Assembly (NCBI RefSeq): GCF_000025485.1
Contig: NC_013851.1
Coordinates: forward strand, 3,406,001 to 3,470,000
Length of the DNA: 64,000 nucleotides
Source of the DNA: Allochromatium vinosum DSM 180
Lineage (GTDB): Bacteria > Pseudomonadota > Gammaproteobacteria > Chromatiales > Chromatiaceae
Direction of reading: 5' to 3'
Shown: one piece after another, positions 1 to 64,000 of the stretch
Layout: the number at the start of each line of letters is the position of its first letter
How positions within the stretch are numbered: position 1 is the first letter of the stretch
Program-made: the position numbers and the translations under genes
The notes under the pieces: model-generated
What the model was told of the DNA's origin: nothing
Database searches by the model: none
Seen by the model: the letters and a program-made list of their open reading frames with translations, nothing else

Positions 1-1422
1 CACACCATTGATGACGCACGAATCAATGCGGCCTTGGGTGAAAATGAAAGCCGCTTGTACGGCCTGGACGGTCCCATGGTTCTGGTTCACGACGACCCGA
101 ACAAGAACGGCACCGTCGACAGCAGGGAAAAAGCCTACCTGCTGGTCAGCATGCGCCGGGGCGGCCGCAACATCTATGCCCTCGACATCTCCAACTCCAG
201 CGTCCCCAAACTGGCCTGGGAGATCAAGGGCGGCGTCACCAGCGGCTTCGAGAAGCTGGCCCAGACTTGGTCCGCCCCCCAGATCGGCAAGATCAAGGGC
301 TACGATGGCACCGTGGTCGCCTTTGGCGGAGGCTATGACGAGGATCAGGACGCCGTCACCGGCAGCCGTCAGAACGACGACATCGGTAACGCCATCTATA
401 TCGTGGACGCCTGGACCGGCAGCCGCGTCAAGACCATCACCAATAGCGGCGGCGATATCAACATCTCCAACATGAACAACGGCATCGTCTCAGGCGTTCG
501 CCTGCTGGATATCAACAACGACGGGTACTCGGAACGCCTCTATGCCGCCGACGTGGGAGGACGAATCATCCGTGTCGATCTGGAAGCAAATAACGGTGCC
601 GGGGCGGGCGGCATCCTAGCGGATGTCAATGAGGGTAGCGCCGCTGGAAATCGCCGCTTCTTCACGGAACCGGAGATAGGCTATCTCTCCTGGGGAGCGC
701 GCTATCTAGTCATCGCCATCGGTTCCGGCAACCGCCCAGATCCGCTCAGCAACACGGTGACCGACAGGTTCTACGTGATCAAGGATTACGATATCTTCCA
801 AGAGAAAGATTGGCAGGAGAAAGACGAGAATAACCTCGCCGCCTACCCTTATGACCACAACGACTTTACGGATATCACAAGCGCAGACCTTAGTAAGGCA
901 GAGAATGGCAGCCAATCGGTCACGGTCCAGAATGTGCAGAGCCGTAAAGGCTGGTTTTACACCCTATCCGCAGGTGAAAAAACGCTGTCCAAAGCACTGA
1001 TCGCCAACTATGCCGCGATGTTCACCACCTACAGCGGCACCAGAAGCGACGATATTTCGCCTTGTGAGGCCAAATCCACAACAGGGGTCTCCCGCTTTTA
1101 TGCCCTGGATCTGCGCCATGGCGGCAGCCGATTTGATCTTGACCTCGATGACAGTTTGGATACCGACGACCGATCCATCGTCATTACAAGTATTGGTGGC
1201 CTGCCGCCGCCTCCGACATTATTCTTTACCGGGGACACAGATGACGAAGGGAGTGCAGATGACGAAGGGAGTAGCGATCCCACGCAAGTAATCGCGATTG
1301 CAGGCCAAGTAATCACGCTTGTGGGTTTGGATGAAGTGGTTCGCTGGAGCGACAGCTTCAAAGCAATCTATTGGGAGCAGCTCATCGACGCCACAGATGA
1401 TGCACTCGATGACGAAGAATAG
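1..1422 (+). CDS. pilY1: PilY1-type pilus tip/assembly protein, C-terminal part (5' end outside window)
   Basis: The reading frame is open from base 1, so the gene is cut by the window edge; the first start-like codon (TTG at 34) is inside the protein. The visible 470 or so residues look like the C-terminal beta-propeller of PilC/PilY1, which sits at the tip of type IV pili, helps pilus extension and mediates adhesion. Supporting motifs are the repeated blade-like strings GGRNIYALDIS, VAFGGGYDED and the segment GYSERLYAADVGGRIIRVDL. An Asp-rich loop (DLDDSLDTDD) fits the calcium-binding loops of the family. The tail is unusually acidic and ends DDALDDEE. It is followed 28 bases later by a pilin gene, as in pilus minor-pilin operons. 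Confidence 0.85.
   Translation, partial: HTIDDARINAALGENESRLYGLDGPMVLVHDDPNKNGTVDSREKAYLLVSMRRGGRNIYALDISNSSVPKLAWEIKGGVTSGFEKLAQTWSAPQIGKIKGYDGTVVAFGGGYDEDQDAVTGSRQNDDIGNAIYIVDAWTGSRVKTITNSGGDINISNMNNGIVSGVRLLDINNDGYSERLYAADVGGRIIRVDLEANNGAGAGGILADVNEGSAAGNRRFFTEPEIGYLSWGARYLVIAIGSGNRPDPLSNTVTDRFYVIKDYDIFQEKDWQEKDENNLAAYPYDHNDFTDITSADLSKAENGSQSVTVQNVQSRKGWFYTLSAGEKTLSKALIANYAAMFTTYSGTRSDDISPCEAKSTTGVSRFYALDLRHGGSRFDLDLDDSLDTDDRSIVITSIGGLPPPPTLFFTGDTDDEGSADDEGSSDPTQVIAIAGQVITLVGLDEVVRWSDSFKAIYWEQLIDATDDALDDEE
1238..1272 (+). repeat. 17-bp direct repeat, 18-bp period, in pilY1
   Basis: The string CAGATGACGAAGGGAGT occurs at 1238-1254 and again at 1256-1272. It encodes two copies of an acidic Asp-Asp-Glu-Gly-Ser unit near the C-terminus of the PilY1-like protein. 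The period is a multiple of three, so copy-number change would keep the frame. Confidence 0.85.
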
Positions 1423-1450
1423 CTGAATTGATAGAAAAGAGCGCAAGCAG

Positions 1451-1879
1451 ATGCCATTAAAATTAAAAGCCGGTGGTTTCACACTGATCGAGTTGATGAT
1501 AGCGGTTGCCGTACTTGGCATCCTCTCGGCGATCGCTTATCCCAGCTATCAGGACTATGTCCGAAAGGGACGTCGCAGTGATGGCCAGTCGTCGCTGATG
1601 AGTGCCGTGCAGAAAATGGAGATCTACTACTCCAGCAACGGAACCTATACGACCGACCTGAATGCGGCCAATATCAGCAGCAATTCGGATGAAGGCTATT
1701 ACACCATCAGCTTAGCGGCCGCCACCACAGCCTGCCCCATCGTCCGCTGCTTCCGCCTGGAGGCGACTCCCACCTCCAAGCACGGGCAGAACAATGACAA
1801 GATCCAGGGCTTCAGCTACAGCTCGACGGGGCAGAAGCAGAACAAGCAGGGGGGGAGTTGGGCGGGCGGCTGGGATTGA
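1451..1879 (+). CDS. pilE: Type IV pilin PilE-like (prepilin)
   Basis: A 142-residue prepilin. The leader is short (MPLKLKAGG) and is followed by the class III cleavage motif [21 protein letters not shown]. Here F+1 and E+5 are the residues used by prepilin peptidase and for subunit assembly, and the following hydrophobic helix builds the fibre core. [14 protein letters not shown] continues as in PilE-type pilins. Two cysteines near the C-terminal half (CPIVRC) could close a short disulfide loop. It lies directly behind pilY1, the usual last position of the fimT-pilVWX-pilY1-pilE operon. It is more likely a minor pilin than the major subunit, because the major pilin gene normally stands alone. 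Confidence 0.88.
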
Positions 1880-1921
1880 GCCGGCTGTTTTTGCTCAGCG
1901 CAGCTCCATACGGAGGTTGCT

Positions 1922-3745
1922 TCAATCCGCCTCGGCCACGCGCAACACCTCCTCAATGGTGGTGCGCCCGTCGAGCGCCTTGCGCAATCCATCCTGATAC
2001 ATGGTCTCCATGCCCTCTTCCATGGCCAGACGCTTGATCTCGGTGGCTGTAGCGTGCGCCAGGACGGCCTGGCGGATGGGTTCGGACATGACCAGCACCT
2101 CGGTGATGACAAGCCGGCCGCGATAGCCGGTGCCGTTGCACTGTTCACAGCCAACGGCGCGCTGGAGATCGACCTCACCGGCCGATCCGGTCAAGCCCTT
2201 GAGATGCACGAAGCGCGCGGCCAGTTCGGGCTGGGCCTGATAGGACTCGCGACAGTGCGGACACAGCCGGCGCACCAGACGCTGGGCGAGGATGCCGTTG
2301 ATGGTGGAGGTCAGCAGATAGTCCTCGACCCCCATGTCCAGCAAGCGCGTCACGCCGCTGGCCGCGTCGTTGGTATGCAGCGTCGAAAGCACGACGTGAC
2401 CGGTCAGGGCCGACTGCACGGCGATGCGCGCCGTCTCCAGATCGCGCATCTCGCCGACCATGATGATGTCCGGATCCTGGCGCACGATGGCGCGCAGCGC
2501 ACCGGCGAAGGTCATGCCGATGGACGACTTGACCTGGATCTGGTTGATGCCGGGCAACTGGTACTCGACCGGATCCTCGACCGTGATGATCTTGCGCTCC
2601 TGCGTGTTGAGCCGGCTGAGCGCGGTATAGAGCGTGGTGCTCTTGCCCGAGCCGGTCGGCCCGGTGACGAGCAGGATGCCGTAGGGCTGTTCGAGGATGC
2701 GATTGAGCCGTCGGCGCGGCCCGCCGTCGAAACCGAGCGCATCGAGATCGAAACGCACGCTCTCCTTGTCCAGCAGACGCATGACCACGCTCTCGCCGAA
2801 CATGGTCGGCACGGTCGAGACACGCAGATCCAGCTCCTTGCCCTGGATGCGGATCGGGATGCGCCCGTCCTGGGGCAGCCGACGCTCGGCGATGTTGAGC
2901 TTGGCCATGATCTTCACACGCGAGATCACAGCCGCCGTGGAGCGCACCGGCGGGGCCTCGACCTCCTTGAGAATACCGTCGACACGATAGCGGACCTTCA
3001 ACTCATCGGCGAAGGGTTCGATATGGATGTCGGAGGCGCGCGACTCGACGGCACGCTGAATGAGCTGGTTGACCATGCGGATGACCGGTGCCTCGCTGGC
3101 CAGATCCTTCAGGTGCTCGATGTCTTCCTCGTCGAAGTCACCGAAATCGGCCTCGGACTCGCCGGTCTCGGGCGTCTCATCGACCTTCTCATAGAGCCGT
3201 TCGATGGCCGACTCGATCTCGCTCGCCGGCGCGACCAGAGCCTCGACCGGCTTGGCGACGGCCAGACCAACGGCCGCCCTGACAAAGTCGTCGACCGGAT
3301 TGGCGAAAGCCACCCGGAGCCGCTCGTCATGCTCGGCGAGCACCAGGACGCGCGCATCCTTCATGAAACGCCGTGTGAGCAGATCCTCACGCACCGGCTC
3401 CTCGGGGAAGTCCGCTGCGGTGGCCAGCGCCAGACCCAGCACATCGGACATCGCCTGCGCCATGTCGCGCTCCGAGACCAGCCCCAGACGCACCAGCAAC
3501 GGCAACAGTGACTCACCGGCCTCTTCGGCCAAGCGCCGGGCGCGGGCCATGTCGGCGGCCGTCAGCCTGGACTGGGCGAGCAGGTGACCGGCGACCCTGG
3601 ACTCGGCGCTCGACTCGACGGCTGTGCCGGCATCCGTTGCCGCCGCCTGGAGCGGGTCGGCAGAGGCGGCGGCAGGCCAGTCGTCGGCCTCATCGTGACA
3701 GGCGCTGATGGAGGGCACGTCCTCCAGGAGGGCGCTTTCGTTCAC
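1922..3745 (-). CDS. gspE: GspE-type secretion/pilus assembly ATPase
   Basis: A 607-residue hexameric motor ATPase of the GspE/PilB family that drives pseudopilus or pilus assembly from the cytoplasmic face. Residues about 50-190 form an N-terminal MshEN/GspE-N region. The core shows SDIHIEPF, the arginine-finger region with RRLPQDGRI, Walker A GPTGSGKST (about 362-370), an Asp box (ITVEDPVEYQL), Walker B DIIMVGEMRD and the His box STLHTNDA. A four-cysteine zinc site follows (CPHC, CEQC), typical of GspE and PilB. Core wording such as ELDLRVSTVPTMFGE is closer to GspE than PilB. The start overlaps the stop of the upstream transferase by four bases. No other gsp genes are visible, so a pilus-like role is possible. 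Confidence 0.85.
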   Translation of the reverse strand: MNESALLEDVPSISACHDEADDWPAAASADPLQAAATDAGTAVESSAESRVAGHLLAQSRLTAADMARARRLAEEAGESLLPLLVRLGLVSERDMAQAMSDVLGLALATAADFPEEPVREDLLTRRFMKDARVLVLAEHDERLRVAFANPVDDFVRAAVGLAVAKPVEALVAPASEIESAIERLYEKVDETPETGESEADFGDFDEEDIEHLKDLASEAPVIRMVNQLIQRAVESRASDIHIEPFADELKVRYRVDGILKEVEAPPVRSTAAVISRVKIMAKLNIAERRLPQDGRIPIRIQGKELDLRVSTVPTMFGESVVMRLLDKESVRFDLDALGFDGGPRRRLNRILEQPYGILLVTGPTGSGKSTTLYTALSRLNTQERKIITVEDPVEYQLPGINQIQVKSSIGMTFAGALRAIVRQDPDIIMVGEMRDLETARIAVQSALTGHVVLSTLHTNDAASGVTRLLDMGVEDYLLTSTINGILAQRLVRRLCPHCRESYQAQPELAARFVHLKGLTGSAGEVDLQRAVGCEQCNGTGYRGRLVITEVLVMSEPIRQAVLAHATATEIKRLAMEEGMETMYQDGLRKALDGRTTIEEVLRVAEAD

Positions 3746-4788
3746 GAGATTTCCATCCGGGCGTTACGCTCGACCAGCCCGACCTTGAGATGAATCACCC
3801 CGTAGATCACGGCCCAGGCGCCGAGCAGCATCCACTGATCCGAGGCCGTGAGTCCGGGCGCCGCCACCGCACAGACGGCTACAGCCCCCATCAGCCCATA
3901 GGCGCGCAGCACCGTTCGTCGGTGGCTCCAGCCGGCCAGCACCAGGCGCTGATAATGATGCGAACGATGCGCCTCCCAGACTCGCTCACCGCGTATCAGG
4001 CGCGCGACCAGGGTCCAGGTCGCGTCGACGATGAAGGGCGAGAAAACCAGCCAGGCGACCCAGAGCGGAAAGAGTCCGAGTTCAGTGCCCCAGAGCGCGA
4101 GTGCGGCGGCCAGCAGCCCCAGGCTCGACGAGCCGACGTCTCCCAGGAAGATGCGCGCCGGCGGAAAATTGCTGGCCAGGAAGCCGCCCGCCGAGGCCGC
4201 CACGCCGAGACACACCAGCACATAGCCCGGCTCCTCGCCGCGCCAGCCGAGCCAGGCCAGGGCCAGGAAGCCGAAAACCGCCATGCCGCCGGCCAGACCA
4301 TCCATGCCGTCCATGAAGTTGTAGAGATTGATCATCCAGACCACGAACAGCAGCGTGAGCACGAGTGCGAGCCAGCCTGGAAACACCAGCGTGGCGCCGG
4401 GCAGATCCAAACGGCTCCAGCCCAGTCCGCCGAGCAGCAACGCGCCGGCCGCCAGTCCATGGGCCGTCAGCCGCGCCAGTGGCGAGAGATCACCGAGATC
4501 GTCGCGAAAGGACACCAGCGCAACCAGCAGCAACGCACCCAAAATCGAGGCCGGCGCGTCATCCATCCAGCCCAGCGCCACGGCGGCCAGGAGCGTCAGG
4601 AGCACCCCCGCCAGCACGCCCAGACCGCCCGAGCGCGGTACCGGCGCGGCATGCAGTGAGCGCTCGTTCGGATGATCGAGCGGACCGAATCCCGAACCTG
4701 CCCGCGTCGCCAGCCAGCGTGTGAGCAGCAGGCTGAGAACCAGGGCGGCCAGGGAGACGAAAGCGAGCGGCGCGAGACTGGACGACAT
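3742..4788 (-). CDS. WecA/MraY-type polyprenyl-phosphate sugar-1-phosphate transferase
   Basis: A 348-residue membrane enzyme of glycosyltransferase family 4 (MraY/WecA/WbpL). It transfers a sugar-1-phosphate, probably an N-acetylhexosamine, from a UDP-sugar to undecaprenyl phosphate, the first step of O-antigen or capsule synthesis. The diagnostic motifs are DHPNERSLHAAPVPRSGGL near residue 40, the catalytic NFMDGMDGLAGG in a cytoplasmic loop, and FLGDVGSSSLG. About ten hydrophobic helices span the chain. MraY itself is unlikely because no murein genes surround it. It overlaps gspE by four bases and follows the DJ-1 family gene by 14 bases, so these genes are probably co-transcribed. Confidence 0.86.
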   Translation of the reverse strand: MSSSLAPLAFVSLAALVLSLLLTRWLATRAGSGFGPLDHPNERSLHAAPVPRSGGLGVLAGVLLTLLAAVALGWMDDAPASILGALLLVALVSFRDDLGDLSPLARLTAHGLAAGALLLGGLGWSRLDLPGATLVFPGWLALVLTLLFVVWMINLYNFMDGMDGLAGGMAVFGFLALAWLGWRGEEPGYVLVCLGVAASAGGFLASNFPPARIFLGDVGSSSLGLLAAALALWGTELGLFPLWVAWLVFSPFIVDATWTLVARLIRGERVWEAHRSHHYQRLVLAGWSHRRTVLRAYGLMGAVAVCAVAAPGLTASDQWMLLGAWAVIYGVIHLKVGLVERNARMEIS

Positions 4789-4802
4789 GGAGCGGCGGCC
4801 GG

Positions 4803-5354
4803 TCAGTGCGAGCGGACCAGAGCCGACTCGACCGCGTCGCGCCGTTCACGACCCGCGAGCAACTCGATGAGCGCGAGCGCGAAATCCATGGCGGCCCCTG
4901 GGCCGCGTCCGGTGACGACCCGGCCGTCGATCACGACGGCTTCATCGATCAGGTTCAAACGCGGGAAGTCCTCGGGCTTCACGCAACCCGGATAGCAGGT
5001 CGCCTGTTTGCCGTCGAGCAGCCCGGCGCTGGCCAGCGCCCTGGGCGCGGCGCAGATGGCTGCCGTATAGGCCCCACGCTCGGCGTGACGGCGCAGGATG
5101 GCGCAAACACGCGGGTCGTCCTCCAGATACTGTGCACCCGGCAATCCGCCCGGCAGGACGACCATGTCGAAGTCCTGATCGGCGACCGCCTCCAGCGTGG
5201 TGTCGGGCAACAGCACGGTGTCACGGCTGGCCTTGACCGGACCCTCGGTCAGACCGGCGGTCACGACCGTGATCTCGGCGCGGCGCAGCAGATCGATGAT
5301 GGTGACGGCTTCGAGTTCTTCGCAGCCCTGGGCGAGTGGAACCAATACGCGCAT
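4803..5354 (-). CDS. yajL: DJ-1/PfpI family protein (YajL-like)
   Basis: A 183-residue cytoplasmic protein of the DJ-1/ThiJ/PfpI superfamily, of which YajL is the closest model. The nucleophile-elbow motif is AAICAAP with the reactive cysteine at residue 101. The N-terminal strand is VLVPLAQGCEELEAV with the conserved glutamate that supports that cysteine. The family is linked to protection from oxidative and carbonyl stress; the exact reaction is debated. It sits in the minus-strand run envC-ctpA-yajL-transferase-gspE. Confidence 0.85.
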   Translation of the reverse strand: MRVLVPLAQGCEELEAVTIIDLLRRAEITVVTAGLTEGPVKASRDTVLLPDTTLEAVADQDFDMVVLPGGLPGAQYLEDDPRVCAILRRHAERGAYTAAICAAPRALASAGLLDGKQATCYPGCVKPEDFPRLNLIDEAVVIDGRVVTGRGPGAAMDFALALIELLAGRERRDAVESALVRSH

Positions 5355-5446
5355 TGCGGATACTCCTGCATGGCATGGTGTCGAATGACGGCGCCGAGGT
5401 TGCCGGGGTCCGGCACGCCTCGGTGTGCGGTCGTTGAATGGGTGAC

Positions 5447-6766
5447 TCAGGGTGTGGCCACCGTGCCGAGGATGTTCAGCCCCTTGAGCACGTTGAGCGC
5501 CTCGGAGAGCTGGAAGTCCTCGACGGCGAGCGGCAACGGCTCAGGCTCGGTCGGTTCGTCGGTTGCGGGCGCCTGCTCATCGAGATGCCGCACCAGATCG
5601 GCCTCCTTGAGCGAGCCGAGTCCGGGATCGGCCAGCGGCTTGAACTCACCGCGCTCCAGGGCGATGTCGGGCGCGATGCCATGGGCCTGGATCGAGCGCC
5701 CGGACGGCGTGTAATAGCGCGCCGTCGTCAACTTCAGGGCCGAGTGCTCGTCGATCGGCACAATGGTCTGGACCGACCCCTTGCCGAAGGTCTGAGTGCC
5801 CATGACGATGGCGCGCCGGTGGTCTTGCAGCGCGCCGGCGACGATCTCGGACGCCGAGGCGCTGCCGGCATTGACCAGAACCACGATGGGCGCGCCGTCG
5901 AGCACGTCGTCCGGGCCGGCCTTGAAGCGCATCTGGCTGTTCTTGACCCGGCCCTCGGTGTAGACGATCAGGCCATCGGTGAGAAAGGCATCGCTGACGC
6001 CGACCGCGCCATTGAGCACGCCGCCGGGATTGTTGCGCAGATCGAGCACCAGGCCCTTGAGCCGACCCGCGTTGGCCTGCTTGAGTTCATCGATCGCCTT
6101 GAGCATGTCGTCGGTGGTGTGGGCCTGGAAGTGCGTCAGACGCACATAGCCGAATCCGGGTTCCAGCGTCCGGCTCTTGACGCTCGCGACCTGGATGACG
6201 GCACGCTCGAGGACGACCTCGAAGGGCTTGTCGTCGGTGCCGCGCAGGATGCTGAGCCGGATCTCGGTGCCGGGCTTGCCGCGCATCAGCTGCACCGCTT
6301 CGTTCAGACTCAACCCTTTCACCGGCTTGTCGTCGATGCGGATGATCATGTCGCCGGCCTGGAGTCCGGCACGCTGGGCCGGGGTGTCGTCGATCGGCGC
6401 AATCACCTTGACGAAACCATCCTCCATGCCGACCTCGATACCGAGTCCGCCGAACTCGCCGCTGGTGCCGACCTGGAGATCACGGTATTCCTCGCCGTCG
6501 ACATAGGACGAATGCGGGTCGAGTCCGGACAACATGCCGCGGATGGCGTTCTCGATCAGGGATTTGTCATCGATCTCCTCGACATAGTCCTCCTTGATGC
6601 GTCCGAAGACGTCGGCGAAGGTCCGCAGCGCGTCGAGCGGCAGGTCCGATTCGGTGGTCGCCGTGGAGCGAACCGACTCGGATTCGATGGCCGCAGGTTC
6701 TTCGGCACAGGCGACGGCGCCGATCAGCAGGCCAAGACACAGCGGCGGAACGAATTGAAAGCGCAT
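5447..6766 (-). CDS. ctpA: Carboxy-terminal processing protease (S41 family)
   Basis: A 439-residue S41 peptidase of the CtpA/Prc type that trims C-terminal ends of periplasmic proteins, often cell-wall hydrolases or their regulators. The chain has an N-terminal signal segment (FVPPLCLGLLIGAVACAEE), a PDZ domain (IEVGMEDGFVKVIAPIDDTP onwards) and the catalytic core. The core holds the nucleophilic serine in NAGSASASEIVAGAL and the general-base lysine in GTQTFGKGSVQT. I chose the ATG at 6766, which is preceded by GGGA at a good distance and begins directly with the signal peptide. An in-frame ATG at 6850 would put 28 non-signal residues in front. It follows envC by 80 bases, a conserved gammaproteobacterial pairing. 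Confidence 0.9.
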   Translation of the reverse strand: MRFQFVPPLCLGLLIGAVACAEEPAAIESESVRSTATTESDLPLDALRTFADVFGRIKEDYVEEIDDKSLIENAIRGMLSGLDPHSSYVDGEEYRDLQVGTSGEFGGLGIEVGMEDGFVKVIAPIDDTPAQRAGLQAGDMIIRIDDKPVKGLSLNEAVQLMRGKPGTEIRLSILRGTDDKPFEVVLERAVIQVASVKSRTLEPGFGYVRLTHFQAHTTDDMLKAIDELKQANAGRLKGLVLDLRNNPGGVLNGAVGVSDAFLTDGLIVYTEGRVKNSQMRFKAGPDDVLDGAPIVVLVNAGSASASEIVAGALQDHRRAIVMGTQTFGKGSVQTIVPIDEHSALKLTTARYYTPSGRSIQAHGIAPDIALERGEFKPLADPGLGSLKEADLVRHLDEQAPATDEPTEPEPLPLAVEDFQLSEALNVLKGLNILGTVATP

Positions 6767-6846
6767 GATCGTCGATTCCCAGCGAACGGTGGCTAGATGG
6801 AGGCAAAAAACGGATTTGGACGTGTTGTGGCGAAGGATCGCATGTT

Positions 6847-8175
6847 TCACGTCGATTCGACAGATTCGGCTGGCATGGACCGGACGGGCCAGTTATGACT
6901 GGAACGCTGGTCGTAGCGGCCATGGCCCGCGCACCAGGCCGCTGGGTCCTGCGGGCGTCCGTTGTGCCGGATGGCGAAATAGAGCACGGGCTCCTGGCGT
7001 CCGCCACTCTTGCCGCTGAGTGCGATGGGGTCGCCGGTCGCAACCCATTCGCCGACCTCGCGCAACAGCGCCTCGTTGTGACCATAGAGGGTCATGTAGC
7101 CGTCACCATGGTCGATCACGATCAGCAGACCGAAGCCGCGCAGCCAGTCGGCGTGGATCACGCGCCCATCCTTGACCGCGCGCACCTCTTCGCCCTCATG
7201 CGCCGCCAGCAGCACCCCGTCCCAGTCGATCTCGGAGGACTCCTTGCGCGTGCCGAAGGACGCGATGACGCGATTCTCCAGGAGCGGCCAGTCGAGCCGA
7301 CCCTTGAGCGTGCCGAAGGGATCGCGCTGGATGTCGAGTTCGGCGCGGATCTGAGCATGCTGACGCAGATGCTCGACCAGCAGCTTCAATGAGTCGGCGT
7401 CGCGCTTGAGCGTCTCCAGGGTCTCGGCGCGGCTGGTGATGGTGGCCTCCAGGTCGCGCAAGACCTGGGCACGACGCATCTTGGCCTGTTCGAGCCGCAG
7501 GCGCGTGGCCTCCTGACTGCGCGCCAGTTCGGCCAGCCGACGGGCCTCGTCCTCGGCGTCGCGGGCGAGCCGGTCGAGACGTTCGGCGCGCTCCTGTACA
7601 GACTGGATGCGCTTCATGCGCTCGCGATTGAAATAGGCGAAGTACGACATGACGCGGCTGGCGCGGGTCGGATCCTGCTGGTTGAGCAACAGACGCAGAC
7701 GATCGGCGCGCCCCATGACATAGGCCGTGCGCAACAGATCAGAGAGCAGGTCGAGTTCGACGCCGAGCGCGGCGCGCTCTTCGACCTGACGCGCGCGCAA
7801 CTCGCCGGCGACGCGATTGTGTTCGGCGACCAGACGCTCCAGTTCGCGATTGGCCAGCGACAGTTCGGCGACGTTGCGCTCGCGTGCCTCCAGCTCCTCG
7901 ATCAGGGCACGCCGATCGGCATGACGGTCGCTCAATTCGCGCCCGATGTTCTGCATCTGGCGCTCGATCTGGCCGAGATCGCGTTGTCGCTCGTCCAAGG
8001 CCGGGTAGTCGTTCGGTTGAGCGAGCGCCAGAGCGCCGGTCGCCAGGAGAGCGGCCAGCCCTGCCGTCAGGATGGCGTTCAACGTCCGCCCATGTGCGAA
8101 CGAACCAGACGGCGGTCGGCGCGCCGGCACTCCACAGGGGACGATCCGATTCGATCCGGGCATGGTACGAGACAT
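6847..8175 (-). CDS. envC: EnvC-like murein hydrolase activator (M23 domain)
   Basis: About 442 residues. An N-terminal hydrophobic signal (LNAILTAGLAALLATGALALAQ) is followed by a long Glu/Arg-rich coiled coil. The last 120 residues are a LytM/M23 domain (VIHADWLRGFGLLIVIDHGDGYMTLYGHNE). EnvC proteins activate the septal amidases AmiA/AmiB in the periplasm under FtsEX control. Active M23 enzymes have HxxxD and HxH zinc ligands; here the HGDGYMTLYGHN stretch retains some of them but the set looks incomplete, as in activators. The start is uncertain: ATG at 8175 or 8163 both lie before the signal, neither with a strong ribosome site. A frame further upstream would overlap the arsR operator. 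Confidence 0.85.
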   Translation of the reverse strand: MSRTMPGSNRIVPCGVPARRPPSGSFAHGRTLNAILTAGLAALLATGALALAQPNDYPALDERQRDLGQIERQMQNIGRELSDRHADRRALIEELEARERNVAELSLANRELERLVAEHNRVAGELRARQVEERAALGVELDLLSDLLRTAYVMGRADRLRLLLNQQDPTRASRVMSYFAYFNRERMKRIQSVQERAERLDRLARDAEDEARRLAELARSQEATRLRLEQAKMRRAQVLRDLEATITSRAETLETLKRDADSLKLLVEHLRQHAQIRAELDIQRDPFGTLKGRLDWPLLENRVIASFGTRKESSEIDWDGVLLAAHEGEEVRAVKDGRVIHADWLRGFGLLIVIDHGDGYMTLYGHNEALLREVGEWVATGDPIALSGKSGGRQEPVLYFAIRHNGRPQDPAAWCAGHGRYDQRSSHNWPVRSMPAESVEST

Positions 8176-8247
8176 CGATGGTGTCCGAGTAATTGGAGAA
8201 GCGCGACCGTCGACGCGGGTGAATGCTTCGCAGCCGGCAGGAAAGCG

Positions 8248-8269
8248 TTTATCATTGTACGGTGATAAA
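8248..8269. promoter_or_regulatory. Palindrome TTTATCA-N8-TGATAAA, candidate ArsR-family operator
   Basis: A perfect 7-bp inverted repeat (8248-8254 and 8263-8269) lies in the gap between divergent envC and the ArsR-family gene, 18 bases before the chosen start. Symmetry, AT-rich arms and position fit autorepression by the adjacent regulator. No experimental link is available. Confidence 0.55.
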
Positions 8270-8287
8270 TTGATCAGATGCGATTCC

Positions 8288-8653
8288 ATGGCAGGTAACC
8301 TGAGTCATCCCGTTCGTCCAGTGTTGAATCTCCGCGATGCGGGTGAGGAGATGGATCTGTTTGCCGACGACGCCGACATCGAGCGCGCCTCGCGTTCGCT
8401 CAAGGCGATGTCGCATCCTTTGCGTCTGAAGATCCTCTGCACGCTCGGCGACCAGGAGATCAGCGTCCAGGAGATCGTCGAACACGTCGGCACCTCGCAG
8501 AGCAACATCTCGCAGCATCTGGCGATCCTGCGCGACAAGGGTATCCTCGCCTCGCGCAAGGACGCCAATCGTGTCTACTATCGCGTCAGCGACAATCGCA
8601 CCCTGCAACTGATCGGGATGATGCGCGAGGTCTTCTGTCATCACACCCGCTAG
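8288..8653 (+). CDS. ArsR/SmtB-family regulator with SqrR/BigR/HlyU-type cysteine pair
   Basis: A 121-residue winged-helix repressor. The core starts with AMSHPLRLKILCTLGDQEIS and contains the recognition helix TSQSNISQHLAILRDKG and wing RKDANRVYYRV. It has no metal-site CxC motif. Its only two cysteines are C51 in helix 2 and C117 in the last helix. Their 66-residue spacing equals that of the sulfane-sulfur sensors SqrR (C41/C107) and HlyU (C38/C104), where persulfides link the two. An adjacent rhodanese fits a reactive-sulfur role. An alternative start at 8351, next to GAGGAG, gives a 100-residue protein with the same core. Regulation is probably through the palindrome at 8248-8269. Confidence 0.88.
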   Translation: MAGNLSHPVRPVLNLRDAGEEMDLFADDADIERASRSLKAMSHPLRLKILCTLGDQEISVQEIVEHVGTSQSNISQHLAILRDKGILASRKDANRVYYRVSDNRTLQLIGMMREVFCHHTR

Positions 8654-8701
8654 GGCGAGCCGCCCAGCCCGATCCCCATTCCGAACGAGACGGCTCACAC
8701 C

Positions 8702-9124
8702 ATGTCACAACTCATCGAGTTCATCGGTAATCACTGGTTCCTGTTCCTGGCCCTGATCGTGATCCTGGGCCTCCTGACCTACAATCTCATCGTCGGCAGC
8801 AAGGGCAGCGTCGGGCCGCTCCAGGCCACAGAGATGCTCAATCATCGCGAGGCGGTCATCATCGACGTGCGTCCGGCAGCGGACTATGCGCGCGGGCACA
8901 TCATCAACGCCCTGAACATCCCGATGAACGGCTTCAACAATCAACTGGCGACCCTGAACAAATACAAGGGCCGGCCCATCATCGTCAATTGCCGGTCCGG
9001 CGCCCAGTCCTCGGTGGCCTGCGCGCATCTGCGCAAGGCCGGGTTCGAAGAGGTCTACAACCTCCAGGGCGGCATCATGGCCTGGGAGTCGGCCAACCTG
9101 CCCCTGACACGCAAGAAGCGCTGA
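8702..9124 (+). CDS. yibN: Membrane-anchored rhodanese-like protein (YibN-like)
   Basis: A 140-residue protein with one N-terminal transmembrane helix ([21 protein letters not shown]) and a single rhodanese domain. The active-site loop is NCRSGAQSS, with the catalytic cysteine starting a CRSGAQ loop typical of single-domain sulfurtransferases. Upstream are [17 protein letters not shown] and the family's ALNIP motif. It probably carries persulfide sulfur in or at the membrane. It opens the conserved yibN-(grxC)-secB-gpsA order; grxC is missing here. Confidence 0.9.
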
Positions 9125-9197
9125 TCCCGACCGGATCGGGCGTCCAGCGTTCACCAGCACCCGAACCCTCCATTCACTCACAGATCCAGGTACCGGC

Positions 9198-9671
9198 ATG
9201 ACCGAAGAGCAGCAGACCAGCGAACGTCAATTCTCCGTACAGCGCGTCTACACCAAGGACGTCTCCTTCGAGTCGCCCAATGCGCCCGAGATCTTCCGGG
9301 GCGAGTGGAAGCCGCGTCACGAGCTCAACCTCAACACCAAGATCAACCAGCTCGACGCCACCGTCTACGAGGTGGTGCTCGCGGTCACGGTGACGGTCAA
9401 GGTCGAGGACAAGACCGCCTTCCTGGTCGAGGTGCAGCAAGCCGGTATCTTCACCGCCCAGGGCTTTTCCGAGGAGGATCTCGGGCCGTTGCTCGGCGCC
9501 TACTGCCCCAACCTGCTCTTCCCCTATGCGCGCGAGGTCGTCTCGGATCTGGTGGTCAAGGGCAGCTTCCCGCAACTGGTGCTCCAGCACGTCAACTTCG
9601 ACGTGCTCTTCGCCCAGCATCAGCAGCAGGCCGCCGAACAGGCCGGCGACGCCAAGCCGGTCCAGCACTGA
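9198..9671 (+). CDS. secB: Protein-export chaperone SecB
   Basis: A 157-residue tetrameric cytosolic chaperone that keeps preproteins unfolded and hands them to SecA. Recognisable family strings are [22 protein letters not shown] at the N-terminus, [16 protein letters not shown], and the core [20 protein letters not shown]. The length equals that of other SecB proteins. Its stop overlaps the upstream region of gpsA, which begins three bases later. Confidence 0.96.
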
Positions 9672-9673
9672 CC

Positions 9674-10678
9674 ATGCGCACGCCGGCCCGGATCGCTCTG
9701 CTCGGCCCCGGTTCCTGGGGCACGGCCCTGGGGCTGCAACTGTGCCGCAACGGTCACGAGGTGCGGCTGTGGGGGCATGAGACGGCTCAGATCGAGGCGA
9801 TCCGCCGCGATGGCGAGAATCGTCACTTCCTGCCCGGTCATCCGCTCCCGGCCGGGATGCACCCGACGGATTCGCTCGACGCAGCGCTCGACGAGGCCAC
9901 CGACTGTCTGGTGGTCGTGCCGAGCCAGGCCTTCCGGCTGGTCGCGCGCCAGTTGGCCGAGCGTCTGCCCGCTGATTTTGGCGTCGCCTGGGCGACCAAG
10001 GGCCTGGACGTGGCCAGCGGTCAACTGCTGCACACGGTCGCTCTGGAAGAACTCGGTGAGCGGCCGCTGGCCGTGGTCTCGGGTCCGAGCTTCGCCGGCG
10101 AGGTCGCGCGCGAACTGCCGACAGCGGTGACGGTCGCCTCCAACCAGCCGGAGTTCGCGACCCGCTTCGCGACCCTGCTGCATGGTTCGACCTTTCGCGC
10201 CTATACCAGCCCGGACATGGTCGGGGTGGAGATCTGCGGCGCGGCCAAGAACGTGCTGGCCATCGCCACCGGCATCGCCGATGGTCTGGGGTTCGGGGCC
10301 AATACGCGCGCGGCGCTCATCACCCGTGGACTGGCCGAACTGATCCGGGTCGGGACCGCGCTCGGCGGTCGACCCGAGACCTTCACCGGACTGGCCGGGC
10401 TCGGGGATCTGGTGCTCACCTGCACCGACGATCAGTCGCGCAACCGGCGCATGGGGCTGGCGCTGGCGCGCGGCCGGACCGTCGACGAAGCCAAGGCCGA
10501 GATCGGACAGGAGGTCGAGGGTGTCATCACGGCCCTGGCCGTCCATCGTCTCGCCGCGCGGCTCGGGATCGAGATGCCGATCAGCGAGCAGGTCTATCGC
10601 GTGCTCCACGAAGGCGTCTCGCCGGCCGAGGCCACGCGCGCCCTCCTGGAGCGCGAGCCCAAGCCGGAGTTCGGCTAG
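9674..10678 (+). CDS. gpsA: Glycerol-3-phosphate dehydrogenase (NAD(P)+)
   Basis: A 334-residue enzyme that reduces dihydroxyacetone phosphate to sn-glycerol-3-phosphate for phospholipid synthesis. The N-terminal dinucleotide fold has IALLGPGSWGTALGLQL. The family signatures are ATKGLD, SGPSFAGEVARELPTAVTVAS and the catalytic GAAKNVLAIATGIADGLGFGANTRAALITRGL, followed by GLAGLGDLVLTCT. I used the ATG at 9674, three bases after the secB stop. Its end overlaps the end of trmL on the other strand by four bases. Confidence 0.96.
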   Translation: MRTPARIALLGPGSWGTALGLQLCRNGHEVRLWGHETAQIEAIRRDGENRHFLPGHPLPAGMHPTDSLDAALDEATDCLVVVPSQAFRLVARQLAERLPADFGVAWATKGLDVASGQLLHTVALEELGERPLAVVSGPSFAGEVARELPTAVTVASNQPEFATRFATLLHGSTFRAYTSPDMVGVEICGAAKNVLAIATGIADGLGFGANTRAALITRGLAELIRVGTALGGRPETFTGLAGLGDLVLTCTDDQSRNRRMGLALARGRTVDEAKAEIGQEVEGVITALAVHRLAARLGIEMPISEQVYRVLHEGVSPAEATRALLEREPKPEFG

Positions 10679-11151
10679 GCCCTTATTTCAGCCGCGCCGG
10701 CGAATCCCTGCCGGCGCCAGGCCTCGTAGAGCACGACGGCCACGGCATTGGAGAGATTGAGACTGCGGTTGCCCGGACGCATGGGGATCTGGAGACGGTG
10801 CTCTTCGGAGACGGACTCCAGCACGGATTCCGGCAACCCGCGGGTCTCCGGGCCGAACAGAAAGGCATCCCCCGGCTGGAACTCCAGATCGACATAGGGC
10901 ACACGCCCGCGTGTGCTGACGGCCAGCAGCCTGGGCTGTTCCAGGGTCGCGAGACAGGCCGCCAGTGACGCATGTGTCCGCACGTCCGCCCACTCCCGAT
11001 AGTCCAGTCCGGCGCGCCGCAACTGCCGGTCGTCGAGCGAGAAGCCGAGCGGCTCGATCAGATGCAGACGCGCGCCGAGATTGGCGGTCAGACGCATGAC
11101 ATTGCCGGTATTGGGCGGAATTTCCGGCTCGTAGAGGATGATCTCGAACAT
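10675..11151 (-). CDS. trmL: tRNA (cytidine(34)-2'-O)-methyltransferase
   Basis: A 158-residue SPOUT-class methyltransferase that 2'-O-methylates the wobble base of tRNA-Leu isoacceptors. The conserved elements are PEIPPNTGNVMRL at the N-terminus, FGPETRGLP in the middle and the knot region IPMRPGNRSLNLSNAVAVVLYEA at the C-terminus that binds S-adenosylmethionine. The compact length without extra domains is typical of TrmL. It is convergent with gpsA. Confidence 0.94.
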   Translation of the reverse strand: MFEIILYEPEIPPNTGNVMRLTANLGARLHLIEPLGFSLDDRQLRRAGLDYREWADVRTHASLAACLATLEQPRLLAVSTRGRVPYVDLEFQPGDAFLFGPETRGLPESVLESVSEEHRLQIPMRPGNRSLNLSNAVAVVLYEAWRRQGFAGAAEIRA

Positions 11152-11161
11152 ATCGGGAGGC

Positions 11162-11192
11162 TTTACATCTTTTCCTAGGCGCGTGCTATATT
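11162..11192 (+). promoter_or_regulatory. Candidate sigma-70 promoter for the 74-residue gene
   Basis: TTTACA at 11162-11167 and TATATT at 11187-11192 are separated by 19 bases, slightly long. The site stands in the only intergenic space before the small gene at 11258 and next to an AT-rich patch. Confidence 0.35.
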
Positions 11193-11257
11193 AATGCATC
11201 CGCATTTACTGAAACCACAAGGCTTCACGGCCAATCCCAGACCGGGGGACACCTTCC

Positions 11258-11482
11258 ATGACCGACATCGCTGCGCTGAAGCAAGAAAAGCAAGAGCTGA
11301 TCGACAAGATGCTGGAGATGCAGAAGCAGTTCATCGAATACGAGCACCAGCACGGTGTCTCCGGCAAGGACTACTGGGCCTCCTCAGACGGCATGCTCGC
11401 CAACTATCGTCAGGAATACATGGATATGGCCAATCGCGTCGTGGATCTGGCGCACGAGATCGTTGGTTCCTCGCGTATCTGA
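11258..11482 (+). CDS. Small helical protein of unknown function (74 aa)
   Basis: A 74-residue soluble protein with no signal peptide and no cysteine. It opens with a heptad-like amphipathic helix (LKQEKQELIDKMLEMQKQFIEYEHQHG). A short DYW-containing turn and a second helix (YRQEYMDMANRVVDLAHEIVG) follow. A helix-turn-helix dimer or hairpin is the likely fold. It has its own promoter-like sequence and a good terminator hairpin just downstream, so it is a monocistronic gene. I do not recognise the function. Codon use matches its neighbours, which argues for a real gene. Confidence 0.75.
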   Translation: MTDIAALKQEKQELIDKMLEMQKQFIEYEHQHGVSGKDYWASSDGMLANYRQEYMDMANRVVDLAHEIVGSSRI

Positions 11483-11508
11483 GACGAGTCGTCTGGACGA
11501 ACCCTGTG

Positions 11509-11530
11509 AAGCCCGCCCAAGTGCGGGTTT
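11509..11530 (+). terminator. Intrinsic terminator after the 74-residue gene
   Basis: AAGCCCGC (11509-11516), a six-base loop, and GCGGGTTT (11523-11530) form an 8-bp stem with one G-T pair. It is followed by a short T-rich stretch (CGTCGTTTT). It lies 27 bases after the stop codon. Confidence 0.7.
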
Positions 11531-11554
11531 CGTCGTTTTGGCGGCCACCGCCGC

Positions 11555-12538
11555 TCACTCCCCCATCACCGCCGCGCTGAACCCTTCACGCAGCCTGGGT
11601 ACATTCGGATCGACACAGATCAGGCTGGCGGTCAGGCGGTTCCGGCACTGGATGTCCAGATAGATCTGGACCGGCTGATCGGCCGATTTCTGCGTCCAGG
11701 CGATCGTCAGGGTGCGAATCTCTCGCTCGTCCTGTTGAAAGGCGATCAGCAGCCCAGGGCCCAGAACCTCACCCTGGCGTTCCGAATGCGCACGGACATA
11801 GCTGACAGCACGCTCCCAATAGGTATGGCACTGGACCCGATCGCGGCAGTCCACCAGGGTCGAGCCATTGCGTTCCGGCCTGGCCGCCCAGTCGAGTTCA
11901 TCCGGCGCCGGCAAACGCCTGATCTGCCTGAAGCGCACGATATCACCCTCGAATTCGTCCTCAACGCTCTGCTTGCGCGATTCGTTGTCGACGATCTCGG
12001 TATAGCCATCACGGATGTTCGTCATCGATGCGTCGATCTTGCTCATCAGATCGAGCGGGACGGGCTCGTCCTGCTTCTGGAGTGCCCGCATCTCTTCGTA
12101 GAGGGCGATCAGTGTTCGGGTCTCGTCGCGCATGTCATCGCGCTTGGCCTGGATGCTCGCCTCGATCGCCGCGATTCGGCCATCACGGGCCAGTTCCAGC
12201 TCATCGACCGTGCGGTAGCGCTGCAACCGCTGTTCGTCCTCGACGCGGCGCCGCTCCGCCTCGGCCCGCCGGTGCTCCAGTTCGCGCGCTTTTCCGGTCG
12301 GTACCCCCGGCTGGGTCTCGATCGTGATCCCATGCTCCGACAGGCGGGCGCGTTCCTTGTCGGCATGCGATGGGGGCACCTGATCGGTATAGTGGACTTC
12401 GCCCTGATCGTCGACCCAACGATACAACTGCTGGGCCGTCGAGGACGGGGACAGAAGCCCGAGGACCAGGAGCAGTACCAGTACCGCCAGTGGCCGGTAT
12501 GAATCGAGCAGCTTGGATGGAAGCGGCCCGATGGTCAT
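11555..12538 (-). CDS. DUF4124-domain periplasmic protein
   Basis: A 327-residue protein. A hydrophobic segment (LAVLVLLLVLGLLSPSSTAQ) acts as signal or anchor and is followed immediately by the DUF4124 signature QLYRWVDDQGEVHYTDQVPP. The middle is rich in Glu/Arg and probably helical (HRRAEAERRRVEDEQRLQRY). The C-terminal third contains four cysteines (CRDRVQC, CRN, CVD) that may form disulfides in the periplasm. The function of the family is unknown. It starts three bases after the stop of pyrE and is probably co-transcribed with it. Confidence 0.85.
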   Translation of the reverse strand: MTIGPLPSKLLDSYRPLAVLVLLLVLGLLSPSSTAQQLYRWVDDQGEVHYTDQVPPSHADKERARLSEHGITIETQPGVPTGKARELEHRRAEAERRRVEDEQRLQRYRTVDELELARDGRIAAIEASIQAKRDDMRDETRTLIALYEEMRALQKQDEPVPLDLMSKIDASMTNIRDGYTEIVDNESRKQSVEDEFEGDIVRFRQIRRLPAPDELDWAARPERNGSTLVDCRDRVQCHTYWERAVSYVRAHSERQGEVLGPGLLIAFQQDEREIRTLTIAWTQKSADQPVQIYLDIQCRNRLTASLICVDPNVPRLREGFSAAVMGE

Positions 12539-12541
12539 GTC

Positions 12542-13183
12542 TCAGATTCCGTGGTCCGCGCGATAGGTTCGCATGGATTCCAGCAGAGCCGTGTCCGTAC
12601 CCCGCTCTTCGAGATAGAGGATGAGATCGGCCATTGTCAGCAGACTCTGGACCGGCAGGCCGAATTGATCCTCGACCTCCTGCACCGCCGAGCGCTCACC
12701 CTGACCGCGTTCCTGGCGGTCGAGTGCGATGACCACACCCGCCGGCGTGGCGCCGGCCGCGCGGATGATCTCGACCGATTCGCGCACCGAGGTGCCGGCC
12801 GTGATGACATCGTCGATGATGAGGATGCGTCCGGCGAGCGGCGAGCCGACGATCAGTCCGCCCTCGCCGTGATCCTTGGCCTCCTTGCGGTTGAAGGCAT
12901 AGGGCGTATCGCGTCCATGCTCGGTGGCCAGCAGCACGGCCGTGGCGGCGGCCAGCGGGATGCCTTTGTAGGCCGGACCGTAGAGCACGTCGAACTCGAT
13001 CCCGGAGGACTGGATGCCGTGCGCATAGGCGCGCGCCAGCCGTGCGAGCCGCTGCCCCGTGGCGAAGAGACCCGCGTTGAAGAAATAAGGACTGCGGCGA
13101 CCGGATTTGAGCGTGAAGTCACCAAAGCGCAGGGCGCCGATCCCGGTGGCGAAATCCAGCAGTTCACGTTGATAATCGAGCAT
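12542..13183 (-). CDS. pyrE: Orotate phosphoribosyltransferase
   Basis: A 213-residue enzyme converting orotate and PRPP to orotidine 5'-phosphate in pyrimidine synthesis. The PRPP-binding signature [17 protein letters not shown] is intact. The N-terminal part has [21 protein letters not shown] and the catalytic-loop region [13 protein letters not shown] with the conserved lysines and histidine. The length matches the family. Confidence 0.95.
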
Positions 13184-13267
13184 CGATGAGATCCTGTCCG
13201 CCCTGGCGGAAATGAGTGAAGCCTCGGGATCGCGTCTCGGTGAGTCGGGTTCCGGGAGGTCTCCACG

Positions 13268-13948
13268 ATGGAAGTGTCACAGCCACAAGTGTACTTCACC
13301 GCTCTGGCCGTCGGGCTGTTGGGTGGTGTGCATTGTCTGACCATGTGCGGCGGGCTGGTCGCTACGCTGACACTGGGTCTGAGTCCCGAGCTACGCCGCG
13401 ATCCCTGGCGGATGTTGCCTTATCAGCTCGTCTACAATCTAGCGCGCCTCACGGGCTATACGGTGGCGGGTGCGCTCTTCGGCGCCCTGGGCACGCTGCT
13501 GATCGCGCTGGAGATCCTGCCGGCGATGCGCCACCTGCTCCAGGCACTGGCGGGCGTGATGATGATCCTGCTGGGACTCTATCTGGCCGGCTGGTCCAGG
13601 GGACTGCTCCAGGCCGTCGAGCGCCAGGGTGCGCGGTTCTGGCAGCGGCTGGAACCCATCGCGCGGCGCGTCCTGCCGGTCCGAACCCTGGTACAGGCGG
13701 CCGTCATCGGCTTCCTCTGGGCCTGGCTGCCCTGTGGCCTGGTCTACAGCGTGCTCATCATGGCGATGGCCAGCGGCCAGGCGCTCACCGGGGCGCTAGT
13801 CATGCTGGCCTTCGGACTCGGCACCCTGCCGAACCTGCTCGGTATCGCGCTCCTGGCCGGCGCCGTGGCGCGTCTGGTCGAGCGCCTCTGGGTCAGGCGT
13901 CTGGCCGGACTGCTGGTGATCGGATTCGGACTGACGGTCTTCCTGTGA
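13268..13948 (+). CDS. TauE/SafE-type (COG2836) membrane protein
   Basis: A 226-residue integral membrane protein with about six hydrophobic helices. The N-terminal [13 protein letters not shown] and the internal [19 protein letters not shown] mark the sulfite exporter TauE/SafE-like family COG2836, which is related to the DsbD transmembrane fold. The paired Met-Cys and Pro-Cys positions in the two half-repeats resemble metal or thiol-handling sites; members often sit near cytochrome oxidase assembly genes. Here the neighbours (pyrE, gmhA-like) give no hint of substrate. A sulfite-exporting role is not demonstrated. Confidence 0.82.
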
Positions 13949-13956
13949 GTCCGGCT

Positions 13957-14583
13957 TCAGCCCTGGCTCAGCGACTCGACGACCTCGCACAGGAAGTGCC
14001 CCAGCACCAGATGGATCTCCTGGATGCGGGGCGTCTCGCGCGAGGGAACGGCGAGCACGATGTCGGCCTGGGGCGGTAGATCCGCGTGCCGGGCGCCGGT
14101 CAGCAGCACGCTCAGGACGCCTTTGCCGGTCGCTGTCTCCAGGGCACGGCGCACATTGGGTGAACGCCCGCTGGTCGACAGCGCCCAGAGCACATCTCCC
14201 GGACGGGCCAGCGCGGCGAGCTGACGTGCGAAGATCTCGTCGAAGGAGAAGTCGTTGGCGACGGCCGAGGTGGCGCTGGTGTCGAAACCGAGCGCAATGG
14301 CCGGCAGCGGACGGCGGCTCTTGTCGAGGAAGGGGCCGATCAATTCGCCGCTCAGATGGGTCGCCTCGCCCGCGCTGCCGCCGTTGCCGCAGATGAAGAG
14401 CGTCCCGCCGCGTGCGATGGACTCAGCGGTTCGGGTCGCGGCCTCCAGCGTCGCCGCCAGCAGCGCCTCGTCGGCGCGCACACGCCCGAGCAGCTCCAGC
14501 GTGGCATCGAGTCGGCTCGTCAACCGCTCTGCGAGCGCCTGGGCCGCGGAGGCGTTGGCCGGAGCGCTGTTTTCGTTTTGCAC
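13957..14583 (-). CDS. gmhA: SIS-domain sugar isomerase, GmhA-like
   Basis: A 208-residue phosphosugar isomerase. The SIS motif FICGNGGSAGEATHLSGEL carries the His and Glu expected for sedoheptulose-7-phosphate isomerase, the first step to ADP-heptose for lipopolysaccharide. LWALSTSGRSPNVRRAL binds the phosphate, and the C-terminal IQEIHLVLGHFLCEVVE contains the second conserved histidine region. The paralogue DiaA, a DnaA-binding protein, has the same fold, so that role cannot be excluded. It is convergent with the TauE/SafE gene. Confidence 0.82.
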   Translation of the reverse strand: MQNENSAPANASAAQALAERLTSRLDATLELLGRVRADEALLAATLEAATRTAESIARGGTLFICGNGGSAGEATHLSGELIGPFLDKSRRPLPAIALGFDTSATSAVANDFSFDEIFARQLAALARPGDVLWALSTSGRSPNVRRALETATGKGVLSVLLTGARHADLPPQADIVLAVPSRETPRIQEIHLVLGHFLCEVVESLSQG

Positions 14584-14799
14584 AGATTTGATTCCGAGTG
14601 TTTGTTTTCAACAATGTTCAGATCGCCGCCAACCTCGGGCCGGGCGCATTCTAACATCAGGCACGGCCCGGACTCCGGACGGGACTCGACACCCAGCCGA
14701 AGCGACGCGATCAGCCGCCTGCCGATCGAACGCCCTGTTTCGTGCTATACCACTCATGGACGCTTGCATCCTGTACCCCCAATCCAAGGGTCGAAGATC

Positions 14800-15459
14800 A
14801 TGAGCAATCTCGCGGACAGACAACGGCAGGCACTCGGCCAGATCGCCGAGATCAAGCGCATTTCCTGTGCGATCGATCATGCCTTGCAACACCGGACGCC
14901 AGCGGCCGTTCTGATCACGAGCGCCCAGCAGGGAGAGGGCAAGAGTCTCTTCGCCTCCGCGCTCGCGACCAGCATGGCGAGTCTGGGGCAGCATCGCGTG
15001 GTCTTGCTGGATCTCAACTGGTATCGGCCGGCGGTCCATCACTGTTTCGGCCTGGAATCGAATCAAACGATGTCACATATCCTTCAGGCCGACATCGACG
15101 CCCTCGTGACCAAGAGCCAGGGTCAGAGACCCGACCTGCTACTCGCCCCCACCGATCATCGGGATCATGCGCCGATGAACGGTGATGTCTTTGGCACCTT
15201 CAAGCACCTGATCGAACGCATCAAGCAAGCCTATGACTACGTCATCGTCGACAGTGCCTCCATTTTTCCAACCAACCGGATGATGATCGACCCCGTGATG
15301 CTCTCCGCGATGGTCGATGGTGTCGTACTGGTCGTCCAGGCTGGCTTCGCGCCGAGACAGCACGTCAAGCGTGCCTGCACGATCATGCAGGCGGCCGGTG
15401 CCACGATGATCGGTGTGACCATCAATCAACATCGCCCGACACTGGCCGCCCCGTCATGA
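14800..15459 (+). CDS. CpsD/CapB-like P-loop ATPase of polysaccharide synthesis
   Basis: A 219-residue cytoplasmic protein of the bacterial tyrosine-kinase (BY-kinase)/MinD-like family. Walker A is SAQQGEGKSLFASALATSMA, Walker A' is VVLLDLNWYRPAVHHCFG and Walker B is YDYVIVDSASIF. Such proteins regulate polysaccharide chain length together with a Wzz-type membrane partner, which here is the next gene. Unlike typical kinases it has no C-terminal tyrosine cluster (end: NQHRPTLAAPS), so it may lack autokinase function. I used the ATG at 14800. Confidence 0.78.
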   Translation: MSNLADRQRQALGQIAEIKRISCAIDHALQHRTPAAVLITSAQQGEGKSLFASALATSMASLGQHRVVLLDLNWYRPAVHHCFGLESNQTMSHILQADIDALVTKSQGQRPDLLLAPTDHRDHAPMNGDVFGTFKHLIERIKQAYDYVIVDSASIFPTNRMMIDPVMLSAMVDGVVLVVQAGFAPRQHVKRACTIMQAAGATMIGVTINQHRPTLAAPS

Positions 15460-15542
15460 CGGACAGCGCCGTTCGCACAGCAACATCCCGCGTGCGACCG
15501 TCGATCGGGGTAGCCGATACGCTCGAATACAGGTAGGACGAC

Positions 15543-16289
15543 ATGAGCTTCTACATCAAATGTTATCTCTCTGCCTTCCGGGAGCACAGACACTGGACAC
15601 TCATTGCCCTGGTGCCCGTCATGCTCTATCTGCTCGTTGCGGCTGTGCGGGTCGACAATTTTCTGATTACCCAGGACTTCACGTATTCCGGAGAGATCCG
15701 CATCGCCATGTCCCATCGCCCGGTCGACACGCTGACGCTGGATGCGTTGCTGACCGACCCGGATCGGCTCTTTCTCGATACCTTCGCGCTCAGTCAGCTA
15801 CAGCAACGACTCGAATTCCAGCCGCAGATCCATGAGCTACCGACGAGTCAGGGACTCAAGCGTCTGGCCCATGGTTCCATGCACCTGTCGAGCCGGCCTG
15901 ATTCACGGCTGCGCCTGACCTATACAGGCTCCCATGTCCATATCGGCGAGACAATGGTCGATTTCTACAGCCAATTGCTCGTTCAGCGCGTCGAGGCTGG
16001 TGCGGCACGACATTCGGACACTGCCGCCGCACCACCCAGCTTCAAACCCGTTGGCCCGCTGACCACGACGGGTGTGGCAAGCCTCTGGAGCGCGGAGCGG
16101 CTGCCGCGTGCGATCCTGGTTTTCGTCCTGTCGCTGCTGGCGGTGGTGCTCCTGATCGGAATCCTGGATCTGTCCGATCCCTCGTTCAAATCCGAGCGCC
16201 AGATCGCGCGTTATCTCGACCTGCCGGTTCTCGGATCCATGCCCGATGCACGTCAACTGGCGCGTCATCTCGAAAAGACGCAAGACTGA
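15543..16289 (+). CDS. Wzz-like polysaccharide co-polymerase, divergent
   Basis: A 248-residue inner-membrane protein with a helix near the N-terminus (WTLIALVPVMLYLLVAAV), a periplasmic part of about 150 residues and a second helix (AILVFVLSLLAVVLLIGILDL). A short cytoplasmic tail follows (LDLPVLGSMPDARQLAR). The VLGSMP string after the second helix recurs in Wzz/ExoP proteins that precede a BY-kinase domain. It probably pairs with the ATPase at 14800 to control chain length or export of a surface polysaccharide. No polymerase or flippase genes are adjacent. Confidence 0.7.
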   Translation: MSFYIKCYLSAFREHRHWTLIALVPVMLYLLVAAVRVDNFLITQDFTYSGEIRIAMSHRPVDTLTLDALLTDPDRLFLDTFALSQLQQRLEFQPQIHELPTSQGLKRLAHGSMHLSSRPDSRLRLTYTGSHVHIGETMVDFYSQLLVQRVEAGAARHSDTAAAPPSFKPVGPLTTTGVASLWSAERLPRAILVFVLSLLAVVLLIGILDLSDPSFKSERQIARYLDLPVLGSMPDARQLARHLEKTQD

Positions 16290-16380
16290 TGAGCGACCGC
16301 ACGCGGTGGAATCACTCGAGCCGCATCGAGCGGGCCGAGTCGGGTCCGTATCGATCCTCACAATGGACGCGGCCGGCGTC

Positions 16381-16396
16381 TGTCGCGATGCTCACA
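16381..16396 (+). promoter_or_regulatory. NifA upstream activator sequence TGT-N10-ACA
   Basis: TGT at 16381-16383 and ACA at 16394-16396 are separated by exactly ten bases, the NifA consensus. The site is 62 bases before the -24 element of the nifB promoter. Confidence 0.75.
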
Positions 16397-16429
16397 AGGG
16401 CGCGCCGATCCATTTGCAAAATGCACAAC

Positions 16430-16442
16430 AATCAATGATCTA
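16430..16442 (+). promoter_or_regulatory. Candidate IHF site
   Basis: AATCAATGATCTA matches WATCAANNNNTTR except at one position. It lies between the NifA site and the sigma-54 promoter, where DNA bending by IHF normally helps NifA contact the polymerase. Confidence 0.4.
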
Positions 16443-16457
16443 GGCTGTTTAAAAAGA

Positions 16458-16474
16458 TTGGCGCGCGCTTTGCT
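16458..16474 (+). promoter_or_regulatory. Sigma-54 (-24/-12) promoter of nifB
   Basis: TTGGCGCGCGCTTTGCT has GG and GC doublets separated by ten bases, as in YTGGCACG-N4-TTGCW; the mismatch is G for A in the -24 box. The start codon of nifB is 60 bases downstream. Confidence 0.82.
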
Positions 16475-16533
16475 TCAAGACCTCCAGACACTCGATTCAA
16501 CGGGGCCGGCGCCCCTGATTCACTGGAGGCGGC

Positions 16534-18036
16534 ATGATGGAGTTGAAGGTACAGACCCAAGGGGGTTGCGCGTCGAGCGGCTGTGGTAGCAGCGCCGACC
16601 GGCTGGCTCATCTGCCCGAGGCGATCCGCGCCAAGGTCAACAATCATCCTTGCTTCTCCGAGGACGCGCATCATCACTATGCGCGCATGCATGTCGCGGT
16701 CGCTCCAGCCTGCAACATCCAGTGTCACTACTGCAATCGCAAGTACGACTGTGCCAATGAGTCGCGGCCGGGTGTCGTCTCCGAACTCCTGACGCCGGAT
16801 CAGGCGGTCAAGAAGGTGCTGGCGGTGGCGGCGGCCATCCCGCAGATGACGGTGCTCGGCATCGCCGGTCCAGGCGATCCGCTCGCCAATCCCGAGCGCA
16901 CTCTGGAGACCTTCCGCCAGCTCGCCGAGAAGGCGCCCGACATCCGGCTGTGCGTCTCGACCAATGGTCTGGCCCTGCCCGATCTGGTCGACGAACTCTG
17001 TCAGTACAACATCGAGCACGTCACCATCACCATCAACTGTGTCGACCCGGACGTCGGCGCCAAGATCTATCCCTGGATCTTCTGGAACAATCGGCGCATC
17101 AAGGGACGCAAGGCCGCCGAGATCCTGATCCGGCGTCAGCAGGAGGGTCTGGAGAAGCTGGTCGCGCGCGGGGTGCTGGTCAAGGTCAACTCGGTGCTGA
17201 TTCCGGGTGTGAACGATGAGCATCTCAAGGAAGTCAGCCGGGTGGTCAAAGCCAAGGGCGCCTTCCTGCACAACGTCATGCCGCTGATCGCTGAACCCGA
17301 GCATGGCACCTTCTACGGACTCATGGGCCAGCGCAGCCCGACCTCGGCCGAACTCACCGCCCTCCAGGACGCCTGCGCCGGCGACATGGCCATGATGCGC
17401 CACTGCCGTCAGTGCCGCGCCGACGCGGTCGGGATGCTGGGCGAGGATCGCGGTCAGGAGTTCACGCTCGACAAGATCGAACACCTGGAGATCGACTACG
17501 CCGCCGCCATGCAGAAGCGCGCCGAGGTCCAGGCCGAGATCGAGGCCAGGCGCGCGGCGCCACATCAGCCGGCCAAGGCGGCCTTCGTCTCGCTCGCCTC
17601 GATCGAGCGCGTCCGGCCCCAGCCGAAACCGGCCGAGCCGCGTCCGGTGCTGATGGCGGTTGCGACCACCGGCGGCGGCGTCATCGACCAGCACTTCGGT
17701 CATGCGCGCGCGTTCCGGATCTACGAAGCCTCCGTGCAGGACGTGCGCTTCATCGGGACGCGCCAGGTCGATCTCTACTGCACCGGCAGCGATACCTGCG
17801 GCGAGGCCGAGACCCGCCTGGAGCAGACCATCCGCGCACTCGACGGCTGCGAGGCGGTGCTGTGCGCGCGCATCGGCTACGAACCCTGGGGCAAGCTGGA
17901 GGCCGCCGGCATCACGCCCAACGGCGAACATGCCCTGGAACCGATCGAAGAGGCCGTCGCCGCCGTCTATCGCGAATGGCTCGACGCGGGTCGGCTGGCG
18001 CCCGTCGCCGCCGCATCCGAGCGGTTGTCGGCCTGA
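16534..18036 (+). CDS. nifB: FeMo-cofactor biosynthesis protein NifB
   Basis: A 500-residue radical-SAM enzyme that fuses [4Fe-4S] clusters and inserts carbide to make NifB-co, the core of nitrogenase cofactor. The SAM cluster motif CNIQCHYC has its cysteines at 60, 64 and 67. HPCFSEDAHHHYARMHVAVAPACN is the classic N-terminal signature, and GIAGPGDPLANPERTLETF is the SAM-binding GxP region. After about residue 365 comes a NifX/NafY-like domain with VATTGGGVIDQHFGHARAF. A GGAGG ribosome site precedes ATG ATG; either may be used. It is the first gene behind the NifA/sigma-54 promoter. Confidence 0.97.
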   Translation: MMELKVQTQGGCASSGCGSSADRLAHLPEAIRAKVNNHPCFSEDAHHHYARMHVAVAPACNIQCHYCNRKYDCANESRPGVVSELLTPDQAVKKVLAVAAAIPQMTVLGIAGPGDPLANPERTLETFRQLAEKAPDIRLCVSTNGLALPDLVDELCQYNIEHVTITINCVDPDVGAKIYPWIFWNNRRIKGRKAAEILIRRQQEGLEKLVARGVLVKVNSVLIPGVNDEHLKEVSRVVKAKGAFLHNVMPLIAEPEHGTFYGLMGQRSPTSAELTALQDACAGDMAMMRHCRQCRADAVGMLGEDRGQEFTLDKIEHLEIDYAAAMQKRAEVQAEIEARRAAPHQPAKAAFVSLASIERVRPQPKPAEPRPVLMAVATTGGGVIDQHFGHARAFRIYEASVQDVRFIGTRQVDLYCTGSDTCGEAETRLEQTIRALDGCEAVLCARIGYEPWGKLEAAGITPNGEHALEPIEEAVAAVYREWLDAGRLAPVAAASERLSA

Positions 18037-18063
18037 GTCAGTCATCCACCGGGAGCCAACATC

Positions 18064-18342
18064 ATGGCCTTCAAGATCATCGAGGGTTGCGTCAACTGCT
18101 GGGCCTGCGCGCCACTGTGCCCGAGTCAGGCCATCGTCGCCGCCAAACCGCATTTCCTGATCGACGCGCACACGTGCACCGAGTGCGCGGGCGACTACGC
18201 CGATCCGCAGTGCGCCAGCATCTGTCCGGTCGAGGGCGTCATCCTCGACGGGTTGGGCGTGCCGGTGAATCCGCCCGGCTCACTGACCGGCATTCCACCC
18301 GAACGCCTGGCCGCCGCCAGGGCCGAGATCCGGGCGCGCTGA
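18064..18342 (+). CDS. fdxN: nif-associated 2[4Fe-4S] ferredoxin FdxN
   Basis: A 92-residue ferredoxin with two cluster motifs, CVNCWACAPLCP and CTECAGDYADPQCASICP. The second has the long insertion between its second and third cysteines seen in nif-type and Allochromatium-type ferredoxins. The C-terminus (NPPGSLTGIPPERLAAA) is characteristic of the gene that follows nifB in Azotobacter and relatives. The likely role is electron supply to NifB or nitrogenase cofactor assembly. It begins 27 bases after nifB. Confidence 0.9.
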   Translation: MAFKIIEGCVNCWACAPLCPSQAIVAAKPHFLIDAHTCTECAGDYADPQCASICPVEGVILDGLGVPVNPPGSLTGIPPERLAAARAEIRAR

Positions 18343-18395
18343 GCCTCGCGATTGGTTCGTCCGCGCGCCCGCCGTCCCCGACGACCGATCATTGA

Positions 18396-18713
<318 letters not shown>

Positions 18714-18743
18714 TCCACCTCAAGATTCGACGGAGAACCAATC

Positions 18744-19091
18744 GTGGCCCTCGTGACCTTTTCCAGTCCTGACTACAAGGACAAGACCGTCTACGCCGTG
18801 GCCGGAAGCCACACCGAAACCATCCTCAAGATTGCCAAGGAGAACAAGATCCCAGTCAAGCACGACTGCCAGGACGGCGAGTGCGGAAGCTGTGTGGTGC
18901 GCGTGACCAGCGTCGATGACAAACAGCGCATGGGCTATCACCTCACCGACAAGGAGATCAGCGTGCTGCGTCAGCTCGGCAAGCTGACCCAGGAGGACAT
19001 CGACCGGCTGGCACTCGACGACATGCCGAGTGAATGGCGTCTGGCCTGTCAGATGATCGTGCGCGACGAAGACATCCTCGTGGAGTACTGA
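18744..19091 (+). CDS. FeSII (Shethna protein)-like [2Fe-2S] ferredoxin
   Basis: A 115-residue [2Fe-2S] protein. It opens VTFSSPDYKDKTVYAVAG, and the ligand loop is HDCQDGECGSCVVRV. The middle has GYHLTDKEISVLRQLGKLT, and the C-terminus has RLACQMIVRDEDILVEY. This order and the long insert between the third and fourth ligands match the Azotobacter FeSII protein, which forms a protective complex with nitrogenase under oxygen stress. Resemblance is from memory of that sequence. The position between a nif ferredoxin and nifQ supports a nitrogenase-linked role. Confidence 0.8.
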   Translation: MALVTFSSPDYKDKTVYAVAGSHTETILKIAKENKIPVKHDCQDGECGSCVVRVTSVDDKQRMGYHLTDKEISVLRQLGKLTQEDIDRLALDDMPSEWRLACQMIVRDEDILVEY

Positions 19092-19093
19092 TC

Positions 19094-19678
19094 ATGTCGA
19101 CCCTGGCCCGCGACCTGACCCGGGAAGTCGACCACGTCTTCGCCCGCCTGATGGTCCGCGCGGCCGGGGACGGCAACGATCGCGCCTTCGCCAGCATGAT
19201 CGCCACGCGCGCGGCCGGCGGCGGTGCCCTGCCGGCCTGGCTCGGGCTGGATCAGGCCGACTTCAAACGCCTCATGGCGCATCATTTCCCCGGCGTCTCG
19301 CCCGACGTACTCGGTCCCTCCGATGGCGCCAGCCCGTTGCTGGGGAACCGTCTGGAGGAGCGCGAGGAGCTGATCGAGCTGCTGATGACCCATCGCGCCG
19401 GCTGCTCGCCATCCGAAACCTGGATGGTGCGCGTGGTCGCCAGCGGCTGTCTGGCCAGCGATCATCTCTGGCACGATCTCGGGCTCTGGAACCGCGCCGA
19501 GCTGACCGACCTGATGCGGCGCAACTTCCCCGAGCTGGCCGCGCGCAACGTCCAGGACATGAAATGGAAGCGCTTCCTCTACAAGCAACTGTGCGAGTCG
19601 GAGGGCATCTATGTCTGCCGTGCGCCATCCTGCGGGGTCTGTGTCGACTATGCGTACTGTTTTGGACCGGAGGATTGA
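19094..19678 (+). CDS. nifQ: Molybdenum-donor protein NifQ
   Basis: A 194-residue protein whose C-terminus has the NifQ hallmark: MKWKRFLYKQLCESEG followed by the ligand set CRAPSCGVCVDYAYC (C-x4-C-x2-C-x5-C). NifQ carries a Mo-Fe-S cluster and delivers molybdenum to the NifEN/NifH scaffold for FeMo-co. HRAGCSPSETWMVRVVASGCLASDHLWHDLGL is also conserved. The ATG at 19094 comes two bases after the FeSII-like stop. The 3' end overlaps the start of draG by 29 bases. Confidence 0.93.
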   Translation: MSTLARDLTREVDHVFARLMVRAAGDGNDRAFASMIATRAAGGGALPAWLGLDQADFKRLMAHHFPGVSPDVLGPSDGASPLLGNRLEEREELIELLMTHRAGCSPSETWMVRVVASGCLASDHLWHDLGLWNRAELTDLMRRNFPELAARNVQDMKWKRFLYKQLCESEGIYVCRAPSCGVCVDYAYCFGPED

Positions 19679-20606
19679 CCGGGACACGCACACCGACGCA
19701 CTGTCGCGCGATCGCGCCGTCGCCGCCTATCTGGGACTGGCGATCGGGGACGCACTCGGCGCCACGGTCGAGTTCATGACCCCGCGTGAGATCCAGGACC
19801 ACTATGGCACCCATCACGCGATCATCGGCGGCGGCTGGCTCCGACTGCCCAAGGGCCGAGTGACCGACGACACGGAGATGAGCCTCGCGCTCGGGCGTGC
19901 CATCCTCGACCGGGGCGAACTCGACGCCCCGACCATCGCCCAAGCCTTCAGCGACTGGATGCGCGGCAAGCCGGTCGACATCGGCCATACGGTTCGGCGC
20001 GGTATCAGTCTCTACCGGCGTACCGGGGTCACGGAGGTTCCGGAGCACGAATACGATGCCGGCAATGGGGCCTGTATGCGCTGTCTGCCGATCGCACTCT
20101 ACACGCTCGGCGCGGAACCCGAGGCGGTCGATCGAGCCAACCGACTCCAGGCCCATATCACCCATCACAACACCCTGTCCGATCTCGGCACCCTCACCGT
20201 CATTCGCCTGACTCAGACCGCTTTGCTCGGCGGCACGCGACAGGATCTGCGTCAGCTCGCCGAGTCGCTGGTCGCGACCGAGCCTCGCTTTGCCTTCGAC
20301 GGCGGGCGGCGTCAGGACAGCCCAGGCGGTTATATCGTCGAGACTCTGCGCGCGGTCTTCCAGGCGCTGTTCGCCACGGAGAGCTTCGAGTCGGCCTTGA
20401 TCGATGTGGTCAACCGCGGCGGCGATGCCGATACCACGGGCGCCATCCTCGGCATGATCGCCGGTGCGCTGTATGGATTCGACGCCATTCCCCGGCGCTG
20501 GCTCAAAGCCCTGGACCGGGACACGGCGCGCCTCTGTCGCCGGCAGGCGCTCGATCTGCTCTCACTGAGCGCCGACCGCAAGCAGATCGTCGATGTCGGC
20601 CTGTAG
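19650..20606 (+). CDS. draG: ADP-ribosyl-[dinitrogen reductase] glycohydrolase DraG
   Basis: About 318 residues of the ADP-ribosylglycohydrolase family. DraG removes ADP-ribose from the modified arginine of NifH and so reactivates nitrogenase. The dimanganese-site motifs are visible: AAYLGLAIGDALGATVEF, RVTDDTEMSLALGRA and the C-terminal NRGGDADTTGAILGMIAGA. RLPKGRVTDD and NGACMRCLPIALY are typical of nitrogenase DraG rather than other family members. I took the ATG at 19650; a further in-frame start at 19611 would lie deep in nifQ. The last 45 bases overlap the 3' end of the SIR2-like gene. Confidence 0.93.
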   Translation: MRTVLDRRIDRDTHTDALSRDRAVAAYLGLAIGDALGATVEFMTPREIQDHYGTHHAIIGGGWLRLPKGRVTDDTEMSLALGRAILDRGELDAPTIAQAFSDWMRGKPVDIGHTVRRGISLYRRTGVTEVPEHEYDAGNGACMRCLPIALYTLGAEPEAVDRANRLQAHITHHNTLSDLGTLTVIRLTQTALLGGTRQDLRQLAESLVATEPRFAFDGGRRQDSPGGYIVETLRAVFQALFATESFESALIDVVNRGGDADTTGAILGMIAGALYGFDAIPRRWLKALDRDTARLCRRQALDLLSLSADRKQIVDVGL

Positions 20607-21398
20607 GATCTCGATCCCGCGTTTGTCGCAGAAGCGACGTTCCTTGTCGGTCGGTTCCGGGATCAGCGCCCAGCCGGTCGGGGTGCCTGCACCATAGGTC
20701 ATGTCCGAGAGCACCATCCGTTCGGTGTCGCGCAAGAGCCGCAAGCCAAGGAAGACATACTGCTTGCCGGTGCGCAACGCCTTGACGAAACCTGGAATGG
20801 CGAATCCCCCCATCAGCTCGGTGAGATAATCGACATAGTCGGCATCCGAGGCGATATAGGTCGCATCCGGGCGCGGACTGCCCATGGGCTTGAACAGGAT
20901 CGGAAGCGTCGGATCGACCGCCGCCTGATCGACTTCGGTATAACACGCTCCGTCATAAGCATGGATGCGAAAACGATAGTCGGTGCCGCCGGTGCGGGCG
21001 ATGCCCCGGATGAGGGTATGGGGTCGCCCGGCATAGCTGTCCTGGAGCTGGAGATCGCGGTTGATGTCGATCACATAGGGCGGCTGGATGTGTGCCAGCC
21101 AGTCGTGCAGCGGTGAGCGGGTCCAGGTGCGCTCGGCATAGGTCGTGTTCAGAAAGCGATGGATCGCGCCGCGACCGCGCTTGAGTTCGACGTTCATGGC
21201 CGCGCGCGGGAACTCCCACATCAGCCGCAGCGACATCGGCTGACCATTGTTCATGGCCAGGATCAGACTGTCGCTATCGGCCGGGATCGGTTCGCCGGTC
21301 TGCGGATCGACCGCGCCGGCCAGGGCGCCCGGTCCCAGATAAGGAACCAGATCGCCATCGGCCAGACCGGCGGCGAGCGTTTCGAGGCTGACTGACAT
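20562..21398 (-). CDS. nif-linked SIR2-like domain protein of unknown function
   Basis: A 278-residue soluble protein. The N-terminus has the nucleotide-fold string GDLVPYLGPGALAG. The middle (RFLNTTYAERTWTRSPLHDWL, then YVIDINRDLQLQDSY) resembles SIR2-like domains, where the second part replaces the usual TxNYD turn. The rest includes PILFKPMGSP and ASDADYVDYLTELMGG, also SIR2-like. It has no zinc cysteines, so it is not a standard protein deacetylase, and it lacks features I expect of DraT. The ATG at 21398 has GGAG about ten bases before it. It is convergent with draG. The substrate is unknown; binding of NAD or ADP-ribose is an inference from the fold. Confidence 0.8.
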   Translation of the reverse strand: MSVSLETLAAGLADGDLVPYLGPGALAGAVDPQTGEPIPADSDSLILAMNNGQPMSLRLMWEFPRAAMNVELKRGRGAIHRFLNTTYAERTWTRSPLHDWLAHIQPPYVIDINRDLQLQDSYAGRPHTLIRGIARTGGTDYRFRIHAYDGACYTEVDQAAVDPTLPILFKPMGSPRPDATYIASDADYVDYLTELMGGFAIPGFVKALRTGKQYVFLGLRLLRDTERMVLSDMTYGAGTPTGWALIPEPTDKERRFCDKRGIEILQADIDDLLAVGAQ

Positions 21399-21470
21399 CT
21401 TCGTGACTCCATACAAGAATGGTTGTTCACGAAATCAAAGCAAATATCACGCCAGCCAGATCGATTCCGA

Positions 21471-23459
21471 TCAGTCGCGGAATTTACGTCCCGATCCCGG
21501 ACCGCGCTTGCCGCCATCGTTGCTCTTGCCCGAGCTCGGCCGGCGCGGTGCATAGCCGTCGCGGTCACGGCGCTGGAAGTCGCCTCCGGCGCGCGGTGGC
21601 CTGGAATCACGCTCGCGCGGCGGACCCGAGCGGTCACGGCGACCTTCCCAGGCCCCGCCCTGCCCTGCCCCCGCGCTCTCATCGGCGGGCGTGATCCGCA
21701 GCGCCTGACCGCGCACATAGACGCGCTTGAGATGCTGGAAGACCTCGTTCGGCATCCCCTTGGGCAGGTCGACGACCGAATGATCGTCGCGGATGTCGAT
21801 GCGGCCGATATAACGCCCCTCCAGGCCGGATTCGTTGGCGATGGCGCCGACGATCTCGCGCGGACTCACGCCGTGCTGATGACCGACTTCGATGCGGTAG
21901 CTGGTCAGATCGGCGTCATCGCGGCGCGGCTGGCCGCGTTCGGGACGCTCCGGACGCTCCGAGCGTTCGGCCCGATCGAAACGCGGCCGGCGTTCGTCGC
22001 GATTCCCATCGCGCTCGTCGAAGCGCTCGCGGCGCGGCGGACGATCCTCCCAGCCGCCCTGACGTCGATCGCCATCGCGACCACGTCCGCGCTCGCCGCG
22101 TTCGTCGAAGCGCTTGGGCGGGCGCGGCGGATCCTCCTTGACGTTCAACGGCCGCTCGCGCTGATTGAGATAGGCCAGCGCGGCGGCGATGTCCAGCATC
22201 TCGATCTCCTGCTCCTGACTGATGCGCGCGAGCAGGCGATAGAAGAAATCCAGATCCTGTTCGGACTGGGCCTTGCGGATCTCGCCGATGAAGCGGTCGA
22301 TGCGCGACTCGCTGAGTGCGGCGGCCGAGGGCGGCTCCATCGACGGAATCGGACGCCGGATGACGCGCTCGATCGACTTGAGCAGCCCGCGCTCGCGCGG
22401 CTCGACCAGCAGGATCGCCCGTCCGGCACGCCCGGCACGTCCGGTGCGACCGATGCGATGCACATAGGCCGAGGGATCGGTCGGGATGTCGTAGTTGACC
22501 ACATGGCTGATGCGCTCGACATCCAGACCGCGCGCGGCGACATCGGTGGCGACCAGCACATCGAGCTGCCCCTGCTTGAGCCGCTCGACGGTGCGCTCGC
22601 GCATCTCCTGGTTCATGTCGCCATTGAGCGGCTCGGCGGCGAAACCATGTGCCTTGAGCTTGTCGGCCAGTTCAGTCGTAGCGTTCTTGGTGCGCACGAA
22701 GATCAGCAGCCCGTCGAACGGCTCCAGTTCCATGATGCGGGTGAGCACATCGAGCTTGTGGAAGCGGGTGACGATGCAGTGATGCTGCTCGATGGTATCG
22801 ACCGTCTCGGAATTGGCGGCGATCTTGACCTCGACCGGATCGACCAGTCGCGTCTGAGCCACGCGCCGGATGGCCGGCGGCATGGTGGCCGAGAACAGCG
22901 CGACCTGACGCTCGGCCGGAGCCTGATCGAAGATCCAGTCGATGTCCTCGGCAAAGCCCATGTTGAGCATCTCGTCGGCCTCGTCCAGCACCAGGGCGCG
23001 GATCGAGTCCAGCGCCAGGGTGCCGCGACGGATGTGGTCCATGACCCGCCCTGGAGTTCCGACGATCACCTGTGGATTGCGCTTGAGTTGCGAGAGTTGC
23101 AGCCCGTAGCCCTGGCCACCATAGATGGGCAGCACGTTAAAGCCCTTGAGATCCGTAGCATAACGCTGGAAGGCTTCGGCGACCTGGAGCGCCAGTTCGC
23201 GCGTGGGCGTGAGCACCAGCACCTGCGGCTTGCGCAGATCCGGATCGAGACGGCTGAGCATCGGCAGGGCGAAGGCGGCAGTCTTCCCGGTGCCGGTCTG
23301 GGCCTGACCGAGCAGGTCGCGACCGGCGAGCAGATGCGGGATACACTGGCTCTGGATCGCCGTGGGGGATTCGTAGCCGAGGTTCTTGACCGCTTGCGCG
23401 ATCACGGGTGAAAGACCGAGCGCGTCGAAGCCGACGCTCGTTTCGTCTGGGGTATCCAT
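21471..23459 (-). CDS. deaD: DEAD-box RNA helicase DeaD/CsdA-like
   Basis: A 662-residue ATP-dependent RNA helicase for ribosome assembly and cold-shock RNA remodelling. Motifs in order: Q-motif around GYESPTAIQ, I AQTGTGKT (53-60), Ia PTRELALQ, II DEAD in VLDEADEMLNMGF, III SAT, V ARGLDV, VI HRIGRTGRAGR. After the core comes an Arg-rich linker with many RG and RD groups. Then follows a DbpA/CsdA-type RNA-binding domain (YRIEVGHQHGVSPREIVGAIANESGLEGRYIGRI) and a basic Gly-rich tail. This tail is longer than in many homologues. Confidence 0.94.
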   Translation of the reverse strand: MDTPDETSVGFDALGLSPVIAQAVKNLGYESPTAIQSQCIPHLLAGRDLLGQAQTGTGKTAAFALPMLSRLDPDLRKPQVLVLTPTRELALQVAEAFQRYATDLKGFNVLPIYGGQGYGLQLSQLKRNPQVIVGTPGRVMDHIRRGTLALDSIRALVLDEADEMLNMGFAEDIDWIFDQAPAERQVALFSATMPPAIRRVAQTRLVDPVEVKIAANSETVDTIEQHHCIVTRFHKLDVLTRIMELEPFDGLLIFVRTKNATTELADKLKAHGFAAEPLNGDMNQEMRERTVERLKQGQLDVLVATDVAARGLDVERISHVVNYDIPTDPSAYVHRIGRTGRAGRAGRAILLVEPRERGLLKSIERVIRRPIPSMEPPSAAALSESRIDRFIGEIRKAQSEQDLDFFYRLLARISQEQEIEMLDIAAALAYLNQRERPLNVKEDPPRPPKRFDERGERGRGRDGDRRQGGWEDRPPRRERFDERDGNRDERRPRFDRAERSERPERPERGQPRRDDADLTSYRIEVGHQHGVSPREIVGAIANESGLEGRYIGRIDIRDDHSVVDLPKGMPNEVFQHLKRVYVRGQALRITPADESAGAGQGGAWEGRRDRSGPPRERDSRPPRAGGDFQRRDRDGYAPRRPSSGKSNDGGKRGPGSGRKFRD

Positions 23460-23626
23460 GATGGAGGGGCCTCTCGGAGGGAGGTAGGGCGAACCCTTGG
23501 AGAAGGCCGACCGGCCAGCCTAGAGGGGAGTCGCGGAATAACCGGGTATTATCGACATCTTTCACGCGTCGCGCAAGATCAACATCCAATATTCGCGCGC
23601 ACTTAACGGACCTGGGCCGCGGGCGA

Positions 23627-23870
23627 TTTTTTATGTTAATTTAATCAAAAACTTAGATGCGAGCAGCCTGTTGATAAGCCTGTGGATAAATTGTGCGCAA
23701 AGTGTGCGCAAAAAAATATCGCCATTTCCATGCACATTTTACACACAACTTATCCACAGGCGATGCAGGTTTCAAACCTATGATAAGAAAAGAAAAATTC
23801 AACTTATCCACTTATCCACAGGCCCTATAATTACTAACATAAGATATATATCTTAATTAGTTATTAAGGA
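23627..23870. other. DnaA-box cluster with flanking AT-rich DNA: candidate replication origin or DnaA-binding locus
   Basis: The gap 23460-23892 between divergent deaD and uvrD holds three perfect DnaA boxes: TGTGGATAA at 23681-23689 and TTATCCACA at 23750-23758 and 23812-23820. Two one-mismatch copies lie at 23669-23677 and 23804-23812. Two TGTGCGCAA direct repeats at 23692 and 23703 are 11 bases apart. AT-rich stretches flank the boxes: 23627-23652, and 23825-23870 with the palindrome AAGATATATATCTT at 23841-23854. The base composition is sharply unlike the high-GC genes on both sides. No dnaA, dnaN or other typical oriC neighbour is in the window. Confidence 0.6.
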
Positions 23871-23892
23871 TGCGGCGGTTTAAAATCGCACG

Positions 23893-26091
23893 ATGAACGC
23901 TTCTTTCCTGCTCGACTCACTCAACCCGGCCCAACGCGAAGCCGTTTCCGCCGATCCCGGTCATCTGCTGATCCTCGCCGGTGCGGGATCGGGCAAGACA
24001 CGCGTGCTCGTCCACCGTATCGCCTGGCTACTTCAGGTCCAGCAGGTCCAGCCCTGGTCGATCCTGGCCGTCACCTTCACCAACAAGGCCGCGCGCGAGA
24101 TGCGCAGTCGACTCGACGAGATGCTCGGCACACCCGTCGGCGGGATGTGGGTCGGTACCTTCCATGGTCTCGCCCATCGCTTTCTGCGCGCGCACTGGCA
24201 GGACGCGGGTCTGCCTCAGCAATTCCAGATCCTGGACTCGGACGATCAGCTCCGGCTCATCAAGCGCCTGCTCAAGGAGATGCAGATCGACGAGGCCCGC
24301 TGGCCGCCCCGTCAGATCCAGGGCTTCATCAATCGCCAGAAGGATGAAGGACTGCGCCCGCATCATCTGTCCGAGACCGGCGACTTCGTGCAGGACAGGA
24401 TGATCGCGGTCTATCGCGAATACGAAGCTGCGCGCCTCCGGGCCGGATCGCTCGACTTCGCTGACCTCCTGCTCTGCACGCTGGAGCTGCTGCGCGAGCG
24501 GGCAGACATCCTGCACCACTACCAGCAGCGCTTCGCCCACATCCTGGTCGACGAATTCCAGGACACCAACGCCATCCAGTACGCCTGGCTGCGCCTGCTC
24601 GCCGGCGGCGACAATCACCTGTTCGCCGTCGGTGACGACGACCAGTCCATCTACGGCTGGCGCGGAGCCAAGGTCGAGAACATCCAGTCGTTTCAGCGGG
24701 ACTACCCGACGACGCGCACCATCCGGCTGGAACAGAACTATCGCTCCACCGGCAACATCCTGGCTGCGGCCAACGCGCTGATCGCCCACAACCCCGCGCG
24801 CTTGGGCAAGAACCTCTGGACCCAGGACAGCGCCGGCGAGCCGATCCGTCGCTATACCGCCTTCAACGAGGTCGACGAGGCGCGCTTCGTCGTCGAGCGC
24901 ATCCGCCGCTTCGTCCAGGACGGCCATCGGCGCGATGAATGCGCCATCCTCTACCGCACCACGGCCCAATCGCGGCTGTTCGAGGAAGCGCTGATCCAGG
25001 CCGGCATCCCCTATCGGGTCTATGGCGGACTGCGCTTCTTCGAGCGCGCCGAGATCCGCGACGCGCTCGCCTATCTGCGTCTGATCGCCAATCCGAACGA
25101 CGATGCGTCGTTCGAACGGGTGGTGAATCTCCCCACGCGCGGCATCGGCGAGCGCACGGTCGAGCTGGTTCGCGAACAGGCACGCGCGGCCGGCGTCTCG
25201 CTGTGGCGCGCGGCCCGTGAGCTCAGCACCAGCGGGGCGCTCAGCCCACGGGCGAGCAATGCACTGCGGGGTTTCCTCGACCTGATCGAGAGCCAGCGCG
25301 CTGCACGCGAGGGGCGTGCACTCAGCGAAATCGCCGACCGCGTGATCGAGGCGACCGGACTGATCGAGCACTTCAAGAACAGCAAGGACGGCAAGGGACA
25401 GGACCGGATCGAGAACCTGGAGCAGCTCATCGAGACCGTCAGCCGGTTCGAGCAAGATCTGCCCGACGAGGACGGTGATCCGCTCGGCGCCTTCCTGGCC
25501 CATGCCGCGCTGGAAGCGGGTGAGGCCGAAGCCGATCCGTTTGAGGACAGCGTGCAGCTCATGACGCTGCATAGCGCCAAGGGGCTGGAGTTTCCGCTGG
25601 TCTTCCTGGCCGGACTGGAGGAAGGGCTGTTCCCACACAGCCTTTCGGCCGACGATCCGGCGCGCCTGGAGGAAGAGCGCCGGCTGTGCTATGTCGGCCT
25701 GACGCGCGCCATGCGTCAGCTCTATCTCACCCAGGCCGAGAGTCGGCAGCTCTATGGGCGTAAGGAGTGTCCGGGGCCATCGCGTTTCCTGCGCGAGATC
25801 CCGCCCGAATTGATCGAGGAAGTCCGTGGCGGCGGTATCACCCGACCGGCGTTTGCAGCCAGGGTGCCGGCCTCCAGGTCCGTAGCCAGTAGTCCGGCCA
25901 AGAGCGGCGCGGGCGCCCAAGCGCCCGAAGGCTACCGGCTCGGCCAGCGCGTGCGTCATCCCAAGTTCGGCGAGGGCGTGGTGCTCAACAGCGAGGGACG
26001 CGGCGCTCAGGCGCGCATCCAGATCGACTTCAAGGGCGGCGTCGGGACCAAATGGCTGGTGCTGACCTATGCCCGGCTGGAGACGATGTGA
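23893..26091 (+). CDS. uvrD: DNA helicase II UvrD
   Basis: A 732-residue superfamily 1A 3'-5' helicase that unwinds DNA in nucleotide-excision and mismatch repair. Motifs: LNPAQREAV (Q), I LAGAGSGKTRVL (28-39), Ia TFTNKAAREMRSR, II VDEFQDTN, III GDDDQSIYGWRGA, IV LEQNYRS, V TLHSAKGLEF, VI YVGLTRAM. The C-terminal Tudor-like tail RVRHPKFGEGVVLN ... KWLVLTYARLE that binds RNA polymerase is present, which separates UvrD from Rep. No clear ribosome site precedes the ATG at 23893; the frame opens right after the AT-rich origin-like gap. Confidence 0.95.
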   Translation: MNASFLLDSLNPAQREAVSADPGHLLILAGAGSGKTRVLVHRIAWLLQVQQVQPWSILAVTFTNKAAREMRSRLDEMLGTPVGGMWVGTFHGLAHRFLRAHWQDAGLPQQFQILDSDDQLRLIKRLLKEMQIDEARWPPRQIQGFINRQKDEGLRPHHLSETGDFVQDRMIAVYREYEAARLRAGSLDFADLLLCTLELLRERADILHHYQQRFAHILVDEFQDTNAIQYAWLRLLAGGDNHLFAVGDDDQSIYGWRGAKVENIQSFQRDYPTTRTIRLEQNYRSTGNILAAANALIAHNPARLGKNLWTQDSAGEPIRRYTAFNEVDEARFVVERIRRFVQDGHRRDECAILYRTTAQSRLFEEALIQAGIPYRVYGGLRFFERAEIRDALAYLRLIANPNDDASFERVVNLPTRGIGERTVELVREQARAAGVSLWRAARELSTSGALSPRASNALRGFLDLIESQRAAREGRALSEIADRVIEATGLIEHFKNSKDGKGQDRIENLEQLIETVSRFEQDLPDEDGDPLGAFLAHAALEAGEAEADPFEDSVQLMTLHSAKGLEFPLVFLAGLEEGLFPHSLSADDPARLEEERRLCYVGLTRAMRQLYLTQAESRQLYGRKECPGPSRFLREIPPELIEEVRGGGITRPAFAARVPASRSVASSPAKSGAGAQAPEGYRLGQRVRHPKFGEGVVLNSEGRGAQARIQIDFKGGVGTKWLVLTYARLETM

Positions 26092-26108
26092 GCGTCTGGA
26101 GGACGCTC
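26090..26108 (+). terminator. Hairpin at the uvrD stop codon
   Basis: GAGCGTC (26090-26096), five-base loop, GACGCTC (26102-26108). The stem overlaps the stop codon and has no T-run, so intrinsic termination is uncertain. Confidence 0.35.
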
Positions 26109-26202
26109 GACGACTACCGGCCATCCGAATAATCCGCGATCTCAAGCGAGATCCGCCCTACAATAGTTCGTTTCATCCATCTCCCACGGCGTTCGTCCCA
26201 CC

Positions 26203-27411
26203 ATGTCCGAGTCCGCAAGCTTCGAAGATCTGCTCAACGAGTTCGACCAGACCCACCCACAGGCCCAGAAAGGTGAGCCGGCCGTGGGTGACAAGGTCAG
26301 CGGCACCCTGATCGCGATCGGCGAGGAATTCGCTTTCGTCGACCTGGGCGCCAAGTCCGAGGGCCGGCTCGATCTGGCCGTGATCCGCGACGCCGAGGGG
26401 CAGCTCAAGTACGCCGTCGGCGACACCGTCGAGACCCATGTCACCGGCAAGGACGAAGAGAGCGGCATGCTGCTGCTCGGCAGCCAGCACGCACACAAGT
26501 ACCATGGCGTTGACGAACTCGAAAGCGCCTACCGTCAGGGGCTGCCGGTCCAGGGCCAGGTGACGGGCGCGGTCAAGGGCGGGTGTGAGGTTCAGGTCGC
26601 CGGCGTGCGCGCCTTCTGTCCGGCTTCGCAGATCGACATCCGCTTCATCGAGGATCTGTCCGAATTCGTCGGCCAGAAGCTCGACTTCCGGATCACCAAG
26701 TTCGAGGGCGGACGTCGGCCCAATCTGGTGGTCTCGCGCCGCGCACTGCTGGAAGAGGAACAGCGCCTCAAGGCCGAGGAACTGCGCGCCCAGCTCAAGG
26801 AAGGCGCGGTCCTCACCGGTACCGTCACCTCGCTCAAGGACTATGGCGCCTTCGTCGATCTCGGCGGACTGGAGGGCATGATCCATATCAGCCAGCTCGC
26901 CTTCGGTCACGTCAAGCACCCCAAGGAGGTGTTGCAGGTCGGACAGCCGATCGAGGTCAGCGTGCTGCGCATCGAGCCGGCGACCGACGCCAAGAAGCGC
27001 GATAAGATCGCGCTCTCCATCCGCGCCCTGAGCCGCGATCCCTGGCTCGATGCCATCGAGCAGTTCCCGGCCGGTACGCGCGTGCAGGGTCGGGTGGCAC
27101 GCTTGCAACCGTTCGGCGCCTTCATCGAGCTGGCGCCCGGTGTCGACGGTCTGGTCCATATCAGCGAGCTGGGCGCCGGGCGGCGCGTCCAGCATCCGAG
27201 TGACGTGCTCAAGGAAGGCGACGAGGTGACGGCGACCGTGATCGGAGTCGATCTGGAGCGGCGACGCATCAGTCTTTCGCTCGACGAGAACCGTGAGGTC
27301 GATGCGGCCGCCGCCGTCGTCATCGCCACGGCGGCCAAAAAACCCGCCGCCGAGAAGACCATGGGCAGCTTCGGCGCCCTGCTTCAGGAAAGCCTCAAAA
27401 AGGGACGCTGA
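26203..27411 (+). CDS. S1 RNA-binding domain protein (ribosomal protein S1-like, four repeats)
   Basis: A 402-residue protein with four S1 (OB-fold) repeats at about 27-90, 110-170, 205-275 and 290-360. The third and fourth have the best signatures: LTGTVTSLKDYGAFVDLGGLEGMIHISQL and VQGRVARLQPFGAFIELAPGVDGLVHISEL. The housekeeping RpsA of proteobacteria has six repeats and about 560 residues, so this is a shorter paralogue that may bind mRNA or regulate translation. The N-terminal 20 residues are acidic. hemW follows 13 bases after its stop and may be co-transcribed. Confidence 0.85.
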   Translation: MSESASFEDLLNEFDQTHPQAQKGEPAVGDKVSGTLIAIGEEFAFVDLGAKSEGRLDLAVIRDAEGQLKYAVGDTVETHVTGKDEESGMLLLGSQHAHKYHGVDELESAYRQGLPVQGQVTGAVKGGCEVQVAGVRAFCPASQIDIRFIEDLSEFVGQKLDFRITKFEGGRRPNLVVSRRALLEEEQRLKAEELRAQLKEGAVLTGTVTSLKDYGAFVDLGGLEGMIHISQLAFGHVKHPKEVLQVGQPIEVSVLRIEPATDAKKRDKIALSIRALSRDPWLDAIEQFPAGTRVQGRVARLQPFGAFIELAPGVDGLVHISELGAGRRVQHPSDVLKEGDEVTATVIGVDLERRRISLSLDENREVDAAAAVVIATAAKKPAAEKTMGSFGALLQESLKKGR

Positions 27412-27424
27412 GCGGACGCGGCCG

Positions 27425-28612
27425 GTGGATTCGTTCGAGTATTCGCCGCCACCACTGGCGCTCTACGTCCATCTGCCCTGGTGCGTGCGCAAGTGTCCTT
27501 ACTGTGACTTCAACTCGCATCCGGGCGGCCGTGAGTCACGGCCGTTCGACGCCTATGTCGAACGGTTGCAGCTGGATCTCGACGCAGAGCTTCGCGAACC
27601 GGCGGCGCGTCGTCCGATCGGCTCGATCTTCATCGGCGGCGGCACGCCGAGCCTGTTTCCAGGCCCGGCGATCCGCCGTCTGCTCGACGGCATCCGCGCG
27701 CGCGTCGAATTGATCCCGGACGCTGAGATCACCCTGGAGGCCAATCCGGGCACGATCGATGCCGCGCATTTCGCCGCCTATCGCGAGGCGGGCATCAATC
27801 GGCTCTCGATCGGGGTGCAGAGCCTGTCGACCGAACAGTTGGAACGGCTCGGACGCATCCACACGCCCGAAGAGGCGCGTGAGGCCGTGCGGATCGCACG
27901 CGCACTGGGATTCGACAACCTCAATCTGGATCTGATGTTCGGTCTTCCCGGTCAGACGCTGGACGGGGCGCGAGCGGACCTCGACGCCCTGATCGCGCTG
28001 GAGCCCGAGCACGTCTCTTACTATCAGCTCACCGTCGAACCAGGCACGGCTTTCGGTGCACGTCCGCCCGAGCTGCCGGATGGCGATCTCGTCGCCGACA
28101 TGGGAGCGGAAGGCGCCGCGCGTCTGGAATCGGCCGGCTATGGGCGTTACGAAGTCTCGGCCTATGCACGTCGCGGACGTCAGTGCCGGCACAATCTCAA
28201 TTACTGGCGTTTCGGCGACTATCTGGGCATTGGTGCAGGCGCGCACGGCAAGCTGAGCGCCCAGCGTGCACCGACCGAGTCGACCATGCCCTGGCGCGTC
28301 TGGCGTACCGAAAAGCCGGTTCACCCAAACCTGTATCTGAACGCCGACCCGAGCCAACCGCTCGGTGTCCGCCGTGATCTGAGCGAAGCGGACCTGATCC
28401 TCGAATTCGTCCTGAATGCCCTGCGTCTCACCGACGGCTTCGAGCCGGACCTGTTCACGGCGACGACCGGGCTGCCCTGGTCACGGATCGCCGCGAGGCT
28501 GCAAGCCGCTGCCGACGACAGACTCCTGAGTCTCGACCCGGACCGGGTCGCCCCCACGCCGCTGGGACGCGATTTTCTCGACGATCTTGTCGCTCGCTTC
28601 CTGGCAGTGTAA
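27425..28612 (+). CDS. hemW: Radical-SAM heme chaperone HemW
   Basis: A 395-residue radical-SAM protein with the cluster motif CVRKCPYCDFNSH (C-x3-C-x2-C) right after YVHLPW. HemW lacks the extra cysteine of true coproporphyrinogen dehydrogenase HemN and acts as a heme-binding chaperone for respiratory enzymes. FIGGGTPSLF, TLEANPGTID, RLSIGVQSL and NLDLMFGLPGQT are family motifs. The start is the GTG at 27425, which places the cluster motif at the usual distance from the N-terminus; the frame is open further upstream inside the S1-domain gene. Many databases label such proteins HemN, which the cysteine pattern does not support. Confidence 0.9.
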   Translation: MDSFEYSPPPLALYVHLPWCVRKCPYCDFNSHPGGRESRPFDAYVERLQLDLDAELREPAARRPIGSIFIGGGTPSLFPGPAIRRLLDGIRARVELIPDAEITLEANPGTIDAAHFAAYREAGINRLSIGVQSLSTEQLERLGRIHTPEEAREAVRIARALGFDNLNLDLMFGLPGQTLDGARADLDALIALEPEHVSYYQLTVEPGTAFGARPPELPDGDLVADMGAEGAARLESAGYGRYEVSAYARRGRQCRHNLNYWRFGDYLGIGAGAHGKLSAQRAPTESTMPWRVWRTEKPVHPNLYLNADPSQPLGVRRDLSEADLILEFVLNALRLTDGFEPDLFTATTGLPWSRIAARLQAAADDRLLSLDPDRVAPTPLGRDFLDDLVARFLAV

Positions 28613-28686
28613 GCTCGCACGGTTCGCAAATGATTGCGCGCGTTGCTGCAAGCTGGTAGATTGGCGCGTTTCCCAAGAATTTTCAC

Positions 28687-28698
28687 GCCCATGTGGGC
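28687..28698 (+). promoter_or_regulatory. Hairpin in the rpmE leader
   Basis: GCCCATGTGGGC is a perfect 5-bp stem with a two-base loop. It ends 12 bases before the rpmE start and just before the ribosome-binding region (AAAAGGGTC). Leader structures are involved in autogenous control of bL31 in some bacteria; here only the structure is seen. Confidence 0.4.
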
Positions 28699-28710
28699 AA
28701 AAGGGTCACC

Positions 28711-28911
28711 ATGAAAGAAGGAATCCACCCCGAATACCATGACGTGAAGGTGGTCTGCAGCTGCGGCAACGCATTCACGACCCGCTCCACCAAAGGAAAG
28801 GAGATGCACGTGGAAGTCTGCTCCGCCTGCCATCCCTTCTACACCGGCAAGCAGAAGGTGCTGGACACGGCCGGTCGCGTCGACAAGTTCCGTCGCAAGT
28901 ACTCGCGCTGA
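28711..28911 (+). CDS. rpmE: 50S ribosomal protein L31 (zinc-binding form)
   Basis: A 66-residue bL31. It starts [22 protein letters not shown] and carries four cysteines (CSC, CSAC), so it is the zinc-containing C+ form expressed in zinc-replete cells. [24 protein letters not shown] is the universal C-terminus. The ATG at 28711 gives the standard N-terminus; an in-frame GTG/ATG upstream would add five or six residues. A stable hairpin lies 50 bases after the stop. Confidence 0.96.
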
Positions 28912-29261
28912 GCACAGCGACCGATACCGCCTGCCCATCCGGACATCGTCGCTCAGATCCCGACCACGAACCCGCGAGACCAAAAGTCTCGGTTCGTGGT
29001 CGTGTGCGCGTCGACGATGCCTGGACGATCCAGCCTCCAAGCCGATTCGGCATCGATCTCCCCGATCATTCAAAGCGCGCCTACTTGACTCGCCGCCCGT
29101 GCGCGACGATCATGGTGCCTGCTTGCCCGCCCACGCGCGTTCCGTCACGTCACCCCGCTGTCCTTGACCCGGAAGCTCGTCGACTCAGGGCGCCCTGATC
29201 GAGGCGCCGGCCGATCGGCCGGCTGGCCCGACCGATTTCATCTCAATCCGCGGAGACCATC
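28912..29261. other. Intergenic region between rpmE and malic enzyme
   Basis: This 350-base gap has no credible gene. It contains the long hairpin at 28961-29002. Otherwise I see only moderately GC-rich DNA leading to GCGGAGACC, the probable ribosome-binding site of the malic enzyme gene. The gap should also hold that gene's promoter, but I could not pick out convincing -35 and -10 boxes. Confidence 0.7.
28961..29002 (+). terminator. Long stable hairpin downstream of rpmE
   Basis: CGACCACGAACC (28961-28972) pairs perfectly with GGTTCGTGGTCG (28991-29002). Inside it, GAGAC and GTCTC form a second five-pair stem around a CAAAA loop, with a three-base bulge. There is no T-run on either side. 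It probably ends or protects the rpmE transcript; a small-RNA or protein-binding role cannot be excluded. Confidence 0.6.
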
Positions 29262-30521
29262 GTGACCGATTCCGAGAACAAGGCCCATCTCGACGCCGAC
29301 CTCAACCGTCAGGCACTCGACTTCCACGCCCTGCCGCGGCCGGGCAAGATCGGCACCGAGGTCACCAAGCCGGCCGAGACCCAGCGGGATCTCTCGCTGG
29401 CCTATACGCCAGGCGTGGCCGAACCCGTGCGCCAGATCCACGCCGACCCGGATCTCGCCTACCGCTACACCAACAAGGGCAATCTGGTGGCGGTCATCAC
29501 CGACGGCACCGCCGTGCTCGGGCTGGGCAATGTCGGCGGGCTGGCCGGCAAGCCGGTGATGGAGGGCAAGGCGGTTCTCTTCAAACGCTTCGCCGACATC
29601 GACTGTTTCGACATCGAGGTCGACGCCGAGAGTCCGCAGGCTTTCATCGAGACGGTGGCGCGCATCGCCCCGACCTTTGGCGGCATCAACCTGGAAGACA
29701 TCGCCGCGCCACATTGCTTCGAGATCGAGCAGGCGCTCGTCGAACAGCTCGACATCCCGGTCTTCCACGACGACCAGCACGGCACCGCGATCATCATCGC
29801 CGCCGGTCTGCTCAATGCCCTGGAGCTGCAAGGCAAGACGCTCGCGGAGGCGCGCATCGTTGTCCTGGGCGCGGGGGCGGCCGGTATCGCCGGCGTGCGG
29901 CTGCTGCTGGCGCTCGGCGCGCACCCTGACAACATCTTCTGTGTCGACCGCCAGGGTATCATCCATTCCGGGCGTCAGGATCTGAACACCTACAAGCGCG
30001 GCGTGGCGGTCGAGACCGAGAAGCGCACGCTCGCCGATGCCATGGACGGTGCCGACGTCTTCATCGGCGTCTCCGGGCCGGATCTGGTCTCGCCCGAGAT
30101 GCTCGCGTCCATGGCGCCGCGCCCGATCGTCTTCGCGCTCTCCAATCCCGTGCCCGAGATCCGCCCTGCAGTGGCCCTGTCCGTGCGCGACGATCTGGTG
30201 ATGGCCACCGGACGCTCGGATTATCCGAACCAGATCAACAACGTACTTGGTTTTCCCTTCATCTTCCGCGGCGCGCTCGACGTGCGGGCCTCGTGCATCA
30301 ACCAAGCCATGCAGATCGCGGCCGTCGAAGCCCTGCGCACGCTCACCCGCGAGCCGGTGCCGGCAGAGGTTCTGGAGGCGTATGGATTGAAGGAACTGAG
30401 TTTCGGGCCGGACTACATCATTCCCAAACCATTCGATCCGCGTCTGCGCGAGCGGGTACCAGCGGCGGTCGCGCGTGCGGCCATCGACAGCGGCGTGGCC
30501 AGGCTTCAGACCAACCTCTGA
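29262..30521 (+). CDS. maeB: NAD(P)-dependent malic enzyme
   Basis: A 419-residue decarboxylating malate dehydrogenase giving pyruvate and CO2. It starts with GTG at 29262, preceded by GGAG. SLAYTPGVAEPVRQI holds the catalytic tyrosine, and AVITDGTAVLGLGNVG and FHDDQHGTA the metal and substrate residues. VVLGAGAAGIAGVRLLLALG is the NAD(P) fold, and ALSNPVPEI the C-terminal motif. It corresponds to the catalytic half of MaeB; the C-terminal phosphotransacetylase-like domain is absent, so it is a stand-alone short form. It precedes citrate synthase on the same strand. Confidence 0.93.
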   Translation: MTDSENKAHLDADLNRQALDFHALPRPGKIGTEVTKPAETQRDLSLAYTPGVAEPVRQIHADPDLAYRYTNKGNLVAVITDGTAVLGLGNVGGLAGKPVMEGKAVLFKRFADIDCFDIEVDAESPQAFIETVARIAPTFGGINLEDIAAPHCFEIEQALVEQLDIPVFHDDQHGTAIIIAAGLLNALELQGKTLAEARIVVLGAGAAGIAGVRLLLALGAHPDNIFCVDRQGIIHSGRQDLNTYKRGVAVETEKRTLADAMDGADVFIGVSGPDLVSPEMLASMAPRPIVFALSNPVPEIRPAVALSVRDDLVMATGRSDYPNQINNVLGFPFIFRGALDVRASCINQAMQIAAVEALRTLTREPVPAEVLEAYGLKELSFGPDYIIPKPFDPRLRERVPAAVARAAIDSGVARLQTNL

Positions 30522-30574
30522 ATCGACCGGCTCGAGTCGCCTCGATTCGGGTATATGGACCACTAACCGGCAGA

Positions 30575-30608
30575 GCCCGACGCACGACGACACCCGTCGG
30601 CGTCGGGC
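30575..30608 (+). terminator. Strong hairpin between malic enzyme and citrate synthase genes
   Basis: GCCCGACGC (30575-30583) pairs with GCGTCGGGC (30600-30608). Inside, CGACG and CGTCG extend the stem to 14 pairs around an ACACC loop with one bulged A. It has no T-run and lies just before the gltA ribosome site, so it could be a terminator, a transcript-stabilising structure or a leader element. Confidence 0.5.
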
Positions 30609-30629
30609 GACTTGTCCAGGAGCGAGCCC

Positions 30630-31916
30630 ATGACGAACGAAACCATCACCGTCACCAACAACGTCACCGGCGAGAGCCGTGACTTCCCCTTGCGCCAAGG
30701 CACTCTGGGGCCGGCGGCGGTCGACATCTCCTCGCTGTACCGTGAGGCCGGATTCTTCACCTACGATCCCGGCTTCATGTCCACTGCCAGCTGCAACAGC
30801 CGCATCACCTATATCGATGGTGACGAGGGCGTCCTGCTCTATCGCGGCTATCCCATCGAGCAACTGGCCACCAAGGCGAGCTTCCTGGAAGTCGCCTATC
30901 TGCTGCTCTATGGCGAGCTGCCAGGCGAGAAGGATCTGGTCAGTTTCGAACGGTTGATCATGCGTCACACCATGCTCAACGAGAACCTGAAGAACTTCCT
31001 CAACGGGTTCCACTACGACGCGCATCCCATGGCCATGCTCATGGGCGTCGTCGGCTCGCTCTCGGCCTTCTATCACGACTCGCTCAGCGTCAACGATCCC
31101 CGTCATCGCGAGATCGCCGCGCATCGTCTGATCGCCAAGATCCCCACCATCGCGGCAGCCGCCTACAAGCACAGCGTCGGCGAACCGATCATCTATCCGC
31201 GCAATGATCTGCGCTATTGCGCCAACTTCCTGCGCATGATGTTCGCCACGCCCTGCGAGGACTACAAGCCGACCCTGATCGCCGAGAAGGCGATGAATCT
31301 GCTGTTCATCCTCCACGCCGACCACGAACAGAACGCCAGCACCTCGACCGTGCGTCTGGCGGCCAGCTCGGGGGCCAATCCCTTCGCCTGCATCGCCGCC
31401 GGCATCGCCTCACTCTGGGGACCGGCGCATGGCGGCGCCAACGAAGCCGTGCTCGACATGCTGCTGGAGATCGGCGACGTCAAGAACGTCCCGAAATACA
31501 TCGAGAAGGCCAAGGACAAGGACGATCCCTTCCGGCTGATGGGCTTCGGCCACCGGGTCTACAAGAACTACGACCCGCGCGCCAAGATCATCCGCGAAGT
31601 CTGCTATCAGGTGCTCGACGAGCTGGCCGACAACGACAACCCGCTGTTCGAGCTGGCGATGAAGCTCGAAGAGATCGCGCTCAACGACGAATACTTCGTC
31701 GAACGCAAGCTCTATCCGAACGTCGACTTCTACTCCGGCATCATCTATCAGGCGCTCGGCATCCCGCGCAACATGTTCACCGTCATGTTCGCCGTGGCGC
31801 GCACCGTCGGCTGGGTCTCGCACTGGATGGAGATGATGGACGACCGCATCGGCCGGCCGCGTCAGATCTACCGTGGACCGAGTCAGCGCGACTATCTGCC
31901 GATCTCCAAGCGCTGA
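30630..31916 (+). CDS. gltA: Citrate synthase (type II, hexameric class)
   Basis: A 428-residue enzyme condensing oxaloacetate and acetyl-CoA, the entry to the TCA cycle. The N-terminus [38 protein letters not shown] is typical of proteobacterial GltA. Catalytic residues sit in [15 protein letters not shown] (His), [12 protein letters not shown] (His) and a later Asp in [21 protein letters not shown] binds substrate. The ATG at 30630 has GGAGCGAGCC before it. The last 25 bases overlap the end of the next gene on the opposite strand. Confidence 0.96.
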
Positions 31917-32557
31917 CAAGGCGCTGACTGGGGTACGCCGGGCGTGCCCTGGTCCTCTCTCGCCAGCATTCGCTCGACCGCCGCGAGATCCGCGCCCAGA
32001 CCAGGACGGTCGGTGATCGGATCGAGCGGCGGTTGGCGCCGAGCGCGTACCGGCAAGACGATGAGTTCGAATGGGATCTCGCCGGCCAGAAACCCGAAGG
32101 CAGGGTGTGCGAGTCGCTGTCCATTCGTATAGCGCAGGATGCGTTCGCCCTCACGCCAGGGAATACCCTGGTCGGCGAGCGTGAAAAGCACGTCTTCCGG
32201 CCGATCGGCGAAGAGGAACAGTTCGACACCGTTCTGTCGATCGCCGAGATCGTGCAGGGTCGAGCCGATCAGGCGCGGTTCGAACTCCGACAGCATCCAC
32301 ATCGCCTGCACGGCTTCGCGCTTGAGCGACCGACTCGCCTCATCGTGCCCGGCACCCCAGAACAACTGGCGTTGCATCAGCACGGCCTCCTTGAGCCGTT
32401 CATTCGAAGGCCACTGGCGGCGATCCAGGATGCCGGTGCGTTCGGCTGCTTTGCGCCGCGCCGACTCGAAGTCGTTCAAGCCCTGCTCGACCATGATGCG
32501 CGCGGCCTCGTAGGCCAGGCGCTCGCGTTGGGTATTGGCATGATCACGCTTCGACAT
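31892..32557 (-). CDS. Conserved-looking protein of unknown function (221 aa)
   Basis: About 221 residues from the ATG at 32557, preceded by a GGAGG-like site; an in-frame start at 32635 would add 26 residues. The N-terminal half is helical and charged ([29 protein letters not shown], then [17 protein letters not shown]). The second half has alternating strands ([42 protein letters not shown]). No signal peptide or membrane helix is seen. The fold of the second half is faintly reminiscent of nucleotidyltransferases, which is not enough for a call. It stands alone between gltA and the pilM promoter. Confidence 0.75.
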
Positions 32558-32715
32558 CGAGTGGCCTCCTGTGTGTTCTTTTTTTGCAACAGCCGGAGTT
32601 CGGATCAAGGCGAACGGGCGAAACGTCTCGAACACGACAGACGCCCCGGTTCCAAGCCGCCATAAATGGCTGATGGGCCAAGTCTAACTCAGCTGGTGTT
32701 GCGGGAATAACGCAA

Positions 32716-32743
32716 TCGACATCAGGGACGATGTGTCTATAAT
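32716..32743 (+). promoter_or_regulatory. Sigma-70 promoter of pilMNOPQ
   Basis: TCGACA (32716-32721) and the perfect -10 box TATAAT (32738-32743) are spaced by 16 bases. The site is about 90 bases before pilM and is the only good promoter in the gap 32558-32834. Confidence 0.6.
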
Positions 32744-32834
32744 GAGTCGTGGTATTTCTCGAACCTCGGCCTCCTTCGATCGTTGCGCGTCTGGATCGTC
32801 TCTGTCGCGCCGGATCACGACCAGCGAGATCACT

Positions 32835-33908
32835 ATGTTTGGCCTCACGCGCAAGAACAGTCCGCTCCTGGGGATCGACATCAGTACGACGGCCATCAAA
32901 CTGGTCGAGCTATCACGGATCGCCGCGACACCCGTGCCGCGCTTTCGCGTCGAGCACTATGCGATCGAGCCGCTGCCGAGCGCGGCCATCGTCGAGAAAA
33001 AGATCGTCGATCACGAAGTGGTCGGCGACGGCATCCGCCGCGCATTGCTCAAGTCGGGCACCAAGACCAAGCGCGCGGCCGTCGCCCTCGCCGGCGCGGC
33101 CGTCATCACCAAGATCATCACCCTGCCCGCCGCGCTGAAAGAAGCCGAGATGGAGAGCCAGATCCAGCTCGACGCCGATCAATACATCCCCTATCCGCTC
33201 GAAGAGGTCAATCTCGATTTCAGCGTCCTCGGCCCTTCGCCGAACGCTCCCGAACTCGTCGAGGTGCTGCTGGCCGCCTCGCGTCGTGAGAACGTCGACG
33301 ATCGCATCAGCGTCCTGGAGATCGCCGGACTCACGCCCCTGGTGGTCGACGTCGAGGCTTACGCCATGGAGCACGCCTGCTCGATGCTGCTGGGCGTCAA
33401 GGGTGAAGGCAAGGATGCGCCCATCCTGGGTGTCGTGGACGTCGGGGCCTCCACCACGACGCTCCATGTATTCAATGAGGGGCGGATCATGTATACGCGC
33501 GAGCAGAACTTCGGCGGCCGACAACTCAGAGAGGAGGTTCAGCGCCGTTATGGTCTCACGGACGAACAGGCGGCGCAGAAGATCCGCGCCGGCGATGTCG
33601 CCGACACCTATGAGATCGAGGTGCTCAACCCCTTCAAGGAGGCCCTGGCCCAGCAGATCGGACGGGCGCTGCAATTCTTCTACTCCGGCACGACCTTCAG
33701 TAATGTCGACCGGATACTCCTGGCCGGCGGTGCGGCCAGTCTCCCGCGAATCGATGCCCTGGTGGAGGAGCGACTCCGGATCCCCACCACGGTCGCCAAT
33801 CCATTCGGTCAGATGTCGTTTGCGCCGCGCGTCAACTCCCAGTCACTCATGCGAGAGGCACCGGGAATGATGGTGGCCGTCGGCCTGGCCTTGCGGGGGT
33901 TCGACTGA
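32835..33908 (+). CDS. pilM: Type IV pilus inner-membrane platform protein PilM
   Basis: A 357-residue actin-like cytoplasmic protein. The N-terminus LLGIDISTTAIKLVELS is the phosphate-1 loop, VVDVGASTTTLHVFNEG is phosphate-2, and RILLAGGAASLPRIDALVEERL binds the adenosine. PilM binds the N-terminal tail of PilN and links the motor to the PilNOPQ alignment complex. The ATG at 32835 gives the standard short N-terminus (MFGLTRK). The pilM stop and pilN start share one base. Confidence 0.94.
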   Translation: MFGLTRKNSPLLGIDISTTAIKLVELSRIAATPVPRFRVEHYAIEPLPSAAIVEKKIVDHEVVGDGIRRALLKSGTKTKRAAVALAGAAVITKIITLPAALKEAEMESQIQLDADQYIPYPLEEVNLDFSVLGPSPNAPELVEVLLAASRRENVDDRISVLEIAGLTPLVVDVEAYAMEHACSMLLGVKGEGKDAPILGVVDVGASTTTLHVFNEGRIMYTREQNFGGRQLREEVQRRYGLTDEQAAQKIRAGDVADTYEIEVLNPFKEALAQQIGRALQFFYSGTTFSNVDRILLAGGAASLPRIDALVEERLRIPTTVANPFGQMSFAPRVNSQSLMREAPGMMVAVGLALRGFD

Positions 33909-34510
33909 TGGCACGCATCAATCTGCTTCCCTGGCGCGAGGCGGCGCGTCAGCAACGCCGGCAGGAATTCCTGACCCTGCTGGGTGTCGCGCTCGGCCTG
34001 ACGGCCCTGGCCGTCGCCCTGGTGCATTTCTATTTCGAGGATCGGATCAGCGGTCAGCAGGCGCGCAATCAATACCTCAAGACCGAGATCGCCGCGCTCG
34101 ACCGCAAGATCAAGGAGATCAGCGAGATCGAGAAGACCAAGTCCGATCTGCTCGCGCGCATGGAGATCATCCAGCGCCTGCAGAAGAGCCGCCCCGAGAT
34201 CGTGCGCCTCTTTGACGAGCTGGTGACGGCCCTGCCCGAGGGAGTCTATCTGACCAAGCTCGAACAGTCGGAGCGCACCGTCACGCTCGAGGGACGCGCC
34301 CAATCGAATGCGCGGGTCTCGGCCTTCATGCGCCGGATCGAGAGCTCGCAGTCCATCGGCCAGCCGCGTCTGATGTTGATCGAGAACAAGGACAAGACAG
34401 GCACCGGACTCAGTCATTTCCGCCTGTCGTTCAATCAGAACAGCCCGGAACCCGAGACGCCGGCAGCAAAACCGGCCAAGCCGGCTCGGAAACCGGCCCG
34501 CAAGGCCTGA
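33908..34510 (+). CDS. pilN: Type IV pilus assembly protein PilN
   Basis: A 200-residue bitopic inner-membrane protein. The cytoplasmic tail INLLPWREAARQQRR is the PilM-binding motif. One transmembrane helix follows (FLTLLGVALGLTALAVALVHF), then a coiled coil and a ferredoxin-like periplasmic domain. The C-terminus is Pro/Ala/Lys-rich (AAKPAKPARKPARKA), a low-complexity tail not essential to the fold. Confidence 0.93.
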   Translation: MARINLLPWREAARQQRRQEFLTLLGVALGLTALAVALVHFYFEDRISGQQARNQYLKTEIAALDRKIKEISEIEKTKSDLLARMEIIQRLQKSRPEIVRLFDELVTALPEGVYLTKLEQSERTVTLEGRAQSNARVSAFMRRIESSQSIGQPRLMLIENKDKTGTGLSHFRLSFNQNSPEPETPAAKPAKPARKPARKA

Positions 34511-34556
34511 TCGGCTTCAGGGCGAGTCATACAGTCATCCGAATCGGAGCCGGCGC

Positions 34557-35177
34557 ATGGATCTCAACGAACTCAACCAACTCGATATCAACGATTTCGG
34601 TGAGTGGCCGATTCCGATCAAGGCGGTCGCCATCCTGATCGCCTGTATCGCCCTCGGTGGTCTGGCCTACTATTACGACACCAGCGGTCAGCTCGACCGG
34701 CTCGCGCAGGAGCAGAAGACGGAGCAGGATCTGCGTACCAGTCTGGCGATCAAGCAGCAGAAGGCCGCCAACCTGCAAGCCTATCGCGATCAGCTCGCCG
34801 AGATGGAGCAGTCCTTCGGTGCCATGCTCAAGCAACTGCCCAATCGTACCGAGGTCGCCGCACTGCTCGTCGATGTCTCGCAGACGGGTCTGGCCAACGG
34901 ATTGGAGTTCGAACTCTTCCAGCCCGAGAACGAGATCACGCGGGAGTTCTATGCCGAGTTGCCGATCCGCATCCGCGTGCGCGGCAACTATCACGATTTC
35001 GGGCGTTTCGTCAGTGGATTGGCCGCCCTGCCGCGCATCGTCACCATCCATGACGTTCAGATCTCCGACAGCGCCGGGCAATCGACCGGGGGACAGCCCG
35101 CCGGGACGGGTGACGGGCCATTGGTCCTGCAAGCCACGGTCAAGACCTATCGCTATCTGGAAGAGGGAGTGCAATGA
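34557..35177 (+). CDS. pilO: Type IV pilus assembly protein PilO
   Basis: A 206-residue inner-membrane protein that heterodimerises with PilN. After a short cytoplasmic start (LNELNQLDINDFGEWP) comes a transmembrane helix (AVAILIACIALGGLAYYYDT), a coiled coil and a periplasmic core. The strings LPNRTEVAALLVDVSQTGLANGLEF and FYAELPIRIRVRGNYHDFGRFVSGLAALPRIV are typical of PilO. It overlaps pilP by four bases. Confidence 0.94.
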   Translation: MDLNELNQLDINDFGEWPIPIKAVAILIACIALGGLAYYYDTSGQLDRLAQEQKTEQDLRTSLAIKQQKAANLQAYRDQLAEMEQSFGAMLKQLPNRTEVAALLVDVSQTGLANGLEFELFQPENEITREFYAELPIRIRVRGNYHDFGRFVSGLAALPRIVTIHDVQISDSAGQSTGGQPAGTGDGPLVLQATVKTYRYLEEGVQ

Positions 35178-35695
35178 TGATCACGCTCCGGCTCCAATGG
35201 CTGTTGCCGGTCCTGCTGCTCGCGGGTTGCGGTGCCAATGATACGAGCGATCTCCAGGCCTATGTGCGTCAGGTCAATGCGCGCCCTCCCGGTCCGATCG
35301 AGCCATTGCCGCCGATCGAACCGGTCGAGACCTTCGTCTATGAGCCGGGCGAGCGGCGCGATCCCTTTCAATCCGATGTCCAGACCGAGCCGCAGGAGTT
35401 GGCCGCACTCGACGGTGGTCCGGCTCCGGACCCCAATCGGCCAAGGGAAGAACTCGAAGGTCATCCGCTCGATTCGCTGCGCATGGTCGGCACGCTCGAA
35501 CAGGATGGCTCGCGCTGGGGACTGGTCCGCACCAAGGAAGGGGTCGTACATCGCGTCACGGTCGGTAACTACATGGGCCAAAATCATGGTCAGATCGTCT
35601 CGATCGACCTGGACGCCATTCAATTGAACGAAATCGTCTCCGACGCCCCGGGCCAATGGCGCGAACGCGCGGCCACGGTTGCGCTGAGCAAATAG
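35174..35695 (+). CDS. pilP: Type IV pilus lipoprotein PilP
   Basis: A 173-residue lipoprotein. The signal ends in the lipobox LLAGC. A disordered Pro-rich linker (PPGPIEPLPPIEPVETFVYEPGERRDPF) follows. The C-terminal beta-sandwich (LDSLRMVGTLEQDGSRWGLVRTKEGVVHRVTVGNYMGQNHGQI) contacts the N-terminal domains of the PilQ secretin and joins it to PilNO. Confidence 0.94.
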   Translation: MMITLRLQWLLPVLLLAGCGANDTSDLQAYVRQVNARPPGPIEPLPPIEPVETFVYEPGERRDPFQSDVQTEPQELAALDGGPAPDPNRPREELEGHPLDSLRMVGTLEQDGSRWGLVRTKEGVVHRVTVGNYMGQNHGQIVSIDLDAIQLNEIVSDAPGQWRERAATVALSK

Positions 35696-35712
35696 ATTCC
35701 GGAGGGGGACCA

Positions 35713-38076
35713 ATGAACAGTCCACGTCAGAGTGCACGCACCGTTGGTTGTGAGTGGCGCCATGGGAGGGGCAAGCGCTCCTGGCTAGTATCCACGCTGT
35801 TGCTGGTCTTGGCGGTGCCGGTGTCGGCGGCTGACCTACAGGACGTGCAATTTTCGGCCCTTCCGGGCAATCAGGTTCAGGTTCAGTTGACACTGAGTGG
35901 TCCGATCGCTCAGCCTCAGACCTTCGCGACCGAGTCACCGGCGCGCATCGCCATGGATCTGCCCGGTGTGAACAGCCGGCTCGCGAGCAAATCCGTTCCG
36001 ATCGGACTCGGTCCCGTCCACAGCCTGGTCGCGGTCGAGGCCAGCGATCGTACCCGCGTGGTGCTCAATCTGACGGATCCGGTTCCCTACGAAGTCAGTA
36101 CATCCGGCAATCAGGTCACGATCAAGATCGCCGCTCGGGGCCGCGCGGCTCCGCCGCCTCCCGCCGCTGCGCAAACGGTTCGCACGGGAACCACCGTGGA
36201 TCAAGCCACGGCGCGGACTGACACACCGGCCTGGAGCCAGCCGCCCCGGTCGCGTCAGAGCGCTGGAGCGGGACCGGCTGTGCGCGACATCGATTTCCGG
36301 CGCGGTTCGACGGGAGAGGGCCGGATCGTCATTCGGCTCCCAAGTCCGGATACGCGGGTCGCGGTGCGCGAGCAGGCCAGCCGTGTCTATGTCGATCTTT
36401 ATCAGACTTCGCTGCCGCAGCGGCTCTATCGTCGGCTTGATGTCGTCGACTTCGCCACGCCCGTGACCATGGTGGAATCGCGCCCCAATGGTTCCAACGT
36501 CGAGATCGAGGTGCAGACTCAGGGTGATTTCGACTACATGGCCTATCAGACCGATGAGTTGTTCACGCTCGACTTCAGGGCGCTCACGGTAGCCGAGAAG
36601 GAGGAGATCGCGCGTCAGAAGGTGGTCTACGATGGCGAGCGTCTGTCGCTGAACTTCCAGGACATCGAGGTGCGGGCGGTGTTGCAGGTGCTCGCCGACT
36701 TCACCGATCTCAATCTGGTGGCCAGTGATACCGTTGGCGGCAACATCACGCTGCGCCTGAAGAACGTCCCCTGGGATCAGGCGCTCGATATCATTCTCAA
36801 AACCAAGGGATTGGCGATGCGGCAGAATGGTAATGTGCTCATGGTCGCACCGGCACAGGAACTGGCCGCTCAAGAGCAGCTCGAAATGGAGTCGATGCAG
36901 AAGATCGAGGAGCTTGCGCCGCTGCGTACCGAGTTCATCCAGGTCAACTACGCCAAGGCTGCTGACATCGCCGCTGTTCTGAGCGGAGCGGGGCGTGCCG
37001 CTTCTAACCCGGCATCGCCAGATGCTCGCCAAACCGGTACAGCGACACGACGTGATCAGGTTGGCGCTTCCGGTCTGGCTCAGGTCGCCGCTGCAGCGGG
37101 AGTCTCGGATCGCGGCATCCTGTCGCCGCGTGGTTCCCTGACCTTCGATGAGCGGACCAATACGCTGATCGTGCAAGACACGCTGACCGCACTCGAAGAA
37201 GTGCGTCGGGTCGTCAATCTGCTTGATGTCGCCGTGCGCCAAGTCATGATCGAGTCGCGTGTCGTTATCGCGAACAACAGCTTTGCGCGTGATCTGGGGG
37301 TGCGCTTCGGGGTCTCAGGTTCGATGGGAAAAGTCGGCGACAATGAAGTTCTGATCGGTGGTGGTCAAAATGGATATTTGGCCGTTGGAGATTATGATTC
37401 CGGACCGTTCGGTCTGAATGCAAGTACGGGTACACCTTACAATTCGACTCTGACAGATGATGCTGGAAATGCAACGCTCATCACAAATCTGCCCGCCACA
37501 ACGATTCAAGACGCAGCGTCCGGGTCAATCGATTTTTTGATTGGGAAGGTCGGTTCGTATTTGATTCAGCTGGAACTTTCCGCCATGCAGCGCGAGGGGC
37601 GCGGTGAAATAATCTCAAGTCCGCGAGTCATTACGGCCGACAAGAACAAAGCCACCATCAAGGTCGGCAGTGAAATTCCCTATCAAGAGCAATCCGGCCA
37701 AGGAAATACATCCATTGCCTTCAAGGAGGCCGTACTTCAGCTCGATGTGACGCCGCAGATCACTCCCGACGACCGAATCATCATGGATCTGGAAGTCAGA
37801 AAGGATCGACCTGACTGGTCTCGGAGTATCAATAACACGCCACCAATCGACACACGCTCGGTCAAGACGAACGTCGTGATCGACAATGGCGAAACCGTTG
37901 TGCTTGGAGGTGTTTTTGAGCGCGAAAAAACATTCAGCAAGGAGCAGGTACCTTGGCTCGGCGATGTTCCGGTATTGGGTCGTCTGTTTAAGCAGGAAGC
38001 TCGCCAGGATTCCAATACGGAACTGCTGATCTTCGTAACGCCCAAAATCCTGAAGAGCGATCTGGTCGAACGATGA
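35713..38076 (+). CDS. pilQ: Type IV pilus secretin PilQ
   Basis: A 787-residue outer-membrane secretin through which the pilus exits. After a signal peptide (SWLVSTLLLVLAVPVSAA) come two AMIN domains that bind peptidoglycan (about 40-120 and 190-300). An STN/N0 domain (LNFQDIEVRAVLQVLADFTDLNLVAS), an N1 domain and the secretin pore follow; the pore ends with VVLGGVFEREKTFSKEQVPWLGDVPVLGRLFK. The ATG at 35713 follows GGAGGGGG. The pore-domain DNA from about 37320 to 38080 is visibly richer in A and T than the first half of the gene. Confidence 0.95.
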   Translation: MNSPRQSARTVGCEWRHGRGKRSWLVSTLLLVLAVPVSAADLQDVQFSALPGNQVQVQLTLSGPIAQPQTFATESPARIAMDLPGVNSRLASKSVPIGLGPVHSLVAVEASDRTRVVLNLTDPVPYEVSTSGNQVTIKIAARGRAAPPPPAAAQTVRTGTTVDQATARTDTPAWSQPPRSRQSAGAGPAVRDIDFRRGSTGEGRIVIRLPSPDTRVAVREQASRVYVDLYQTSLPQRLYRRLDVVDFATPVTMVESRPNGSNVEIEVQTQGDFDYMAYQTDELFTLDFRALTVAEKEEIARQKVVYDGERLSLNFQDIEVRAVLQVLADFTDLNLVASDTVGGNITLRLKNVPWDQALDIILKTKGLAMRQNGNVLMVAPAQELAAQEQLEMESMQKIEELAPLRTEFIQVNYAKAADIAAVLSGAGRAASNPASPDARQTGTATRRDQVGASGLAQVAAAAGVSDRGILSPRGSLTFDERTNTLIVQDTLTALEEVRRVVNLLDVAVRQVMIESRVVIANNSFARDLGVRFGVSGSMGKVGDNEVLIGGGQNGYLAVGDYDSGPFGLNASTGTPYNSTLTDDAGNATLITNLPATTIQDAASGSIDFLIGKVGSYLIQLELSAMQREGRGEIISSPRVITADKNKATIKVGSEIPYQEQSGQGNTSIAFKEAVLQLDVTPQITPDDRIIMDLEVRKDRPDWSRSINNTPPIDTRSVKTNVVIDNGETVVLGGVFEREKTFSKEQVPWLGDVPVLGRLFKQEARQDSNTELLIFVTPKILKSDLVER

Positions 38077-38154
38077 GCCTCATGTCTCCATCGAACCGAC
38101 TCGCCACTGTCTCCGGCCTTGCCTAAGCGCCCAAAATCTGGCATACCTTTCGCC

Positions 38155-38679
38155 ATGTTACGTGCACAGAATATCTTCATCGTCGGCCCGATGGGCGCCG
38201 GCAAGAGTACCGTCGGACGCCAACTGGCCGAGGCGCTGTCCTATACCTTCAAGGACAGCGACCACGAGATCCAGCGCCGAACGGGTGTCGACATCCCCAC
38301 CATCTTCGAGTTCGAAGGCGAATCCGGCTTTCGCGCCCGCGAGCGTCAGGTCATCGAGGAACTGGTCGCCGAGGAGCGGATCGTCCTCGCGACCGGCGGC
38401 GGCGCCGTGTTGAACCCCGAAAACCGCCAGGATCTCTCCGCTCGCGGCGTGGTCATCTACCTGCATTGCAGCCCCGAGCAGCAATACGCCCGCACCGCCC
38501 GCGACCGCAACCGCCCCCTGCTCGAAACCGAAGATCCACTCAACCGTCTGCGCGAAATCATGGCTGAACGTGAGCCGCTCTATCGACAGGTCGCCGATCT
38601 CGTGGTCTCGACCGAGAAGCGCGGCACCAGCTCGGTGGTCAAGGAGATCTGCCGCCGACTGGAGTCCGAGGACGTCTGA
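38155..38679 (+). CDS. aroK: Shikimate kinase
   Basis: A 174-residue kinase that phosphorylates shikimate in aromatic amino acid synthesis. Walker A is [45 protein letters not shown] binds shikimate, and [14 protein letters not shown] and RDRNRPLL form the other site and the lid. The ATG at 38155 gives the usual N-terminus [12 protein letters not shown]. aroB begins two bases after its stop. Confidence 0.95.
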
Positions 38680-38681
38680 CG

Positions 38682-39749
38682 ATGCGAACATTGAACGTCG
38701 ATCTCGGGGCGCGCAGTTACCCCATCCACATCGGTTCCGGCCTGCTGGCCGACGGCGATCTCTACCGGCCCCATCTGCGCAGCTTGCAGGTCATGATCGT
38801 CACCAACGAGACGGTCGCCCCGCTCTATCTGGAGCCGGTCCGACAAGCCCTGGACGGACTCCAGGTCCGCGAGGTCATCCTGCCCGATGGCGAGGTCTAC
38901 AAGACGCTGGAGGTCTGGAACCGGATCTTCGATGCCCTGCTCGCCGAACGCTTTGCGCGCGACTGCACCCTGATCGCACTCGGCGGCGGCGTGATCGGCG
39001 ACATGACCGGCTTCGCCGCCGCCTGCTACCAGCGCGGCGTCGACTTCATCCAGGTGCCGACCACGCTCCTGGCTCAGGTCGATTCCTCGGTCGGCGGCAA
39101 GACCGGCCTCAACCACCCGGCCGGCAAGAACATGATCGGTGCCTTTCACCAGCCGCGCGCGGTCATCGCCGACACCGACACGCTCGTCACCCTGCCGCAA
39201 CGCGAACTCTCGGCCGGAATGGCCGAGGTGCTCAAATATGGCTTCATCCGTGATGCGGCCTTCCTCGACTGGCTCGAATGTCACATGACGGAGCTGATGT
39301 CGCGCGATCCCGAAGCGCTGGCGCATGCCATCTGGCGCTCGTGCGAAGTCAAGGCGCAGATCGTCGCTGAGGACGAGTTCGAATCCGGCAGCCGCGCCCT
39401 GCTCAATCTCGGTCACACCTTCGGTCATGCCATCGAGGCCGGCGTCGGCTATGGTGAATGGCTGCACGGCGAGGCGGTCGGCGCGGGCATCTGTCTGGCC
39501 GCTGTGCTCTCGGCACGGCTCGGTTGGCTGACCGAGGCCGAACTCAAGCGCACTCGCCGTCTGATCGCCGGCGCCGGTCTGCCGACCGGGCGTCCGGCGG
39601 AACTGTCGCCCGAGCGGATGCTGGAACTCATGGCCGTCGACAAAAAGGTGCTCGCCGGCCAGCTGCGTCTGGTTCTGCTCCGGCAGCTCGGCGAGGCGGT
39701 CGTCACCAGTGAGTTCGATCGCGACGAACTGAACCACATTCTGGCTTGA
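38682..39749 (+). CDS. aroB: 3-dehydroquinate synthase
   Basis: A 355-residue NAD-dependent enzyme cyclising DAHP to 3-dehydroquinate, the second step of the shikimate pathway. Motifs include [62 protein letters not shown]. Zinc ligands lie in [11 protein letters not shown] and HGEAV. The pilMNOPQ-aroK-aroB order is a classical gammaproteobacterial arrangement. Confidence 0.96.
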
Positions 39750-39823
39750 GCCGCCGTCTGCATCTCAGCAATCGTTGCCAGTCCTGTGAACGGACGCCTG
39801 CCTTTGGGATCGTCGGACCGGAA

Positions 39824-40966
39824 CTAGCCGACGAGACCAAAGGCTTCCAGATAGCCCCGTGCACTGACATCCAGCCGATAGTCGTTCACCGCCTCGCGCA
39901 AGACCTCGGGAGCCAGTGGCTGACGTAGCGTCTCCTCCATGGCCCGCGCCAGCGCCTCGACGTCGCCGACCGGAACCAGCGGACCATAGCGACCATTCTG
40001 GAGGATCTCGCGCGGTCCGCTACGGCAATCGGTCGCAACCACGGGCACACCCAGCGCCAGTGACTCGGTCAGGACGTTGGGCGAGCCTTCCCACAGCGAG
40101 GACAGCACGAACAGTCCGGCGCGTGCCAGGAAGCGATACGGATTGGGATCGAACCCGTGCAGCTCCACCGCCTCCCCCACACCCAGCTCCCCGGCCAGCC
40201 GTCTGAGCCGCTCGCGCTGGCGTCCCTGGCCAAGGATCAGCAGCCGGCAGGGACGCTGCCGATGCACCTGAGCGAAGGCGCGGATGAGCGTTGCGAAATC
40301 TTTCTGGAGCCGCAGACCGCCGACACCCATGATCACCGGCGGCTCGCCAGGCGCGAACCAGGGGTGATCGAGCGGCGCCAGCGCGCTCTGTTCCAGTTCC
40401 GGAGTGATGTTGGGATTGCGCACGACCCGAATGCGATCGAGCGGCAGCCCGGTGATCGCGGCGACGTCCTCGGCTACGCCATGTGATACGGCGATGATGC
40501 CGTCGGCGCGTCGGTAGAGCCGGGTTAGCTGATACCGCTCCCACCAGCGCTTGAGCGGATTGCGGCCGCGCGCGCTCCAGCGCTCGGACTGGGTGGTGCC
40601 TGGACGCAGGACATAGCGCGTGTCGCCGGACTGGGACGATTTGACGGCAAGCGCGACCCGATCGTCGTCGGTCTTGGCCGTGAGCACGATCGCCGGGCGC
40701 TCGCGTTCGACATAGTCGTGCAGGAAGCGGCGGCGCGCGCGTCGGTCACGTTCGGTCAGGTGATGCAGGCGCACGCTCGCGGGCAGCGTGTCGAGATAGG
40801 GCGCGTCGGGCGGGCCGACCACGAAATCGACCACGAAGCCCTGCTCGGCAATCCCGTGGGCGATGTTGGTCATCATGCGCTCCACGCCGCCATCACCGAA
40901 GCTCGGCAGGAACAGACAGACAGGACGTGATCGAGTGACCTCGGCGGGTGTGGACTCGGCTGACAC
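39824..40966 (-). CDS. Glycosyltransferase family 4 (GT-B fold)
   Basis: About 380 residues. The acceptor domain opens CLFLPSFGDGGVERMMTNIAHG. The nucleotide-sugar domain has VIMGVGGLRLQKDFATLIRAFAQV, LLILGQGRQRERL and the EX7E region FVLSSLWEGSPNVLTESLALGVPVVATDC. It adds a sugar to a surface glycan at the cytoplasmic face. I chose the GTG at 40966, which has GGAG ten bases upstream; the frame stays open to 41098. It is divergent from the O-antigen-ligase gene and is a paralogue of the transferase at 42445. Confidence 0.86.
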   Translation of the reverse strand: MSAESTPAEVTRSRPVCLFLPSFGDGGVERMMTNIAHGIAEQGFVVDFVVGPPDAPYLDTLPASVRLHHLTERDRRARRRFLHDYVERERPAIVLTAKTDDDRVALAVKSSQSGDTRYVLRPGTTQSERWSARGRNPLKRWWERYQLTRLYRRADGIIAVSHGVAEDVAAITGLPLDRIRVVRNPNITPELEQSALAPLDHPWFAPGEPPVIMGVGGLRLQKDFATLIRAFAQVHRQRPCRLLILGQGRQRERLRRLAGELGVGEAVELHGFDPNPYRFLARAGLFVLSSLWEGSPNVLTESLALGVPVVATDCRSGPREILQNGRYGPLVPVGDVEALARAMEETLRQPLAPEVLREAVNDYRLDVSARGYLEAFGLVG

Positions 40967-41113
40967 GGCGATGGATCTCCATCCAGGCGGCGCGCGGCCG
41001 CGTCGAATTGAGCCTGAAGGGCTGACGGCCAAGCGTCTACAAACCAGGCAGAGCGCACTATTATATCGGTTCCAGCACCCTCCCCGTTCGCTATCCACGT
41101 GAGAATCCGCCGC

Positions 41114-42481
41114 ATGTCATCGACGCTCGACCGCTCACTTCCGTTCGCCCCCCCCGATGGCGTGGAGCGTGTGGGTCTGTTCGGACTCTACCTGTTCGCC
41201 GCCTTCGCCTGGCTCGGTACGACGCCTGCCACGCTCGGACTGGCTCTGCTGACGGTGGCCTTCGTGTCGAATCGTCCGGACTGGCGTTCGCTGGGGCGAG
41301 ATCCGGCCGTGCGGCTGGGGTTGATCCTGCTTGGTTTTCTGGTCGCACACAGCCTTGTCCAGGCCATGCTGGCGCCCAGCGCGGAACGAACAGCGACCAT
41401 CTTCGGTGGCGGGCTGGACTGGCTCAAGCTGATGCTCTTCATCCCGCTCGCTCACTGGTGTGCCGGGCGACCCGAGCGGGTGCGCAGGCTGCTGTTGCTC
41501 GCCGCGCTGGGCTTCACGCTCGCGGTCCTGCGCAAGATCGACTGGGCGAACTTCGGGCCGGAGTTCTTCTCGACCCGCTTCGAGTCCTATCTGCCGGCCA
41601 TCGCCTTCGGCATGTTCACGGGGCTGGGTGCGCTCGGACTCATCATAGTGCGTCAGGCATTCTGGGGACGCTTCCCGGCGGGTTGGCCGCGTCGGCTGGG
41701 CGTGATCCTCTGGGCGCTCTGGCTGCTGTTCATGCTGGAGGGGCTGTTGCTGTCGCAGTCGCGTGGCTCCTGGCTCGCCTTTATCAGTGCGCTGACGGTT
41801 CTGGTCATCCTCGAATGGCGCGGGTACTCAGCGGCGAAAGGCGCCAGACTGAGACACCAGCGCTACTGGCTCGTCCTGCCCGTCGTCGGTGTGATACTGC
41901 TCGGCGGTCTGCTGGCGCAGACGCAGACGGTTCAAAAGCGCTTCAGCGAGCACACCGATACCCTGATCGACATTGTGCGCGGCGAAACGGCGACTGTGGA
42001 GTCCGATCCGGTCGGACTGCGCTTCAAGGCCCTGCTGTTCGCGCGCGACATCTGGGGCGAGCGGCCCTGGTTCGGGTGGGGCGCCGGCACCAGTCGCGAA
42101 CTGATCGCCGCCAGCGGGCGTCCCGAGGCGCTGTTCGACCAGGATCACTGGCTGCCGCATCTGCACAACACCTATGCCGAGATTCTGGTCCAGTTCGGCG
42201 CCGTCGGCCTGACCCTGATCGCGGCTCTGGTCTGGGTGCTCGCGCGCTCCGGCTTCAAGGCCGGTCGCGCCGGACGCCTGCCCGCCGATCTCGGTCGCTT
42301 CTATCTGGTGGCGTTCGTCTTCGTGCTGATCTGGTGTCTGTTCAACTATCGGGTCGTGCGCACCGACTGGCTGTTCTTCTGGATCCTCGTCGCCGGCACC
42401 CTGCATGGACTCAGTGGCGGCCGTGGCGCGACCTCCCCCGACGCTCAGGCCCAGGCCGGCAACCCCATGGCGTCGAGATAG
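41114..42481 (+). CDS. O-antigen ligase family membrane protein (Wzy_C/WaaL-like)
   Basis: A 455-residue protein with about ten to twelve hydrophobic helices and one larger periplasmic loop (QTVQKRFSEHTDTLIDIVRGETATVESDPVGLRFKALLFARDIW). The signature R-x-L-x-S-x-S-R-G-S near the middle (LLLSQSRGSWLAFISAL) and the late HLHNTYAEILVQFGAVGL with its conserved histidines mark the Wzy/WaaL superfamily. It joins polymerised glycan to lipid A core or polymerises repeat units; the two cannot be told apart by sequence. Its 3' end overlaps the next gene on the minus strand by 37 bases. Confidence 0.85.
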   Translation: MSSTLDRSLPFAPPDGVERVGLFGLYLFAAFAWLGTTPATLGLALLTVAFVSNRPDWRSLGRDPAVRLGLILLGFLVAHSLVQAMLAPSAERTATIFGGGLDWLKLMLFIPLAHWCAGRPERVRRLLLLAALGFTLAVLRKIDWANFGPEFFSTRFESYLPAIAFGMFTGLGALGLIIVRQAFWGRFPAGWPRRLGVILWALWLLFMLEGLLLSQSRGSWLAFISALTVLVILEWRGYSAAKGARLRHQRYWLVLPVVGVILLGGLLAQTQTVQKRFSEHTDTLIDIVRGETATVESDPVGLRFKALLFARDIWGERPWFGWGAGTSRELIAASGRPEALFDQDHWLPHLHNTYAEILVQFGAVGLTLIAALVWVLARSGFKAGRAGRLPADLGRFYLVAFVFVLIWCLFNYRVVRTDWLFFWILVAGTLHGLSGGRGATSPDAQAQAGNPMASR

Positions 42482-43560
42482 GCGCTGGTCGCCGCCTCGA
42501 TCTCGAAGCGGCGGGCCGCCTGCTGGAGTTCTTCACGCGGCAGCGGGGCGTCGAGCGTGGTACCCATGGCCTCGGCGAGCGCCGCCTCGTCGCCGACCGG
42601 CACCAGGGGGCCATAGCGCCCGTTATCCAGGATCTCGCGCGGACCGCTCGGACAGTCGGTCGAGACCACGGGCGTGCCGACCGCCAGCGCTTCGACCGGC
42701 ACGAAGGGCAGCCCCTCCCAGCGTGAGGAGAAGGCGAAGAGCGCGGCATGAGCCATGTAGGCATAGGGCTGCGGCACGAAGCCGGGCAGTGCGACATCCT
42801 CTCCGACACCCAGGCTCGCGGCCAGCGTCAGCAGGCGCTCGCGATGCCGCCCTTCACCGAGGATCATGAGCCGCGCCGGCCGCTGGGAACGCAGACGGGC
42901 GAAGGCACGGATCAGGGTGGCGAAATCCTTTCGTCCGCAGAGTTCGCCGACGCTCAGGATCAGCGGCGGCTGTCCGGGCGCGAACCAGGGATGATCCGGC
43001 ACCGGCAGCGGTTCCTCGAACAGACGCGCCGGCACCACGGGCGAGGGCACGGCCCGGATGCGCGCGCGTTCCAGCCCGGTATAGGCGGCCATGTCGTCGG
43101 CGGCCCCGAGGCTCGGCACCAGCACGCGATCGGCGAAGCGATAGAGCCGCCCCATCGATCGGCGCTGGACCCAGCGGTCGAGCACGCCGCGCGAGGCCAG
43201 ATCCACGGAGATGGTGATCCCGGAGCGCAGGATCAGGCGCGTTTGGGTTCCGGCCAGGGCACGCGCGGCCAGGGCCAGCCGGTTGACGCGATCCTTGTCC
43301 GATAGCATGACCACCGGACGCTCACGACGCAGATAGCGCGCCACGGCCGGCAGGGTGAGCAGGGTGTGCGCCGTCCCGAGATCGACGATACGCGGCGCCG
43401 GGTCACAGTGTTCGAGATGCGGCCCATGCTCGCGCACCCTGAGCAGATCGACCCGATAGCCGCGCCCGACGAGCGCCGGCAGCAGATGGCGCGCCAGCCG
43501 ATCGACACCACTGTGACCGGAGGTGGAGAGAAAACAGGCAATGCGCGGCGGTAACGGCAT
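42445..43560 (-). CDS. Glycosyltransferase family 4 (paralogue of the one at 39824)
   Basis: About 371 residues. It begins RIACFLSTSGHSGVDRLARHLLPALVGRGYRVDLLRV, with the same layout as the transferase at 39824. It has LILSVGELCGRKDFATLIRAFARL, LMILGEGRHRERL and the donor site FAFSSRWEGLPFVPVEALAVGTPVVSTDC. Both share the late string SGPREIL-NGRYGPLVPVGD, so they come from a duplication. I used the ATG at 43560; a GTG at 43572 is also possible. It probably acts in the same surface-glycan pathway as the ligase-like protein. Confidence 0.86.
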   Translation of the reverse strand: MPLPPRIACFLSTSGHSGVDRLARHLLPALVGRGYRVDLLRVREHGPHLEHCDPAPRIVDLGTAHTLLTLPAVARYLRRERPVVMLSDKDRVNRLALAARALAGTQTRLILRSGITISVDLASRGVLDRWVQRRSMGRLYRFADRVLVPSLGAADDMAAYTGLERARIRAVPSPVVPARLFEEPLPVPDHPWFAPGQPPLILSVGELCGRKDFATLIRAFARLRSQRPARLMILGEGRHRERLLTLAASLGVGEDVALPGFVPQPYAYMAHAALFAFSSRWEGLPFVPVEALAVGTPVVSTDCPSGPREILDNGRYGPLVPVGDEAALAEAMGTTLDAPLPREELQQAARRFEIEAATSAYLDAMGLPAWA

Positions 43561-43591
43561 GGGCGATCCCACTCAACTGAGGGACGAAGTG

Positions 43592-44467
43592 TTATGACGG
43601 ATCAGCTCGACGCGGCGCGAGCGCTTCGTAGAGCGCGGAGTAATCGGCCTCGCCATACCCCATGGATTCGGCCTGGAGACAGCCGGACTCGATGGCCTCG
43701 ATCAACCGGGTGTCGAGTCCGGCCTCCTCGGCCACGCGCCGGAAGAGCGCGACATCCTTGCGCAGATGCTTGAGCGGGAAGTTGGCCGCACCATAGTCGT
43801 GGGCCAGATACTTGTCGAGCTTCTTATCGAAGGTTTTGGCATGGAGCGCACTGGCGCGTAACAGCTCCATGAAAGTCTCGATCGCCAGTCCCTCGCGGCG
43901 CACCAGCCCCAGGCTCAGTGAGAAAGTCGCCGTCAGCCCTGCGATCAGCTGGTTCATGGCCAGCTTCAGGGCCGCGCCCTGCCCCACCGCACCGATCAGG
44001 CGCGGATCGCGGCTCAGGTCGCGGAAGACGGGCAGACAGCGTTCGTAGAGATCCGGGTCGCTGCCGGCCATGAGGATCAGCGTGCCTTCGCGCGCCTCGG
44101 GCAGACTGCCGAGCACCGGGGCTTCCAGATACTCACCGCCCTGCGCGGCCACGTGATCGGCGATCTCCTGGCTCTCGCGCGGGGCGATGGTGCCCATCTG
44201 CACCAGGATGCGTCCGGCGAGCGCGTCGGCATCGCCCTGCTCGAACAGGGTATCGAGAATGGCGCGCGCATCACTCAGGAGCAGCAGCGTCATCTCTGCG
44301 GCATCGATCGCTTCCCAGGCGCTCGCCGCCAGGGTCAGACCCCGCTGGCGCGCCGACTCGGCCCGCTCGACGCCGCGATTCCAGCCGATCACCTCATGCC
44401 CCTGGCGCTTGAGTCGCAGCGCGATCTCAGAGCCAAGCAGCCCCATGCCCAATACCGCGATCTTCAT
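43592..44467 (-). CDS. Beta-hydroxyacid dehydrogenase family oxidoreductase (GarR/GlxR/HIBADH-like)
   Basis: A 291-residue NAD(P)-dependent enzyme. AVLGMGLLGSEIALRLKRQGHEVIGWNR is the dinucleotide fold. LEAPVLGSLPEAREGTLILMAGSD is the family substrate loop, and GAALKLAMNQLIAGLTATF contains the catalytic lysine. Substrates of the family include tartronate semialdehyde, 3-hydroxyisobutyrate and glyoxylate; succinic-semialdehyde/glyoxylate reductase is a reasonable guess but not decidable here. The ATG at 44467 has GGAGG six bases before it, better than the ATG at 44473. Confidence 0.85.
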   Translation of the reverse strand: MKIAVLGMGLLGSEIALRLKRQGHEVIGWNRGVERAESARQRGLTLAASAWEAIDAAEMTLLLLSDARAILDTLFEQGDADALAGRILVQMGTIAPRESQEIADHVAAQGGEYLEAPVLGSLPEAREGTLILMAGSDPDLYERCLPVFRDLSRDPRLIGAVGQGAALKLAMNQLIAGLTATFSLSLGLVRREGLAIETFMELLRASALHAKTFDKKLDKYLAHDYGAANFPLKHLRKDVALFRRVAEEAGLDTRLIEAIESGCLQAESMGYGEADYSALYEALAPRRADPS

Positions 44468-44495
44468 CCGCATCCTCCGCGAGACAGTCCGCCGC

Positions 44496-45341
44496 TCAGG
44501 TCGGCGGGGGTGACGATAGAGACGCCGGCCGGCGCAACGACGCGATGACAGGTCCGGTCTCGGGCCGCACGCCACGCCACAGCCAAAAGGATTCGGCCGC
44601 CTGCTCGATCAGCATCCCCAGACCGTCGAGCACACGCGCCGCACCATGTTCGCTGCCCCAGCGACAGAAGGGCGTGGGCCGATCGCCGTAGAGCATGTCA
44701 TAGGTCCAGCCGTCGGGCGCGAGGCAGTCGTCCGGAATCGCCGGCACGGCGTCGGCCAGTCCCGCCGACGTGGCATGGATGATGAGGTCGAAGCGCTCGC
44801 CCGCCAAGCCGTCGAACCCACAACCCTCGACCGGACCGAGCGCGCGACCGAGCCGTGCCAGCTCCAGCGCCTTGGACGCCGTGCGGTTGGCGATGACCAG
44901 ACGCGCCAGTCCGGTCCCAAGCAGCGGCTGGAGCACGCCGCGCGCCGCCCCGCCCGCGCCGAGCATCAGGACGCGCGCACCCGCGAAGTCGAAGCCGTGG
45001 TTGTCGGTCAGATCGCGCACCAGTCCGACTCCATCGGTGTTCTCGCCCCGCAGCCGGCCATCGTCGAGCCGGATGAGCGTATTGACCGCGCCGGCGAGTT
45101 CGGCGCGTGCACTGCGCTCGTCGGCCAGCGCCCAGGCCTGCTCCTTGAACGGCACGGTGACGTTCAGCCCCAGTCCGCCGGACTCCAGGAAGCGGCGCAC
45201 GTCGCCGGCGAAGTCGTCGAGCGCGCCGAGCAGGCGCCCGTATTCCAGATCCTGCCCGGTCTGGCGCGCGAAGGCGGCGTGGATGACGGGCGACTTGCTG
45301 TGGGCGATGGGATGGCCGATGACGGCGTAATGGTCGGTCAT
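44496..45341 (-). CDS. aroE: Shikimate dehydrogenase
   Basis: A 281-residue NADP-dependent enzyme reducing 3-dehydroshikimate. The N-terminus [21 protein letters not shown] is the classic AroE start, [16 protein letters not shown] holds the catalytic lysine, and [13 protein letters not shown] the aspartate. [16 protein letters not shown] and [11 protein letters not shown] form the NADP site. It lies in a minus-strand run between the photoreceptor and the oxidoreductase genes, separate from aroK and aroB on the plus strand. Confidence 0.95.
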
Positions 45342-45413
45342 GGTTGGCGGAAGATCCTGATGTCGCGTATGGAGTCTGGGCGTCTGTCGAGTCTAACGCA
45401 GACCGCGCCGGTT

Positions 45414-48400
45414 TCAGCCGAATTCGGCCAGCGCCTGATCGGGCGGGATCGGACGCGACCACAGATAGCCCTGCCCCCAGTCGCAGCCGATCTCGGCGAG
45501 CCGTTCGAGCTGGCGCGGCGTCTCGATGCCCTCGGCGATCACCTCCTTGCCGATGGAGTGGGCCATGGCGATCATGCCGGCGACCAGGTTGCGGTCGCGC
45601 GAGGACTCGATACCGCTGATGAACTCGCGGTCGATCTTGAGGCTGCTGATCGGCAGCTCGCGCAGATAGGCCATGGAACTGAAGCCGGTGCCGAAATCGT
45701 CGAGCGACAACTGGATGCCGCCACGATGGATAACGTTCAGCGTGGATTTCAGGCTCGGCGTCATGCGCAACAGCATCGACTCGGTGATCTCGATCTCGAT
45801 GAGATCCGGCGGCACGTCGGCGGCATGCAGATCTTCCAGCAAACGGCGCGCGAAGCCGCGCGCCTCCAGATCGGCCGCCGAGACGTTGATCGCCAGCCGC
45901 GCCTCGGTGCCATTCTGCTCGAGATGCTGGCGCAGCCGGCGGATGGCCAGGCGCAGCACGGCGGCCGTCACCGCGCCGATCAGGCCGTTGCGCTCGGCGG
46001 CCGGGATGAAGTCTCCCGGCATGATCAGGGTTCCATCCTCGGTGCGCCAGCGCGCCAGCACCTCGAAGCGCGGTGTCCCGGCACGGGCGGCGATGGCGAT
46101 CTGCGGCTGGAGCAGGATCTCGACGGCGTCCATGGGCGAGCGCCCGAGCACGGCACGGTCGATCTCCAGACGCTTCAGCGCCCGTCGCTCCAGGTCGCTG
46201 TCGAAGTGGCTGGCGCGGTTGCGCCCCGCTTCTTTGGCATGGTAGAGGGCCAGATCGGCCTGCTTGAGCAGCTCGCCCGGCTCGGAGTCGGGGCCGCCCA
46301 TGGCCAGCCCCAGCGAGCTGGTGATGCTGAAACGATCTTCGCCGACGACGATGGCGCGACGCAGGGCTTCGACGATCCGCTCGGCCCACAGCGAGGCGAC
46401 GGCCGTGTCCGTGATGTCGGGCAGCAGGAGCGCGAACTCGTCACCGCCGAGACGCGCCACCAGTCCGGGTTCGGGCAACTCGGCGCGAATGCGCTTGGCC
46501 ACGGCGCACAGCAGCACATCGCCCTTGTCGTGACCGAGGGTATCGTTGATGGTCTTGAAGTGGTCGATGTCCATGAGCGCAACCGCAAATCCCTGCCCGG
46601 TACGCCGGCAGTTCTCGATCACCTCGCCGAGCGCCTCGCGAAAGCGCGCTCGGTTCGGCAGCTCGGTGAGCGCGTCGTGCAGAGCGCGATGGCGCATCTC
46701 CTCGCGTGACTGGTGCAATTGATCGCGCTGACTGGCCAGTGACTGGGCGAGCCGCTCGAAGTGCGCGGCATTGGCGACGATGACCCGTTGGATGAGGTTC
46801 TTGAGCGCCAGCCCGGTGGCCAGCGATACCGCCGACCAGGGCAGCGAATGATGGGTGCGCTCTTCGCGCCAGACCTGGAAGTCGCGGGTCGGCCAGCCGA
46901 GCGGACGTTCGCCGTCACGGATGGAGAACGGCAGTGCGGTGGGATCGCCGCCCCAGTCGACCGTGTATTTGACCCGCTGGCGACCGAACAGCAGGATGTT
47001 CTCGCGCTGCTCGTCGATGAAGATCACCAGCACGCCGGCGAGCCGGTCCGGATAGGCCGCCGCCGGCTCGAACTCGCCGGACAGACAGTCGGTGTGCCAG
47101 ATCGGGCCGGGCCGGGTGCGCAGAAAGGCCAGCAGCTCATCGACCCACTCGGGGGCCAGACTGCAATTCTGCCCGAAGAACAGCGGCTGACCGCGACGGT
47201 AGATCTGCGCCATGTCGGCATCGACCAGTTCGCACAGCTTGCGCTCCTTGCCGATGAAACTGTCTGGAAAGGGCTGCTCGACGTCGAACCCGCCGACGAT
47301 GGAGTTCACCCGCGCCATGCCGAGCTGGGTGGCCAGGTTGCGCTCGCGCTCATCGATCAGGGCGACCCGGGCCGCCAGACAGCTCGCCAGTTCGATGAGT
47401 CGGCGTCTGACCGGGACCGTCACCGGATGGGGCGCGCGATGATGGAAGATCACCAGCCCCCAGAGCCGATCGTCCTGCATGATCGAGAGCGACATCGAGC
47501 CATTGACGCCGAAGCGCTGGAGATAGTTGCGATGGATGGGTGACTGGGCGCGCAGATGGGCGATGCCGATGTCGATGCTGTCGGGAGCCAGCGCGCGGCT
47601 CAGGAGCGGAATATCGGGGTGATCGCGGCTCGGCGCGTAGCGCATGGGCGTTTCGCGATAGAGCGCGCGCGCCTGACGCGGGATGTCGGTGGCCGGATAA
47701 CGCAGCCCCAGGATCGAGGGCCAGGTGTCCGGTTCCAGACTCTCGGCGATCACCACGCCCGAGTCGTCGGGATCGAAGCGATAGACCACGACTCGCTCGA
47801 AGCCGGTCAGATAGCGAAAGGCCGCGACGGCCTCCTGACCGACCTGTCTGACATCGTCGCTCGCGCGCAGCCGCCGCTGGAATGATTCGACATCGAAGCC
47901 GCGCAGACGCACGTCCATCTCCATCTCGCCGTGCGGCTCGATCTCCAGCAGCAGCCGATCCCGCCAGCGATGCAGACGCACATCGAGCGGCAGCTCGCCG
48001 CGCGCGGTCCGGACCAGGAAGAAGGACGGCTGATACGCGGCCGTCTCCGGGTCGGCCGTGAGGACGGCATGCAGCTCGGCTGCGCCCGCGACCGGCAAGG
48101 CCCGCGACAAGGGGGCGTCGAGCAGCGTCTCGGCGTGAAGACCCAGATACATCTCGGCATTGGCGCTACAGGCCAGAATGTGGTGCGTCTCGGGATCGAC
48201 CACCAGCAGACAGCCGAAGGGCTGGATGGCACCACAGGTGCTGATGGGTTCGCGATCGCATTGCGAGAAGTCGAAGGAGACCGCCGAGAGCGCGGCCATG
48301 CTCTCGCAGAACTTGCCGGCGATCAGCTCATACGCGACGCCTTCGTTGCGCGGCGGCAGACGATTCTTGGGCTGAACGATGATCCAGAACTCGCCCGGAC

Positions 48401-48758
48401 GGTCCGAGGCGCGCATGGTGATGCGCACCCGCACCGGGTCCATCTTGAAATCGAACACGAACTCGAAGGTCGTCTCCAGACATCCGGTCAGGACACCGCG
48501 CCGGAAGCGTCCGTAGAACTCCGGCACCACGGTGCAGGGGGCAACCTCGGAGAAGAAATTGCGCCCGAGGACGGACTCTACCTCACGTTGCGAAATCACC
48601 GACTGTGCACGACTATAGAAGAGGATACGTCCTTCGGCGTCGACACGAATGGTTCCTGCGGGCAGCCGATCGAGTTGCTCCTCGGTGAGGATGTCGAGCT
48701 GACGTGGGTCGTGGATGTCGATGGCGTCTTCGAGATTGATCGGTTCGATTCGGTTCAA
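45414..48758 (-). CDS. ppd: PYP-bacteriophytochrome-GGDEF-EAL hybrid photoreceptor (Ppd-like)
   Basis: An 1114-residue cytoplasmic sensor. Residues about 22-132 are a photoactive yellow protein domain: NFFSEVAPCTVVPEFYG contains Cys75, the p-coumarate attachment site, with Tyr48 and Arg58 at the positions of Tyr42 and Arg52. Next is a bacteriophytochrome PAS-GAF-PHY unit with biliverdin Cys167 in CDREPIS and the GAF strings YPATDIP and SPIHRNYL. A GGDEF domain (motif intact, about 771-775) and an EAL domain (EVL at about 898, plus DDFGTGFSS and AEGIET) follow. It should tie blue and red/far-red light to cyclic-di-GMP synthesis and breakdown. Glu46 of PYP is replaced by Gln (residue 52), and Thr50 by Ser. 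A p-coumarate ligase gene lies directly upstream. Similar hybrids are known in Rhodospirillum centenum (Ppr) and Thermochromatium (Ppd). Confidence 0.93.
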   Translation of the reverse strand: MNRIEPINLEDAIDIHDPRQLDILTEEQLDRLPAGTIRVDAEGRILFYSRAQSVISQREVESVLGRNFFSEVAPCTVVPEFYGRFRRGVLTGCLETTFEFVFDFKMDPVRVRITMRASDRPGEFWIIVQPKNRLPPRNEGVAYELIAGKFCESMAALSAVSFDFSQCDREPISTCGAIQPFGCLLVVDPETHHILACSANAEMYLGLHAETLLDAPLSRALPVAGAAELHAVLTADPETAAYQPSFFLVRTARGELPLDVRLHRWRDRLLLEIEPHGEMEMDVRLRGFDVESFQRRLRASDDVRQVGQEAVAAFRYLTGFERVVVYRFDPDDSGVVIAESLEPDTWPSILGLRYPATDIPRQARALYRETPMRYAPSRDHPDIPLLSRALAPDSIDIGIAHLRAQSPIHRNYLQRFGVNGSMSLSIMQDDRLWGLVIFHHRAPHPVTVPVRRRLIELASCLAARVALIDERERNLATQLGMARVNSIVGGFDVEQPFPDSFIGKERKLCELVDADMAQIYRRGQPLFFGQNCSLAPEWVDELLAFLRTRPGPIWHTDCLSGEFEPAAAYPDRLAGVLVIFIDEQRENILLFGRQRVKYTVDWGGDPTALPFSIRDGERPLGWPTRDFQVWREERTHHSLPWSAVSLATGLALKNLIQRVIVANAAHFERLAQSLASQRDQLHQSREEMRHRALHDALTELPNRARFREALGEVIENCRRTGQGFAVALMDIDHFKTINDTLGHDKGDVLLCAVAKRIRAELPEPGLVARLGGDEFALLLPDITDTAVASLWAERIVEALRRAIVVGEDRFSITSSLGLAMGGPDSEPGELLKQADLALYHAKEAGRNRASHFDSDLERRALKRLEIDRAVLGRSPMDAVEILLQPQIAIAARAGTPRFEVLARWRTEDGTLIMPGDFIPAAERNGLIGAVTAAVLRLAIRRLRQHLEQNGTEARLAINVSAADLEARGFARRLLEDLHAADVPPDLIEIEITESMLLRMTPSLKSTLNVIHRGGIQLSLDDFGTGFSSMAYLRELPISSLKIDREFISGIESSRDRNLVAGMIAMAHSIGKEVIAEGIETPRQLERLAEIGCDWGQGYLWSRPIPPDQALAEFG

Positions 48759-48821
48759 TGAGACGATCCGCAGCAGGGTGGCATGAGCATGAACACGGGG
48801 CCAGGCGCTGATTCCATGCGT

Positions 48822-50018
48822 TCAATCCCAGTCGGTGAGCTTGCCGAGCGCCGAGCGTGGCAGACTCGGGCCGAGCGTGATGGAGCGCGGCCGCTCCGGA
48901 GCCGACAACTGCTCCGCGAGCCAGATCTGGAGCCGTTCCGGGAGGTGAGCCGGGTCGCTGCAACGTGCGCTGGGCACGACGAATGCTTTCAGGCGCACAT
49001 GTGGCTCACGGCCATCGGGACGCACCAGCGCTTCGTCGACCTCGGGGTGGCGCTCGATACAGGCCCGCACGCGCTCGGGGAAGACGTTGATCCCGCCAAC
49101 CTGGACCGCTCCATCGCGTCGCGCGAGTATCAGAATGTGTTCGGTGTCGAGCCACTGGAAACGATCGGGGAGTTCCAGCGACAGCGGTTTGCCCGCGACA
49201 CCTGGACGCCGGATACGTCCCGGCGCTTCAGGATCAGGCGACCAGTGCGGCAGCAGACGGAAGGGCGCCTCGGGGGCTTCGCGCCAACCGACGCCGGCCG
49301 TTTCCGATGAGCCATAGATCTCGATCGCCCGGACGCCGCCGAGCGCCTGGAACCGCTGCCAGAGTTCGGGCGGGCAAGGACTGGTGGAGCTGAGGACCAC
49401 CACATCGGACGCCATCTCCAGGGGCGCCCGCGTGGCCAGATCGAAAAAGGCCGGATGGCCCAGCACCAGATCGCCAGCGCGTGCCTGGCGCAGGACGGCT
49501 CCAGGCAGCGTCCGGCGCGTGTCGAGCACCGGGATGCTGAGATGTGCCGGCAACATGAAGGCGAACAGAAAACCGTAGATGTGGTGGCACGGCACGGCGC
49601 GCAGGATGCGCCGGCGCTCACCCAGGAGCGTGGCGAAATAGGCGACCTCCTGCTCCAGCAGGTCCATGTCGTGGAGACACAGCTTCGGCTGACCGGTGGA
49701 GCCTGAGGTCTGGAAGCCGATCGCGCCGTCCTGGCAGGCGCGGCTCTCCAGCACGATCTCGACCCAGTCGGACAGACGGCGACGGGTCGTCAAGGCCGCC
49801 TCGTGCCCCGTCTCGTGCAGATGGAACTGGATGGCGACCATGGTGGCCAGATCCAGGAACTCCAGCGAATCGAGTTCCAGCGCCCCGAGATCCGGATCGG
49901 GGGCGCGCAGGCGGGCCGCGTCCTGGAGTCCGGGCCGCAAACGCGCCAGCTCCGCCTGGATCAGGTCGAGCAGCAGCGCCTGGACGCCGCTGGGGTTCCA
50001 CCAGGGTTTCAGGGCCAC
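48822..50018 (-). CDS. pcl: p-Coumarate:CoA ligase for PYP chromophore, with ACP-like N-terminus
   Basis: A 398-residue adenylate-forming enzyme. The P-loop FQTSGSTGQPK is at 102-112, IEIYGSSETAGVGW is the A5-like motif and LDTEHILILARRDGAVQVGGINVFPERVRACI the hinge and A8 motif. The usual first 150 residues of the AMP-binding domain are missing. In their place, residues about 30-90 look like an acyl-carrier-type helical unit (GALELDSLEFLDLATMV, with a DSL serine). This shortened form matches the ligase family that activates p-coumarate for photoactive yellow protein. It starts with GTG after GAGG and lies 63 bases before the photoreceptor gene. Confidence 0.82.
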   Translation of the reverse strand: MALKPWWNPSGVQALLLDLIQAELARLRPGLQDAARLRAPDPDLGALELDSLEFLDLATMVAIQFHLHETGHEAALTTRRRLSDWVEIVLESRACQDGAIGFQTSGSTGQPKLCLHDMDLLEQEVAYFATLLGERRRILRAVPCHHIYGFLFAFMLPAHLSIPVLDTRRTLPGAVLRQARAGDLVLGHPAFFDLATRAPLEMASDVVVLSSTSPCPPELWQRFQALGGVRAIEIYGSSETAGVGWREAPEAPFRLLPHWSPDPEAPGRIRRPGVAGKPLSLELPDRFQWLDTEHILILARRDGAVQVGGINVFPERVRACIERHPEVDEALVRPDGREPHVRLKAFVVPSARCSDPAHLPERLQIWLAEQLSAPERPRSITLGPSLPRSALGKLTDWD

Positions 50019-50053
50019 CGCGACAGCCTCGCCCGACGTCGACGCGTCTGGCC

Positions 50054-52176
<2,123 letters not shown>

Positions 52177-52198
52177 CGCGGCCTCGGGACGATTCGGC

Positions 52199-52885
52199 AT
52201 GATTTCCGATCCCGATCAGCGTCGACGCCTGCTGGAGACCTTTGCTTTTCTGCGCGCCGGTTCGGCCGGGTTCCAAAGCGAATTCTTCGATCAGGTCATG
52301 CGCGTGCGCCTGCCGGCCGGACAGGCCGTCTGTCAGGCGGGCGCTCAGTGCGCGCATCTGCCGCTGGTACTCGACGGCACGGCGCGGGTCTATCAGCTCG
52401 GTGAGAACGGCCGCGAAATCACACTCTATCGCGTGCATCCGGGCGAGAGCTGTGTGCTCACGGCCTCCTGCCTGCTCAGTGCGCGCCCCTTTCCGGCCTT
52501 CGCGGTGTGCGAGAGCGCAGTCGAGGCCGTGGTCGTGCAGCCGGCGAGCGTGCGCCGCTGGCTGGGGAGTTGCGAGCCGTGGCGCGAATATCTCTTCGGT
52601 CTCATCGCCGGCCGGTTGGTTGAGGTCTTCGGCGTGCTCGATGCGGTGCTGTTCCAGCGACTCGACCAGCGGCTGATCGACCATCTGCTGCGTCTGGCCG
52701 AGAGTCTGGACGCGTCCGAGATCCAGGCGACCCACCAGATGCTGGCCGCCGAGCTGGGTTCCTCGCGCGAGGTCATCAGTCGCGTGCTCAAGGGGCTGGA
52801 GGAACAGGGGCTGCTGCGCGTGCGGCGCGGTCAGATCGAATTGCTCGATCGCGCGGAACTGAGGCGTCGCACGCAGGACGACTGA
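52199..52885 (+). CDS. Crp/Fnr-family regulator, cysteine-rich
   Basis: A 228-residue regulator with an N-terminal cyclic-nucleotide-type beta barrel (LPLVLDGTARVYQLGENGREITLYRVHPGESCVLTASCLLS) and a C-terminal winged helix. Its recognition helix SSREVISRVLKGLEEQG has the Arg-Glu pair of CRP. Six cysteines lie in the sensor part (VCQAGAQC, ESCVLTASC, VCESA, GSCEP). The barrel lacks the full cAMP phosphate-binding motif, and the FNR cluster pattern is not present. It may respond to thiol or sulfur redox state, which is inference. A GTGAC palindrome follows before the DUF2892 gene. Confidence 0.88.
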   Translation: MISDPDQRRRLLETFAFLRAGSAGFQSEFFDQVMRVRLPAGQAVCQAGAQCAHLPLVLDGTARVYQLGENGREITLYRVHPGESCVLTASCLLSARPFPAFAVCESAVEAVVVQPASVRRWLGSCEPWREYLFGLIAGRLVEVFGVLDAVLFQRLDQRLIDHLLRLAESLDASEIQATHQMLAAELGSSREVISRVLKGLEEQGLLRVRRGQIELLDRAELRRRTQDD

Positions 52886-52911
52886 CGCTCGGGGCCAGTT
52901 CGGCAGGCAGT

Positions 52912-52924
52912 GTGACAAAGTCAC
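52912..52924. promoter_or_regulatory. Palindrome GTGAC-AAA-GTCAC, candidate Crp/Fnr operator
   Basis: A perfect five-base inverted repeat lies 26 bases after the Crp/Fnr gene and 90 bases before the DUF2892 gene. The half site TGTGA suits a regulator with a CRP-like recognition helix, but the spacing is one base shorter than the CRP consensus. Confidence 0.45.
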
Positions 52925-53014
52925 CGACAGGGCCACTGACGACCGTTAGAGTGCGTTCCACAGTCAACGTCCAAGCGGCCTCAGGCCGCCCGCACTCGAA
53001 CGGAGATCCTCAGC

Positions 53015-53200
53015 ATGACCCAGAACCTCGGTACACTCGATCGCGTCATCCGTGCCCTCATCGGTCTGGCCCTGGTCGCCTGGGCCCTGAACACCCAGAG
53101 CTGGCTGTTCGGCGCCCTGGCCCTGATCCCGTTTGGCACGGCTCTGATCGGCTGGTGCCCGCTCTATCTGCCGCTGCGACTCAACACCAAGCGGGTTTGA
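53015..53200 (+). CDS. DUF2892 small membrane protein (YgaP membrane-anchor type)
   Basis: A 61-residue protein. NLGTLDRVIRALIGLALVAWAL is the family signature, followed by a second hydrophobic helix (WLFGALALIPFGTALIGW) and CPLYLPLRLNT with the conserved Cys-Pro. In YgaP the same unit anchors a rhodanese domain in the membrane; here it stands alone. It is likely under control of the upstream Crp/Fnr-type regulator. Confidence 0.88.
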   Translation: MTQNLGTLDRVIRALIGLALVAWALNTQSWLFGALALIPFGTALIGWCPLYLPLRLNTKRV

Positions 53201-53248
53201 TCCATTCTCAGGCCCGTCCGCATGCAGGATGGGCCGTTCGGAGCCTCC

Positions 53249-54220
53249 ATGGAGAACACATCTCACACAACGAATCGTCTGGCCAATTTTCCCGTGTCCT
53301 TCTTCTCGATGGTCATGGGACTGTCGGGGCTGACCATTGGCTGGGAGAAGATCCAGTCCATCCTGGGCCGCGATCTTGGTCTCACGCCCTGGTTGCTCGG
53401 AACCACAGGGACGATCTTCGGTTTTCTGGCGATCAATTATCTGCTCAAACTGGTGTTGTATCGCGGGGCCGTGGTTCGCGAGCTGCGCCATCCGATCAAG
53501 ATCAACTTCTTCCCGACCATCTCGATGAGCCTGCTCCTCTTGGCCATCGCCTTTCTACCGATTTCGATGTCCATCAGCGCGCCGCTATGGATGGCCGGCA
53601 CCGGACTGCATCTGCTCTTCACACTCTACATCGTCAATGTCTGGATCCATCACGAATATTTCCAGATCCACCACATGAACCCGGCCTGGTTCATTCCGGC
53701 GGTCGGTAACGTGCTGGTGCCCATTGCTGGCGTGCCACTGGGCTATGCGGACCTGTCCTGGTTCTTCTTCAGCATCGGCATCCTGTTCTGGCTGATCCTG
53801 CTGGTGATCGTGTTCAACCGCGTGCTCTTTCATCAGCCGATCGAGGCGCATCTGATGCCGACGCTCTTCATCCTGATCGCCCCGCCCGCCGTCGGTTTCA
53901 TCGCCTATCTGCAACTGTCCGGTGAACTCGACAGCTTCGCGCGGATTCTCTACTTCTTCGGTCTCTTTCTGACGCTGCTGCTCTTCACTCAGGTTGGACG
54001 CTTCATCAAGCTCAAGTTCTTCCTGTCCTGGTGGGCCTATTCATTTCCGCTGGCGGCGATCAGCATCGCCACGTTCGTCATGTCAGAACGGACCGGACAG
54101 TCGATTTATCTGTATCTCGGGATGGGGTTGTTGGCGCTGCTGACCGCCATCATCGTCTTGTTGCTGATACTGACCTTCGTGGCCGTGTATCGCCGACGTA
54201 TCTGTGTCGCAGAGCATTGA
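53249..54220 (+). CDS. SLAC1/TehA-type anion channel (TDT family)
   Basis: A 323-residue membrane protein with ten hydrophobic helices. The start FPVSFFSMVMGLSGLTIGWEKI and the internal NPAWFIPAVGNVLVPIAG resemble the SLAC1/TehA channel family, whose members pass tellurite, sulfite, dicarboxylates or small anions. The ATG at 53249 has GGAG five bases before it; an upstream in-frame ATG at 53222 lacks such a site. The substrate is unknown. Its place in an operon-like run with a thiol-rich regulator and a DUF2892 protein makes a sulfur anion plausible. Confidence 0.85.
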   Translation: MENTSHTTNRLANFPVSFFSMVMGLSGLTIGWEKIQSILGRDLGLTPWLLGTTGTIFGFLAINYLLKLVLYRGAVVRELRHPIKINFFPTISMSLLLLAIAFLPISMSISAPLWMAGTGLHLLFTLYIVNVWIHHEYFQIHHMNPAWFIPAVGNVLVPIAGVPLGYADLSWFFFSIGILFWLILLVIVFNRVLFHQPIEAHLMPTLFILIAPPAVGFIAYLQLSGELDSFARILYFFGLFLTLLLFTQVGRFIKLKFFLSWWAYSFPLAAISIATFVMSERTGQSIYLYLGMGLLALLTAIIVLLLILTFVAVYRRRICVAEH

Positions 54221-54231
54221 GGGGGTGGTTG

Positions 54232-54259
54232 CTCCCCTTTCCACCGTGGGAAAGGGGAG
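54232..54259. terminator. Bidirectional hairpin between convergent genes
   Basis: CTCCCCTTTCC (54232-54242), a six-base loop, and GGAAAGGGGAG (54249-54259) form a perfect 11-bp stem. It lies between the ends of the SLAC1 gene and the convergent Gly-X3 repeat gene, so it can stop both transcripts. Confidence 0.7.
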
Positions 54260-54277
54260 GTAGTGAACGTCTAGCGC

Positions 54278-56044
54278 TCAGTAGGGAGTCGGACGATTTT
54301 CGTAGTCGGCATAAGCGTCCGAATCAGCCGTGCTGGGCGGGAGCCTGGTGCCGTGCCAGGTGAAGTTGTAGGGGCTGGTATAGGAGCCTTCTGGTACTTC
54401 GACGACACCGCCGTATTGGCTGCAACTACAACGGGCGAGTGTTTGATAGGTCACGCATTTTTCAGTGACCTGCCCGTCAGGCCCAAATACTGGGCAGTTC
54501 GGCGGATAACGCAGTCTTCCATCCGCACCATCGGCAGATAAGCAACCAGGCTCGATACCAAAAGCACAGTCGGCAATCTGGTTCCTGCAGACCAACCCCA
54601 AGGCACTATCGCTGCAATCATCCGTCGGGATATCACAGGAATTGCCGCTTTCGCATGCACATTGAGCGCCAAATCCAGAATTCGTAACATACCGATAGAC
54701 TCTGCAGGGCGCCTCGAAGAGCCGCTTGTGATTGACGCGGATGTAATAATCACCGGCATTCCGGAGTCCGAAACGGAAGACCCGGTTGGGATCGCCTGAA
54801 TTGTTCGTATTGATTGCCAAAATGGGTGTCAGGTTTTCGCGCAGCTCACCGGATTCATAGCGATTGGCCATGCTTTGATCATAGACTTCGACGAGCCAGT
54901 TACCCAAAGGGCATTCCTCTTTCTCACAGAATGTAAGGGTGACGATCTCGTTTCCGGGACTCGTATATTTAAACCAGTCATCCTCACCCTGGCCCCATAC
55001 AGCCGTATCTCCCTCTGGTATCGGGGTGTTGAAGGTCAGGTTGATCACGCCATACATGGTTACGCCATTGGCCAAACGATTACTTTGGCTCGGCAGGTCG
55101 TTTCGCTCCATCTCGGTATCATAGAAACCAACGGTCGGCTGTGTGCCGCCAAGAGGCGAGTCTTGCACGAGAGCCGAAACGGAATAGGCATGAGCGTTTA
55201 TTTCGTTTCCCGCAGCTGGCTGAACCCGGATGTAATAGGTTCCAGCCAAGCCGAGGGTGACACTATAGGTCAGTGAATCCGGTGTCGACTGAACGGCACT
55301 TCTTGCATTGGAATCGAAGCTGGCAAAGACGTTTCCTGCGGCATCCAGAACCGAGATATTCCAGAGACCAGGATTGCCTTCCGCGAGATTCGCTCCCTCC
55401 AACCATTCTGGAACCGAGAAGGTAATCAGGAGGTTTTGGTTGAGTTTGGTGGTGGCTGTATAAAAATAGTCCCGATCGTTTAGAGCATAGAGCTGACCCC
55501 AAAAACTGGTGCCAGGCTCAAGCGGATCGGCTGTGACAAAGCTGTCATTGGGTTCAGTTTCGCCAACGAGGGCATCTGGAATACAGGAGGCCAGGGGAAT
55601 GTCGCAGCTTTGTGGATCAGCAATACAGGCCGCGAGCTGTGTGGCGAGTCCACGTGCGTAACCATCCGCGTCGCCACGGGTGTAACCCTGAGCATCGCCA
55701 TCAGTGAAGCCGCGCCACCAACCCTGGCCATCGCCATCGGTGAAGCCGCGCCACCAACCCTGGCTGTCACCATCGGCAAACCCACGCCACCAACCCTGGC
55801 TGTCACCATCGGCAAATCCACGCCACCAACCCTGGTCATCACCATCGGCCAAGCCGCGCCACCAGCCCTGAGTATCGCCATCGGTCTTACCCTGATCGTA
55901 GCCAAGGTCATAACCATCGGCAAGTCCTTGATTATATTTGTCCGTACAGGAATCTTGCGCAGCAGAACCACCGAGCGTGGCTGAATTCGCCATGAGCGGT
56001 AACAGCAACACCAGTCCAGTGATGGGATAGAGTAGAGATTTCAT
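54278..56044 (-). CDS. Secreted Gly-X3 tetrad-repeat protein with PPC-like domains
   Basis: A 588-residue exported protein. The signal peptide is LLYPITGLVLLLPLMANSA. From residue 37 to 132 every fourth residue is glycine: 24 tetrads in a row, grouped in 12-residue units such as GWWRGFADGDSQ. After a cysteine-containing linker come two domains resembling bacterial pre-peptidase C-terminal (PPC) domains: NDRDYFYTATTKLNQNLLITF ... GTYYIRVQPA and EDDWFKYTSPGNEIVTLTF ... GDYYIRVNHK. A cysteine-rich C-terminal region follows (CACESGNSC, CSDSALGLVC, CSCSQYGG). I do not recognise the whole protein. The ATG at 56044 directly precedes the signal. Base composition is less GC-rich than the neighbours. 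Confidence 0.85.
   Translation of the reverse strand: MKSLLYPITGLVLLLPLMANSATLGGSAAQDSCTDKYNQGLADGYDLGYDQGKTDGDTQGWWRGLADGDDQGWWRGFADGDSQGWWRGFADGDSQGWWRGFTDGDGQGWWRGFTDGDAQGYTRGDADGYARGLATQLAACIADPQSCDIPLASCIPDALVGETEPNDSFVTADPLEPGTSFWGQLYALNDRDYFYTATTKLNQNLLITFSVPEWLEGANLAEGNPGLWNISVLDAAGNVFASFDSNARSAVQSTPDSLTYSVTLGLAGTYYIRVQPAAGNEINAHAYSVSALVQDSPLGGTQPTVGFYDTEMERNDLPSQSNRLANGVTMYGVINLTFNTPIPEGDTAVWGQGEDDWFKYTSPGNEIVTLTFCEKEECPLGNWLVEVYDQSMANRYESGELRENLTPILAINTNNSGDPNRVFRFGLRNAGDYYIRVNHKRLFEAPCRVYRYVTNSGFGAQCACESGNSCDIPTDDCSDSALGLVCRNQIADCAFGIEPGCLSADGADGRLRYPPNCPVFGPDGQVTEKCVTYQTLARCSCSQYGGVVEVPEGSYTSPYNFTWHGTRLPPSTADSDAYADYENRPTPY
55688..55867 (-). repeat. Five tandem 36-bp repeats coding for 12-residue Gly/Trp units
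   Basis: The five units cover residues 60-119 of the secreted protein. Each reads GWWRG, then F/L-A/T-D-G-D-x-Q. Units are near-identical in DNA (for example the repeated CACCAACCCTGGCTGTCACC on the plus strand). Flanking degenerate tetrads extend the protein-level pattern on both sides. Confidence 0.93.
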
Positions 56045-56048
56045 GGCT

Positions 56049-56234
56049 TCATTCCGTGGGTGAGCAAGCCTTGGCGAAGGAAGCAGTCGTAGTGTCGACG
56101 ATACGATTGTGTCGTAACGGATACGCCGAATTGAGTTTATCCCAAAACCCCTGGGGATCAAGCCTAACATCGAAGCCGCAAACCAAGACCATATGTTCGG
56201 TCTCTGCCACAGGAGCGTCTCGGCAGCTCATCAT
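56049..56234 (-). CDS. Possible small ORF upstream of the Gly-X3 gene (61 aa)
   Basis: A possible 61-residue protein starting MMSCRDAPVAETEHM, with GGGAACAA before the start. It ends four bases before the Gly-X3 gene, as in an operon. No signal, domain or known motif is seen, and codon use is not decisive. The rest of the gap 56045-56369 holds no other convincing gene; the promoter of the Gly-X3 gene must lie here too. Confidence 0.25.
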   Translation of the reverse strand: MMSCRDAPVAETEHMVLVCGFDVRLDPQGFWDKLNSAYPLRHNRIVDTTTASFAKACSPTE

Positions 56235-56369
56235 TTGTTCCCAAGCTTGAGTTGTCTCAATTTCGGCACCGGCCGCGATCCGGTCAGCGCTATGCTCTGG
56301 ACCGGCGTGATACTCGGGCTGCTGCTCCTGGCGGTGATCGGGATGCACTCCAGGTACCGCCTCATGCAG

Positions 56370-58256
56370 CTAGACTCTCACTGCTCCAGCCTGCCGTTTG
56401 AGGTGGATGAGCAGGAGTGAGACCGCCGCCGGTGTGACGCCCGGAATGCGCGCCGCCTGACCGATAGTGGCTGGCCGCACCCGCATCAGCTTCTCGCGGA
56501 CCTCGACCGAGAGTCCGCGCACCTGCGCATAGTCGAAGCTATCGGGCAGTGGCTTGAGTTCCTGTTCGCGCTGACGCTCGATCTCGGCACGCTGGCGGTC
56601 GATATAGCCGGCGTAGCGGGTCTGGATCTCCAGTTGCTCGGCGACCTCGGGCGCGACCTGTTCGGGTGGCTCGCCGGTCAGCGCCCGGATGCCGGCATAG
56701 CCGACATTGGGCCGCGCCAGCAGATCGAGCGCACGGGACTCGCGGCGCAACGGCTCGCCCAGCACCTGAGTCGCCAGTGTCGGGTCGAGCGTCTCGGGCC
56801 GTACCCAGGTGTCGCGCAAACGCTGGCGTTCGCGCTCGATGGCCTCGCGCTTGTGCTCGAAGGCGCACCATTGCTCGTCACCCACCAGACCAAGCCGGCG
56901 CCCGATCTCGGTCAGACGCAGATCGGCGTTGTCCTCGCGCAGCAGCAGCCGGTATTCGGCACGGCTGGTGAACATGCGGTACGGCTCATTGGTGCCGCGC
57001 GTGATCAGGTCGTCGACCATGACCCCGAGATAGGACTCGTCGCGGCGCGGATGCCAGGGTTCGCGTCCCTGGACCTGGAGCGCGGCATTGGCCCCGGCCA
57101 GCAGTCCCTGAGCGCCCGCTTCCTCGTAGCCGGTGGTGCCGTTGATCTGACCGGCGAGGAACAGTCCCGACAGGGGGCGCGTCTCCAGCGAGGGCTTCAG
57201 ATCGCGCGGATCGAGGAAGTCGTACTCGATCGCATAGCCGGGCCGGGTCAGATGCGCGCGTTCCAGCCCGACGATCGAACGGACCAGCGCCTCCTGGATG
57301 TCATAGGGCAGACTGGTCGAGATGCCGTTGGGATAGACCTCGTGGGTCGTGAGTCCTTCCGGCTCCAGGAAGATCTGATGCGAGCTCTTGTCGGCAAAAC
57401 GCACGATCTTGTCCTCGATCGAGGGACAGTAGCGCGGCCCGACTCCTTCGATCACCCCAGTGAACAGCGGCGAGCGCGACAGTCCCGAGCGGATGATGTC
57501 GTGGGTGCGCTCGCTGGTGTGGGTGATGTGACAGCTGACCTGGCGCGGATGGTCCTCGGGCCGGCCCAGGAAGGAGAACACAGGCACCGGATCGTCGCCC
57601 GGCTGCTCGGCGAGTCGGCTGTAGTCGATACTGCGCGCATCGATGCGCGGCGGGGTGCCGGTCTTGAGCCGCTCGATGCGGAACGGCAGTTCGCGCAACC
57701 GTCGCGCCAGTCCGTTGGAGGGTGGATCACCGGCCCGACCGCCCTCATAGTTGGACAGACCGACATGGATACGACCGCCGAGGAAGGTGCCGACCGTGAG
57801 CACCACGGCGCGCGCCCGGAACTCCAGCCCCATCTGGGTGCGCACGCCGGCCACGCGCTCGCCCTCGACCAGCAGATCCTCGACCGACTGCTGGAAGATC
57901 GCCAGCCCCGGCTGATTCTCCAGCGCCGTGCGCACGGCGGCCCGGTAGAGCTGACGGTCGGCCTGGGCACGGGTCGCACGTACCGCCGGCCCCTTGCTGG
58001 CATTGAGGATGCGGAACTGGATCCCGGCGCGATCGGCGGCGCGCGCCATCAGACCGCCGAGTGCATCGATCTCGCGTACCAGATGCCCCTTGCCGATGCC
58101 GCCGATGGCCGGGTTGCAGCTCATCTGGCCCAGGGTCTCGATGTTCTGGGTCAGGAGCAGGGTGCGCACGCCGCAGCGCGCGGCGGCCAGCGCGGCCTCG
58201 GTGCCGGCGTGACCGCCGCCGACCACGATCACGTCGTATGTATCGCTTGCAAGCAT
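56370..58256 (-). CDS. mnmG: tRNA uridine-5-carboxymethylaminomethyl modification enzyme MnmG
   Basis: A 628-residue FAD enzyme (GidA) that works with MnmE to modify the wobble uridine of several tRNAs. It starts [23 protein letters not shown] and continues [36 protein letters not shown]. Later motifs are [45 protein letters not shown] and [17 protein letters not shown]. The ATG at 58256 is used because it begins the FAD fold at the usual distance. In many relatives mnmG lies near oriC; the DnaA boxes of this window are 33 kb away and none stands here. Confidence 0.96.
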
Positions 58257-58449
58257 CGAAAAGCAGGTCCGTGGGGGTATGACGAAAGAGGGGCAGGCAG
58301 TGTAGGCGATTTGCCGCCGACCTTGCACCCTGGCCGGATCGCACGCCGCCTGGAAAATCGCGCCGAAATCCTGTGGAATTCAGTCAATCCCGATTCAAAA
58401 CCCGCGTTTCGGTTCCAAATCGAGCGCCATCGATCTCACCGAGTCCCTG

Positions 58450-59394
58450 ATGAGCCTACATCCGAAATCCAGCCCTGCCCGTCCCACGCTCGCCGAGCGC
58501 ATCCTGCAAGAGGCCGGCGCCGTCATCCTCGGCAAGGATCGCGAACTGCGTCTGGCACTGGCCTGTCTGCTCGCGCGCGGTCATTTGCTGGTCGAGGATC
58601 TGCCGGGCGTCGGCAAGACCACGCTCGCGCATCTGCTGGCGCGACTGCTCGGGCTGGACTATTCGCGCATCCAGTTCACCAGCGACCTGCTGCCGGCCGA
58701 TGTCATCGGCGTCTCGGTCTATGATCGCGCCTCCGAGAGTTTCCGCTTCCATCCCGGCCCGATTTTCTCGCAACTGATCCTCGCCGACGAGATCAACCGT
58801 GCCACGCCCAAAGCCCAGAGTGCGCTGCTGGAGGCGATGGAGGAACGTCAGGTCACGGTCGAGGGTGAGACGCGGCGGCTGCCCGAACCCTTCTTCGTCA
58901 TCGCCACCCAGAACCCGCTGTTCCAGGTCGGCACCTTTCCGCTGCCCGAATCGCAGCTCGACCGCTTTCTGATGCGCATCCATCTCGGCTATCCGGCCGC
59001 CGAGCAGGAAAAGGCGCTGCTCGCCGGCGAGGATCGGCGCGAGATGGTCGCGCGCCAACGACCGGCCCTGACCAACGCCGAGCTGATCGACTTGCAGAAG
59101 TCCGTGATCCGCATCCATGCCGCATCGCCGATCATCGACTACATCCACGCCATTCTTCAGTTCACACGCGGCTCGGAGCGCTTCGCCTATGGACTCTCGC
59201 CGCGCGCCGGGCTGGGTCTGCTGCACGCGGCCAAGTCCTGGGCTCTGCTCGCCGGGCGCGATTATGTGATGCCCGAGGACGTACAGGCGGTGTTGCCCTC
59301 GGTGGCCGTGCATCGTTTGACGGGCGGCGAGCCCGGACAGCGGATCGGGGACGACGAGGTGGCGCGCTTCATCCTGACCAACGTGCCGGTTTGA
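58450..59394 (+). CDS. MoxR-family AAA+ ATPase
   Basis: A 314-residue ATPase with Walker A VEDLPGVGKTTLAHLLA, Walker B LILADEINRATPKAQSALLEAMEE and sensor 1 FVIATQNP. The C-terminal lid (YGLSPRAGLGLLHAAKSWALLAGRDYVMPEDVQAVLP) is the AAA_lid of MoxR. Such proteins act as chaperones for metal-cofactor or von Willebrand-domain partners, usually encoded by the next genes; here no VWA or DUF58 gene follows and the next gene is convergent mutM. Its partner is unknown. Confidence 0.9.
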   Translation: MSLHPKSSPARPTLAERILQEAGAVILGKDRELRLALACLLARGHLLVEDLPGVGKTTLAHLLARLLGLDYSRIQFTSDLLPADVIGVSVYDRASESFRFHPGPIFSQLILADEINRATPKAQSALLEAMEERQVTVEGETRRLPEPFFVIATQNPLFQVGTFPLPESQLDRFLMRIHLGYPAAEQEKALLAGEDRREMVARQRPALTNAELIDLQKSVIRIHAASPIIDYIHAILQFTRGSERFAYGLSPRAGLGLLHAAKSWALLAGRDYVMPEDVQAVLPSVAVHRLTGGEPGQRIGDDEVARFILTNVPV

Positions 59395-59472
59395 CGTGCC
59401 GGGCTACCGGCGGCAGACGTCGAGGATATTGCGGCCCGGCCGGTGGCCTGGGTACGAATCCGCGTCGATGGC

Positions 59473-60306
59473 TCAAGTCTGACAGCGTGGACAGTAGAAG
59501 CTCGACCGCTGTCCGATCCGCTGCGGCTCGATGCGTGTGCCGCAGATCCGGCAGGGTTCGCCCGCGCGTCCATAGACCCGTAGCGACTGAGCGAAATAGC
59601 CCGGAGCACCTGTCTCGTTGACGAAGTCGCGCAGCGTGGTGCCGCCCTGTTCGATGGATGCCCTGAGCACCCGTCGGATCGTCTCGGCCAAGCGTCCATA
59701 GCCGCCCTGGTCGATCCGGTTGCAGGCGCGCGCCGGATGGAGGCCGGCGAGAAACAGCGATTCACTGGCGTAGATATTGCCGACACCCACCACGACCGCC
59801 GAGTCCATGATGAACGACTTGACGGCGACCCGGCGCGAGCGGCTCGAACGATAGAGATGTTCGCCGTCGAAGTCGTTCTCCAGTGGCTCCGGTCCCAGCC
59901 TGCACAACAGCGGATGCTCGACGAGCGCGATCTCGGGCGACATCGGTATCCAGAGAAAGATCCCGAACCGGCGCGGATCATGAAAACGCAGGATTCCGCC
60001 ATCCGAGAGCACCAGATCGAGATGATCGTGGGTTCGGGGCGGGAGTGGACTCTCGGCCGTGACGACGCGCAGACTGCCCGACATGCCCAGATGCACGAGC
60101 AGGCTGCCGTGCTCCAGCCCGATCAACAGATATTTGCTCCGCCGTCTCAGGGAGCGGATCGGTTGACCGGCGACCCGTTCGGGCATCTCGGGCGGGATCG
60201 GTTGGCGCAGACGCGGATTGCGCACGATCAGGCGTGCGATCCGGCGACCTTCCAAGTGGGGCCGGATGCCGCGCAGCGTGGTCTCGACCTCGGGTAATTC
60301 AGGCAT
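59473..60306 (-). CDS. mutM: Formamidopyrimidine-DNA glycosylase
   Basis: A 277-residue DNA repair glycosylase/AP lyase that removes 8-oxoguanine. It has the required N-terminus MPELPEVETTLRGI with catalytic Pro2 and Glu3. The Lys in SKYLLIGLEHG, the H2TH region GVGNIYASESLF and the C-terminal zinc finger (CRICGTRI ... SSFYCPRCQ) are also present. It overlaps the upstream DUF4340 gene by one base and may be translated from that operon. Confidence 0.96.
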   Translation of the reverse strand: MPELPEVETTLRGIRPHLEGRRIARLIVRNPRLRQPIPPEMPERVAGQPIRSLRRRSKYLLIGLEHGSLLVHLGMSGSLRVVTAESPLPPRTHDHLDLVLSDGGILRFHDPRRFGIFLWIPMSPEIALVEHPLLCRLGPEPLENDFDGEHLYRSSRSRRVAVKSFIMDSAVVVGVGNIYASESLFLAGLHPARACNRIDQGGYGRLAETIRRVLRASIEQGGTTLRDFVNETGAPGYFAQSLRVYGRAGEPCRICGTRIEPQRIGQRSSFYCPRCQT

Positions 60307-61490
60307 CAGTTGGCTGGATCGCTGTACATGGCCGGATCGGGCGCGAAGGGATCCTGACCGAAACCGCTTGGCGCGGCCTTGTCCGGCTCGCCCGGTAGTG
60401 GAAACTCGGAGCCGGCCGGTTCGGCGTCCGGAACCTCGACGGGTATGGCTTGGCCGTCCGGGGTCAGGCGGACCACAGGCGGTTCGCCCGGCAGCCCATC
60501 GGCCGGAACGAGGCGTTCCGGAGTCGCCGCAAAGGGCTCGTCCGGCTGATCGGGTTGGGCGAAGGGATCGGACGCCATGGGTTCGTCCGATGTGGCTGGA
60601 TCCATCGTCGGTCCGAACGGTGGCGAGTCCATGACCGGCGGTATGGACGGGCTTTGTACGGACGCGGGTGATTCGCCGAACGGGGGCGGTATGGAGGCTT
60701 CGGGTCGAGGCTCCGGCGGCGTGGGATCGACGGCGTTCGGATCGAGCGTCAGCTCGGGTGCATCGGTCAGGACATAGAGCAGCCGCTGATCGAGCCGCGC
60801 CCAGCGGCGCCGGTCCTCCGAGATCAGGAAGCGCAGTGTGCTCCCATCGGACGACTTGAGCGCGACCGGCTCGCCGCTCGGCGTCTCGGCCAGGATCTCG
60901 ACGCGCTCGGCGTGCAGCCCCACCAGATCGTTCAGGGTCTCGGGTGTGAGCGGGATGCCGCCCAGCCGCCCGAAGACCGGCCCGAATCCGCGCGGTATCA
61001 GTTGCGGCGAGACATAGTGGATGGGCGGCGCGATCAGCAGATGATGGAAACGATCCTGGATCAGATGCACCAGTCCTTCGCCGGCGACATAGCGCATCCG
61101 ACCGACCGGGTCCGTACCGCCGAACTGGAGTTCACGCCCGTCCAGACGCAGTGTGAGCCGCGCCGGCGAGAGTCCGAGTTCGCGCAGGTCGGCACTCTGA
61201 GCCGGGAAGCTGCGCTCGACCGGAGCCTCCAGCAGACCGAGCAGTTGGGTGACGCGGCCGTTGTCGGCGTCCACCTGGAAGGGCGCCTCCAGACGCCAGC
61301 CGATCGCGGTCTGGAGCAGGGTGATGGTCGGCTCGCCGGTGCGATCGATCTCGACCCGATAGAGATCGGCGGCGGCCAGATCGGTCAGGGTCGGGACGAT
61401 GTGCGCGCGCTGGAGTTCGGCACGGATCAGCAGACCGAGCACGACCAGGAGGATCGCCAATGCCCCATTGATCAGCCAGCGTCCGCTCAT
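60306..61490 (-). CDS. DUF4340-domain membrane-anchored protein
   Basis: A 394-residue protein with an N-terminal helix (WLINGALAILLVVLGLLI) and a DUF4340 region (LYRVEIDRTGEPTITLLQTAIGWRLEAPFQVDADNGRVTQLLGLLE). The C-terminal 150 residues are Pro/Asp/Glu-rich and probably disordered, with repeated PFG and DPFA motifs. DUF4340 proteins are encoded with GldG-type ABC transporters, as here, and may form the extracytoplasmic part of that complex. The function is unknown. Confidence 0.87.
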   Translation of the reverse strand: MSGRWLINGALAILLVVLGLLIRAELQRAHIVPTLTDLAAADLYRVEIDRTGEPTITLLQTAIGWRLEAPFQVDADNGRVTQLLGLLEAPVERSFPAQSADLRELGLSPARLTLRLDGRELQFGGTDPVGRMRYVAGEGLVHLIQDRFHHLLIAPPIHYVSPQLIPRGFGPVFGRLGGIPLTPETLNDLVGLHAERVEILAETPSGEPVALKSSDGSTLRFLISEDRRRWARLDQRLLYVLTDAPELTLDPNAVDPTPPEPRPEASIPPPFGESPASVQSPSIPPVMDSPPFGPTMDPATSDEPMASDPFAQPDQPDEPFAATPERLVPADGLPGEPPVVRLTPDGQAIPVEVPDAEPAGSEFPLPGEPDKAAPSGFGQDPFAPDPAMYSDPAN

Positions 61491-62860
61491 CGACCCCTCC
61501 AGCGAGACCAGCGCATCCCCAGCCCGCCGATCAAGAACACGCCCGGCAGCAGCACCAGCGCCCCCAGACCGATCAGAGTCCGGTGCCGTTCGTCCAGCTC
61601 CAGCGGCTCGGCCGCCGTCGGCGGGGGCGGGAGTTCGGGCAGATCCTCGCCCTCGCTCAGCCAGCGCAGCAGCGCCAGACCGAGCGCGCGATTGCCCTGG
61701 AGGCCGAACTGGGCGTTGGACAGGAAATCACCGTCACCCACCACCACCAGACGCTGCTCGCGCTCGCTCTCAGGGAGCGTGCGCGTGAGCGCCAGCACGA
61801 CCGGCAATGGACCGGCACGCTCGCCGATCACCTCGTCGCGCGTGAGCGGGCCGCTGAGTGTGCCGGTCTCGTTCCAGCTCTCGGCGCGGCTGGTCAGATA
61901 GGTCGCCAGCGCCCAGCCCGGCGCAACCTGGGTCTCGAAGGCCAGGGCGCCGGGCAGCAGCGCCGGTGCGGTGAGTCCTTCGGTCAGCGGGTGCGGCGCA
62001 TAATCGTCGATCACCGCCACGGCGGTCGTTCCGAATCCAAGCCGCTCGGCTTCGGGATCGACCACCTGGCCGGGCAGAGCGGCGAGGCCCAGATGCTCCA
62101 GCAGGGGTTCGAGACCGCTCGGCGGACCTGGGTCCATCAGCCACAGCAGATGACCGCCGCGATCGAGGAAGTCGATCAACGCCTCGATCTCGCCTGGAAA
62201 GGGCGGCAGTCGGGGCTGGCTGAGTACCACCAGCCGCGTGTTGTCCGGGACGGCGCTGGTGGTGGCCAGATCCAGCGGACGCGCGATCAACCCCAGTTCG
62301 AGCAGCTCGCGGCCCAGCCGGCCCAGATCCGTGTCGCGCTCACCCGCGATGGCGCGTTCGCCATGTCCCTCGATGATCGCCACCCAGGCATGACGCGGGC
62401 GGATCAGGCGCGCGATGGCCGCCGAGATGGAGCGCTCGCCGACCTCGGCCAGGGTCTCGCGTCGTCCCCGGTATTCGAGCAGGATCTGGCCCTGGAGCGA
62501 AACCTCGGCCTCGCGTGCCTGCTCGGGGAAGCGTCGCGGATCCAGATAGCGGATCTCCAGCTCGGGATATTCGTGCGCGTAACGCTCCAGGAGTTGGCCG
62601 ATCATCCTGGCCAGCGGTGTCTGCGGATCGGCGAAGACGGTCAGACGCAACGGCGCCTCCAGCCGTTCGAGGATGGCGCGGCTCTCGCGGGTCAGCCGAT
62701 GGCTCTCGGACTGGGTCCAGTCCCAAATCCGGTCATGTCGCGCCACCAGCCAGCCGGCCGCGACGACACAGCCCAGCAGCAGGAGGGCGAAGAGCGTGTC
62801 GGCGAGCGCGCGCTCGAAGCGGTGGACGAGGACTCGGATCGCCTGTGCGCGCGTCTTCAT
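61487..62860 (-). CDS. GldG-like ABC transporter auxiliary protein
   Basis: A 457-residue membrane protein. Near the N-terminus is one helix (LADTLFALLLLGCVVAAGWLVA) and at the C-terminus another (LIGLGALVLLPGVFLIGGLGM). Between them is the GldG (ABC_transp_aux) domain with LRLTVFADPQTPLARMIGQLLERYAHEYPELEIRYLDP, YRGRRETL, DNTRLVVLSQPRLPPFPGEIEALIDFLDRGGHLLWLMDPG and RLVVVGDGDFLSN. In Bacteroidetes GldG works in gliding; proteobacterial homologues are of unknown function. It overlaps the DUF4340 and permease genes by four bases each. Confidence 0.87.
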   Translation of the reverse strand: MKTRAQAIRVLVHRFERALADTLFALLLLGCVVAAGWLVARHDRIWDWTQSESHRLTRESRAILERLEAPLRLTVFADPQTPLARMIGQLLERYAHEYPELEIRYLDPRRFPEQAREAEVSLQGQILLEYRGRRETLAEVGERSISAAIARLIRPRHAWVAIIEGHGERAIAGERDTDLGRLGRELLELGLIARPLDLATTSAVPDNTRLVVLSQPRLPPFPGEIEALIDFLDRGGHLLWLMDPGPPSGLEPLLEHLGLAALPGQVVDPEAERLGFGTTAVAVIDDYAPHPLTEGLTAPALLPGALAFETQVAPGWALATYLTSRAESWNETGTLSGPLTRDEVIGERAGPLPVVLALTRTLPESEREQRLVVVGDGDFLSNAQFGLQGNRALGLALLRWLSEGEDLPELPPPPTAAEPLELDERHRTLIGLGALVLLPGVFLIGGLGMRWSRWRGR

Positions 62861-63594
62861 TGCAGTCGCCGATTGGCCAGATGCCGGTGGGCCAGAGCCA
62901 GGAAGAAGCCCGTGAAAAGGAGGAAATAGGCCAGATCGCTCAGACGCACGGCCCCAAGCAGGAACCGGAACAGATGCTCGTTCCAGGACAGCCAGCCGAA
63001 GAGCGAGAGCGTCTGGGCGGTGAGCGACTCGGCGCGTCCGATGATCGAGAACAGCAGCAGGAGGCCGAAGGCGATCAGCACCGCCGCGCCCGGCTGCTCG
63101 GTGAGACTGGAGGCTTGAAGACCGATGGCGCCGAAGAACAGGGCCGCGAGCCACAGACCCAACGTGGCCGCCGCGACCTGACCGAGATCGAGCGTCGCCG
63201 TACCGCTCAAGAGCGCCAGATTGGCCGCCGGCAGCAGACAGAGCGGGGTGATCAGGATCGCCAGTGCGATGAACTTGCCCAGCAGGATCTCGATCAGGCG
63301 GGCCGGGGCGGCGGCGAGCAGGTCATAGCCGCCATCGCGGAACTCCGCGCTCAGCATCCGCATGGCCAGTAGCGGCGCGGCGAACATGGCGAGTACGGCC
63401 GCGAATCCGAACAGGTTCAGACACAGCTCCTGGGTGAGCGAGGCCGGACGCTCCCCGGCATCCAGAGCGCTGAAGTCCTCGACGACCTGGAGGAAGATCC
63501 AGGCCAGTACCACCTGCCCCACGCCCAGCAGCACCCAGAGCAGCGGTGTCACCAGTCCGCTGCGGATCTCGCGCGCGGCGATGGTCCCGATCAT
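62857..63594 (-). CDS. ABC-2 type transporter permease (GldF-like)
   Basis: A 245-residue membrane protein with six hydrophobic helices. The start (ARE at residues 7-9, then SGLVTPLLWVLLGVGQVVLAWIF) and the string LLAMRMLSAEFRDGGYDLLAAAP, with its cytoplasmic E-x-R-x-G motif, are typical of ABC-2/GldF permeases. It overlaps the GldG-like gene and the ATPase gene by four bases each, so one translation-coupled operon is formed. Confidence 0.88.
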   Translation of the reverse strand: MIGTIAAREIRSGLVTPLLWVLLGVGQVVLAWIFLQVVEDFSALDAGERPASLTQELCLNLFGFAAVLAMFAAPLLAMRMLSAEFRDGGYDLLAAAPARLIEILLGKFIALAILITPLCLLPAANLALLSGTATLDLGQVAAATLGLWLAALFFGAIGLQASSLTEQPGAAVLIAFGLLLLFSIIGRAESLTAQTLSLFGWLSWNEHLFRFLLGAVRLSDLAYFLLFTGFFLALAHRHLANRRLQ

Positions 63595-64000
63595 GCGTGT
63601 TCCTCCGCGCCGATGAGATCGAAGAAGGTCCGCTCCAGATCACTGCGCTCGGGCGTCAGCTCGAACAGTTCCAGACCCGCCAGCAGGATGGCGCGTGCCA
63701 GATCGGCCGAAGTCGCCTCGGCGCGCAGATCGACCTGGAACTGATTCGGCCCGGTGGCGAGCGCGCCGGCGACCGGCGCCAGATCGTTCAGATGCATAAC
63801 ATGGGTCTCGCCGCCCAGACGCACCCGCCAGAGATTGGTCGGACGCGCCGCGTGCGTCTCGGCATCGAAGCGCACCCGTCCCTGATGCAGGATCATCACC
63901 CGGTCGCACACCGACTGGACCTCGGGCAACAGATGGCTGGAGAGGATGATGCCGCTGTCCCGCGCCAGATCGCGGATGAGTCGGCGCAGCTCGCGCATCT
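63591..64000 (-). CDS. ABC transporter ATP-binding protein, C-terminal part (gene continues beyond window)
   Basis: The last 136 residues of an ABC ATPase; the 5' part with Walker A, signature and Walker B is past the right edge. The visible switch region is SGIILSSHLLPEVQSVCDRVMILHQGRV with the H-loop histidine, as in multidrug/GldA-type ATPases. The C-terminal extension (about 90 residues) is usual for the family. It is the first visible gene of the GldA-GldF-GldG-DUF4340 operon. Confidence 0.88.
   Translation of the reverse strand, partial: MRELRRLIRDLARDSGIILSSHLLPEVQSVCDRVMILHQGRVRFDAETHAARPTNLWRVRLGGETHVMHLNDLAPVAGALATGPNQFQVDLRAEATSADLARAILLAGLELFELTPERSDLERTFFDLIGAEEHA

What the first reader, a model, noticed from the sequence alone, without database searches (positions are those of the whole stretch)
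45414..48758. Dual-chromophore PYP-phytochrome sensor fused to both GGDEF and EAL domains
The sequence shows a photoactive yellow protein domain with chromophore Cys75, a bacteriophytochrome unit with biliverdin Cys167, and intact GGDEF and EAL motifs in one chain. PYP-phytochrome hybrids are known but rare (Ppr in Rhodospirillum centenum, Ppd in Thermochromatium). The open question is whether blue and red light push cyclic-di-GMP in opposite directions through the two output domains.
Basis: partly seen in the sequence, partly recalled or inferred. Interest (0 to 1): 0.85.

Follow-up and report, generated by a model that had tools for sequence, protein, structure and literature searches.

The report
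Purple bacterium's two-colour light sensor, Ppd
This gene encodes a known type of purple-sulfur-bacterial light sensor that joins a blue-light and a red-light detector to enzymes that make and destroy a signalling molecule; the new twist is that the genome shows no known enzyme for making the blue-light pigment.

Summary
Window 45414-48758 (minus strand) encodes a 1,114-residue PYP / PAS-GAF-PHY / GGDEF / EAL protein with PYP Cys75, bilin Cys167, GGDEF and an E-V-L form of EAL. It is a Ppd, a kind already described from Thermochromatium tepidum and other Chromatiaceae; 24 of 210 genomes of the order carry one. So it is a new member of a known kind. Blue and red acting oppositely through separate output domains is neither supported nor tested here.

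What is added: (1) In 0 of 23 genomes of the order whose only PYP is a hybrid was an aromatic-amino-acid ammonia-lyase (TAL/HAL/PAL family) found, yet 21 of 23 keep the dedicated p-coumarate ligase (pCL); outside the order, 7 of 7 PYP genomes with pCL have such a lyase. The hybrid that lost its PYP cysteine also lacks pCL. The p-coumarate source is open. (2) pCL has an acyl-carrier-protein-like N-terminus with invariant Asp-Ser (suggestive, not statistically firm). (3) The phytochrome tongue lacks PRxSF in 22 of 22 intact hybrids. (4) The PHY-GGDEF linker has two lengths exactly 21 residues apart. Chromophore occupancy and enzyme activity need experiments.

The parts
45414..48758 (-). ppd-type gene: PYP / bacteriophytochrome / GGDEF / EAL, 1,114 aa, TTG start at 48758
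48372..48695 (-). PYP domain (residues 22-129); Tyr48 = Y42, Gln52 = E46, Ser56 = T50, Arg58 = R52, Cys75 = C69 of H. halophila PYP (reference numbering partly recalled)
   Evidence: TIGR02373 1.6e-33; alignment
48534..48536 (-). Cys75, predicted p-coumaroyl attachment; present in 21 of 22 intact hybrids
47934..48260 (-). phytochrome N-terminal PAS (residues 167-275), starting at Cys167, predicted biliverdin attachment; Cys present in 22 of 22
   Evidence: PF08446
47358..47849 (-). GAF domain (304-467); Asp358 of DIP, His409 and His439 invariant in 22 of 22
   Evidence: PF01590
46773..47276 (-). PHY domain (495-662)
   Evidence: PF00360 1.6e-22
46878..46892 (-). tongue motif P623-T-R-D-F627 in place of PRxSF
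46677..46832 (-). predicted helix from PHY to GGDEF (residues 643-694; model confidence under 50 at 678-693); length differs by exactly 21 residues between two groups of hybrids
46215..46685 (-). GGDEF domain (692-848), RLGGDEF intact, no RxxD I-site upstream (motif recalled)
   Evidence: PF00990 2.3e-43
45450..46121 (-). EAL domain (880-1103), E899-V-L, N958, E990, D1020-D1021, K1041, E1076, Q1096 present (roles recalled)
   Evidence: PF00563 1.3e-61
48822..50018 (-). p-coumarate ligase (pCL), 398 aa, same strand, 63 nt upstream of the ppd start
   Evidence: TIGR02372 1.8e-87, 293.5 bits, cut-off 334.7
49734..49994 (-). acyl-carrier-protein-like N-terminal domain of pCL (residues 9-95), invariant Asp50-Ser51 (Ser51 codon 49866-49868) at the start of a helix
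50054..51037 (-). hemB (porphobilinogen synthase), upstream of pCL; start approximate
   Evidence: NF006762 3.3e-155
44496..45341 (-). aroE (shikimate dehydrogenase), 72 nt downstream, possibly co-transcribed (inferred from spacing)
   Evidence: NF001310 1.2e-109

Best explanation
This is the Ppd of a Chromatiaceae species of the genus Allochromatium (probably A. vinosum). A biliverdin-binding phytochrome module drives a helical spine into GGDEF-EAL and so sets c-di-GMP turnover. The N-terminal PYP, when loaded with p-coumarate by the neighbouring pCL, is a blue-light modulator of the phytochrome rather than a second driver of one enzyme domain. Shown by sequence: domain order, both chromophore cysteines, intact catalytic motifs of both enzymes, a dedicated pCL next door, a linker whose length changes only by three heptads among 22 hybrids, no PF00221 ammonia-lyase match in the genome. 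Inferred: that both chromophores are bound, that red light acts on GGDEF (as in PadC and BphG1), that PYP tunes the phytochrome (as in Ppr), and that p-coumarate comes from outside or from an unknown route.
For: Domain hits. Cys75 kept in 21 of 22 and Cys167 in 22 of 22 intact hybrids; GGDEF in 22 of 22; E899, N958, E990, D1020, K1041, E1076 and Q1096 invariant. pCL (E below 1e-40) present in 21 of 23 hybrid-only genomes and in 1 of 183 genomes of the order without a PYP or hybrid. The one intact hybrid without the PYP cysteine (G152) is in one of the two hybrid-only genomes without pCL. Linker lengths differ by exactly 21 residues, 17 versus 5 of 22, fitting the heptad rule described for PadC linkers (PMC9587094, passages). 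Heme oxygenase (PF01126) found in 19 of 24 hybrid genomes including this one.
Against: [quoted passage not shown] this lowers my confidence from 0.5 to 0.45. The PRxSF tongue motif is absent in 22 of 22, so the phytochrome switch may be non-canonical. No PF00221 match in the genome, so PYP may be empty in cells without p-coumarate. Position 46 is Gln. G158 keeps the PYP Cys but has no pCL match (83% complete genome). The AlphaFold2 model is weak (pLDDT 72, pTM 0.42; tongue and residues 678-693 of the linker below 50). No activity or spectrum of this protein is known to me.
Confidence: 0.45

Rival explanations
1. Conditional photoreceptor: with no TAL, the PYP domain is apo unless p-coumarate is taken up from the surroundings, so blue-light sensing is gated by outside phenylpropanoids and the protein is otherwise a red/far-red c-di-GMP enzyme.
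For: PF00221 in 0 of 23 hybrid-only genomes, pCL in 21 of 23; PF00221 in 7 of 7 outside PYP genomes that have pCL. PMC12826048 names uptake as a possibility (passage).
Against: Cys75 is kept in 21 of 22, which speaks for regular use. An unknown lyase would look the same. p-Coumarate transporters were not searched for.
Confidence: 0.25
2. Two-colour antagonism: PYP controls one of GGDEF/EAL and the phytochrome the other, in opposite directions.
For: Both output domains keep their catalytic residues. Domain interaction in Ppd is not demonstrated (PMC8877833, passage), so other wirings stay open.
Against: One predicted helix joins PHY to GGDEF (part of it at low confidence) and PYP lies at the far end; I see no separate route from PYP to EAL. 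In Ppr, PYP acts on the phytochrome (passage in PMC8877833).
Confidence: 0.12
3. The phytochrome module is a poor or light-insensitive switch because the tongue has lost PRxSF; PYP is the main sensor.
For: PR.SF in 0 of 22 hybrids, whereas the three other phytochromes of this genome and the alphaproteobacterial hybrid L098 have it. The PHY score is the weakest of the four in the genome (9.3e-24 against 3.3e-46, 1.4e-44, 3.5e-41).
Against: Bilin Cys167, DIP Asp358, His409 and His439 are invariant in 22 of 22. Most hybrids show a P/S-x-R-x-F form, an altered but recurring motif rather than decay (listing).
Confidence: 0.13

Closest known systems
Ppd of Thermochromatium tepidum and other Chromatiaceae (PYP/PHY/GGDEF-EAL)
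   Same: Same domains in the same order, E46Q-type PYP, same bacterial family.
   Different: No difference in kind found. The T. tepidum PYP domain has been measured (465/358 nm, 240 s in Table 1 of PMC12826048, passage); this protein has not, to my knowledge.
Ppr of Rhodospirillum centenum (PYP/PHY/histidine kinase)
   Same: PYP at the N-terminus of a bacteriophytochrome.
   Different: Output is a histidine kinase. The Ppr-type relative L098 (Aerophototrophica) has PRASF in the tongue and its genome has PF00221 and pCL.
PadC-EAL phytochromes, e.g. BphG1 of Rhodobacter sphaeroides
   Same: N-terminal bilin Cys, DIP, GGDEF, ExL, linker lengths stepping by heptads.
   Different: PYP added at the N-terminus; the PRxSF motif, one of those that define PadCs in PMC9587094, is absent.
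4-coumarate-CoA ligase of the PYP pathway (TIGR02372)
   Same: P0002 aligns over nearly the whole model.
   Different: In the members seen, not only here, the N-terminal about 95 residues look like an acyl carrier protein; I found no mention of it (one search: listing of 4 papers; passages of one of them, PMC3992019).

Membership tests
Ppd (PYP/bacteriophytochrome/GGDEF-EAL) | N-terminal PYP domain with chromophore Cys | tested here: met
   TIGR02373 1.6e-33, Cys75
Ppd (PYP/bacteriophytochrome/GGDEF-EAL) | PAS-GAF-PHY module with bilin Cys before the PAS | tested here: met
Ppd (PYP/bacteriophytochrome/GGDEF-EAL) | C-terminal GGDEF and EAL | tested here: met
Ppd (PYP/bacteriophytochrome/GGDEF-EAL) | covalent p-coumarate and biliverdin in the purified protein | not testable with these tools
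   needs protein
PYP, TIGR02373 equivalog | curated cut-off of 143.05 bits | tested here: not met
   115 bits, 120 in the genome search; 2 of 24 hybrids of the order pass. PMC9664959 says the model has only four PYP seeds (passage).
PYP family by residues | Tyr42, Glu46, Cys69 | tested here: inconclusive
   Tyr48 and Cys75 met; Gln52 in place of Glu46, a change PMC9664959 reports for Ppd (passage)
PadC-EAL (definition in PMC9587094) | NTS Cys, DIP, GGDEF/GGEEF, EAL/ExL | tested here: met
PadC-EAL (definition in PMC9587094) | PRXSF in the PHY tongue | tested here: not met
   PTRDF here; 0 of 22 hybrids match PR.SF
Ppr | histidine kinase output | tested here: not met
pCL, TIGR02372 equivalog | curated cut-off of 334.7 bits | tested here: not met
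   293.5 bits; 0 of 210 genomes of the order pass, 1 of 11 outside
acyl carrier protein (N-terminus of pCL) | helix II starting with D-S-L and an all-helical carrier-like topology | tested here: met
   by reading the helix list, no structural superposition was made
acyl carrier protein (N-terminus of pCL) | significant match to a carrier-protein sequence or profile | tested here: inconclusive
   no Pfam family at E up to 10 for 6 members; 19 of 22 PDB hits at E up to 10 are ACPs, best E only 0.018, and 3 are T4 lysozyme (best 0.064); hhalign E 0.0058 but probability 6.4% against AcpP, E 0.46 and 0.1% against reversed AcpP
acyl carrier protein (N-terminus of pCL) | 4'-phosphopantetheine on Ser51 | not testable with these tools
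   needs mass spectrometry

The most novel reading that the evidence does not exclude
In the Chromatiaceae the blue-light half of Ppd is equipped without tyrosine ammonia-lyase: p-coumarate is scavenged, or made by an unknown route, is activated by pCL and loaded on the carrier-protein domain built into that same enzyme, and is handed from its pantetheine arm to Cys75 of PYP. Ppd would then be a photoreceptor whose blue channel depends on an outside phenylpropanoid, and PYP chromophorylation would run through a carrier protein rather than through free coumaroyl-CoA.
Probability: 0.25. Interest if true: 0.75.

Novelty: new member of a known kind. Interest (0 to 1): 0.5.

Why it matters
Ppd puts two photochromes on one c-di-GMP enzyme. 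This gene sits next to its own ligase in a genome rated 100% complete here, so the two-colour question is testable. The lack of a match to the known p-coumarate-making enzyme family in the hybrid-only genomes turns 'where does the PYP chromophore come from' into a concrete experiment. A carrier-protein domain in the PYP ligase, if real, would change the accepted picture of how PYP gets its chromophore.

Tried and rejected
Considered and rejected: (a) chance or artefact: rejected, 22 intact hybrids. (b) A novel architecture: rejected, Ppd is in print (passages of PMC12826048, PMC9664959 and PMC8877833). (c) A conserved neighbour that could replace TAL: one search clustered 432 ORFs from 40 stretches. 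Of the clusters I looked at, those recurring beside ppd or pCL across genera were pCL, hemB, aroE and a hydroxyacid-dehydrogenase-like gene, and heme oxygenase in the Halochromatium group; none is a convincing source of p-coumarate. Genus-limited and single neighbours were not annotated. aroE and hemB look positional, since in the Chromatium/Thiocystis group hemB-pCL and ppd-aroE lie apart. (d) Heme oxygenase as a constant neighbour (statement in PMC9664959): not so here; this genome's only PF01126 hit is more than 1.5 Mb away, and near the hybrid one was seen in G049 and G055 and, by homology only, in G050. (e) Foldseek with the whole pCL model returned adenylate-forming enzymes in the 50 rows shown of 1,426 and did not inform on the N-terminus. 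(f) The Ppd AlphaFold2 model was too weak for docking or pocket arguments, and no fold search was made with it. (h) Plasmid collection: one 31% hit, to residues 160-1108, without the PYP part.

PF00221 presence does not prove TAL; only absence is informative, and it means no match at E 0.001. Of the 23 hybrid-only genomes 19 are at least 90% complete (completeness column). Hybrids share ancestry, so the Fisher values (4.9e-7; 0.0017) are not independent-sample probabilities. G105 (internal deletion) and G006 (frame breaks, 14% contamination) were left out of the 22-row alignment but are counted in 24. The 25 pCL rows include overlapping or duplicate stretches of the same genomes.
Full report
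OBSERVATION. The reported interval is an open frame on the minus strand from 48758 to 45414, 1,114 residues. It starts with TTG; the nearest relative has an ATG six codons further in. Pfam and NCBIfam place PYP (22-129), PAS_2 (167-275), GAF (304-467), PHY (495-662), GGDEF (692-848) and EAL (880-1103) in order. The window's genome is G000, contig 1 of 3,526,903 bases, 3,669,074 in total. These figures are, from recall, those of Allochromatium vinosum DSM 180; the nearest named relative is A. humboldtianum, 93% identical over the whole protein.

DISTRIBUTION. A search of 210 genomes of the order with the PYP model found 24 with a hybrid and 4 with a single-domain PYP; G073 has both. Named loci are Allochromatium, Thiocystis, Chromatium, Lamprocystis, Lamprobacter, Halochromatium, Thiohalocapsa and unclassified Chromatiaceae, plus one alphaproteobacterium, Aerophototrophica, whose hybrid is PYP-PHY-histidine kinase (20 loci). 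The other 22, this one included, were aligned.

RESIDUES. Among the 22: PYP Cys in 21 (G152 has APASAMPELYG), Tyr42 equivalent in 22, position 46 Gln 17, Glu 3, Leu 1, His 1; bilin Cys in 22; GGDEF in 22. E899, N958, E990, E993, D1020, K1041, E1076 and Q1096 are invariant; D1021 is Asn in G158. This protein has no RxxD inhibitory site before GGDEF (read; the motif and the catalytic roles are recalled). Both enzymes of this protein therefore look competent.

PHYTOCHROME TONGUE. PRxSF, one of the motifs that define phytochrome-activated cyclases in PMC9587094 (passage), occurs in 0 of 22 hybrids. This protein has PTRDF, and most others have P/S-x-R-x-F. The other three phytochromes of the same genome have PRQSF, PRRSF and PRSSF, and the Aerophototrophica hybrid has PRASF. 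The change recurs through the Chromatiaceae hybrids and does not look like random decay; its effect on Pr/Pfr switching is unknown.

LINKER. From the conserved W-S/T at the end of the PHY domain to the DxLT of GGDEF, 17 of 22 have one length and 5 of 22 are exactly 21 residues shorter. PMC9587094 reports that natural PadC linkers differ mostly by multiples of seven, with -4 and +2 as the main exceptions, because they form a coiled coil (passages). A three-heptad step with nothing in between suggests that the PHY-to-GGDEF helix is under the same constraint and carries signal. The structure model shows one helix over 643-698, but with confidence below 50 at 678-693 and low overall.

CHROMOPHORE SUPPLY. 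pCL lies 63 nt upstream on the same strand. In the order, pCL (E below 1e-40) is present in 21 of 23 hybrid-only genomes; it is missing in G152, which lost the PYP Cys, and in G158, which kept it but is 83% complete. It is present in 4 of 4 genomes with a single-domain PYP and in 1 of 183 with neither (G021). Family PF00221, which holds TAL, HAL and PAL, is present in 0 of 23 hybrid-only genomes (19 of them at least 90% complete), 3 of 4 genomes with a single-domain PYP (on the same contig beside the pyp gene in all three), and 2 of 183 others. Outside the order I had 11 PYP genomes: 6 from 369 genomes drawn from the class, 4 from 398 drawn from the phylum, and Aerophototrophica. Of these 7 have pCL and all 7 have PF00221; of the 4 without pCL, 1 has it. 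G051 has a single-domain PYP and pCL but no PF00221, so the lack is not confined to hybrids. In G073 the pCL beside the hybrid is degenerate (267 aa, no TSGSTG) while the one beside the single-domain PYP and lyase is intact. PMC12826048 reports TAL in 5% and pCL in 32% of pyp operons and suggests TAL elsewhere in the genome or uptake of p-coumarate (passage); PMC9664959 suggests HAL or PAL as substitutes (passage). For the Chromatiaceae hybrids the whole-genome search finds no enzyme of that family, within its sensitivity. I did not find this stated in what I could see: search listings (30 of 78 papers, 3 of 3, 20 of 26, 2 of 2) and passages of PMC12826048, PMC9664959 and PMC8877833. The 2012 PYP review and the T. 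tepidum papers were not read.

BILIN SUPPLY. A heme oxygenase is found in 19 of 24 hybrid genomes, in three of the genus only as a partial match. Here it lies 1.9 Mb from ppd along the contig (about 1.6 Mb the other way if the contig is circular), beside an output-less 535-residue phytochrome.

CARRIER DOMAIN. pCL is short: the AMP-binding match starts at profile position 169 of 384, and in its place stand about 95 residues with D50-S51 invariant in all 20 aligned sequences and in all 25 rows. The model (pLDDT 89) shows helices 9-27, 33-38, 51-65, 73-78 and 82-95, with Ser51 opening a main helix. A profile of 16 of the 25 N-termini against PDB sequences gives 22 hits at E up to 10. Nineteen are acyl carrier proteins (three labelled SDAP1, NDUFAB1-beta or NDUAB1-beta, recalled as mitochondrial carrier proteins) and three are T4 lysozyme. 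The best E is 0.018; the four ACP alignments shown pair D-S-L with D-S-L, and so does the lysozyme one at 0.064, so it is the enrichment, not any single score, that speaks for a carrier protein. hhalign against E. coli AcpP gives E 0.0058 with a probability of only 6.4%; against its reversal 0.46 and 0.1%. Pfam finds nothing. The N-terminal profile matches 7 of 7 PYP-type pCLs outside the order (weakest 1.3e-6) and not the generic ligase L120. So the region belongs to the PYP-pathway ligases at large; that it is a carrier protein is likely, and that it bears phosphopantetheine is inference.

MECHANISM AND VERDICT. The likeliest working model is one output axis: phytochrome to coiled coil to GGDEF-EAL, with PYP modulating the phytochrome when p-coumarate is available. 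PMC8877833 cautions that domain interaction in Ppd is undemonstrated and that PYP's role may differ from Ppr (passage). Opposite action through two outputs is possible but unsupported. As an architecture this is already in print; the supply puzzle and the carrier-like domain are what deserve follow-up.

Noticed in passing
L054 (G152): 7753-10983 +: Hybrid of the Thiohalocapsa group that has lost the PYP cysteine (APASAMPELYG) in a genome that also has no PYP-type pCL match: a natural loss of the blue channel.
   Followed up: partly
L046 (G105) and L080 (A. warmingii): Hybrid gene lacks residues 312-971 and changes frame at the junction, while the adjacent pCL is intact; gene loss or assembly error.
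   Followed up: partly
L071 (G021): 7891-8838 -: PYP-type pCL, matching only residues 1-303, in a genome without a PYP match; possible relic of a lost hybrid.
   Followed up: partly
L062/L077 (G051): Single-domain PYP with pCL but no PF00221 lyase match in a 99% complete genome.
   Followed up: no
window 48822-51037 and L046, L055, L056, L068, L069, L070, L075: hemB and pCL are neighbours in two genera, also where ppd lies elsewhere.
   Followed up: partly
G000:C1:1533000-1545000 (L066): Output-less 535-aa phytochrome beside the only PF01126 heme oxygenase match of the genome; two further phytochromes are histidine kinase-receiver hybrids (L064, L065).
   Followed up: partly
window 54278-56170 (-): 630-aa ORF with tandem GDxQGWWRGFxD-like repeats (36-nt unit) and no Pfam match at E 0.01.
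   Followed up: no
L059 (G158): 4678-7983 -: Hybrid whose EAL loop reads DNFGSS instead of DDFGTG; the phosphodiesterase may be weakened.
   Followed up: no
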